37,536 nt of DNA, from assembly GCF_027706725.1 (NCBI RefSeq), contig NZ_JAQFWQ010000071.1, positions 1 through 37,536 of the forward strand. Direction: 5' to 3'. Origin of the DNA: Nocardiopsis endophytica (GTDB taxonomy: Bacteria > Actinomycetota > Actinomycetes > Streptosporangiales > Streptosporangiaceae). Below the pieces are notes generated by a model. That model was given only the letters and a program-made list of their open reading frames with translations, was not told where the DNA came from and made no database searches. Below, piece by piece: positions 1 to 37,536 of the stretch. Numbering within the stretch: position 1 is the first letter of the stretch; each line of letters begins with the position of its first letter. The position numbers and the translations under genes are program-made.

Positions 1-1
1 T

Positions 2-439
2 GACCATGCACACGCGCCGCACCCGACAGCGCTACCCGATGGGCCGCCGACCTTCGTCGTCGCCGCCCTCCACCCCACACTCCCGTGGCCCGCCTCCCGG
101 CCGGGGCCCGTAAGCGGGGTACCTGCTCAGCCGCCCGCCGACCCGGACCGCGAGAGGCCCGCTGCCCGGCAGGCGGGGCCGGGGAACCGCCCCGCTTGTT
201 TCGTCGCCGCCAATCACGCCGACCACGCACACGCCGGGTAGCCGACGGCGCTGCCGTATGGGTCGCGGACCTTCGTCGTCGCCGCCATCTCGCTCACACT
301 CCGGAGGCCCGCCGCCCGGGCGGGGACCTGAAGCGGGGTACCTGCTCAGCCGCTCACCGACCCGGACCGCAACGGGACCGGCGGCCTGCACCACCGCAGG
401 CCCGGGGGCGGGCCCGCCGAGCAAGAATGACCACCCACC
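2..439. repeat. 219-bp imperfect tandem repeat (two units)
   Basis: This gene-free stretch (1-494) is built from two units, about 2-220 and 221-439, that align at a constant offset of 219 bases. Shared blocks include accttcgtcgtcgccgcc (50 and 269), aagcggggtacctgctcagc (112 and 331) and acccggaccg (141 and 360). The first two thirds of each unit match well; the last third is diverged. Read on the minus strand (32-478) the repeat gives an open frame with a Gly/Pro/Arg-rich repeated peptide, but I see no credible start signal or known domain, so I treat the region as noncoding repeat. A related sequence lies in the opposite orientation at 37345-37465. Confidence 0.75.
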
Positions 440-494
440 CACGGACGGCGGGGATGGAACCGGAACCACACCGCCCAAAAGCAGCGCCCTCCCC

Positions 495-1067
495 CTACAT
501 CTCCTCGATCAGGGACAGCAGGGCCCCTGCCAGGTCGGCCGGGGTCACTGTTCCGCTGGCGTCCTTTACCGGCCAGCCTCTGAGGGCGGCCTTGCGGGCG
601 CAGGGGGCGTGGCGGGTGTCCGTGTACAGGTACCCGCAGGGCGCGTCGGGCCAGTCCTGGGTCGGGGGGAGGGGCTCGGTGTCGTAGCCGGAGGGGGCCT
701 GCGCCGGCTCGTCGTGGTCCGACGCGAGGTCCGGGTTCTGGGCCCGCCGCAGGTCGGCGCGGCTGGGGGTGCCCGGCTGGGGCATGAGGCCGTCGGCGAT
801 CACGTACCCGGACGGCGGGCGGCGTGCCGCGCGCTGGGCGGCGCCGACGGCCGCGGCCAGGGGCGCCGCCTCGCCGACCGCGATGATCAGTGGCGCGGGC
901 GGCGCCTGCGCGGCGGCGGCCAGGGAGGCGGCCGCGACGTAGGACGCCGCGTACGGCGGCCCCGCGGCGGGGTCGGGGGCGGCGCCGACGGGCGACAGGC
1001 CGCGTTCCTCCAGCGCTTCGGCGAGGCCGGGCCAGGCGCTCAGCAGAAGCGGGCGGCCGGGCCTCAA
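495..1067 (-). CDS. degenerate alpha/beta-hydrolase-like protein
   Basis: A 190-residue protein that probably starts at the TTG overlapping the cutA stop codon (TTGA, 1067-1064), which implies translational coupling. It reads as a small alpha/beta-hydrolase-fold protein of a type common in actinomycetes: a central PLIIAVGEAAPLAAAVG segment stands where the nucleophile elbow (GHSxG) would be, followed by GYVIADGLMPQPG, and near the end DWPDAPCGYLYTD and a GWPV segment. The normal Ser of the elbow is replaced by Glu-Ala and the catalytic His region is short, so it may lack hydrolase activity. An open frame continues upstream, but it runs antisense-like through cutA and has a different composition. 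The family assignment is by motif resemblance only. Confidence 0.7.
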   Translation of the reverse strand: MRPGRPLLLSAWPGLAEALEERGLSPVGAAPDPAAGPPYAASYVAAASLAAAAQAPPAPLIIAVGEAAPLAAAVGAAQRAARRPPSGYVIADGLMPQPGTPSRADLRRAQNPDLASDHDEPAQAPSGYDTEPLPPTQDWPDAPCGYLYTDTRHAPCARKAALRGWPVKDASGTVTPADLAGALLSLIEEM

Positions 1068-1399
1068 CGGACGGGGCGGGTCTCGTCGGTGACCCACTCC
1101 AGGTAGTCGGCGGAGCCGCCCTGCACCGGGACGGCCACGATCTCGGGGACGTCGTAGGGGTGAACCTCGTTGAGGTGCGCGGTCAGGGCGTCGAGGCGGT
1201 CGGCGGCGGTCTTCATGACCACGGCCCACTCCTCCTCGGCCTGGACCGCGTCCTCCCACCGGAAGAAGCTGGTGATCGGCCCGGACACCTGGGCGCAGGC
1301 GGCCAGCCGGTGCTCGACCACCGAGCGGGCCAGCTCCTCGGCCCCCTTCCGGTCGGCCGCGGTGGTCTCCACACGCACGTGCCCGGCGTCCCGATCCAT
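1064..1399 (-). CDS. cutA: CutA1-type divalent cation tolerance protein
   Basis: A 111-residue protein of the CutA1 family: small trimeric cytosolic ferredoxin-like-fold proteins first linked to copper tolerance, whose true role is unclear. Family features are the AEELARSVVEHRLAACAQV stretch, the aromatic SFFRWED segment, and the HPYDVPEIVAVPV strand that carries the conserved HPYExPE-type motif. The length is typical. A GGAGGAAG Shine-Dalgarno lies just before the ATG. It is divergent from pyrE with 51 bases between the starts, and its stop overlaps the start of the downstream hydrolase-like gene, so the two form one minus-strand operon. Confidence 0.9.
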   Translation of the reverse strand: MDRDAGHVRVETTAADRKGAEELARSVVEHRLAACAQVSGPITSFFRWEDAVQAEEEWAVVMKTAADRLDALTAHLNEVHPYDVPEIVAVPVQGGSADYLEWVTDETRPVR

Positions 1400-1436
1400 G
1401 CTTCCTCCGCTGCTCAGGGTGGTGATCCGGCCGGTC

Positions 1437-1442
1437 TAGGCT
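1437..1442 (+). promoter_or_regulatory. candidate -10 element of pyrE (possibly leaderless)
   Basis: TAGGCT ends 8 bases before the pyrE ATG, and there is no Shine-Dalgarno at usable spacing. Transcription could therefore start at or within a base or two of the start codon, as is common in actinomycetes. No clear -35 is visible. Confidence 0.4.
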
Positions 1443-1450
1443 CATGAGGC

Positions 1451-1984
1451 ATGAGCGACCGCGAAGAACTGCTGCGACAGGTCAACGATAAGGCCGTGGT
1501 GCACGGCCGCGTCACCCTCTCCTCGGGCAAGGAGGCCGACTACTACGTCGACCTGCGCCGGGTGACCCTGGACGGGCGGAGCGCCCCGCTGGTCGGGCGG
1601 GCCATGCTGGAGGCCACCGCCGACCTGGACTACGAGGCCGTGGGCGGGCTGACCCTGGGGGCCGACCCGGTCGGCACGGCGATGCTGCACGCGGCGGCGG
1701 CGCAGGGGCGCACCCTGGACGCGTTCGTGGTGCGCAAGGCCGGGAAGGCGCACGGGCTGCAGCGCCGGATCGAGGGGCCGGACGTGGCCGGGCGGCGGGT
1801 GCTCGCGGTCGAGGACACCTCCACCACCGGCGGGTCGGTGCTGACCGCGGTGGAGGCGCTGCGCGAGGCCGGCGCCGAGGTGGTCGGCGTGGCCGTGATC
1901 GTGGACCGCGGCGCCCGGGAGAAGGTCGTCGGCGAGGGCCTGGAGTACCGGGCCGTGTTCGAGCTGTCCGACCTGGACGTGTGA
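1451..1984 (+). CDS. pyrE: orotate phosphoribosyltransferase
   Basis: A 177-residue enzyme that converts orotate plus PRPP to OMP, step five of de novo pyrimidine synthesis, in the cytosol. The PRPP-binding signature is clear at residues 118-130 (LAVEDTSTTGGSV), and the mobile catalytic loop with K99 and H101 (RKAGKAHG) is intact. The N-terminal LLRQVNDKAVVHGRVTLSSGK segment and YYVDLRR are typical of bacterial PyrE. Length matches the compact actinobacterial form. It stands alone here rather than in a pyr operon, divergent from cutA and followed by a strong palindromic terminator. Confidence 0.95.
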   Translation: MSDREELLRQVNDKAVVHGRVTLSSGKEADYYVDLRRVTLDGRSAPLVGRAMLEATADLDYEAVGGLTLGADPVGTAMLHAAAAQGRTLDAFVVRKAGKAHGLQRRIEGPDVAGRRVLAVEDTSTTGGSVLTAVEALREAGAEVVGVAVIVDRGAREKVVGEGLEYRAVFELSDLDV

Positions 1985-1990
1985 GCGCGC

Positions 1991-2026
1991 GCCGCGGTCG
2001 CGGGGCGCGCGCCCCGCGACCGCGGC
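1991..2026. terminator. bidirectional terminator, 36-bp perfect palindrome
   Basis: Arms GCCGCGGTCGCGGGGC (1991-2006) and GCCCCGCGACCGCGGC (2011-2026) flank a GCGC centre that is itself self-complementary, so the whole 36 bases are one perfect palindrome. It sits between convergent pyrE and the minus-strand gene ending at 2044 and would serve both. There is no U-tract, as is usual for GC-rich actinomycetes. Confidence 0.75.
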
Positions 2027-2043
2027 CGGACTCCGCTCCCCGG

Positions 2044-2430
2044 TCAGGTGATCGGGTGCCACTCGGAGTGGTTGTCGCCCGCGATGGACATGCGGAAGTG
2101 GTACGAGCGCGGCACCTCGTGCAGCCACCCCTCCTCGACGCTGCACCCGCGCGGGTCCCAGAACTCCTTGACCTCGCCGTCCCCGTCCACGTCGCCGTGC
2201 GGGCTGTAGTCGTCGCACCGCTTGTCGTTGACGTAGAGGTGCTCCTTGTCGCGCGCCTCGACGTAGCCGACGAGCTCCCCGTCGTCGTAGGCCTCGATGC
2301 GGTTCTCCAGGTAGACGTACTCGACCTCGTGCGGGTCGTCGTCGGCCGCCGAGGCGGGCAGGGGAAGCAGCATCACACCGGCGAGCCCGCCGATCAGCGC
2401 CGCGGCGCCGGCGTTGCGTGCAATGGACAT
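2044..2430 (-). CDS. small secreted protein of unknown function
   Basis: A 128-residue protein with a clear Sec signal peptide: MSIARNAGAA, a hydrophobic core ALIGGLAGVMLLPLP, and a probable cleavage after ASA (about residue 24) before ADDDPHEV. The mature part is acidic, with about 100 residues, two cysteines (in KRCDDYS and RGCSVEE) that could form a disulphide, and no domain I recognise. The ATG at 2430 was chosen over an in-frame one 60 bases upstream because GGAGAC precedes it at good spacing and the signal peptide begins there. DGDVDGDGEVKEFWD looks somewhat EF-hand-like, but the loop is too irregular to call calcium binding. Confidence 0.8.
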   Translation of the reverse strand: MSIARNAGAAALIGGLAGVMLLPLPASAADDDPHEVEYVYLENRIEAYDDGELVGYVEARDKEHLYVNDKRCDDYSPHGDVDGDGEVKEFWDPRGCSVEEGWLHEVPRSYHFRMSIAGDNHSEWHPIT

Positions 2431-2630
2431 GGGTGTCTCCTTGCGAGGTTCGTCGACCGTGGTGCGGGGACGCGCCCGCCCACCGGACAATCACCCAGAG
2501 TAAGGAGATAACTACCGAAAGCAATGACCGCCATCGGGGTGCCGCCGCCTGCCCGCCTCAGAAAAATCCCAGGTCACAGAGGGTTTCAGGGGGTCGCGGA
2601 GGGGAAACGGCAGGGGGCCGGGCGCCGGAG

Positions 2631-3053
2631 TCAGGCCGCCTCGGCCACGAAGGAGTAGTCCTCCCCGGCGTCGGAGAGGTCCATCAGCTCGCCGTTGACG
2701 TACACCTCCACGGCCTCCGGGTCGCCCAGGGTCACGTCCAGCTCCTCGTGGTCGTAGCTGAGGAACTGCCCCTGGGTCATGGTGGCGTCGGTCAGCACCT
2801 CGCCGCCGGGAACGCGCACGAGGACGTCGCTGGCCTCGCCCACGACCTTGATGTACAGCACGCTGTCGTCGGCCTCGCCCGCCTCCTCGGCGGCGGCCGG
2901 AGGGGTGGCCGTGGAGGGCGCGGACGCCTGCCCCGGCAGCGAGTTGTACAGGAAGAACACCCCGAGGCCCACGAGCACGACGAAGACGGCGATCGCGGCG
3001 GCGATGCCCAGCACCTGCCCGATGCCCCGAGGGTCGTTGCGATGTCGTCCCAC
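2631..3053 (-). CDS. single-pass membrane protein, unknown function
   Basis: About 140 residues from the GTG at 3053, or 151 from an ATG at 3086. After a short basic N-terminus (GRHRNDPRGIGQ) comes one transmembrane helix (VLGIAAAIAVFVVLVGLGVFFLY), then an Ala/Thr/Pro/Glu-rich linker and an acidic extracellular beta-rich domain (about residues 65-140) with VLYIKVVGEASDVLVRVPGGEVL and a second similar half, ELDVTLGDPEAVEVYVNGELM. The layout resembles actinobacterial DUF4115/RodZ-like or Ig-like anchored domains, but I cannot assign a family. The GTG is preferred because TACATT (a -10 element) lies seven bases upstream, so the mRNA could be leaderless; neither start has a Shine-Dalgarno. The gene is divergent from fbaA. 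Confidence 0.75.
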   Translation of the reverse strand: MGRHRNDPRGIGQVLGIAAAIAVFVVLVGLGVFFLYNSLPGQASAPSTATPPAAAEEAGEADDSVLYIKVVGEASDVLVRVPGGEVLTDATMTQGQFLSYDHEELDVTLGDPEAVEVYVNGELMDLSDAGEDYSFVAEAA

Positions 3054-3235
3054 GGGTGTGAATGTAGCGTGAATCACGCGGGGCATTCGAGACCCGGGGG
3101 GACGCAGCGGCGAATATCGCCGGAATTCCTACGTACCGCCACCGCATCCCTACACAGGGTCTCGAATTCCCCCCTTCTGGCCGCTTCCGGCCCCGACCCG
3201 GACACCAGGTCGGTCAACCCCTCATTTCGTACATT

Positions 3236-3247
3236 TGGTCTAGACCT
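3236..3247. promoter_or_regulatory. DasR-like dre operator core upstream of fbaA
   Basis: GGTCTAGACC (3237-3246) is a perfect 10-bp palindrome, preceded by T and flanked by T-rich sequence. It equals the core of the dre element bound by the GntR/HutC-family regulator DasR (consensus ACTGGTCTAGACCACT). The outer bases match only partly. It sits about 100 bases before the fbaA ATG, just upstream of a possible -10 element GATACT (3271-3276), a position from which repression would be plausible. Confidence 0.5.
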
Positions 3248-3348
3248 TTCCGCGGGCTTTCCACGTTCGCGATACTGGGGCGCGGGTCCCCCGTGCGAGT
3301 AGGGGGCGCCGCGACCGGATCACTCCAGGCCAACCAGGGAGTCACACC

Positions 3349-4371
<1,023 letters not shown>

Positions 4372-4384
4372 TCTGCCCGTGGGA

Positions 4385-4404
4385 GCGCGCCCCTCGGGGT
4401 GCGC
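4385..4404 (+). terminator. probable terminator of fbaA
   Basis: GCGCGCCCC pairs with GGGGTGCGC (one G-U wobble) around a tight loop, 13 bases after the fbaA stop. There is no U-tract. It is the only strong hairpin before the next gene. Confidence 0.45.
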
Positions 4405-4517
4405 CCCTGGGCCGGCCCCCGGTTCCCAGCGGATTCGGGGGCCGCAGCGCGCCCGGCCGCCTGACATCCATGGGCGGACGCGTCGGCCGGGCGCGCGCCC
4501 CCTGGCAGGATGGGGCC

Positions 4518-4931
4518 ATGGACCTGCATGCGAATCTCCTCGGGGAGCCGCCGGCCACCCGCCTCCCCGACCAGCCCGAGGCGCGCGAGGCGCTGGCCTC
4601 CGGCACCGACCCCTCCGAGGTCGCCGCGCGCAACCCGTCGTACTCGGCCGCCTGGGCCGCGCTCGCCGAGCGCGCGCTGGAGGCCGGGGACCCGGTGACC
4701 GCCTACGCCTACGCCCGCACCGGCTACCACCGCGGCCTGGACCAGCTCCGCCGCGCCGGCTGGAAGGGGCACGGCCCGGTCCCCTGGGACCACGAGCCCA
4801 ACCGCGGCTTCCTGCGCGCGCTGAACGCGCTCGCCCACGCCGCCGGGGAGATCGGGGAGGCCGAGGAGGAGGAGCGCTGCTCCACGTTCCTGCGGGACAG
4901 CAGCGCCGAGGCCGCCGAGGCGCTGTCCTGA
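4518..4931 (+). CDS. DUF3151 family protein
   Basis: A 137-residue soluble protein that reads as the actinobacterial DUF3151 family: N-terminal LLGEPPATRLP, then RNPSYSAAWAALAERAL, AYAYARTGYHRGLDQLRRAGWKG, and the characteristic PWDHEPNRGFLRAL segment. Largely helical with a TPR-like character. Function is unknown in the family. The ATG at 4518 is preferred because the conserved LLGEPP motif begins a few residues later; longer in-frame readings lack conservation. It lies between fbaA and the purine genes, a neighbourhood also seen in other actinomycetes. Confidence 0.88.
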   Translation: MDLHANLLGEPPATRLPDQPEAREALASGTDPSEVAARNPSYSAAWAALAERALEAGDPVTAYAYARTGYHRGLDQLRRAGWKGHGPVPWDHEPNRGFLRALNALAHAAGEIGEAEEEERCSTFLRDSSAEAAEALS

Positions 4932-5028
4932 GGCACCGCCCTGACGCGCCGTCCCGAGCGGTCACGGAGCGACCACCGTCCCCGCCCGCATCTCCCGCGC
5001 TGACCGGCACTGACCGGGCATTCCGTGC

Positions 5029-5057
5029 TTAACGTGCGCGGCCCGGTCGTGTACGCT
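5029..5057 (+). promoter_or_regulatory. purA promoter (TTAACG-17-TACGCT)
   Basis: A -35 TTAACG (5029-5034) and -10 TACGCT (5052-5057) are separated by 17 bases, predicting a start near 5064. Just upstream, TGACCGGCAC TGACCGGGCA (5001-5020) is a 10-bp direct repeat that could bind a regulator. Confidence 0.6.
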
Positions 5058-5062
5058 CTAGA

Positions 5063-5097
5063 CGCAAGGGCCCCTGTCGCTTTCTTGCGCCAGGGGC
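5063..5097 (+). promoter_or_regulatory. structured purA leader with interleaved hairpins
   Basis: The predicted transcript would begin at this element. CGCAAG (5063-5068) can pair with CTTGCG (5084-5089), and GCCCCTG (5070-5076) can pair with CAGGGGC (5091-5097). The pairings interleave, so they are either mutually exclusive alternative hairpins or, less likely, a pseudoknot. No known purine riboswitch motif is visible. Confidence 0.45.
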
Positions 5098-5145
5098 TTA
5101 CCCATGTCCGGGCAACGGTCCGAACGATTGAAGGGGTAGACCCGC

Positions 5146-6429
5146 ATGCCGGCGATCACGCTCGTTGGGGCCCAGTGGGGCGACGAGGGCAAGGGCAAGG
5201 CCACCGACCTGGTGGGCGACCGCGTCGACTACGTGGTCCGCTACCAGGGCGGCAACAACGCCGGGCACACGGTCGTCATCGGCGACCAGAAGTACGCCCT
5301 GCACCTGCTGCCCTCGGGCATCCTCTCGCCGGACGTCGTCCCGGTCATCGCCAACGGCGTCGTCATCGACCCGGGGGTGCTCTTCGAGGAGCTGGGCGGC
5401 CTGCACGAGCGCGGCGTGGACACCTCGCGCCTGCTGATCTCGGCCAACGCGCACCTGATCATGCCCTACCACCGGGAGCTCGACAAGGTCAGCGAGCGGT
5501 TCCTGGGCAAGGGCCGGATCGGCACCACCGGGCGCGGCATCGGCCCCACCTACGCCGACAAGATCTCCCGCCAGGGCGTGCGCGTGCAGGACATGTTCGA
5601 CGCCAAGATCCTGCGCAAGAAGGTCGAGCTGGCGCTCAACGACAAGAACCAGGTCCTCACCAAGGTCTACAACCGGCGCGGCATGGACCCCGAGCGCGTC
5701 ATCGACGAGTACCTGGGCTACGCCGAGCGGCTGCGCCCCTACGTCACCGACACCTCCCTGGTGCTGAACAAGGCGCTCGACGAGGGCAGGAACGTGTACC
5801 TGGAGGGCTCCCAGGGCACCCTGCTCGACATCGACCACGGCACCTACCCCTTCGTCACCTCCTCCTCGCCGACCTCCGGCGGGGCGTGCGCGGGGGCGGG
5901 CATCGGCCCCACCCGCATCACCAAGGTGGTGGGCATCCTGAAGGCCTACACCACCCGCGTGGGCTCGGGCCCCTTCCCCACCGAGCTGCACGACGAGTGG
6001 GGCGACTGGCTGCGCACCCAGGGCCACGAGTTCGGCGTGACCACCGGGCGCAACCGCCGCTGCGGCTGGTTCGACGCCCCCATCGCCCGCTACGCCACCC
6101 GGGTCAACGGCATCACCGACTTCTTCCTGACCAAGCTGGACGTGCTCACCGGCCTGGACCGCATCCCCGTGTGCGTGGGCTACGACGTCGACGGGGTCCG
6201 CCACGACGAGATCCCGATGACCCAGACCGACTTCCACCACGCGGTGCCGGTCTACGAGTACCTGGACGGGTGGAGCGAGGACATCACCGGGGCGCGCTCC
6301 TTCGGGGAACTTCCCAAGACCGCCCAGGACTACGTGCGTACCCTGGAGGAGATGTCCGGGGCCCCGATCTCGGCCATCGGCGTCGGTCCCGGGCGCGACC
6401 AGACGCTGGAGCTGCGCTCCCTGGTCTGA
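5146..6429 (+). CDS. purA: adenylosuccinate synthetase
   Basis: A 427-residue GTP-dependent enzyme joining IMP and aspartate to adenylosuccinate, the first committed step to AMP. The P-loop-like GDEGKGK (12-18) with catalytic D13, and H41 in GGNNAGHT, are intact. Other family blocks are [42 protein letters not shown] and the C-terminal [15 protein letters not shown]-base contact. Full length. It heads the block purA-purD-purB-purC with its own promoter and an 80-base structured leader. GGGGTAG gives a modest ribosome site. Confidence 0.97.
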
Positions 6430-6481
6430 CCCGCCCCGCACGCGTCCCCTCGATCCCCACGACACACAAAGGGTCCGTTAC

Positions 6482-7741
6482 GTGAAAGCCCTGGTACTCG
6501 GCGGCGGAGGCCGCGAGCACGCCCTCGTCCGAGCCCTCTCCCTCGACCCGGGTGTCACCGAGCTGCACTGCGCTCCCGGCAACCCGGGCATCTCGGCCTT
6601 GGCCGACAACCACGTGATCAACCCGGTGGACGGCCTGGCCGTGACCGAGCTGGCCGCCCGCATCCGCGCCGAGCTGGTGGTCATCGGACCGGAGGCGCCG
6701 CTGGTGGCCGGGGTGGCCGACGCCCTGCGCGACCGCGGCATCCCGGTCTTCGGTCCGGACCGCGAGGCCGCCCGGATCGAGGGGTCCAAGGCCTTCGCCA
6801 AGGAGGTCATGCAGGCCGCGGGGGTGCCCACCGCGCGGGCGCGGGTCTGCCGCACCCCGGCGCAGGCCGCCGAGGCCCTGGACGCCTTCGGCCCGCCGTA
6901 CGTGGTCAAGGACGACGGCCTTGCCGCGGGCAAGGGCGTGGTGGTCACCGAGGACCGCGCCGAGGCCGAGCGGCACGCCCGCGAGTGCGGGCGCGTCGTC
7001 GTCGAGGAGTACCTGGACGGCCCCGAGGTGTCGCTGTTCGTGCTCAGCGACGGGGTGCACGCCGTCCCGCTGCCCGCCGCCCAGGACTTCAAGCGCGCGC
7101 ACGAGGGCGGCACCGGCCCCAACACCGGCGGCATGGGCGCCTACGCCCCGCTGGGCTGGGCCCCCGCCGGGCTGACCGAGCAGGTCATGAACGAGGTGGT
7201 CGGCCCCACCATCCGGGAGATGGCCAAGCGCGGCCACCGGTACCAGGGGCTGCTCTATGTCGGCCTGGCGCTGACCTCCGAGGGCCCCAAGGTGGTGGAG
7301 TTCAACGCCCGCTTCGGCGACCCCGAGGCACAGGTCGTGCTGGACCGCCTGGCCACCCCCGTGGGGACGCTGCTGCAGGCGGCCGACACCGGCGGCCTGG
7401 GCGCCATCACCTCCCTGGAGTGGCGCAACGGGGCCGCGGTCACCGTGGTGGTGGCCTCCGAGGGCTACCCGGGCTCGCCCGCCAAGGGCGACACCGTCGG
7501 CGGCCTGGCCGAGGCGGACGCGGTGGACGGCGCCTACGTCCTGCACGCCGGGACGGCCTGGGGCCCCGACCGGACCATCGTGTCCAACGGCGGCCGGGTG
7601 CTGAACATCGTCGGCACCGGTGACACCCTCGCGGCCGCGCGCGGGCACGCCTACGAGGCGGTCTCCAAGATCGAGCTGCGCGGCTCCTTCCACCGCACCG
7701 ACATCGCCGAGGAGGCCGCCGCCCGGGCGGGCGGGGCCTGA
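6482..7741 (+). CDS. purD: phosphoribosylamine-glycine ligase (GAR synthetase)
   Basis: A 419-residue ATP-grasp ligase making glycinamide ribonucleotide from phosphoribosylamine, glycine and ATP. It starts at GTG with AAAGGGT upstream. Family blocks in order: N-terminal LVLGGGGREHALVRAL, VIGPEAPLVAGVADAL, FGPDREAARIEGSKAFAK, the ATP-grasp segment VVKDDGLAAGKGVVV, NTGGMGAYAP, and the metal-binding VEFNARFGDPEAQ, then the C-terminal GxGxTLAxAR region (VGTGDTLAAARGHAY). It is 52 bases after purA with no obvious terminator, so co-transcription is likely. Confidence 0.97.
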   Translation: MKALVLGGGGREHALVRALSLDPGVTELHCAPGNPGISALADNHVINPVDGLAVTELAARIRAELVVIGPEAPLVAGVADALRDRGIPVFGPDREAARIEGSKAFAKEVMQAAGVPTARARVCRTPAQAAEALDAFGPPYVVKDDGLAAGKGVVVTEDRAEAERHARECGRVVVEEYLDGPEVSLFVLSDGVHAVPLPAAQDFKRAHEGGTGPNTGGMGAYAPLGWAPAGLTEQVMNEVVGPTIREMAKRGHRYQGLLYVGLALTSEGPKVVEFNARFGDPEAQVVLDRLATPVGTLLQAADTGGLGAITSLEWRNGAAVTVVVASEGYPGSPAKGDTVGGLAEADAVDGAYVLHAGTAWGPDRTIVSNGGRVLNIVGTGDTLAAARGHAYEAVSKIELRGSFHRTDIAEEAAARAGGA

Positions 7742-7788
7742 GCAACCCTGGGCGCGCCCGAGGTCCCGGGGCCTGCGAAAATGTAGCC

Positions 7789-9096
7789 GTGATCGAGCGC
7801 TACACCCTTCCGGAAATCGGGCGCGTCTTCAGCGACGCCCACAAGTACGAGCTCTGGTGCCGGGTCGAGACCCTGGTGATGGAGGCCCACGCCGAGGCGG
7901 GCACCATCCCGGCCGATTCGGTCGAGCCGGTGCGCCAGGCGCCGCCCCCCACCCCGGAGCGGGTGGCCGAGATCGAGGCGGTGACGCAGCACGACGTCAT
8001 CGCCTTCCTCACCGCCTGGGCCGACAACACCGAGCCCCGCGAGGCCGCCAAGTGGGTCCACTTCGGCATGACCTCCTCCGACCTGCTCGACACCGCGCTG
8101 GCCGCCCAGCTCGTCGAGGCCACCGACATCCTGCTCGCCAAGGCCGACGCGCTGGTGGCGGCGCTGCGCGACCACGCCCTGGAGCACCGCGGCACGCTGC
8201 GCGTCGGCCGGACGCACGGCATCCACGGCGAGCCGGACGTGTGGGGGCACCGCGTCGCCGACTTCGCCTTCGGCATGGCGCGCTCCCGGGACCGCCTGCG
8301 CCGCGCGCGCGAGGCGGTCGGGGTGATGGCGATCTCGGGCCCGGTGGGCACCTACTCCAACATCGACCCCAAGGTCGAGGCCTACGTCGCCGGGAAGCTC
8401 GGCCTGCGCCCGGCCGACGTGTCCACCCAGGTGGTGCTGCGCGACGGCATCTCCGAGTGGGTGTCCTGCCTGGCGATCATGGCGACCGTGTGCGAGGCCG
8501 TCGCCCTGGAGGTGCGGCACGGCCAGCGCACGGAGGTGCGCGAGCTGTGGGAGCCCTTCGGCAAGGGCCAGAAGGGCTCCAGCGCCATGCCGCACAAGAA
8601 GAACCCGATCATGTCGGAGCGGATCTGCGGCATGGCGCGCAACGTGCGCGCGCAGATCGTCCCGGTCATGGAGGGCATCCCGCTCTGGCACGAGCGCGAC
8701 ATCTCGCACTCCTCCACCGAGCGGATCAGCCTGCCGGACGCCGCCATCGCCACCGACTACCTGCTCAACCTGACCACGAAGCTGGTCACGGGGCTGGTCG
8801 TGGACGCCGACCGGATGCTGGTCAACCTGGACGCCACGCACGGGCTGATCTACTCCTCCACGGTGGTCTCCGAGCTGATCGAGACCGGCCTGTCCCGCGA
8901 GGACGTCTACGCCGTCGTGCAGAGCGCCGCCATGCGCACCTGGGACACCGGCGCCCCGTTCCGGCAGACCCTGCGCGAGGAGGCCGACGCGCGCGGCATC
9001 GCGCTGGACGAGGCCCGGCTGGACGAGGTGTGCCGCCCCGAGCGCTTCACCGAGCGCCTGGCGGGCGTGTTCGAGCGGCTGGAGAAGCTGGCGTGA
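7789..9096 (+). CDS. purB: adenylosuccinate lyase
   Basis: A 435-residue fumarase/aspartase-superfamily enzyme that acts twice in purine synthesis: SAICAR to AICAR plus fumarate, and adenylosuccinate to AMP plus fumarate. TSSDLLDT (95-102), RTHGIHGEP with the catalytic His, and the flexible signature loop SSAMPHKKNP (about 264-273) are all present. The start is GTG; there is no clear Shine-Dalgarno. Its stop codon overlaps the purC start (GTGA). Confidence 0.97.
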   Translation: MIERYTLPEIGRVFSDAHKYELWCRVETLVMEAHAEAGTIPADSVEPVRQAPPPTPERVAEIEAVTQHDVIAFLTAWADNTEPREAAKWVHFGMTSSDLLDTALAAQLVEATDILLAKADALVAALRDHALEHRGTLRVGRTHGIHGEPDVWGHRVADFAFGMARSRDRLRRAREAVGVMAISGPVGTYSNIDPKVEAYVAGKLGLRPADVSTQVVLRDGISEWVSCLAIMATVCEAVALEVRHGQRTEVRELWEPFGKGQKGSSAMPHKKNPIMSERICGMARNVRAQIVPVMEGIPLWHERDISHSSTERISLPDAAIATDYLLNLTTKLVTGLVVDADRMLVNLDATHGLIYSSTVVSELIETGLSREDVYAVVQSAAMRTWDTGAPFRQTLREEADARGIALDEARLDEVCRPERFTERLAGVFERLEKLA

Positions 9097-10001
9097 GCGG
9101 TTTCACGGTGCGGCCCGTGCCCGCCGAGGTGCCGGGGCTGACGCACCTGCACACCGGCAAGGTGCGCGACCTGTACGCCACCGCCTCCGGGGACCTGGTG
9201 ATGGTGGCCAGCGACCGGGTGTCGGCCTACGACTGGGTGCTGCCCACCGAGATCCCCGACAAGGGGCGGCTGCTGACCGCGCTGTCGCTGTGGTGGTTCG
9301 ACCGGCTGGCCGACATCGCCCCCGCGCACGTGCTCTCGGACACGCCACCGCCGGGCGCCCCCGAGGACTGGCGCGGCCGCACCCTGGTCTGCCGCCGCCT
9401 GGACATGGTCCCGGTGGAGTGCGTGGCCCGCGGCTACCTGACCGGGTCCGGCCTGGCCGAGTACCGCGCGGACGGGACGGTGTGCGGCGTGCCGCTCCCG
9501 GACGGGCTGCAGGACGGGTCGCGCCTGGAGGAGCCGATCTTCACCCCGGCCACCAAGGCCGAGGTGGGCGAGCACGACGAGAACGTCTCGTTCGAGCGGG
9601 TGGCGGCCGCCCACGGCGCCGCCCTCGCCGAGGAGCTGCGCTCCGCGACCCTGGCGCTGTACCGAAGGGGCCGGGAGCTGGCCGAGGAGCGCGGCATCCT
9701 GCTGGCCGACACCAAGTTCGAGTTCGGCCGGGACGCCGACGGGACGCTGGTGCTGGCCGACGAGGTGTTCACCCCCGACTCCTCGCGGTTCTGGCCGGCC
9801 GACGAGTGGGAGCCCGGCCGCCCCCAGCCGTCGTTCGACAAGCAGATCATCCGCGACTGGCTGACCTCCCCCGCCTCCGGGTGGGACCGGGCCTCGGAGG
9901 AGCCGCCCCCGCCGCTGCCGGAGGACGTGGTCACCCGCACCCGGGACCGCTACCTGGAGGTCTACGAGCGCCTCACGGGATCGCCCGCCCGAGTGGGCTG
10001 A
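9093..10001 (+). CDS. purC: SAICAR synthetase
   Basis: A 302-residue phosphoribosylaminoimidazole-succinocarboxamide synthase, joining CAIR and aspartate with ATP. The start is the GTG at 9093, overlapping the purB stop as GTGA, which implies coupling; the conserved HTGKVRDLYA nucleotide-binding segment begins about 20 residues in. Other hallmarks are VASDRVSAYDWVLPTEIPDKG, VECVARGYLTGSG, EPIFTPATKAEVGEHDENVS, LADTKFEFG and LADEVFTPDSSRFW followed by SFDKQIIRDWL. The product acts immediately before PurB, which explains the coupling. A strong terminator follows. Confidence 0.97.
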   Translation: MSGFTVRPVPAEVPGLTHLHTGKVRDLYATASGDLVMVASDRVSAYDWVLPTEIPDKGRLLTALSLWWFDRLADIAPAHVLSDTPPPGAPEDWRGRTLVCRRLDMVPVECVARGYLTGSGLAEYRADGTVCGVPLPDGLQDGSRLEEPIFTPATKAEVGEHDENVSFERVAAAHGAALAEELRSATLALYRRGRELAEERGILLADTKFEFGRDADGTLVLADEVFTPDSSRFWPADEWEPGRPQPSFDKQIIRDWLTSPASGWDRASEEPPPPLPEDVVTRTRDRYLEVYERLTGSPARVG

Positions 10002-10310
10002 CAGCGTCCGCGGGCTCCCGGCCGGACCGACACGCCGGGAGCCCGCCGCGCGCCCGTGATCCCGCACACGATGGCACCGGCAGCCGCGCGAAGCGCTTAC
10101 AGTGGAACGCGTCCTTTGCCGGGGCGCGGCCGCCGGCGCACGCATGGGACCTTCCCACATCCGCCGGTCCATGCGATCCCTCCGACCCGCACCGCGTTAG
10201 CCGCGCCCGGATCGCGGCATAACGGCGGGAACGAGCCGGGAAAAGAGCGCGTCTCACCGCGTAGGCGCGTCGAAGTCGAGATCTTTCACATCCGCCTCAC
10301 GAAGGAGCAC
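10002..10310. other. purC-murA intergenic region
   Basis: This 309-base gap holds the purC terminator at its left end and a roughly 260-base leader before murA. I see AAGCGCTT (10091-10098, a perfect 8-bp palindrome) overlapping a weak -10-like TACAGT (10098-10103), and GCATAA near 10218, but no convincing -35. An open frame that extends murA upstream through this region has unrelated composition and is not taken as coding. Confidence 0.4.
10010..10046 (+). terminator. terminator of the purA-purC block
   Basis: A perfect 13-bp stem, GCGGGCTCCCGGC (10010-10022) with GCCGGGAGCCCGC (10034-10046), and an 11-base loop, starting 9 bases after the purC stop codon. Confidence 0.8.
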
Positions 10311-11612
10311 ATGAGCATGGGCCAGGAGGTTCGCTACCGCGTCCGCGGCGGCCGTCCCCTCAACGGGACGGCGTTCATCCAGGGCGCGAAGAACGCCGTG
10401 CTGCCGATGATCGGCGCCGCCCTGCTCGCGAGCAAGGGACGCACCGTCCTGCGCAACGTCCCCAACATCGAGGACGTGCGGCGCGCCCTGGAGCTGGCCG
10501 AGCACGTCGGCGCCAAGGTCGAGTTCCACGAGGCCGAGCGGACGGTCGTCATCGACGCCTCCCGCCTGGACGACCCGGAGCGCGCCGTCCTCCCGGCCGA
10601 CATCGCCGCCCGCTTCCGCGGCTCGGTGCTGTTCGTCCCCGCCCTCATGCACCGCATGGGCCGCGCCCGCATCGAGGGCGTCGGCGGCTGCAACCTGGGC
10701 AGCCGCAAACTCGACTTCCACTACCGCGGCTTCGCCCGCCTGGGCGCCGAGGTGGTCGAGGACGAGGAGCGCAACCACATCAACATCACCTCCCCGTACC
10801 TGCGCGGCGGCCACCTGTACCTGGACACGCCCTCGCACACCGGCACCGAGAACCTCATCATGGCCGCCGTGCTCGCCCGCGGCACCACGGTGATCGAGCA
10901 CGCGGCGCTGGAGCCCGAGGTCATCGACGTCATCGAGTTCCTGCGCGCGATGGGCGCCAAGATCAGCGGCGGCGGCACCGGGTTCATCACCGTGGAGGGC
11001 GTCGAGGAGCTCACCGCGGTCGAGCACACCATCATGAGCGACCGCATCGACGCCGGCGTGTTCGCCATGGCGACCGCGGCCGCCGGCGGCGACGTCAGCC
11101 TGGTCGGCGCCAACCTGGAGCACCTGGGCGTGGCGCGCTGGAAGCTCGACCAGATGGGCGTGGAGTTCTCCCAGCAGGGCGCGGTGCTGCACGTGCGCCG
11201 CGACCCCTCGGTGCCGCTGCGCCCGATCAACGCGGTCACCTCGCCCTACCCGGGCTTCGCCACCGACCTGCAGTCGCCGCTGATGGCGCTGGCCACCCTG
11301 GCCGAGGGCGAGAGCTACCTGCACGAGAACATCTACGACGGCCGCTTCGCGCTGGCCGACGAGCTCAACAAGATGGGCGCCAAGATCGAGGTGGAGGGCA
11401 CCCGGGCGATCGTGCACGGCCCCACCGAGCTGCGCGGCGCCGAGGTGGTCGCCCACGACCTGCGCACCGGCGCCTCGCTGGTGCTGGCCGGGCTGGTGGC
11501 CCAGGGCGAGACCGTGGTGGCGCCGGGGTACCTGGTGGACCGGGGACACGCCCAGTTCGCGTCGCGCCTGGCCGCTTTGGGCGCCGACGTGGTGCGCGAG
11601 CCCATCGCCTGA
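10311..11612 (+). CDS. murA: UDP-N-acetylglucosamine 1-carboxyvinyltransferase (MurA family)
   Basis: A 433-residue enolpyruvyl transferase that adds enolpyruvate from PEP to UDP-GlcNAc, the first committed step of peptidoglycan synthesis. The UDP-GlcNAc-binding K27-N28 (QGAKNAVLPM) and the catalytic, fosfomycin-target Cys position (C127 in EGVGGCNLGSRKLDFH) are present; Mycobacterium has Asp at the equivalent site. SPYPGFATDLQSPL and HDLRTGASLVLAG are also typical. The GSRKLDFH segment differs from the usual GARPVDLH, so a MurA-like paralogue is possible. AAGGAG precedes; the ATG at 10317 has better spacing from it than the one at 10311, so the protein may be two residues shorter. Confidence 0.92.
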   Translation: MSMGQEVRYRVRGGRPLNGTAFIQGAKNAVLPMIGAALLASKGRTVLRNVPNIEDVRRALELAEHVGAKVEFHEAERTVVIDASRLDDPERAVLPADIAARFRGSVLFVPALMHRMGRARIEGVGGCNLGSRKLDFHYRGFARLGAEVVEDEERNHINITSPYLRGGHLYLDTPSHTGTENLIMAAVLARGTTVIEHAALEPEVIDVIEFLRAMGAKISGGGTGFITVEGVEELTAVEHTIMSDRIDAGVFAMATAAAGGDVSLVGANLEHLGVARWKLDQMGVEFSQQGAVLHVRRDPSVPLRPINAVTSPYPGFATDLQSPLMALATLAEGESYLHENIYDGRFALADELNKMGAKIEVEGTRAIVHGPTELRGAEVVAHDLRTGASLVLAGLVAQGETVVAPGYLVDRGHAQFASRLAALGADVVREPIA

Positions 11613-11641
11613 GGCCGCGTCACCCCAGTTCAGGCCGGGGT

Positions 11642-11674
11642 GGGAGGCGCACGGCGACGGCGCTCCCGCCTCGG
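11642..11674 (+). terminator. probable murA terminator
   Basis: GGGAG plus CGC pairs with GCG plus CTCCC with a single bulged G, giving about eight base pairs shortly after the murA stop. Moderate support only; the next bases are pyrimidine-rich (cctcggctttcgg). Confidence 0.35.
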
Positions 11675-11818
11675 CTTTCGGTCTTCTGCGTGAAACGATC
11701 ATCATTGGCCCCGCACAATGGGTACGATCGCGGCAATCATGCCGTGACAGAAACAGGTTCGGGAACCAGTGGGCGCACATAGTGAAGAACGTGGAATGGT
11801 AGCGGGGAGCAGCCCGAG

Positions 11819-13141
11819 GTGAGTGCGCAGCGTACTGGCGATTTGACTATTGGTGTCATCGGCCCGCATGAGGTCGTCGAGCGCGTCATGCTGATGGGCC
11901 CGGGGTCCACAGGCCCCCTCAACGCCAGACTCATCGCCGCCGCCTATCGAGACGAGCAAGAGGCCACCGACAAGGTCCTGCGCCTGGGGTCGGCGATCGA
12001 CGCGTATCTGTTCGCCAGTCCCGTCCCCTACGAGTTCGCGCGCAAGGCGGGTGTGCTGACCATGCCGGCCACCTACGTGCCGCTCGGCGGGGCGAGCCTG
12101 CACGAGGCCCTGCTGCGGGGCACCCTGGACGAGAGATACGACCCCACCCGGGCCAGCCTGGACGTGCTCAGCCGGGCCGATGTCGTGGAGGCCTACTCCG
12201 AGGTGGACCTGCCCGTCGACGGCATCCACGTGCACGAGGAGCTCACCAGCACCGCCCAGCTCACCTCCTTCCACGAGGGGCTGTGGCGGCGCAAGGCCAC
12301 CCGCATGGCCATCACCTGCGTGCGCGGGGTGGCCGAGCGGCTGGAGGCCATCGGGGTCCCCGTGATGCGCCTGCGCCCCACCAACGCGGGGGTGCGCAGC
12401 GCCCTGCAGACCGCCGGCCTGCTCGGCGCCCACCACCGGCTGGAGGAGGCGCAGCTGGGCGTGGTGATCGTGGACGTGCCCACGCTCCGCGACTCCAGCC
12501 GCCGCTCCACCCCCCGGTACTGGCGCGACGAGCTCCGCCTGGCCCTGCACCGGCTGCTGCTGCAGGAGGCGCACCGGATCAACGCCACCGCCCACCCGGT
12601 GGACGACCACACCTTCATGGTGACCGCCACGCGCGGCTCGCTCGTCTCGGCGACCGAGGGGTTCCGCCAGCCCCCGTTCGTCGAGCGGATCAAGGCCGAG
12701 CTGGGCATCGCCATCGAGGTGGGCATCGGCATGGGGCGCACCACCCAGGACGCCGAGACGCACGCGCGCGCGGCGCTCAGCCGCGCACAGGCGACCCGGC
12801 AGAGCTTCGCGGTGGACCGGGAGGGCCGCTCGCTGGTGCCCGCTCAGCGCGCGCCCCAGCGCCAGCAGACGCCCGAACCCCTGCGCACCAAGGGCCGCGA
12901 GACCCTGATGCGCCTCTCGGAGCGGATCGCCGAGGAGGACGGGCCGCTGGTCGTCGACGCCGAGAACGCCGGACGGATGCTGGGGGTCACCCCGCGCACC
13001 GCCCGGCGGCTGCTGCGCACCCTGGTGGAGGAGGGGCTGGCCTGGCCCCTGCCGCCGAACCGGACGCTGCAGCCCGGGCGCCCGCGCCAGCTGTACCGGC
13101 TCATCGTGGAGAAGCTCGACAAGGACAAGGCCGGCAAGTAG
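11819..13141 (+). CDS. predicted transcriptional regulator: sensor + nucleotidyl-cyclase-like + winged HTH
   Basis: A 440-residue protein starting at GTG. Residues 8-110 (LTIGVIGPHEVVERVMLMG to MPATYVPLGGASLHEALLRG) resemble a periplasmic-binding/PrpR-type receptor half. The middle (about 205-315) has VVIVDVPTLRD, LLLQEAHRINATAHPVDDHTFMVTATRG and LGIAIEVGIGMGRTTQDAETHARAAL, the pattern of GGDEF/GTP-cyclohydrolase-III-like folds. The C-terminal 80 residues hold a winged HTH (AENAGRMLGVTPRTARRLLRTLVEEGLA). Similar HTH proteins exist in actinomycetes and Firmicutes without a defined ligand. It stands alone downstream of murA and ends in a terminator. The role as a regulator is inferred from the HTH; the ligand and targets are unknown. 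Confidence 0.85.
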   Translation: MSAQRTGDLTIGVIGPHEVVERVMLMGPGSTGPLNARLIAAAYRDEQEATDKVLRLGSAIDAYLFASPVPYEFARKAGVLTMPATYVPLGGASLHEALLRGTLDERYDPTRASLDVLSRADVVEAYSEVDLPVDGIHVHEELTSTAQLTSFHEGLWRRKATRMAITCVRGVAERLEAIGVPVMRLRPTNAGVRSALQTAGLLGAHHRLEEAQLGVVIVDVPTLRDSSRRSTPRYWRDELRLALHRLLLQEAHRINATAHPVDDHTFMVTATRGSLVSATEGFRQPPFVERIKAELGIAIEVGIGMGRTTQDAETHARAALSRAQATRQSFAVDREGRSLVPAQRAPQRQQTPEPLRTKGRETLMRLSERIAEEDGPLVVDAENAGRMLGVTPRTARRLLRTLVEEGLAWPLPPNRTLQPGRPRQLYRLIVEKLDKDKAGK

Positions 13142-13152
13142 CCCGGCAAGGA

Positions 13153-13178
13153 AAGGGCCCCGCACCCGCGGGGCCCTT
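13153..13178 (+). terminator. terminator of the wHTH regulator gene
   Basis: A perfect 11-bp stem AAGGGCCCCGC / GCGGGGCCCTT with an ACCC loop, 12 bases after the stop codon. Confidence 0.8.
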
Positions 13179-13195
13179 CGGTGCATCAGGAGCCG

Positions 13196-13259
13196 CGTTG
13201 ATCTCGGGAGAAACGACGCTAAAACCTCGCTGGTAGGGGCGTTTCTCCCGAGATCAACG
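13196..13259. repeat. perfect 20-bp inverted repeat with 24-base centre
   Basis: CGTTGATCTCGGGAGAAACG (13196-13215) and its exact reverse complement (13240-13259) flank an AT-richer 24-base centre (acgctaaaacctcgctggta plus gggg). It lies between the terminator of the upstream plus-strand gene and the convergent aminotransferase, whose stop is 9 bases away. It could terminate the aminotransferase transcript, but its low-GC character and perfect arms look more like an intergenic palindromic element. Confidence 0.8.
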
Positions 13260-13267
13260 ACAGGGGG

Positions 13268-14356
13268 TCAGCCGGCGTTGCGGCGCGGGAAGGCGTGCGC
13301 GGCGGCCAGCAGCGCGTCGTTCTCCTCCGGGGCCCCGATGCTGATCCGCGCGCCCTCGCCGGAGAAGGGCCGCACCGCGACGCCCTCGGCGGCGCAGGCC
13401 TCGGCGAAGGCGTCGGTGTCCCCGCCCAGGCGCAGCCACACGAAGTTGGCCTCGGTCGGCGGGACCTCCCAGCCGTCGGCGAGCAGCGCGTCGCGCACCC
13501 GGGTGCGCTCCTTGACGGTGCGCTCCACCCGCTCGGAGAGCTCGTCCTCGGCGGCCAGGGAGGCGACCGCGGCGGCCTGGGCCAGGTGGTTCACGGCGAA
13601 GGGGACCAGGGTCTTGCGCACGGCCGAGGCCACGTGCGGGTGGCCGATGAGGAAGCCCACGCGCAGCGCGGCCAGGCCGTAGGCCTTGGAGAAGGTGCGC
13701 AGCACCGCCACGTTCGGGCGGTCGCGGTACAGGTCCAGGCCGTCGGGGACGGCGGGGTCGCGGACGTACTCGCGGTAGGCCTCGTCCAGGACGACCAGCA
13801 CGTGGTCGGGCACGCGGTCGAGGAAGGCGGCGAGCTCCTGCTCGCGCACCGCCGTACCGGTGGGGTTGTTCGGGTTGCACACCAGCACCATGCGGGTGCG
13901 GTCGGTGATCGCGCCGAGCATGGCGTCCAGGTCGTGCGCCTCGCCGGTGAGCGGCACGGTCACCGGGCTCGCCCCGGACAGGGCGGTCAGCAGCGGGTAG
14001 GCCTCGAACGAGCGCCAGGCGTAGAGCACCTCGGCCCCCGGCTCGGCCACCGCCTGCAGCAGCTGCTGGAGCACCCCCACCGACCCGGCCCCGGTCGCGA
14101 CGTGGTCGGCGGGCACCCCGAAGCGGCGCGCCAGGGCCTCGGTCAGACCGGTGACCCCGGCGTCCGGGTAGCGGTTGGCCGCCGCGGCGGCCGCGGAGAT
14201 CGCGGAGACGACCGAGGGCAGCGGGTCGTAGGGGTTCTCGTTGGACGAGAGCTTGAACGAGCGCCCGTCGGGGCCCACGACCGCGCGCCCCGGCTTGTAG
14301 CCGGGGACCTGGTCGAGGACAGCCCGGAAATATGGCGAATTCCGCTCCGACACCAT
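13268..14356 (-). CDS. hisC: histidinol-phosphate / aromatic aminotransferase
   Basis: A 362-residue class I/II PLP aminotransferase. The N-terminal [13 protein letters not shown] is the HisC-type motif; NPNNPTG (161-167), DEAYREYV (191-198) and the Schiff-base lysine K224 in [15 protein letters not shown] are intact; the C-terminal [13 protein letters not shown] carries the phosphate/carboxylate-binding Arg. No other his genes are nearby, so it may be the aromatic aminotransferase (Pat) often annotated as a second HisC in actinomycetes rather than the his-operon enzyme. GAGGAAGGA precedes the ATG. It is divergent from the lipoprotein gene at 14467. Confidence 0.92.
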
Positions 14357-14466
14357 TGTCCTTCCTCGATACTCTGTGCAAGGCCAAGGCTACCCAGCGT
14401 GGAAACCCCTCGCCGGGACGGCCCAGGACCTCAGCGGCAATATCGCACAGAACAGGAAAAGGCACC

Positions 14467-15183
14467 ATGGAGCACCCCCGAGCAGCGCGCACGGCGGCGG
14501 TCGCGGCACCCGCCGCGGCGGTCCTGGTCGCGGCGCTCGCCGCCTGCGGGGGCGGCGGAGGCGGCCAGGGCGAGGAGCGCGGCCCCGGATCCGAGGCCGC
14601 CGCGAAGCTGGGCGAGGCGCAGCTGGTCCAGTACGAGGACGCCAAGGTCGTCCCCGAGGCCGGCGAGCGCGGCACCTACGGAAAGCTGGCGGGCGTCGAG
14701 CGCACCGAGAAGCTGCGCGCCTCCACCGACCTGGACAAGCCCGAGTGCATGGACGCGGCCACCTCCTGGGGCAGCCTCCCCGAGGTGCGCGAGGCCCCCG
14801 CGTCGGTCGCGGTCTTCGCGCGCGGGGACGACACGGTCTCGCACACCCTGCTGGAGGTGCCCGAGGGCGTCGCGGACGAGGCGCTGGAGACCGTCTCGCC
14901 GGAGAAGGACTGCTCCTCGTACAAGGCGACGATGGAGGACGGCTCCACGTCCTCCTACTCCGTCTCGGAGGTCGACATGGACCCGGTGGGCGACGCCTCG
15001 CGGGCCTTCGCCGTCAAGACCGAGACCGGGGGCGAGACGGTGTGGATGTACAGCGTCGTCTACCGCAACGGCGGCCACCTGGGGGCGGCCACCGTGCTGG
15101 GCCCAGACGAGAAGGGGGACTACGAGGAACTCCTATCCGGATTCGCCGCGTCGGCGGTGGAGCGCGAGGAGAAGGTCCTGTAG
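14467..15183 (+). CDS. putative lipoprotein, unknown function
   Basis: A 238-residue exported protein. The signal sequence ends in a lipobox VAALAAC with Cys27, followed by a Gly-rich spacer, so it should be anchored to the outer face of the membrane. The mature part is a mixed alpha/beta domain of about 190 residues with cysteines at KPECMDAAT and EKDCSSYKA that could pair. This layout (Cys in a PECxxA segment, then a VAVFARGDD strand and a SHTLLEVPEG segment) is common among actinobacterial lipoproteins of unknown role. Start chosen at the ATG just before the signal sequence, with AGGAAAAGG upstream; the in-frame extension from 14332 has no signal and overlaps the divergent promoter region. 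Confidence 0.85.
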   Translation: MEHPRAARTAAVAAPAAAVLVAALAACGGGGGGQGEERGPGSEAAAKLGEAQLVQYEDAKVVPEAGERGTYGKLAGVERTEKLRASTDLDKPECMDAATSWGSLPEVREAPASVAVFARGDDTVSHTLLEVPEGVADEALETVSPEKDCSSYKATMEDGSTSSYSVSEVDMDPVGDASRAFAVKTETGGETVWMYSVVYRNGGHLGAATVLGPDEKGDYEELLSGFAASAVEREEKVL

Positions 15184-15240
15184 GATCGGTCCCGGATCGA
15201 ACAGGTGTTCGAGAGGGTATGGGTAAGGGGGCGGGGGACG

Positions 15241-15495
15241 ATGTCGAGGGCAGCGCACAACCTGGAACGTCGTGTACACCGGCGTACGGCCGGTGCCCCC
15301 CGCCCCCAGCACCACCGTGCCGACCGGCCCACTCCCCCGTCCGGCGACCGGCACCTGCTGCGCCGGGTCGACTGGGGAGCCCCGTCGGCGGCGGCCTTCT
15401 ACCGGTCGCTGGAGGAGGCCTTGGCCGCCCCGGCCCCGTTCCCGGTGGAGATCCCCGCGGACGCCCCGGACGCCCCCGACACCCCCGACGCCTGA
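15241..15495 (+). CDS. possible small protein overlapping the MauE-like gene tail
   Basis: An 84-residue frame with ATG at 15241 and a G-rich sequence in front. The N-terminal half is basic (RRVHRRTAGAPRPQHHRADR); the second half (LLRRVDWGAPSAAAFYRSLE, then EALAAPAPFPVEIP and an acidic Pro/Asp tail) has codons ending almost only in G or C, as in real genes here. Its last 97 bases overlap, on the opposite strand, the low-complexity C-terminus of the MauE-like gene; both frames look codon-biased there, so one may be spurious. No family recognised. Confidence 0.45.
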   Translation: MSRAAHNLERRVHRRTAGAPRPQHHRADRPTPPSGDRHLLRRVDWGAPSAAAFYRSLEEALAAPAPFPVEIPADAPDAPDTPDA

Positions 15496-16469
15496 GCCCC
15501 GGCCCTGGCCCGGGGGACGCGCGGCCCGCCGCGGTCCTCCGCGCCCTCCCGCGCCTCCTCTTCGGCCTTCCCCGCCGCGTCCTCCGGCGGCCCGGTCGGC
15601 ACCACCGTGCCGGTCGCCTGGGGCGCACCGCCCGTGGTGCGGGGCAGCGGCGCGCCGCCCTCCTCGGCCACCTCGCCGAGCACCGCCAGCGTCACCAGGG
15701 TCTCGGCGTCGCTCACCGCCGCGCGCACCCGCGGCCGGCGCCCCCGCAGCTCGACGGCGAACACCGCGTCCACCGGACGGCCGTTGCGGCGGCCGGTGAA
15801 GCGCATCAGCCGCCAGCACCCGTGCCGCCACACGTCGACCGGCTCGGTGCCGTCGACCACCACCCGGTTGGCCCGCCACACCTCGCTCCGGCGCAGCCGG
15901 GCGAGGCTGCGCCGCACCGGCACCCGCCGCACCTCGCAGGACTCGCGGCCGAACACGCGCACCGCCGCCTCCCGCAGCTCCGGTGAGAGCGCAGCGAGCA
16001 CGGCCAGCTCGGCCGCGCCGACCGCCGCCTGAGCCCCGCTCAGACCGGCCGCCGCCTGCAGGCCGCCGCCGCCCGCCAGGGCCGCCCCCACCGCGGCCGC
16101 GGCCAGCACGGCGGCGCGCGCGATGGCCCGCCACCCGACCGGCTCGGTGCTCAGACCGCCGAAGCAGCCGCAGCCCATCTGCGGGTCGCGCCGCCGCACC
16201 ACGGCCAGCAGCACCGCCGAGACGGTGAACACCGCGGCGGCCGCCCACCCCGCGGCGGTCCCCAGCGGCGCGGGCGCGGCCAGCAGGGCGACCGCCAGCA
16301 CCGCCTCCAGCAGCACGGTGGCCACCGACGCGGGCCGCTGCAGGGCGTCGGGCAGCAGCGACACCGGACCCCCGCCGCCGGTCCGGTCGACCGCCTTGGC
16401 CGCGGCCCCCAGGAGCAGCAGCAGGGCGACGAGCGGCGGCTGGATCTGGATCAGTTCGGCCGGTGTCAT
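15399..16469 (-). CDS. MauE/DoxX-like integral membrane protein with long C-terminal extension
   Basis: A 356-residue protein. The first about 170 residues carry four or more hydrophobic helices (PLVALLLLLGAAAKAVD; ASVATVLLEAVLAVALLAAPAPLG; AAAVFTVSAVLLAVV) with MGCGCFGG between helices two and four, the layout of the MauE family, membrane proteins tied to disulphide or cofactor maturation. The remaining about 185 residues are soluble with Arg-rich segments (VRRSLARLRRSEVWRANRV; GCWRLMRFTGRRNGRPVDAVFAVEL), then a low-complexity Gly/Ala/Ser tail. The start overlaps the stop of the upstream gene (ATGA), so the two are coupled. No partner thioredoxin-like gene is present. Confidence 0.8.
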   Translation of the reverse strand: MTPAELIQIQPPLVALLLLLGAAAKAVDRTGGGGPVSLLPDALQRPASVATVLLEAVLAVALLAAPAPLGTAAGWAAAAVFTVSAVLLAVVRRRDPQMGCGCFGGLSTEPVGWRAIARAAVLAAAAVGAALAGGGGLQAAAGLSGAQAAVGAAELAVLAALSPELREAAVRVFGRESCEVRRVPVRRSLARLRRSEVWRANRVVVDGTEPVDVWRHGCWRLMRFTGRRNGRPVDAVFAVELRGRRPRVRAAVSDAETLVTLAVLGEVAEEGGAPLPRTTGGAPQATGTVVPTGPPEDAAGKAEEEAREGAEDRGGPRVPRARAGAQASGVSGASGASAGISTGNGAGAAKASSSDR

Positions 16470-17419
16470 CCCGCCTCCATCGTCGCGGCGAAGCAGCCGG
16501 CCTCCGGGCGCCCTCCCAGGGCGGTGAAGGCCGGCAGGGTCAGCTCGGCCAGGCGGCCGCTCGCGTCGCCGGAGCCCTCCCGGCAGCGGTCGCAGAAGCG
16601 GCTCGCCGCCGAGGCGCAGTTCAGCACCGGGAACACCGCGGAGACGCCGGTGTCGTCGTTGCGCACCGTCACCGTGGCCCCCAGGGACAGCAGCGGGAGC
16701 GGCAGGCAGGGGTCGGACCGGTCGCAGTCCGGCCCGCAGTCGGAGCCGGGGTCGAGGGCGGGGTAGGCGGCACCGGCGGCGTGCGCGCGCGGGTCGGTGT
16801 GCGCCGCGCGGCCGTACGCCGGGTCGTACCAGGTGACGATGCCCGACAGGGCCTCCGGGACGCGGCGCGCGGGCGGGCGCCGGGGCGCGCGGGAGGCGGG
16901 GTGGGGCGGCTGCGTGGTGACCGGGACCGTGGTGTGCACGGCGCCGCCCTCGCGCACGCCCACCGCGTCGAACAGGTAGCCCGGTTCGAGGACGGGGTGG
17001 CGCACGGCCATGCGGCCCGACGAGCGGTACGGGATCACCGCGACGGCCCGGGGGCGCCCGTGCCCGGGGTCGACCACGACCGTGTCGCCGTCGGCCGAGA
17101 CGATGGTGCCGGTAACGCGGCCCAGCTGCGCCCAGAGGCGGTCGACCACCCAGCGCCCGCCCCCGCCGCAGCGGACCAGGACGTCGTCGCCGACGCGGAC
17201 GTCCTGGGGGCCGACGTCGCGTCCGCGCCAGAAGGACGTGGTGCGCTCGAAGAGGAACCGCTCCTCGCCCTTGAGCGTGGCGACGGTGAGCATGTGGGCG
17301 GTGACGTGCAGGACCACGCCCCGCACCACCTGGGGCGAGGGATCGCTCGGCGGCGGGGCCGCGTCCTCCCCCAGCAGTGCGGCGGTGAACCTCCGCCGCT
17401 CCTGGACATCTACTGACAT
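16466..17419 (-). CDS. hypothetical protein with RlpA-like C-terminal domain
   Basis: A 317-residue protein. The first about 130 residues contain an OB/SH3-like beta segment (VVRGVVLHVTAHMLTVATLKGEERFLF; VGDDVLVRCG; GRVTGTIVSADGDTVVVDPG). After a Pro/Arg-rich linker, residues about 190-315 (ALSGIVTWYDPAYGRAAHTD, LGATVTVRNDDTGVSAVFPV, a Cys cluster, then GRLAELTLPAFTAL) follow the pattern of the double-psi beta barrel of RlpA: GxASWY-like start, TVTN/D, and LxLSxxAF-like end. About eight cysteines are present. No signal peptide is visible, which is odd for an RlpA domain. It forms a two-gene operon with the MauE-like gene and is divergent from the sigma factor. Confidence 0.72.
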   Translation of the reverse strand: MSVDVQERRRFTAALLGEDAAPPPSDPSPQVVRGVVLHVTAHMLTVATLKGEERFLFERTTSFWRGRDVGPQDVRVGDDVLVRCGGGGRWVVDRLWAQLGRVTGTIVSADGDTVVVDPGHGRPRAVAVIPYRSSGRMAVRHPVLEPGYLFDAVGVREGGAVHTTVPVTTQPPHPASRAPRRPPARRVPEALSGIVTWYDPAYGRAAHTDPRAHAAGAAYPALDPGSDCGPDCDRSDPCLPLPLLSLGATVTVRNDDTGVSAVFPVLNCASAASRFCDRCREGSGDASGRLAELTLPAFTALGGRPEAGCFAATMEAG

Positions 17420-17694
17420 CGCCCCTCCTCGCCCCGAGTGCCCGCAGCGCCCGTTTCCATTCTCACCGTCTGATGCGCGACGGCACGGTCGACACGCGCG
17501 GCCCTCGTGTGCTCACGCGGCGCTTCCGCACCGCGATCCCCAGCGTGGCAGGGGTTCCCGGTGTCCGCGGGCGTTCCGGTTTGCCAGATCATGGCGGCGG
17601 CGTTTGCTGCGGATTGCCCCGACCGTGGAAAAGTGGTGATCAAGGCACAGATGTGACACAACGCACGTACGCGAACGAACGGGCCGGTGATCCT

Positions 17695-18213
17695 ATGGCC
17701 GAGACGGTGCGGCGAACGCGATACGAGGAGTTCACCGCCTACGTCACCGACCGGGGGCCGGCACTGCTGCGGATGGCGCGCTCACTGACGCCGGGGCACG
17801 CCGACGCCGAGGACCTGCTGCAGGCGGCCCTGCTGAAGACGTTCTTCGCGTGGGACCGCATCTCCACGCCGAAGGCGCGCGACGGGTACGTGCGGCGGGC
17901 GATGGTGAACACCCAGATCTCCGAGTGGCGGCGGAACCGGCTGGAGGTGTTCCCGACCGACGAGATCCCCGAGCAGCGGGTGGACGACCCGACCGCGCGC
18001 TCGGACCTGGCGGACACGGTCAACAGGGCGATCGAACGGCTGCCGGACCGCCAGCGGCAGATCGTGCGGCTGCGGTACTACGACGACCTGACCGAGGCGC
18101 AGATCGCCGACCGGTTGGGCGTGACGATCGGCACGGTGAAGAGCACGGTGTCCCGCGCGGTCCGGAAGCTGCGGGAGGACGCGGACCTGACGATCGCCCG
18201 CGCCACGACGTGA
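17695..18213 (+). CDS. SigE-family ECF RNA polymerase sigma factor
   Basis: A 172-residue ECF sigma factor of the actinobacterial SigE family (TIGR02983-like). Region 2 is LLRMARSLTPGHADAEDLLQAALLKTFFAWDRI and region 4 is AIERLPDRQRQIVRLRYYDDLTEAQIADRLGVTIGTVKSTVSRAVRKL. ATG at 17695 was chosen since MAETVRRTRYEEF matches the usual start of the family; an in-frame GTG at 17652 would add 14 residues. No anti-sigma gene adjoins it, as is common in this family. The gene is followed by a tRNA. Confidence 0.93.
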   Translation: MAETVRRTRYEEFTAYVTDRGPALLRMARSLTPGHADAEDLLQAALLKTFFAWDRISTPKARDGYVRRAMVNTQISEWRRNRLEVFPTDEIPEQRVDDPTARSDLADTVNRAIERLPDRQRQIVRLRYYDDLTEAQIADRLGVTIGTVKSTVSRAVRKLREDADLTIARATT

Positions 18214-18294
18214 ACGCGGCCGGACGGCGACCCGCGCCGGCCGCCCCCCTGGGCAGCGCCCCGGACCCGCCCGGCGCTCCGGGCCTGATTCGTT

Positions 18295-18324
18295 TTGCAC
18301 GTGCGTCATGGGAGTCTGTAGTCT
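18295..18324 (+). promoter_or_regulatory. promoter of tRNA-Ser
   Basis: TTGCAC (18295-18300) and TAGTCT (18319-18324) with an 18-base spacer, placing the start a few bases before the mature tRNA 5' end. Confidence 0.6.
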
Positions 18325-18335
18325 TGATCCGCCGA

Positions 18336-18422
18336 GGAGGATTCGCCTAGAGGCCTAGGGCGCCGCACTGCTAATGCGGTTGGGGGGCAACCCCCTCATG
18401 GGTTCAAATCCCATATCCTCCG
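18336..18422 (+). tRNA. tRNA-Ser (anticodon GCT)
   Basis: An 87-base type II tRNA. The acceptor stem GGAGGAT pairs with ATCCTCC (18415-18421) and G is the discriminator. The anticodon stem CCGCA/TGCGG encloses CTGCTAA, giving anticodon GCT for AGC/AGU serine codons. The long variable arm (ttggggggcaaccccctc) and the T arm ATGGG-TTCAAAT-CCCAT confirm the serine class. CCA is not encoded. Confidence 0.97.
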
Positions 18423-18429
18423 CAGGTCA

Positions 18430-18470
18430 GACGGGGTCTCACACAGAGTGTGAGACCCCGTCTTCGTTTC
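18430..18470 (+). terminator. tRNA-Ser terminator
   Basis: A perfect 15-bp stem GACGGGGTCTCACAC / GTGTGAGACCCCGTC with an AGA loop, followed by TTCGTTTC, eight bases after the tRNA. Confidence 0.9.
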
Positions 18471-18563
18471 AGGGCCGCAGTTCCGGTCGCATTCGCTCCC
18501 GTCCGGCACGGGAGGTCCGCCCGGCTCGGCGGTGCCGCCGAGCCGGGCCGGCCCCGGCGGCGG

Positions 18564-21017
18564 TCACTCCTTCCGGGACAGAAGTTCCTGGGCCTGACCG
18601 GCGAAGGGGGCGTATCCGGTGTCCGCGGCGCGCCGCAGGCAGGCGAGGGCGGTCTCGTGCTCCTCGCCGTCGAGCAGGATCTCGCCCACCCGGTAGGCGG
18701 CCTCGCCCACCAGTTCCGGGTCGTCCGTGCCGTCCAGGGTGCGCCGGTACCAGCGCACCGCCTCGTCCCAGTCCTCCAGCCAGTACTGCAGCTCGCCGAT
18801 GTGCGCGGAGAACAGCGGCCCGTCCTCGTGGCCGGACTCGACGACCGGCCCGTAGTGCTCCAGCAGCTGGGGAAGGTCGTGCTCCAACTTGGCGACCAGA
18901 CCGAGGTTGGTGACGGCCTTGTGCGCCATCTTCTTGTTCCCCTTCTCCAGGGCGCGCCGCCACCACTCGCGCGCCGTGGCGTTGTCGCCGCCGTAGTGCG
19001 CCCGGGCGCCCAACGTGACGGCCGCACCGGCCGCGAACTCCCCCAGGCCTTCGGCGGTCCTCTCCAGCAGGGCCTTCCCCAGCTCCCCGTCGTCGCCCTC
19101 GGCCTCCAGCACCCAGTGGGCGAAGTGGAACACGGCGTACAACTGGTCGCCCTCGGCCTTGGCGTCGGTGCACGCTTCGACCGCGTCCTGGAATTCCTGG
19201 TCGCCCATCTGCCGCACGGCTGCCATCACATACCGCGCCAGGGCCTCGGCGCCCACCTCGCCGAGGAGATCGGCGAGCAGGCGGACGGCCCGATCGACCG
19301 TCCTCCCGTCGTGGTCGGCCCGGGTCTTGTGCACCGCGGCGCGCACCCAGTCCTCATAGGCAGCCGTCGAGTCGCCCTGGGCGTGCGCCGCCTCGGCCCG
19401 TTGCCGCGCGGCCCTGCCGGCGTTCTCCCAGATGGTGAACCCCGACTCGGCTTGCGCGAACGCCTCCCGGGCCTGTTCCACCTCGCCGAGCTCCCGCAGG
19501 GCGATGCCGAGGTCGTAGCGGCAGACGGCGCGGGCCTCCTCGTCGGTGCCCTCGAACCCGGCACCGAGCCCGAACAACCGCACAGCCGCCGCGTGGTCAC
19601 CCCGCTCGCCCGCCGCCCGCCCGGCCTTGATCAAGCCCTTCCTGGCCACCGACGGGTGGGCGCGCACGGCCGCCGTCGCCAGGGCGACGGCGGCCTCCTC
19701 GTCGTCCGCATCGGACAGGACCGTCAGCAGGCGCTCCGCTGCCCTGTCGGAGCCGGTCGCGGCCACGAACCCGTCCCGATCGACGACGCCGCGGTACCCC
19801 TCGACCACGCGGCCGGTGGCCACCGCCAGTTCCACCGCCTTCGCCACCGCCGCGTCACTGTCCCGCTCCTGCGCCCAGGTCATGGCGATGTCGATGAGGA
19901 CGGCGGCGGCGGTGACACGGTGGGCACCGTCGAGCGCGCCGACGGCGGCCCCGGCCGCCTCGGTGTCACCGGCCAGCATCCGCTCGGCGAGCTCGACGAC
20001 GGCCGCCCCGTAGTGCTCGGCGATCACTGCGGCGGCGCCCTCCCGGTCGCCCCTCGCGCGGAGGCGGTCCGCGGCCTCCGCAGGGGACTCGGCGCCGGTG
20101 AGCCGACGCACCTCCACGAGCACGCCGCGGTCGTTGTCCTCCTCGCCCTTCGCGGCGGCACGGGCGAACGCGGCCCGCGCCTCCTCCTCACGGCCGAGCC
20201 GACGGAGCAGGGCGCCCAGCCGCAGCGCGGCCCGGGACCGGTATCGCTGGGCGTAGCGCTGGTGGCTCCTGCTCCGCTCGGCCTTCCGGTACAGCTCGCA
20301 GGCGGTCTCGTCGTCACCTTGGGCTTCGTGGAGCGCACCCAGGTAGAGCAGGGCCTTGGCGTGCAACCGGCGGTCGCTCGCCTCCGCCAGCCGCCGGAAC
20401 GCCTCCGCGGCGCCCTCGGTATCGCCGCGCTCCTGGCGCAGCCATCCCAGGACGAAGAGGGCGTGCGGGTCGTCGTCGGCGCGTTCGGCGCACTCCCGCT
20501 CCCATTCCGCCCAGTCGACGCCGTCGTTCCCGAGTCCATCCACACCGCCGGAGTAGCTGGTGGTGCCCCAGCTCTGGCCGATGCGCAGCGACTCGATCCA
20601 GCGGGCGTCGGTGACGTGGACGTCGTAGTCGGCCTGGGCGAGCCGCTCCTCGTCCTGCCAGCCGCCGTCGCGCTCGTAGTAGAACATCGCCAGCCGGTCG
20701 AAGTCATCGTCGTCGACCGGGTGGTTGCGCTCGGCCACCCGCTCCACGCCGACGACGAAGCGGTGCGTGTTGCACTCCACCCACCACTCGTCCAGGAACT
20801 CGTCGATGGTGACGACGTCGGTCATGGGGCCGAAGCGGTGCGGGGTGAAGCGCTCCGCGGCCTCCCACAGCAGCCGGCAGAAGAAGGTCGGGTGGTCGGG
20901 CAGCAGGTCACCGGTGCCCCAGGAGGGCTCGTAGTAGGTGACGAAGACGCGGAAGCGCACGCGCCGCCGCTCGGGGTCGAGATCCAGGACGCGGACGCCG
21001 AAGAGGTCGGTGGACAT
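18564..21017 (-). CDS. large tetratricopeptide-repeat protein with unknown N-terminal domain
   Basis: An 817-residue soluble protein with no signal peptide. The first about 170 residues form a separate domain (VRFRVFVTYYEPSWGTGDLLP; FFCRLLWEAAERFTPHRFGP; FLDEWWVECNTHRFVVGVERV; MFYYERDGGW), rich in aromatic residues, that I do not recognise. The rest is a run of helical TPR/Sel1-like repeats (for example ALFVLGWLRQERGDTEGAAEAF; AKALLYLGALHEAQGDDETACELY; AALRLGALLRRLGREEEARAAF; AVTLGARAHYGGDNATAREWW). TPR arrays usually mediate protein contacts. The start at 21017 has GGAAGG upstream. It lies 76 bases after the saccharopine-dehydrogenase-like gene on the same strand; a GC-rich hairpin lies between them. 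Function unknown. Confidence 0.85.
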   Translation of the reverse strand: MSTDLFGVRVLDLDPERRRVRFRVFVTYYEPSWGTGDLLPDHPTFFCRLLWEAAERFTPHRFGPMTDVVTIDEFLDEWWVECNTHRFVVGVERVAERNHPVDDDDFDRLAMFYYERDGGWQDEERLAQADYDVHVTDARWIESLRIGQSWGTTSYSGGVDGLGNDGVDWAEWERECAERADDDPHALFVLGWLRQERGDTEGAAEAFRRLAEASDRRLHAKALLYLGALHEAQGDDETACELYRKAERSRSHQRYAQRYRSRAALRLGALLRRLGREEEARAAFARAAAKGEEDNDRGVLVEVRRLTGAESPAEAADRLRARGDREGAAAVIAEHYGAAVVELAERMLAGDTEAAGAAVGALDGAHRVTAAAVLIDIAMTWAQERDSDAAVAKAVELAVATGRVVEGYRGVVDRDGFVAATGSDRAAERLLTVLSDADDEEAAVALATAAVRAHPSVARKGLIKAGRAAGERGDHAAAVRLFGLGAGFEGTDEEARAVCRYDLGIALRELGEVEQAREAFAQAESGFTIWENAGRAARQRAEAAHAQGDSTAAYEDWVRAAVHKTRADHDGRTVDRAVRLLADLLGEVGAEALARYVMAAVRQMGDQEFQDAVEACTDAKAEGDQLYAVFHFAHWVLEAEGDDGELGKALLERTAEGLGEFAAGAAVTLGARAHYGGDNATAREWWRRALEKGNKKMAHKAVTNLGLVAKLEHDLPQLLEHYGPVVESGHEDGPLFSAHIGELQYWLEDWDEAVRWYRRTLDGTDDPELVGEAAYRVGEILLDGEEHETALACLRRAADTGYAPFAGQAQELLSRKE

Positions 21018-21093
21018 GGGGTGGGGGGCCTTCCGGAAAGTCAGTGCGGGAATCCCGCCCGAACGGCGGCGCCGCCGGGCGGGGCGCCCCACG

Positions 21094-22068
21094 CTAATGG
21101 CGCCCGCCGACATCGGGAACGGTGCGCTCCACCTCGACGCACGGCAGGCCCGCCGCGTCGGCGAGGGAGAGGACCCGGTGCAGGTGGTGCACCCCGGGCT
21201 CCAGGTCGACGGCCACTTCGGCGGCGAGTGCCGTCACGCCCGCCGTCCCCCGCGACTGGCCCCGTCCGGTGGCGAGCACCGAGCCGTGGGCGGCCTGCGC
21301 CAGCAGGGTCCACGCGTCGGATCCGGGCAGGTGCAGCCCGGCCGGGATGCGGGGGCGGATCGCGGCGGGCAGGCGGGTGAGGGCGGCCAGGGCCCCGGTC
21401 GCGGCCCGCGAGTCCAGGCCGAACCAGGTGCGAACCGGCACACCGAGGTCACGGCTGAGCGTGTGCTGGTCGGAGAAGTCCGCCCGGTAGAGGCGGCGGC
21501 GCCCCAGGCCGGGGATCCGGAACATGCGCGGGCCGGTGAAGTTGCGGACCGGCGCCCCCGTGACCGGGTCGGGGAAGTCGGCGCCGATCAGGCCCAGCGA
21601 CCACTCCTGGGCCGCCGCGCCGTGCGCGTCCCCGGCGCCGAGCACCACGGCGATGTCGATCGGCGCCGGTGCAAAGGCCGGTCCCGGCGCCGACGCGGCG
21701 AGGTCGGCGGCGAGCAGGTTGGTCAGCCCCGGGACCAGCCCGACGCTGAGCAGGACGGGGGCCTGCGGGTCGAGCCGTTCGGCCGCCTCGATGTAGGAGG
21801 CGGTGGCGGTGGCGTCGACGAAGGCCGCGCCGTGCCCGGTGGCGGCGGCGATGAGCGCCGGATCCTCGGCGCCGGAGGCGTTGACGACCACGTCGACGCC
21901 GGCCAGCGCCTCCCGGTAGCCGTGCAGGCGGTCCTCGCGCAGGTCGATGCGCACGTCGGCGCGCGCGGCGTCGCGCCCCGCGGCCAGCGCCGTGTGGCCG
22001 TAGGAGCGGAGGAAGCGGACGACGGGGGCGCCCACCGCGCCGTACCCGCCGAGCACCAGTGCCTTCAT
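21094..22068 (-). CDS. saccharopine dehydrogenase-like NAD(P)-binding protein
   Basis: A 324-residue protein with an N-terminal Rossmann fold (MKALVLGGYGAVGAPVVRFL, the GxGxxG glycine motif at residues 8-13), then VVNASGAEDPALIAAATGHGAAFVDATA, typical of the saccharopine dehydrogenase/lysine-ketoglutarate reductase-like group, many of which have unknown substrates. The C-terminal part (about 200-324) includes GLHLPGSDAWTLLAQAAHG and a final beta-rich segment ending near EVERTVPDVGG. GGGAGG precedes the ATG. The gene is driven by a promoter containing two TetR-like operators, so it is probably inducible; the true reaction is unknown. Confidence 0.82.
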   Translation of the reverse strand: MKALVLGGYGAVGAPVVRFLRSYGHTALAAGRDAARADVRIDLREDRLHGYREALAGVDVVVNASGAEDPALIAAATGHGAAFVDATATASYIEAAERLDPQAPVLLSVGLVPGLTNLLAADLAASAPGPAFAPAPIDIAVVLGAGDAHGAAAQEWSLGLIGADFPDPVTGAPVRNFTGPRMFRIPGLGRRRLYRADFSDQHTLSRDLGVPVRTWFGLDSRAATGALAALTRLPAAIRPRIPAGLHLPGSDAWTLLAQAAHGSVLATGRGQSRGTAGVTALAAEVAVDLEPGVHHLHRVLSLADAAGLPCVEVERTVPDVGGRH

Positions 22069-22110
22069 CGCCGCGCCTCCCCGGGCCGCACGCGCGCCTG
22101 CACCGGACAA

Positions 22111-22160
22111 GTATTTGGAGTCATACTCTAGAAATGTATTTAGAGTTGGACTCTAGTCAA
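22111..22160 (-). promoter_or_regulatory. promoter with two direct-repeat operators (TAGAGT-NNN-ACTCTA type)
   Basis: On the minus strand, -35 TTGACT (22160-22155) and -10 TACATT (22138-22133) have a 16-base spacer. Two copies of GTATTT(G/A)GAGTNNNACTCTAG lie at 22111-22131 and 22136-22156 (plus-strand reading), 25 bases apart; the cores are near-perfect palindromes TAGAGT-TGG-ACTCTA and TGGAGT-CAT-ACTCTA. One copy fills the promoter spacer and the other covers the start-site region, the layout expected for repression by a TetR-type regulator. No such gene lies in this window. Confidence 0.75.
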
Positions 22161-22263
22161 GGCCCGGCGCCCCTCCGGGGCGACGGGGCGCGCACGCCGC
22201 GGGCATCGGTCGAACCCCCATGCACCCCTGACTCCCCTGACTCCCCTGACGGACCGACCGGAT

Positions 22264-22311
22264 GCAAACGGGTTGCGGCGTTTGCGGTAGCGTTGCACGC
22301 ATGACGCAACG
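22264..22311 (+). promoter_or_regulatory. two inverted repeats over the LacI gene start: likely autoregulatory operators
   Basis: GCAAACG-N8-CGTTTGC (22264-22285) and CGTTGC-N9-GCAACG (22291-22311) lie side by side; the second spans the ATG. A -10-like TAGCGT (22288-22293) is seven bases before the ATG and there is no Shine-Dalgarno, so the mRNA may be leaderless. The sites fit self-repression by the LacI-family protein encoded here. Confidence 0.55.
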
Positions 22312-23320
22312 ACTCGCACAGGTGGCGCAGAAGGTGGGCGTCTCCAAGGCCACGGTCAGCCGGGTGCTGAACGGCAAGCCCGGGGTCTCGGAGGACACGC
22401 GGCAGGCGGTGCTCACGGCCCTGGACGTGCTGGGGTACGAGCGCCCCACGCAGCTGCGCGGGGAGCGCGGCAAGCTGGTCGGCCTGGTGCTGCCGGAGCT
22501 GTCGAACCCCATCTTCCCCGCCTTCGCCGAGGTCGTCGGCGGGGCGCTGGCCCAGCGCGGGCTGACCCCGGTGCTGTGCTCGCAGACCCCGGGCGGCATC
22601 CAGGAGACCGACTACATCGACCTGCTCCTGCAGCAGCAGGTCTCCGGGGTGGTGTTCGCCGGCGGACTGTACGCCCAGGCGGACGCGCCGCACGGGCACT
22701 ACCGCCTGCTGCACGAGCGCGGCCTGCCGGTGGTCCTGGTCAACGCGCCCATCCCCGGGCTCGACTTCCCCTGCGTCTCCACCGACGACGCGATCGCGGT
22801 GGAACAGGCCTGGCGGCACCTGCGCGCCCTCGGGCACGAGCGGATCGGGCTGGCGCTGGGCCCCTCCGACCACGTCCCCTCGCGGCGCAAGCTGGAGGCC
22901 GGGCGGGCGGCGGCCGCGGCGGTCGGCGGCGCGCTGCCCGAGGAGCTGGTCGCCCGCGGGCTGTACTCGATGGAGGGCGGCCAGGCGGCCGCGTCCCGCC
23001 TGCTCGACGCGGGGGCGACCGGCATCGTGTGCGCCAGCGACATCATCGCCCTGGGCGCGGTGCGGGCCGCCCGGCGCCGGGGGCTGTCGGTGCCCGAGGA
23101 CGTGTCGGTCGTCGGCTACGACGACTCCCCCCTGATGACGGCCACCGATCCCGCGCTCACCACGGTCCGCCAGCCCATCGACGCCATGGGGCGCACCGCC
23201 GTCCAGCTGCTCACCGCCCAGATGGAGGGCAAGGAGGTGCTGCGCGACGAGGTCCTGTTCGATCCGGAGCTGGTCGTCCGGTCCTCCACCGGCCCCGCCC
23301 CGCGCGCCGCCGGGGCCTGA
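22301..23320 (+). CDS. LacI-family transcriptional regulator of the glucan locus
   Basis: A 339-residue protein with an N-terminal LacI HTH plus hinge (RLAQVAQKVGVSKATVSRVLNGKPGVSEDTRQAVLTALDVLGY) and a periplasmic-binding-like sugar sensor (KLVGLVLPELSNPIFPAFAEVVGGAL; HERIGLALGP; CASDIIALGAVRAARRRGLSVPEDVSVVGYDDSPL; LTTVRQPIDAMG). It precedes the binding protein, permease and glycosidase genes in the same orientation but is separated by a strong terminator, so it is probably transcribed on its own. Likely a repressor relieved by an oligosaccharide from alpha-glucan; the ligand is inferred. Confidence 0.9.
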   Translation: MTQRLAQVAQKVGVSKATVSRVLNGKPGVSEDTRQAVLTALDVLGYERPTQLRGERGKLVGLVLPELSNPIFPAFAEVVGGALAQRGLTPVLCSQTPGGIQETDYIDLLLQQQVSGVVFAGGLYAQADAPHGHYRLLHERGLPVVLVNAPIPGLDFPCVSTDDAIAVEQAWRHLRALGHERIGLALGPSDHVPSRRKLEAGRAAAAAVGGALPEELVARGLYSMEGGQAAASRLLDAGATGIVCASDIIALGAVRAARRRGLSVPEDVSVVGYDDSPLMTATDPALTTVRQPIDAMGRTAVQLLTAQMEGKEVLRDEVLFDPELVVRSSTGPAPRAAGA

Positions 23321-23354
23321 CCGGAACCCGCGGTCGGAAGGACCGGAAACCGCG

Positions 23355-23395
23355 GCACAGAGCCCCGCGCCCGCCCCGGGCGCGGGGCTCTGTGC
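23355..23395 (+). terminator. terminator of the LacI-family gene
   Basis: A perfect 18-bp stem GCACAGAGCCCCGCGCCC / GGGCGCGGGGCTCTGTGC with a five-base loop, ending before the promoter of the transporter genes. Confidence 0.9.
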
Positions 23396-23475
23396 TGGGG
23401 TTTCACGGATGCCCGGGAGGGCGCGTCCCCGACATGCGTACGGCTATCGATTTTTTGCGGATACAAGTCGAAGTG

Positions 23476-23515
23476 TTGCGCTCATATGTACACGGTGGTT
23501 AAGTGTGTGCCACAC
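23476..23515 (+). promoter_or_regulatory. promoter and palindromic site before the sugar-binding protein gene
   Basis: TTGCGC (23476-23481) and TTAAGT (23499-23504) with a 17-base spacer predict a start near 23511. GTGTG-TGC-CACAC (23503-23515) is a 13-base palindrome overlapping the -10 and start region, a candidate operator. It differs from the two inverted repeats at the LacI gene, so the regulator that binds it is uncertain. Confidence 0.45.
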
Positions 23516-23554
23516 CACTCCATCCCCCCACCCCGACCAGAAGGGGGTCCACCG

Positions 23555-24922
23555 ATGCCATCCGCAACCGGACGCGCCCTCGCGGGCACCGCCTCGGCCG
23601 CGTGCGCGCTCACCCTGCTCTCCGCCTGCGGCACCAGCGCCGACGGCGGTGACACGACGTCGGACGGGAAGGTGCGGCTCGACGTCAACGGGCGGCCGCC
23701 CACCACCCAGGCCTTCGAGCGCGAGCTCTTCGACGAGCACGTGCAGCGCTTCGAGGAGGCCAACCCGGACATCGACATCGTTCCGCACGAGGGCTTCATG
23801 GACCCCCAGACCTTCAGCGCCAAGCTCGCCGGGGGAAAGCTGGAGGACGTCTTCTACGTGTACTTCACCGACGCCCGGTCGCTGATCGAGCGCGGGCAGG
23901 CGGCCGACATCACCGACGCCGTCCAGGACATGCCGCACCGCGAGGACGTCCAGGACGGGCTGATGGAGGTCTTCCAGGACGCGGACGGCCGCCAGTTCGG
24001 CCTGCCCACCGCGAACTACTCGATGGGCCTGCTCTACAACCGCGAGCTGTTCGAGGAGGCCGGGCTCGACCCCGACGACCCCCCTGCGACCTGGGAGGAG
24101 GTCCGCGAGGCCGCCGACGCCGTCTCCGGGCTCGGCGAGGGCACCGTCGGATACGCCGACTTCTCCAAGGGCAACCAGGGCGGCTGGCACTTCACCGCGG
24201 AGCTGTACTCGCGGGGCGGCCGGATCGCCGAGGAGGCCGACGGCGGCTGGAAGGCCGCCTTCAACACCGACGATGGGCGGGACGTCCTCCAGACCCTGCA
24301 CGACATGCGCTTCGAGGACGGCTCGATGGGCGGACGGCAGCTCCTCGAGGCCGAGGACGCCCAGCGCATGATGGGCGCGGGCGAGCTGGGCATGTACATC
24401 GCCGCCGCGGACAACATCAGCACCATCGCCAAGCAGTTCGGCGGGCGGTACGAGGACTACGGCCTTGCGCCGATGCCGGGTGAGGGCGCCACCCTCCTCG
24501 GCGGCGAGGGCTACATGGTCAACCCCGGGGCCACCCCGGAGCAGGTCGAGGCCGGGGTCCGGTGGATCCAGTGGAAGTACCTCAACCCCGAGACCATCGA
24601 ACGCGACGTCGTCGCCCACGTGGAGAACGACCTGCCGGTCGGGCTGCCGATGCCGCCCACCCCCGACATCTGGAAGGGCGGGGTCCGGGAGCGGATCGAG
24701 GGCGTCAAGGAGGCCAACGCCAACGTCCCCATGGACAACTACGCCGGCTACATGGAGGCCGCGCCGGAGATGGAGGGCGTGATCGAGCCGCCGCAGGCCC
24801 AGGAGGTCTACGCGGTGCTCGACTCGGTGATGCAGGCCGTGCTCACCGACGAGGACGCCGACATCGACCGCCTCCTCGACGACGCCGAGGAGAAGGTCGA
24901 CGGCGTCTACAGCGGTTCGTGA
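23555..24922 (+). CDS. ABC transporter sugar-binding lipoprotein
   Basis: A 455-residue extracellular solute-binding protein of the MalE/family 1 type. The lipobox LLSAC has Cys25, so it is anchored outside the membrane. Typical blocks are FEEANPDIDIVPHEGFMDPQTFSAKLAGGKLEDVFYVYF, GLPTANYSMGLLYNRELFEEAGLDPDDPPATWEEVREAADAV and GEGYMVNPGATPEQ. It starts at ATG 23555 with AAGGGGG upstream. Its stop overlaps the next permease start (TGATG). It probably binds oligosaccharides released from alpha-1,3-glucan; substrate inferred from the neighbours. Confidence 0.93.
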   Translation: MPSATGRALAGTASAACALTLLSACGTSADGGDTTSDGKVRLDVNGRPPTTQAFERELFDEHVQRFEEANPDIDIVPHEGFMDPQTFSAKLAGGKLEDVFYVYFTDARSLIERGQAADITDAVQDMPHREDVQDGLMEVFQDADGRQFGLPTANYSMGLLYNRELFEEAGLDPDDPPATWEEVREAADAVSGLGEGTVGYADFSKGNQGGWHFTAELYSRGGRIAEEADGGWKAAFNTDDGRDVLQTLHDMRFEDGSMGGRQLLEAEDAQRMMGAGELGMYIAAADNISTIAKQFGGRYEDYGLAPMPGEGATLLGGEGYMVNPGATPEQVEAGVRWIQWKYLNPETIERDVVAHVENDLPVGLPMPPTPDIWKGGVRERIEGVKEANANVPMDNYAGYMEAAPEMEGVIEPPQAQEVYAVLDSVMQAVLTDEDADIDRLLDDAEEKVDGVYSGS

Positions 24923-25869
24923 TGGGCGCCCCCGTGACGGCGCCCGCGCCGCCCGCCCCCGCTCCCCCGCCGGCCGCCCGGCCCCGCAGGCGCGCCGCAC
25001 GGCGCCGGGCCCTGGCCGACACCGCCACCGCCTACGCCTTCCTCGCCGCCGCCCTGGTGGTCTTCGCGCTCTTCTCCTGGTGGCCCATCCTGCGCAGCGC
25101 GGTCCTGGGATTCCAGGAGGTCGACTTCGCCTCCGGGAGCACCTGGGTGGGCCTGGCCAACTTCGAGCGCCTGCTGGCCGACCCCCTGTTCTTCACCGCC
25201 TGGCGGAACACCGGCCTGTTCACCCTGTACGCCCTGGTGCTCGGCTTCGCCGTGCCCTTCCTGACGGCCGTGCTGCTCAACGAGTTCCGGCACGCCAAGG
25301 CCTACTTCCGCACCCTGGTCTACCTGCCGGTGATGCTGCCGCCCGTGGTGGTGGCCCTGATGTGGAAGTGGTTCTACGACCCCGGCCCCGGCCTGATCAA
25401 CGAGGCCCTGCGCACCCTGCACCTGCCCACCTCCGCCTGGCTGGACTCCTCCTCCACCGCCCTGGTGTCCCTGGTGATCGTGGCGACCTGGGCCAACATG
25501 GGCACCACGACGCTGATCTACCTGGCCGCCCTGCAGACGGTGCCCGGGGAGCTGTACGAGGCCGCGGAGCTGGACGGGGCGAACCTGTGGCAGCGGCTGC
25601 GCCACGTGACCGTGCCGCAGACCCGGTTCGTGCTGCTGGTCCTGCTGCTGCTGCAGATCGTCGCGACGATGCAGGTGTTCACCGAGCCCTACGTGATGAC
25701 CGGCGGCGGGCCGCAGGACTCCACGGTCACCGTGATGTTCCTGGTCTACCGGTACGCCTTCGTCTACAACGACTTCGGCGCCGCCAGCGCGATGAGCCTG
25801 CTCCTGCTGATCGTCCTCGCCGTCTTCTCCGCCCTGTACCTGCGGGCCACCCGCGGCTCCGAGGAGTGA
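24922..25869 (+). CDS. sugar ABC transporter permease (MalF-type)
   Basis: A 315-residue membrane protein with a basic Pro/Ala/Arg N-terminus and about six transmembrane helices. The cytoplasmic EAA loop ELYEAAELDGANLWQRLRHVTVPQ contacts the ATPase. NTGLFTLYALVLGFAVPFLTAVLLN and FTEPYVMTGGGPQDSTVTVMFLVYRYAF are standard for MalF/UgpA-like permeases. The ATG at 24922 overlaps the stop of the binding-protein gene, and the stop is two bases before the second permease. No ATPase gene follows, so a shared MsiK-type ATPase encoded elsewhere is expected. Confidence 0.93.
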   Translation: MGAPVTAPAPPAPAPPPAARPRRRAARRRALADTATAYAFLAAALVVFALFSWWPILRSAVLGFQEVDFASGSTWVGLANFERLLADPLFFTAWRNTGLFTLYALVLGFAVPFLTAVLLNEFRHAKAYFRTLVYLPVMLPPVVVALMWKWFYDPGPGLINEALRTLHLPTSAWLDSSSTALVSLVIVATWANMGTTTLIYLAALQTVPGELYEAAELDGANLWQRLRHVTVPQTRFVLLVLLLLQIVATMQVFTEPYVMTGGGPQDSTVTVMFLVYRYAFVYNDFGAASAMSLLLLIVLAVFSALYLRATRGSEE

Positions 25870-25871
25870 CC

Positions 25872-26753
25872 ATGCCCGCCTCCGCACGCACGCTCGTCCG
25901 CCCCGCCGTCCTGAGGACCCGCCGGGGACGGCTCGTCTACTGGTCCGTGCTGGCCGTGTCGCTGGCGCTGTTCACCGCGGCCTTCATCGTCCCGCTGTAC
26001 TGGGCGGCGACCGGAGCCGTGAAGGCGCCGGACGAGCTGGCCCGCACCCCGCCGACCTACGTGCCGCAGGAGTGGCACCCGGAGAACTACGCCCGGGCGT
26101 GGCGGGAGATGGACCTGGGCCGCTACTTCCTCAACACGGTCGTGCTGGCCGGAGGGGCCTGGCTGGTCCAGCTCGCGGTGCAGGTCCCGGCCGCCTACGC
26201 GCTGTCCAAGCTGCGCCCCCGGTTCGGCCGCGTGGTGCTCGCCCTGATGCTGGTGACCCTGATGATGCCGGTCACGGCGCTGCTGGTGCCGGTCTACCTC
26301 ACCGTGGTGGACGTCCCGCTGTTCAACCGGAACCTGATCAACAGCCCCAGCGCCGTCTGGCTGCCCGCCGCCGCCAACGCCTTCAACATCTACATCCTGA
26401 AGAACTTCTTCGACCGGATCCCCGACGACCTGCTCGACGCCGCCCGGATGGACGGCGCGGGCGCGCTGACCACCCTGGCGCGCGTCGTGCTCCCGCTCTC
26501 CCGGCCGATCCTCGCCGTGGTGTCCATCCTGTCCATCGTCACGGCGTGGAAGGACTTCCTCTGGCCGCTGCTGGTGATCCCCGACCCGGCGCGGCAGCCG
26601 CTGAGCGTGTTCCTCCAGCGGGTCGCCCCGGACACCCCGCTCAACATCCTCATGGCCGGGCTCGTCCTGGCCTCGCTGCCCCTGATCGCGCTGTTCCTGG
26701 TCTTCCAGCGCCAGATCGTCGGCGGCCTGACCGCGGGCGGCCTCAAGGGCTGA
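25872..26753 (+). CDS. sugar ABC transporter permease (MalG-type)
   Basis: A 293-residue membrane protein with six predicted helices, the partner of the preceding permease. The EAA loop is [49 protein letters not shown] and the C-terminal [23 protein letters not shown] are the standard MalG/CarB-like ends. GAGGAG within the upstream coding end serves as ribosome site. A 101-base GC-rich gap without clear terminator leads to the alpha-glucosidase gene. Confidence 0.93.
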
Positions 26754-26854
26754 CCCCCCGGCGCCCCGTACCCCGGGCCCACGACCCCGCCTCCCACGTC
26801 CCGCATCCCGCTCGGACCCGCGAACCCGCGTCCCGCGAGAAAGGACCCTGCCCC

Positions 26855-28423
26855 GTGTCCCGTCAGTCCCGCACGGATTGGTGGCGCGACGCCGCCATCT
26901 ACCAGGTGTACGTCCGCTCCTTCGCCGACGGCGACGGCGACGGCACCGGCGACCTGGCCGGCGTCCGGTCCCGGCTGCCCTACCTGGCCGACCTGGGCGT
27001 GGACGCGCTGTGGTTCACGCCCTGGTACCGCTCGCCGCTGGCCGACGGCGGCTACGACGTCACCGACTACCGCTCCGTCGACCCGGCGTTCGGCACCCTC
27101 GGCGAGGCCGAGAAGCTCATCGCCGAGGCCGGTGAGCTGGGGCTGCGCTGCATCGTGGACATCGTCCCCAACCACGTGTCCGACCGGCACCCCTGGTTCC
27201 GCGCGGCCCTGGAGGCCGGGCCCGGGTCCCCGGAGCGGGAGCGGTTCCACTTCCGCCCGGCCTCGCCCGAGCCCCCCAACGACTGGGTGGGCGAGTTCGG
27301 CGGCGTGCCGTGGTCGCGCACCGCGGACGGCGAGTGGTACCTCCACCTGTTCACGCCCCACCAGCCCGACCTCAACTGGAACCACCCCGACGTGCGCCGC
27401 GAGCACGAGGAGGTGCTGCGGTTCTGGTTCGAGCGCGGCGCGGCCGGGGTGCGCATCGACTCGGCCGCGCTGCTCGCCAAGGCCGGGGGCCTGCCGCCGA
27501 TGGCCGCCTCCCCGGACCACCCCTTCCACGACCGGCCCGAGCTGCACGGGATCTACCGGTCCTGGCGCCGGATCGCCGACGCCTACGGGGCGGTGCTGAT
27601 CGGCGAGGTGTGGCTGCCCGACGCCGAGCGGCTGGCCCGCTACCTGCGCCCGGACGAGCTGCACACCGCCTTCAACTTCGACTTCCTGGGCCGCCCCTGG
27701 GACGCGGCCGAGCTGTGGGAGTCGATCGAGCGGACCCTGGCCGCGCACGAGCCGGTCGGCGCCCCCGCCACCTGGGTGCTGGCCAACCACGACGTGACCC
27801 GCACGGTCACCCGGTACGGACGGGCCGGGGACACCGGGTTCGCGTTCGAGCGCAAACGCTTCGGCGTCCCCACCGACCTGGCGCTGGGCACCCGGCGGGC
27901 GCGCGCCGCCGCGCTGCTCACCCTGGCCCTTCCCGGGTCGGTCTACCTGTACCAGGGAGAGGAGCTGGGGCTCCCGGAGGCGGAGATCCCCCGCGAGCTG
28001 ATCCGGGACCCGATGCACGCCCGCTCCGGCGGCCGGGACCCGGGCCGGGACGGCTGCCGGGTCCCGCTGCCCTGGGACGGCGCCCCGGAGCCGAGCTGGC
28101 TGCCGGTCCCCGAGGGGTGGGCCGGCTACGCGGCCGAGCGGCAGGCCCAGGACCCCGGGTCGATGCTGTCCCTGTACCGCGCGGCGCTGCGCCTGCGGCG
28201 CTCCTTCGGCGACGCGGGGCCGCTGGTCCGGCTGCGCCCGGAGGACCCGCGGGTGCTCTGCTTCGCGCGCACCGGGCGGGACGGCGCCGCCTGGATCTGC
28301 CTGGTCAACTTCGGCCCGGACGACGTGGCGCCCCCCGCTCACACCGAGACCCTGCTGGCCAGCGGCCCCCTGACCCCGGGCGGGCTGGTGCCGCAGGACA
28401 CGGCGGTCTGGCTGCGCGCCTGA
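26855..28423 (+). CDS. GH13 alpha-glucosidase, intracellular
   Basis: A 522-residue GH13 glycoside hydrolase starting at GTG with AAGGA ten bases upstream. The catalytic triad is visible: nucleophile D202 ([10 protein letters not shown]), acid/base E251 (IGEVWLP) and D313 (ANHDVTR). [11 protein letters not shown] (region I) and the [10 protein letters not shown] segment place it with oligo-1,6-/alpha-glucosidase-type members that act on short alpha-glucosides. No signal peptide, so it should act in the cytoplasm on sugars imported by the adjacent ABC system, releasing glucose. Linkage preference is not determined by these motifs; alpha-1,3 (nigerose) activity is suggested by the flanking GH87 genes. 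Confidence 0.93.
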
Positions 28424-28475
28424 GCGCCCGCGGCCCGGCCCTTCCTTCACCCCGCACCCCCACGGAAGGAACGCC

Positions 28476-30299
28476 ATGCGCACGAGACCGGCCGCGGCCC
28501 TGACCGCGGCCCTGGCCACATCCCTGCTGACGACCGGGGCGGCCGCGGTGCCGGCCGACACGACCGGCACGGCCGGCACCGCCGGCGGAGGGGCCGCGGA
28601 CACGTCCGCGGCGCCGATCGCCACCGGCGCCGACATGCCCTACACCACCGTCGAGGCCGAGGACGCCTCCCCCGGCGGCGGGGCGCAGGTGGTCGGCCCC
28701 AACCGGGAGATCGGCGACCCGGCGGGCGAGGCGTCCGGCCGCCGGGCCGTCACGCTCACCGAGACCGGGCAGTACGTGGAGTTCACCGCCCCGGTCGACA
28801 CGAACACGCTCGTCACCCGCTTCTCCATCCCCGACGGGGAGGAGGCCACCCTCAGCGTCCATGTGGACGGAGAGAAGGCCGGGGCCTTCGAGCTGACCTC
28901 GGAGTACGCCTGGCTGTACGGCCCCGAGGAGGCGCCGGTGAACGACCCGGGGGCGGGACCGCCCCGGCACATCTACGACGAGGCGAACCTGGTGCTGGAG
29001 GAGACCGTCCCGGCCGGCTCCACGATCCGGCTGCAGAAGGACGCGGAGGACACCTCCGAGTACGCCGTCGACTTCGTCGACTTCGAGGAGGCCGTGGCCG
29101 CCCCGAACCCGGACCCGGACGCGTTCGTGGAGCCCGAGGGCACCACCCACCAGGACGTGCAGGCCGCCCTGGACACTGCGCGGATGGACGGCTCCGTCGA
29201 GGGGGTGTACCTGCCGCCGGGCGACTACGAGACCGGGAGCAAGTTCCAGGTGTACGGCGCCCCGGTCAAGGTGGTCGGCGCCGGGCCGTGGTTCACCCGC
29301 TTCCACGCCCCGGCCGGCCAGGAGAACACCGACATCGGCTTCCGCGCCGACCAGGGCGCGAACGGCTCGGAGTTCTCCGGCTTCGCCTACTTCGGGAACT
29401 ACACCTCGCGCATCGACGGTCCGGGCAAGGTCTTCGACCTGCAGAACGTCTCCGGCATGACCATCGAGGACATCTGGGTCGAGCACATGGTGTGCTTCTT
29501 CTGGGGCGCGAACACCGACGACATGACCATCCGCGGCAACCGGATCCGCAACACCTTCGCCGACGGCCTGAACATGACCAACGGCTCCAGCGGCAACCTG
29601 GTGGCCGACAACGAGGCGCGGGCGACCGGCGACGACTCCTTCGCGCTGTTCGCCGCCCAGGACGCCGGCGGCGGCGAGCAGAGCGGCAACGTCTACGAGA
29701 ACCTCACCTCCAAGCTCACCTGGAGGGCCGCGGGGCTGGCGGTCTACGGCGGGCAGGACAACACCTTCCGCAACGTCCACGTCGCCGACACCCTCGTCTA
29801 CTCCGGGGTGACCGTCTCCTCGCTGGACTTCGGGTACCCGATGAGCGGCTTCGGGCCCGGGGAGACCTCCCTGCAGGACCTGACCATCGAACGCGCGGGC
29901 GGCCACTTCTGGGGCGGGCAGACCTTCCCGGGGATCTGGATGTTCTCCGCCTCCGAGCCGTTCCGCAACATCCGCGTCGACAACGCCGAGATCATCGACC
30001 CCACCTACCACGGGGTCATGTTCCAGACGAACTACGTGGGGGGTCGGCCCGACTACGTGGGGGGTCGGCCCGAGCACCCGGTCGAGGACACGGTGCTGTC
30101 GAACATCACCGTCTCGGGCGCGCAGAAGTCCGGCGACGAGTTCGACGACAGGTCCGGCTTCGGGATCTGGGCCAACGAGATGCCCGAGGAGGGCCAGGGG
30201 CCTGCGGTCGGCCGGGCCGTCTTCCGGAACCTCACCCTGACCGGCAACGCCGAGGACATCAGGAACACCACCGACACCTTCGAGATCGCCGTCGAATGA
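28476..30299 (+). CDS. secreted GH87 alpha-1,3-glucanase / mycodextranase (first copy)
   Basis: A 607-residue secreted enzyme. A Sec signal peptide (residues 1-24) and a Thr/Gly/Ala linker are followed by a beta-sandwich, CBM35-like carbohydrate module (about 52-195: [39 protein letters not shown]), then a right-handed beta-helix. The GH87 catalytic aspartates are D363 (ADGLN) and D386-D387 (TGDDS), with the same 23 and 1 spacing as the characterised Paenibacillus/Bacillus alpha-1,3-glucanases. GH87 enzymes cut alpha-1,3-glucan or mixed alpha-1,3/1,4 nigeran. GGAAGG precedes. A perfect 21-bp duplication near the C-terminus adds seven residues (DYVGGRP). Confidence 0.85.
30031..30072 (+). repeat. 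21-bp perfect tandem duplication inside the first GH87 gene
   Basis: The 21 bases at 30031-30051 are repeated exactly at 30052-30072, in frame, so NYVGGRP is followed by DYVGGRP. Perfect identity suggests recent slippage. Confidence 0.95.
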
Positions 30300-30380
30300 C
30301 CCCCGCCGCCCGGCGCGCGGGGCCGTGCGCCGGGCGGCCGTCCGCACCCCATGGAACACCCGCATCCCCTGGAGGACACC

Positions 30381-32291
30381 ATGAAGCGGAAACGATCCCG
30401 TCGCGCCCTGGTACTGGGCGCCACCCTCGCAACGGCCGGGCTCCTGCCGGTCTCCGCCCCCGCGCAGGCGGCCCCCGCCCCCGCCTCCGCGGACACCGGC
30501 ACCGGCACCGGCACCGGCGGGAACGCCGCGGAACGCGGCGCCGACGTCCCGTACGTGTCGTACGAGGCCGAGGACGGCACCTACTCAGGGACGCTCCTGG
30601 AGGCCGAACCCGACCGCCCGTTCGGCCGGACGAATTTCGCCACCGAGTCGTCCGGCCGCGCCTCCGTGCGGCTCGACTCCGCGGGCGACCACGTGGAGTT
30701 CACCTCCACCGCCCCGACCAACTCCATCGTGGTGCGCAACTCGATCCCGGACGCGCCCGAGGGCGGCGGCCGGGAGGAGCCGCTGAGCCTGTACGCCGAC
30801 GGGGAGTTCGTGCAGGAGCTGACGCTGTCCTCCAAGCACAGCTGGCTGTACGGGAACACCGACGACCCCGAGGGCCTGACCAACACCCCGGGGGGCGACG
30901 CGCGGCGGCTCTTCGACGAGTCCCACGCCCTGCTGGACCGGACCTACCCCGAGGGGACGGAGTTCCGGCTGCAGCGCGAGGACGGCTTCGGCGCCGAGTA
31001 CGCCGTCGTCGACCTGATCGACCTGGAGGAGGTGGCGCCCCCGGCGGACAAGCCCCCGGAGTGCACCTCGATCACCGAGTACGGGGCGGTCCCCGACGAC
31101 GGCGAGGACGACACCGCGGCGCTGCAGGAGGCGGTGACGGCCGACCAGGAGGGGGAGATCGACTGCGTCTGGATCCCTGAGGGCCGGTGGCGCCAGGAGC
31201 GGAAGATCCTCACCGACGACCCGCAGGACCGCGGGCAGTACAACCAGGTCGGCATCAGGGACGTGACCGTGCGCGGCGCGGGCATGTGGCACTCGCAGCT
31301 GTACACCCTCACCCCGCCGCACGAGGCCGACGGCATCAACCACCCGCACGAGGGCAACTTCGGCTTCGACATCGACGACAACACGCAGATCTCCGACATC
31401 GCGATCTTCGGGTCGGGCACCATCCGGGGCGGCGACGGCGGCCACGAGGGCGGCGTCGCCCTCAACGGCCGGTTCGGGCAGGGCACCCGGATCTCGGACG
31501 TGTGGATCGAGCACGCCAACGTCGGGGCGTGGGTCGGCCGGGACCACTCCAACATCCCGGAACTGTGGAACCCGGGGGACGGTGTGGAGTTCAGCGGCAT
31601 GCGGATCCGCAACACCTACGCGGACGGCGTGAACTTCGCCAACGGGACCCGCAACTCGACGGTGACCGACTCGTCGCTGCGCACGACCGGCGACGACGCC
31701 CTGGCCGTGTGGTCCAGCAAGTACGTCGAGGACCCCGCGGTGGACGTGGGCCGCGACAACGCGTTCACGAACAACACCGTCCAGCTGCCCTGGAGGGCCA
31801 ACGGCATCGCGGTCTATGGAGGCAGCGGGAACACGATCGAGAACAACCTGGTCTCCGACACCATGACCTACCCCGGGATCATGCTCGCCAGCGACCACGA
31901 CCCGGTGCCGTTCTCCGGCACGACCCTCATCGCGAACAACGGCCTGTACCGCACCGGCGGCGCGTTCTGGGGCGGGCAGCAGGAGTTCGGCGCCATCACG
32001 GTGTTCCCCGCCAACACCGACATCCCCGGGGTCGTCATCCGGGACACCGACATCCACGACTCGACCTACGACGGGATCCAGTTCAAGTCGGGCGGCGGCG
32101 CGGCGCCCGGCGTCGAGGTCTCGAACGTGACGATCACCGACTCCAACAACGGCGCGGGCATCCTCGCCCAGGGCGGTGCCCGGGGCAGCGCGACCCTGTC
32201 GAACGTGGAGATCTCCGGATCGGCCGACGGCGACGTCGTGGTCGAACCGGGCTCCCAGTTCACCATCGACGAGGGCGGCTCCCCGTCCTAG
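30381..32291 (+). CDS. secreted GH87 alpha-1,3-glucanase / mycodextranase (second copy)
   Basis: A 636-residue secreted paralogue of the preceding enzyme. The signal peptide (KRKRSRRALVLGATLATAGL, cleavage after AQA) is followed by a Thr-Gly linker, a CBM35-like module (about 68-230: PYVSYEAEDGTYSG; SGRASVRLDSAGDHVEFTST; SWLYGN) and a beta-helix beginning at SITEYGAVPDDGEDDTAALQ. The GH87 aspartates are D415 (ADGVN) and D438-D439 (TGDDA), again with 23 and 1 spacing. GGAGG precedes. Similar to but clearly diverged from the first copy, suggesting different product size or linkage preference. A terminator follows. Confidence 0.85.
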   Translation: MKRKRSRRALVLGATLATAGLLPVSAPAQAAPAPASADTGTGTGTGGNAAERGADVPYVSYEAEDGTYSGTLLEAEPDRPFGRTNFATESSGRASVRLDSAGDHVEFTSTAPTNSIVVRNSIPDAPEGGGREEPLSLYADGEFVQELTLSSKHSWLYGNTDDPEGLTNTPGGDARRLFDESHALLDRTYPEGTEFRLQREDGFGAEYAVVDLIDLEEVAPPADKPPECTSITEYGAVPDDGEDDTAALQEAVTADQEGEIDCVWIPEGRWRQERKILTDDPQDRGQYNQVGIRDVTVRGAGMWHSQLYTLTPPHEADGINHPHEGNFGFDIDDNTQISDIAIFGSGTIRGGDGGHEGGVALNGRFGQGTRISDVWIEHANVGAWVGRDHSNIPELWNPGDGVEFSGMRIRNTYADGVNFANGTRNSTVTDSSLRTTGDDALAVWSSKYVEDPAVDVGRDNAFTNNTVQLPWRANGIAVYGGSGNTIENNLVSDTMTYPGIMLASDHDPVPFSGTTLIANNGLYRTGGAFWGGQQEFGAITVFPANTDIPGVVIRDTDIHDSTYDGIQFKSGGGAAPGVEVSNVTITDSNNGAGILAQGGARGSATLSNVEISGSADGDVVVEPGSQFTIDEGGSPS

Positions 32292-32301
32292 GGACAGGTG
32301 T

Positions 32302-32329
32302 GGCCGCGCCCCGGGGACGGGGCGCGGCC
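32302..32329 (+). terminator. terminator of the glucan locus
   Basis: An 11-bp stem GGCCGCGCCCC / GGGGCGCGGCC with a six-base loop, 11 bases after the second GH87 stop. Confidence 0.75.
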
Positions 32330-32345
32330 CCGCGGCCGGGGCGGC

Positions 32346-32351
32346 GACAAT
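32346..32351 (+). promoter_or_regulatory. -10 element of the PadR gene (leaderless)
   Basis: GACAAT ends six bases before the ATG at 32358 and there is no Shine-Dalgarno, so transcription probably starts at the start codon. Confidence 0.45.
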
Positions 32352-32357
32352 GGGCGC

Positions 32358-32972
32358 ATGAGCCTCCGTAACGCCCTCTTGGCCCTGCTCACCGCGCGCC
32401 CGTTGACGGCCTACGACATCTCCAAGCAGTTCGGCGCGTCGGTGGGGTACGTCTGGTTCGCCCCGGATTCACAGATCTATCCGCAGCTCCGGCGCATGGA
32501 GGAGGAGGGACTGGTCGAGGCGACCGAGCTGCCGTCCGAGGGGAGGCGGACCAAGCGCGAGTACCGGATCACCGACGAGGGCGTCCGCGCGTTCCGCGAG
32601 TGGATCAACGCGCCCGCGTCCCACCAGCGGGAGCGCAGCGTGCACCACCTCCGCGCGGCGTACCTCGAATGGGCCGAGACCGATGAGGCGCGCAGGAACA
32701 TGGAGCGGCACATCGCGTTCTACCGGGAGCAGCTCGCGCAGTGGGAGGCGCAGCGGGCCGCGCTGCTCGACCGGTCCAGCCCGACCCTGGCCGCCCGGCT
32801 CGCCGGGTCGCCGCCCGAGCAGCACGAGCGGATCGTCGCGTTCAAGGTCTTCACCTACGACGGGCTGATCGAGCGCGCCCGCTCCGAGATCGCGTGGGCG
32901 GAGCGCGGGCTGGAGCTGATCGAGGAGATGGCCGCGGAGCCGACGCCCGCGCCGGTGCACGCGCGCGCGTGA
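32358..32972 (+). CDS. PadR-family regulator, probable VanR
   Basis: A 204-residue protein with an N-terminal winged HTH (NALLALLTARPLTAYDISKQF; QIYPQLRRMEEEGLVEATEL; REYRITDEGVRAFREWI) and a C-terminal helical dimerisation domain, the full-length PadR-s1/VanR layout. It is convergent with vanA-vanB, whose promoter carries a palindrome resembling the site of the PadR-type VanR of Corynebacterium glutamicum. It probably represses vanAB and is released by vanillate; this is inferred from context. Confidence 0.88.
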   Translation: MSLRNALLALLTARPLTAYDISKQFGASVGYVWFAPDSQIYPQLRRMEEEGLVEATELPSEGRRTKREYRITDEGVRAFREWINAPASHQRERSVHHLRAAYLEWAETDEARRNMERHIAFYREQLAQWEAQRAALLDRSSPTLAARLAGSPPEQHERIVAFKVFTYDGLIERARSEIAWAERGLELIEEMAAEPTPAPVHARA

Positions 32973-33013
32973 CGGCTCCGCCCGGCCTCCTCGGACTCCT
33001 GCGCGGTGTCGCG

Positions 33014-34039
33014 TCAGGGGATGTCGATGGTCAGGAGCGCCCTCCTCCCCTCCACACCGGAGGGGCCGGGAGCACCGTCCGGCCGGGGGGCGCACACGGC
33101 GCGGGACACGCAGGCGCACATCTTGGGCGAGGTCCGCTTCTCCTCGTCGCTGAAGAAGACGTCGCGGTGGTCGATGAGGCCCTGGACGTCGAGGACGCGC
33201 ACCTGGCACAGGCCGCACTCGCCCTTCCTGCAGTCCGAGATGACCTCGGCTCCGGCCTGCTCCAGCGCCTCCAGCATCGAGCGCCCGCCGCCGACGACGG
33301 TCCGCACGCCGAGCCGGGGGATCTCGACCTCGAACTCCTCGGGGTCGTACCAGCCGCTGTTGCCGAACGTCTCGTAGCGCAGGTCCGCGGCGGGAAGGCC
33401 CCGGTCGTGCCACCGCCGCCGGACGGCGTCCATGAGGCGGATCGGTCCGCACATGTACAGCTCGGCGGGCCCCGCTCCGGCGACCCCGTCGACCAGCGCG
33501 GAGGCGTCCAGCGGCGTCCCCTCGTCGTCGACGTGCACCCGGATGCGGTCTCCGTGCCGCTCGACGAGCTCCTCCAGGTAGGCCATCCGGTCGCGCCCTC
33601 GGCCGACGTACACCAGGACGTAGTCCGCCTTGAGCCGCCGCAGGACGTCGGCCATCGCGGCGATGGCGGTGATGCCGATCCCGCCCGCCACCAGCACGTA
33701 GCGCGGCGCGCCGATGCGGAGAGGGAAGTTCTGCAGCGGCTGCGTCATCCGCAGGCCGTCCCCCGGCCGGAGCGTGTGCATGAACCTCGACCCGCCGCGC
33801 GAGTCGGCGGCGAGCTGGACGCTGATCGTGAGGAGGCCGCCGTCCTCACTCCCGCGGACCACCGAGTAGGAGCGGGTGTCCGTCCGCCCGTCGATCTCGA
33901 CGGCGACGTCGACGTGCGCGCCGGGCGCCGCCGGCCGGGGCCGCTCGGGGCGCAGCACGATCCGCTGGATGCCGTCCGCGGCCGGCGCCGCTTCGACGAC
34001 CTCGCCGTCCTGCCAGTCCGCCTGGGTGTCCACCGCCAT
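33014..34039 (-). CDS. vanB: vanillate O-demethylase reductase subunit (VanB-type)
   Basis: A 341-residue class IA-type phthalate dioxygenase-reductase family protein passing electrons from NAD(P)H to the Rieske oxygenase. In order: FMN/flavin domain (RSYSVVRG; ADSRGGSRFMH), NAD(P)-binding domain (YVLVAGGIGITAIAAM; YVGRGRDRM; ELYMCGP), and a C-terminal plant-type [2Fe-2S] domain with cysteines 270, 275, 278 and 308 (C-x4-C-x2-C-x29-C). It starts one base after the vanA stop, so the two are translated together. Could serve another aromatic methyl ether oxygenase, but VanA next door supports the call. Confidence 0.9.
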   Translation of the reverse strand: MAVDTQADWQDGEVVEAAPAADGIQRIVLRPERPRPAAPGAHVDVAVEIDGRTDTRSYSVVRGSEDGGLLTISVQLAADSRGGSRFMHTLRPGDGLRMTQPLQNFPLRIGAPRYVLVAGGIGITAIAAMADVLRRLKADYVLVYVGRGRDRMAYLEELVERHGDRIRVHVDDEGTPLDASALVDGVAGAGPAELYMCGPIRLMDAVRRRWHDRGLPAADLRYETFGNSGWYDPEEFEVEIPRLGVRTVVGGGRSMLEALEQAGAEVISDCRKGECGLCQVRVLDVQGLIDHRDVFFSDEEKRTSPKMCACVSRAVCAPRPDGAPGPSGVEGRRALLTIDIP

Positions 34040-34040
34040 G

Positions 34041-35150
34041 TCAGCGCACCCCCGCGCCCGCGCCGGCCGCGGCCCGCTCGGCTTCGAGCATGCGCTCGAT
34101 GAGCCGCCGCACCCACATGCCCCCGGCGTCGATGTTGAGGCTGTAGAACTCGTGGGCCGGGTTGGCGTCGATGGCGGCCTGCTGCGCGATGAGCATCTCC
34201 TCGTCCTCGGCGAACACGCGCCGGACGCCCTCGCGGAGCTGGGTGGTGATGAGCTGGCTGTCGAGGCGGTAGTTCCGCATGAAGGCCCAGAAGTAGTGGG
34301 CCGAGCGGGAGGTCTCGGGGGTGATGGTGTTCATGACGTACCCGTTGACGCCCTGGCTCCGGTCGCCCTCCGGCGCGCCGGTCCCGGCCTTGGCCACGCC
34401 GACGTCGATGCAGATGGTCGAGGGGGTCTCGAAGCGGATGATCTGCCAGCGGTCCACCTTGCCCTCGAACCCGGGGAACCTGTCGCGCATGTTCTTCAGC
34501 CAGAAGGGCGGCGGGTCGATGCCGAGCATCCAGCGGGTGACGGTGACCGTGCGCTCGTCGTGGGAGACCTCGAAGTCCGACTCGCTGAGCTCGGCCTGCC
34601 CGATGCTGCCGGCGTGGACGAACTCCTCGTGGGTGAGGTCCATCAGGTTGTCCAGGACCAGCATGTAGTTGGCGCCGACGTCGATGGTGCCGCCGTCGCC
34701 GGCCCAGTGGGGCGGGTCCATCTGGCGCATGTCCGGCACGGTGTCGGGGTCGGCGAGGGTGGGGTCGCCGAGCCAGACCCACACGAACCGGTGCCGTTCG
34801 ACCACCGGGAACGAGGGGACCATGGCGCTGGGGTTGATCGTCTTCTGCGCCGGCATGAAGGTGCACCGGCCCGCGGAGTTGTAGCGCAGGCCGTGGTAGG
34901 GGCACTGCACCTCGTCGGATCCGACCCGCTTGCCCATGGACAGCGGGGCGAGGCGGTGCCAGCAGGCGTCGGCCAGCGCGACGGGGCGGCCCTCGTCGGT
35001 GCGGTAGAGCACGAGGGGCCGGTCGGCGACGGTGCGCGAGAAGAGCCCCTTCCCGGTGACCTCGTGGTCCCACGCGGCGGCGTACCACGCGTTCAGGGGG
35101 TGGCCGGGCGCCTTGTCGGTGGTGGTGGACCTGGTTTCGGCGATCGTCAT
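34041..35150 (-). CDS. vanA: vanillate O-demethylase oxygenase subunit
   Basis: A 369-residue Rieske non-haem iron oxygenase. The Rieske centre is C63-W-H65 and C83-x2-H86 (CPYH); the mononuclear iron ligands sit in DNLMDLTHEEFVHA (H174, H179). NAWYAAAWD near the start, PPFWLKNM, and SLNIDAGGMWVRRLIERMLEAE near the end match VanA closely. It demethylates vanillate to protocatechuate with release of formaldehyde, in the cytosol with VanB. GGAGGTAACC precedes the ATG. Expression is probably controlled by two operators upstream. No vanillate transporter lies in the window. Confidence 0.93.
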   Translation of the reverse strand: MTIAETRSTTTDKAPGHPLNAWYAAAWDHEVTGKGLFSRTVADRPLVLYRTDEGRPVALADACWHRLAPLSMGKRVGSDEVQCPYHGLRYNSAGRCTFMPAQKTINPSAMVPSFPVVERHRFVWVWLGDPTLADPDTVPDMRQMDPPHWAGDGGTIDVGANYMLVLDNLMDLTHEEFVHAGSIGQAELSESDFEVSHDERTVTVTRWMLGIDPPPFWLKNMRDRFPGFEGKVDRWQIIRFETPSTICIDVGVAKAGTGAPEGDRSQGVNGYVMNTITPETSRSAHYFWAFMRNYRLDSQLITTQLREGVRRVFAEDEEMLIAQQAAIDANPAHEFYSLNIDAGGMWVRRLIERMLEAERAAAGAGAGVR

Positions 35151-35167
35151 GGTTACCTCCGGAGGGA

Positions 35168-35228
35168 ATGCCTAACGGGATAGGCATCGGTGACCTGCGC
35201 CACACAATACCTATCGATATAGGTATTG
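35168..35228 (-). promoter_or_regulatory. two VanR-like operators upstream of vanA
   Basis: ATGCCTA-N6-TAGGCAT (35168-35187) and ATACCTA-N6-TAGGTAT (35207-35226, extended to CAATACCTAT-N4-ATAGGTATTG at 35205-35228) share ATRCCTA-N6-TAGGYAT, with centres 39 bases apart. The right half ATAGGTATTG resembles the C. glutamicum VanR half-site TTAGGTATTT. On the minus strand they overlap a weak -35 (TTGTGT) and the -10/start region. Confidence 0.75.
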
Positions 35229-35339
35229 GCCATGCCCCGGCCACGGCCGGTACGGGGAGGACGGCCCCCTCCGGGCGCATGAAGACTCCCTCATCTGCGT
35301 TTCACCCCGGGGCGGCCCCCGGGGAGGATGATCGGTGAC

Positions 35340-35649
<310 letters not shown>

Positions 35650-35660
<11 letters not shown>

Positions 35661-37197
35661 CCGCACGGCCCCTCTCGACGCCGTGGACACGGGCCCGGAC
35701 CCCCGACCGGAGGAGGGGGCCGGGCCCGCGCCCGAGGCGGACGGGCGGCTGCGCGGCCGCGTCCCCGCGCGCGCCCGCATCACCGCCTGGGTGGTGCTCC
35801 TGATGACCGCCACCCTCGCGATGGTCAACATCGTCACCTGGCAGGCGCTGCGCACCGAGGTCGACGAACGCATCGACCGCGCCCTGTCCCAGGAGATCAA
35901 CGAGTTCCTGGAGGTCGCCCGGGACGGGACCGACCCCGCGACCGGGCAGAGCTTCCCCGACCTGGACGCCCTGTTCCGGGCGCACGTGGGCGGCCAGCAC
36001 CCGGACCGGCACGAGATCATCTTCGGCCACGTCGACGAGACCGCCGGGGCCACCGTGCCCACCGGCCGGGTCCGGCAGGGCCAGAACCCCCTGTTCGACG
36101 CGTCCGCCGACGGGCCGGTGCGCGAGGAGATCCTCGACAGCCCGAACGCCCGCGGCGTCACCGACACCCCCGAAGGACCGCTGCGCTGGGAGAAGGTCCG
36201 GGTGAACCCGCTCGGCGGCGCCACCGGCGCCAACCCCGGGGGCTGGTTCGTCATCGGCTACTTCGCCGACGCCGACATGGCCGGAATCGACCGCACCGCC
36301 CGGACCCTGGTCCTGGTCAGCCTCACCGGCCTGGTCCTGGCCGGCGCCGCCGCCTGGTGGGTGGCGGGGCAGATCCTGGCGCCGATCCGGCTGGTGCGCC
36401 AGACCGCGGCGCAGATCACCGAGGAGGACCTGACCCGGCGCATCGACGTGTCCGGCAAGGACGACGTGGCGGCGCTGGCCGAGCAGTTCAACGGCATGCT
36501 CGACCGCCTGGAGGAGGCCTTCTCCATCCAGCGGCGCTTCGTCGACGACGCCGGGCACGAGCTGCGCACCCCCATCACCATCGTGCGGGGCCACCTGGAG
36601 GTGATGGGCGACGACCCCGAGGAACGGCGCGAGGTGCTCCGTCTGGTCACCGACGAGCTGGACCGCATGGCGCGGATCGTGGAGGACCTGCTACTGCTCG
36701 CCAAGGCGCAGCGGCCGGACTTCCTGCACCCGGTCTCCGTCCCGGTGGAGGAGCTGACCAGCGACATCGACGCCAAGGTGCGCACCCTCGGCGACCGGAA
36801 CTGGCGCCTTGAGGGCATCGGCGAGGGCCCCGTGCGCCTGGACCCGCAGCGGGTCACCCAGGCCATGGTGCAGCTGGCGTCGAACGCGGTGCGGCACACG
36901 GGTCCCGGCGACGAGATCCGCGTGGGGTCGTCGGTCGCCGAGGACGGCCGCACGGTGGAGTTCTGGGTGGGCGACACCGGGCCGGGCATCCCCCTGGAGG
37001 AGCAGGAGCGCATCTTCGACCGGTTCGCCCGCGGGTCCGGTGGCGGCGGCTCCCGGGGCGGCGCCGGCCTGGGACTGGCGATCGTCCGCGCGATCACCGA
37101 CGCCCACCACGGGACCGTCGAGGTCCAGTCGACCCCGGGCGAGGGGGCACGTTTCACCCTGACGTTCCCGACCGACATGCGCAGCACAAAGGCCTGA
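35650..37197 (+). CDS. HAMP-domain sensor histidine kinase
   Basis: A 515-residue membrane kinase. A short cytoplasmic N-terminus leads to TM1 (about 44-64, ITAWVVLLMTATLAMVNIVTW), an extracellular sensor of about 155 residues, TM2 (about 220-242), a HAMP linker (PIRLVRQTAAQITEEDLTRRI), the HisKA H-box with H303 (DDAGHELRTPITIVRGH), the N-box (LASNAVRHT), G1 (GDTGPGIP) and G2 (GGAGLGLAIV). No response regulator is seen; it may lie elsewhere. The gene begins inside the poly-Asp protein gene, suggesting that the two work together. Confidence 0.92.
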
Positions 37198-37344
37198 TCC
37201 CCTGGGGCCTGGGCGCCCTGGGGCTTGATCCCCCGGCCGTGGGGTTTGCTCCCCCGGCCGCCCTGGGGCTTGATCCCCCCGGCCGCCCTGGCCCCCCTGA
37301 CGCCGACCGCCTGGGCCGGGCCACCAGACCACCGGGGTGCGGAA
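37198..37344. repeat. tandem stem-loop array downstream of the kinase gene
   Basis: Three units of about 21-25 bases (37216-37239, 37240-37260, 37261-37285), each of the form TGGGGYTTGMTCCCCC-GGCCG, with partial units on each side. Every unit can form a small GGGG/CCCC hairpin, so the array could act as a terminator. No gene is seen between 37198 and the window end. Confidence 0.7.
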
Positions 37345-37465
37345 CAACGACGAAGGCCGACGCCCGTCCGGCGCGTGCGTGGTCACCGTGATGGGCAGCA
37401 ACGGCGACAGCCAGGCGGTTCCCCGGCGCTGCCTGCCGCCCGTCCGGCCCCTCGCGGTCCGGGCG
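37345..37465. repeat. diverged inverted copy of the window-start repeat
   Basis: Read on the plus strand, 37364-37465 aligns without gaps to the minus strand of 242-141, with blocks gtgcgtggtc, gcggttcccc and cgcggtccgg at equal spacing; about three quarters of bases match by eye. The preceding aacgacgaagg block also matches after a gap. The rest, to the window end, shows nothing further that I can name. Confidence 0.6.
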
Positions 37466-37536
37466 GACGGCTGACCTGGCCCCCCGCTCAAGGACCCCGG
37501 CCGGGCGCCGGGCCGCCTGAGTGTGAGCGGGATGGC

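Follow-up and report, generated by a model that had tools for sequence, protein, structure and literature searches.

Among the described systems closest to the locus considered here, one belongs to a Firmicute, Lachnoclostridium phytofermentans. Its nigerose region holds Cphy1874, a GH65 nigerose phosphorylase, together with a GH31 α-1,3-glucosidase, a nearby GH87, an ABC transporter and a LacI regulator (PMC9061262). In Prevotella melaninogenica, a GH87-containing PUL has been predicted; the authors of that 2026 paper know of no GH87 utilisation locus or PUL that has been experimentally characterised (PMC13421300). The polymer in question, α-1,3-glucan, is structural in some fungal walls and in dental plaque, and Streptomyces isolates grow on mutan (PMC11475409). 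On the regulatory side, the MalR-malEFG system of Streptomyces and AcrC of Actinoplanes place α-glucan genes under a LacI-type repressor, as proposed here for the window, the AcrC site being CTGCAAG-2 bp-CTTGCAG (PMC5526262).

The window, that is, the whole 37.5-kb stretch of Nocardiopsis endophytica DNA analysed here, carries seven consecutive genes on the + strand, as the first-pass annotation had claimed: a LacI regulator, a lipoprotein, two permeases, a GH13 and two GH87 enzymes are all found among the ORFs and by Pfam. They run head to tail over 22,301-32,291; the range 23,555-32,291 given in that annotation holds for six of them and leaves out LacI, which its own text had named. It is very probable that this block is an actinobacterial operon for the use of α-1,3-glucan, self-contained and mobile, for which we infer both the polymer and the imported sugar. 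Its features are:

22261..22279 (core 22264-22276), + strand: putative operator GATGCAAACGGGTTGCGGC, pseudo-palindrome YGCAA-N5-TTGCR, 5' of lacI
22301..23320 (ORF open from 22262), + strand: lacI, MalR/AcrC-like LacI-family regulator (PF00356, 4e-14; PF13377, 2.5e-37)
23361..23389, + strand: strong hairpin, terminator- or attenuator-like, without a long T run, between lacI and the transporter genes
23476..23504, + strand: putative promoter of the transporter genes, TTGCGC-N17-TTAAGT (by eye)
23555..24922, + strand: sugar-binding lipoprotein (SBP), SBP_bac_1 (PF01547, 5.6e-25; lipobox LLSAC by eye)
24919..25869, + strand: permease 1 (P1), short type (PF00528, 5.2e-19)
25866..26753, + strand: permease 2 (P2) (PF00528, 2.2e-14)
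26855..28423, + strand: GH13, cytoplasmic α-glucosidase-like, RIDSAA at the nucleophile (PF00128, 6.3e-89; PDB 8yif, E 3e-138)
28476..30299, + strand: GH87a, secreted, α-1,3-glucanase family, 607 aa, catalytic unit only (PF22815/PF22816; 6k0m)
30381..32291, + strand: GH87b, second secreted GH87, 636 aa (646 aa from 30351) (PF22815/PF22816; 5zru)

The lacI frame spans 22,262-23,320 and its likely start is taken as 22,301, 24 bp from the end of the operator core. By their coordinates, the SBP and permease 1 frames share 4 bp, as do those of permease 1 and permease 2, the GH13 gene probably begins at about 26,855 with a GTG, and for GH87b a start at 30,381 appears more likely than one at 30,351, as a GGAGG precedes its ATG. 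The hairpin region (23361-23420) folds at -39.5 kcal/mol (ViennaRNA), a hint that the transporter genes may be transcribed from a promoter other than that of lacI, and the candidate promoter block is partially conserved in an alignment with the locus of a sister species (L061). A PadR gene starting at 32,298, 6 bp 3' of the operon, was rejected as a member and grouped with the genes of a Rieske oxygenase; in two other genomes (G008 and G143) the PadR and Rieske genes adjoin at a place apart from any such operon. A tRNA-Gly call at 27,031-27,109 was likewise rejected as a real gene, because it sits within the conserved coding frame of GH13.

The Lachnoclostridium region resembles the window in uniting GH87, an ABC importer and LacI, with the same kind of pathway proposed, but its intracellular step uses GH65 and GH31, whereas the window operon has GH13 only and contains neither of these families (PMC9061262). 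That no importer with its regulator had been described for this polymer stands for actinomycetes within the open-licence literature and fails beyond them, as this Firmicute region is in print; what the available part of that account does not hold is operator and co-occurrence evidence of the kind given here (PMC9061262). The Prevotella PUL is also built on GH87 for α-1,3-linked glucan, but it combines TonB-dependent uptake with GH97 and GH99 (PMC13421300), whereas the window operon has an ABC importer and no SusC/SusD pair, the mark of Bacteroidota PULs. The MalR-malEFG and AcrC systems, unlike the window operon with its two enzymes of this family, come with no mention of GH87 in the accessible portion of their source (PMC5526262).

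GH87a and GH87b both match CatAgl_D1 (PF22815) and CatAgl_D2 (PF22816) above the curated cut-offs, with E-values of 4e-66 and 3e-104 for GH87a and of 3e-44 and 3e-33 for GH87b, and they are the only two GH87 matches in the genome. Among α-1,3-glucanases in the PDB, GH87a matches 6k0m (E 4e-127) and GH87b matches 5zru (E 4e-66). We take 6k0m to be Agl-FH1, 5zru to be Agl-KA and 7c7d to be Agl-ST; the window enzymes match all three over the catalytic unit and share their Asp pattern, with GH87b distant from every one of them (E 2e-53 to 4e-66). This D...DD pattern falls on D363, D386 and D387 of GH87a and, with the same spacing, on D425, D448 and D449 of GH87b (646-aa numbering), and a loose form of it recurs in 48/48 GH87 ORFs that reach 450 aa or more in the window and in the loci centred on the SBP. 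The three residues are presumably the catalytic ones, and a PDB variant with one pattern Asp changed to Ala is among the structure matches. Discoidin or CBM domains, present in seven of eight relatives scanned, are absent from both window GH87s and from the sister-species pair; the window enzymes may consequently be poor on insoluble polymer.

In the proposed pathway, the secreted GH87a and GH87b would cut mutan/pseudonigeran, or alternating α-1,3/1,4 nigeran, into oligosaccharides, the substrate being what we infer to be α-1,3-glucan or nigeran. The lipoprotein and two BPD_transp_1 permeases, parts of a CUT1-type importer, would take these up with energy from an MsiK-type ATPase encoded elsewhere; the seven-gene operon has no ATPase gene, and two UgpC/MsiK-type ATPases above the NCBIfam cut-off, on another contig (C65), are candidate partners. 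The cytoplasmic GH13, which shows no signal peptide on inspection by eye, would then hydrolyse the imported oligosaccharides to glucose. GH13 α-glucosidases are known chiefly for activity on α-1,4 and α-1,6 bonds, and α-1,3 activity of the window enzyme is assumed. A MalR-type LacI repressor at the operator 5' of lacI would hold down the locus, presumably transcribed as one unit, until the imported sugar, as probable inducer, releases it. The first-pass annotation had called the locus complete, and outside cutting, import and an inside enzyme are indeed provided, but the importer has to draw on an ATPase from outside the locus, and the GH87s lack discoidin/CBM domains.

Both the HTH and the sugar-binding domain of the LacI protein are matched, and it shares 92% identity with its counterpart in L061, where an operator is predicted at the same place (19.7 bits). 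Counts of exact palindromes gave no signal, and the degenerate GCAA-N-TTGC form was then found. As GCAA-N(2-12)-TTGC, the candidate operator is the sole site in the window, and a PWM built from 40 distinct sites, the window site itself among them, scores it at 18.9 bits against 5.2 bits for the next best. Upstream GCAA-N4-7-TTGC sites occur at 46/101 LacI, 15/103 SBP, 7/34 GH87a and 11/126 GH87b genes, against 0/240 for P1, P2 and GH13 and 14/1145 for control genes, counts that are not independent because divergent genes share an upstream region; in one Streptomyces locus (L149) the region before the SBP gene is without a site of this kind. Genome-wide there are 18 GCAA-N4/5-TTGC sites, the window site included; three of the others fall at the maltose operon and at a secreted α-amylase gene. 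Fifteen lie outside the window and C78, where the maltose operon is, and for 7 of these a total of 10 nearby ORFs were annotated with Pfam. The enriched GCAA-N4/5-TTGC sites match the published AcrC core, and the AcrC site belongs to the same class as this motif (PMC5526262); the window site, TGCAAACGGGTTGCG, follows it more loosely. On motif grounds, the window operator appears to resemble the MalR/AcrC type.

The operon is an insertion, with differing sites: it is absent in one sister species and at a different place in another. It is found in three Streptomyces (L149, from S. atriruber NRRL B-24165, L162 and L165) at 79-86% DNA identity and with the same gene order, and relatives of the seven-gene block recur in other actinobacteria.

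Conserved co-occurrence of GH87 with the ABC/GH13 set, a check named in the first-pass annotation, is borne out by phyletic distribution, linkage and the shared operator. In a phylum sample of 296 genomes, GH87 and the SBP are each found in nine, the identical nine (Fisher 2e-17), and in a family sample of 250 the SBP is present in 99/102 GH87-positive versus 27/148 GH87-negative genomes (odds ratio 148, p 6e-40), p-values that are overstated because sampled genomes are related. A control SBP sharing the SBP_bac_1 domain gives 81/102 versus 89/148 in the family sample (odds ratio 2.6). Both samples include the window's own genome, up to six SBP candidates were scored per genome, and the three GH87-positive family genomes lacking the SBP (G032, G089, G203) are assemblies of 370, 500 and 740 contigs. 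In 41 of 80 SBP-centred loci, selected from 140 places, a GH87 lies within 4 kb, the nearest gene being 356-3869 bp from the SBP; with 1-5 GH87 per 4-14-Mb genome, chance would by rough estimate yield fewer than one in 80. On an SBP tree that kept 104/106 rows after a length filter, GH87 linkage requires 10 changes when only the 80 rows found through the SBP are used, where 200 shuffles gave a mean of 26.6 and never fewer than 20. Adding rows from a second set of 80 named loci, found through GH87b, gives 12 versus 31.7, a comparison biased because those loci are GH87-positive by construction. Counts for P1, P2 and LacI are lower bounds, because some genes escape an ORF selection based on GC pattern and overlap.

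The locus could alternatively be an ordinary maltose/maltodextrin operon of LacI, SBP, permeases and GH13 that GH87 genes adjoin by chance. Its gene kinds equal those of malR-malEFG-aglA, the operator class is shared, and paralogues lie at C78 (LacI, 362 bits; GH13, 515 bits). The separate maltose operon at C78, however, scores 207, 331 and 213 bits, short of the curated cut-offs, against the MalE, MalF (534 aa) and MalG models, whereas the window permeases reach only 77 (MalF) and 89 (MalG) bits and the window SBP has no MalE match among the matches listed. The C78 importer is of another type, with a long MalF where window permease 1 is short, and its GH13 carries RIDVAH, with VAH after the nucleophile Asp in place of the SAA of RIDSAA. 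Since GH87 co-occurrence is moreover near-constant, identity with the maltose operon is rejected and the plain maltose reading, largely refuted, is very improbable.

The importer might serve α-gluco-oligosaccharides from several polymers, with GH87 its commonest but not its only partner, consistent with a Paenibacillus α-glucoside-binding protein that takes maltose, trehalose, isomaltose and others, nigerose binding being confirmed with KD not determined (PMC13311272). On GH87 missing beside orthologous transporters, which the annotation had raised as a counter-indication, the outcome is mixed: 39/80 SBP loci have none in the examined stretch (only 3/39 with less than 5 kb on one side), yet 99/126 SBP-positive genomes carry GH87 somewhere. 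These loci and the 27/126 genomes without a GH87 match indicate that the importer can exist without GH87, and RIDSAA is equally common in loci without (24/30) and with GH87 (31/37), the motif regex having no match in 7/91 proteins. Yet among ten representatives of recurring neighbour families there is no glycoside hydrolase (kinase, LacI, HTH, ABC ATPase, histidine kinase, LeuA, peptidase, RecO, oxidoreductase and one without a match), and the window's SBP clade is GH87-linked in 6/6 rows, three of them found through GH87b; a general importer is judged unlikely. Somewhat less unlikely is that the target is nigeran, with alternating α-1,3/α-1,4 bonds, in place of pure α-1,3-glucan, and that at least one GH87 is a mycodextranase. 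GH87 includes mycodextranases, one from Streptomyces sp. J-13-3 (PMC11475409), and a published tree has an actinomycete mycodextranase cluster (PMC10696023). GH87b is only distant kin of the solved α-1,3-glucanases, and GH13 with a MalR-type regulator would suit α-1,4-bonded sugars, but GH87a is close to Agl-FH1.

The preferred reading, an α-1,3-glucan utilisation operon, may extend further. It is possible, though tentative, that actinobacteria share a dedicated α-1,3-glucan system, in which a 10-kb cassette passes between Streptomyces and genera far removed from it, a GH13 clade of its own, marked by RIDSAA, forms a new class of nigero-oligosaccharide hydrolases, and a MalR-type repressor wires it into the starch/maltose operator code, giving one code for α-glucan feeding. 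The cassette offers genes, a binding protein and an operator ready for testing, and would explain actinomycete feeding on fungal walls and mutan.

The proposed α-1,3-glucan (mutan) or nigeran operon of the window consists of seven genes that lie head to tail:

22,301-32,291, + strand, operon: LacI, sugar-binding lipoprotein (SBP), permease 1, permease 2, GH13, GH87a, GH87b

The seven consecutive + strand genes of the first-pass annotation are confirmed, but the start that it gave to the locus excludes LacI. Coordinates place 4-bp overlaps between SBP and permease 1 and between the two permeases; between SBP and GH87b, the remaining genes stand 52-101 bp apart, and the 234-bp gap between LacI and SBP contains a strong hairpin. 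Signal peptides and a lipobox are visible by eye in the protein sequences, and the same inspection found no signal peptide in GH13. A tRNA-Gly (ACC) called by ARAGORN at 27031-27109, within the GH13 coding frame, is probably spurious.

GH87a and GH87b, the only two matches to PF22816 in this genome, both score above cut-off for CatAgl_D1 and CatAgl_D2, match solved α-1,3-glucanases and retain the D...DD pattern. Both CatAgl domains also occur in all eight GH87 proteins sampled near SBP at other loci, six of which carry F5/8 type C domains and one CBM domains; the domain scan found neither type in the two GH87 enzymes of the window or the two of the sister species.

The role of the importer as partner of GH87 is borne out by two genome samples, each of which includes the genome of the window. 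Among 296 genomes of the phylum, PF22816 and SBP (E up to 1e-60) are found in the identical nine genomes, from three genera. Among 250 genomes of the family, GH87 is present in 102 and SBP in 126, such that SBP occurs in 99/102 GH87-positive and 27/148 GH87-negative genomes, compared with 81/102 and 89/148 for a control, the SBP_bac_1 protein of the same genome that adjoins a UgpC-type ATPase gene; kinship among genomes inflates the p-values of such co-occurrence.

Linkage was followed from both ends. The 80 SBP-centred loci, out of 140 places counted in the family search and mostly 20-kb stretches, contain GH13 in 68, LacI in 65 and GH87 in 41, the closest GH87 gene lying 356-3869 bp from SBP; three of the 39 loci without GH87 have less than 5 kb on one side. 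This linkage is clustered in the SBP phylogeny: the 80 SBP-found rows need 10 changes, and shuffled ones 26.6 on average. Starting instead from GH87b, 80 named loci of Streptomyces, Kitasatospora and Cellulosimicrobium yielded SBP plus GH13 in 23 (18/61 among those of at least 21 kb), and GH87b stands alone in all three Cellulosimicrobium loci. The window order from SBP to GH87b is matched in Streptomyces atriruber (L149) and Streptomyces sp. B-S-A12 (L162) and LHD-70 (L165), with no LacI in the ~2.7 kb examined 5' of SBP. Four other loci (L104, L106, L108, L110) have two LacI genes and two distinct GH87-type genes, one on each side of the importer genes, which suggests local duplication.

That the operon is simply a maltose operon is largely refuted by a separate operon on contig C78 of the same genome, in which LacI is divergent from GH13, SBP, a 534-aa permease and a second permease. 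Its SBP and permeases match NCBIfam MalE, MalF and MalG at 207, 331 and 213 bits, under the curated cut-offs, and the window permeases reach only 77 and 89 bits against MalF and MalG. At the catalytic nucleophile, the window GH13 and 79/91 GH13 proteins of the set read RIDSAA, and the C78 GH13 reads RIDVAH, as do 8yif and 8yie, the solved structures nearest to the window GH13. As SAA is equally common in SBP loci without (24/30) and with GH87 (31/37), it marks the GH13 clade of the importer and not GH87 itself.

The motif GCAA-N4-7-TTGC lies upstream of LacI in 46/101, SBP in 15/103, GH87a in 7/34 and GH87b in 11/126 cases, counts that overlap because divergent genes share upstream regions; it precedes none of 240 inner genes (permeases 1 and 2, GH13) and 14/1145 control genes. 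The only such site in the window (22,264-22,276) is 24 bp 5' of the likely LacI start and scores 18.9 bits, compared with 5.2 for the next best, although it is among the sites from which the PWM was built. Without a neighbouring LacI, L162 and L165 have a 25.8-bit site ~0.3 kb 5' of the SBP match, and the PWM scan found none before SBP in L149. AcrC, a MalR-type regulator, has the operator CTGCAAG-2 bp-CTTGCAG, and the core for S. lividans MalR is CTTGCAG (PMC5526262). The window LacI is best read, from sequence, as a putative MalR-type repressor.

The whole genome holds 18 GCAA-N4/5-TTGC sites, compared with 95 for a reversed control pattern. GCAA-N4-TTGC sites mark the C78 maltose operon (L239; two) and a CBM20 α-amylase gene on contig C96 (L255; one), a small MalR-like regulon. 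On C78, one lies between GH13 and LacI, 42 bp 5' of the GH13 ORF, and the other is inside the SBP ORF as called, no more than 130 bp from its 5' end and probably upstream of the true start. The C96 site is 138 bp 5' of the amylase ORF, whose product combines α-amylase with CBM20 starch-binding domains; a divergent Peripla_BP_2 gene begins 145 bp from the same site. For the remaining 14 sites, ORFs scanned near six gave no α-glucan genes by Pfam and one MFS/sugar-type transporter.

Horizontal transfer is the likeliest means by which the cassette spread. GH87 and SBP occur in 2/6 genomes of the genus. BLASTN against the sister species G102 matches 22,263 to 32,270 at 84-90%, with no flank match among those listed, and the homologue of a flanking gene lies 3.7 Mb off in contig coordinates. 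The sister genome G008 has neither GH87 nor SBP at the thresholds used, and counterparts of 18,367-22,161 and 35,276-37,185 lie only ~1.8 kb apart there, so that the intervening 13-kb block is missing. Streptomyces operon copies share 79-86% DNA identity, and flanking genes across species of the genus 83-91%; three Streptomyces cluster with the window and G102 on the SBP tree with support 100.

The stretch 32298-35150 forms one unit of a PadR regulator, a vanillate-demethylase-like Rieske oxygenase and a reductase; PadR stands beside Rieske at another place in the genomes G008 and G143. Left of the inserted block, whose edge (22,161) is ~3.7 kb away, a tRNA-Ser (GCT) at 18336-18423 adjoins the gene for an 848-aa TPR protein. 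Its frame is open in the window and has in-frame stops in the sister matches (TGA and TAG in L244 of G008, TAG in L245 of G102).

The overall reading of the locus in the first-pass annotation is supported and strengthened. In Lachnoclostridium phytofermentans, genes for a GH65 nigerose phosphorylase and a GH31 enzyme share a region with an ABC transporter and LacI, and a GH87 lies close by (PMC9061262); a Paenibacillus binding protein has nigerose among its ligands (PMC13311272), and GH87 clusters include mycodextranases from actinomycetes (PMC10696023). Mutan supports growth of Streptomyces isolates in a study that names GH87, with the word 'transporter' absent from its text (PMC11475409), and, according to another, no GH87 PUL had been characterised to its authors' knowledge (PMC13421300). 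The open-licence literature yielded no described actinobacterial system of this kind. The class of system, in which LacI, an ABC sugar importer and intracellular and secreted glycosidases are combined, is already well known; the predicted polymer, the composition, the mobility and the operator link set this variant apart.
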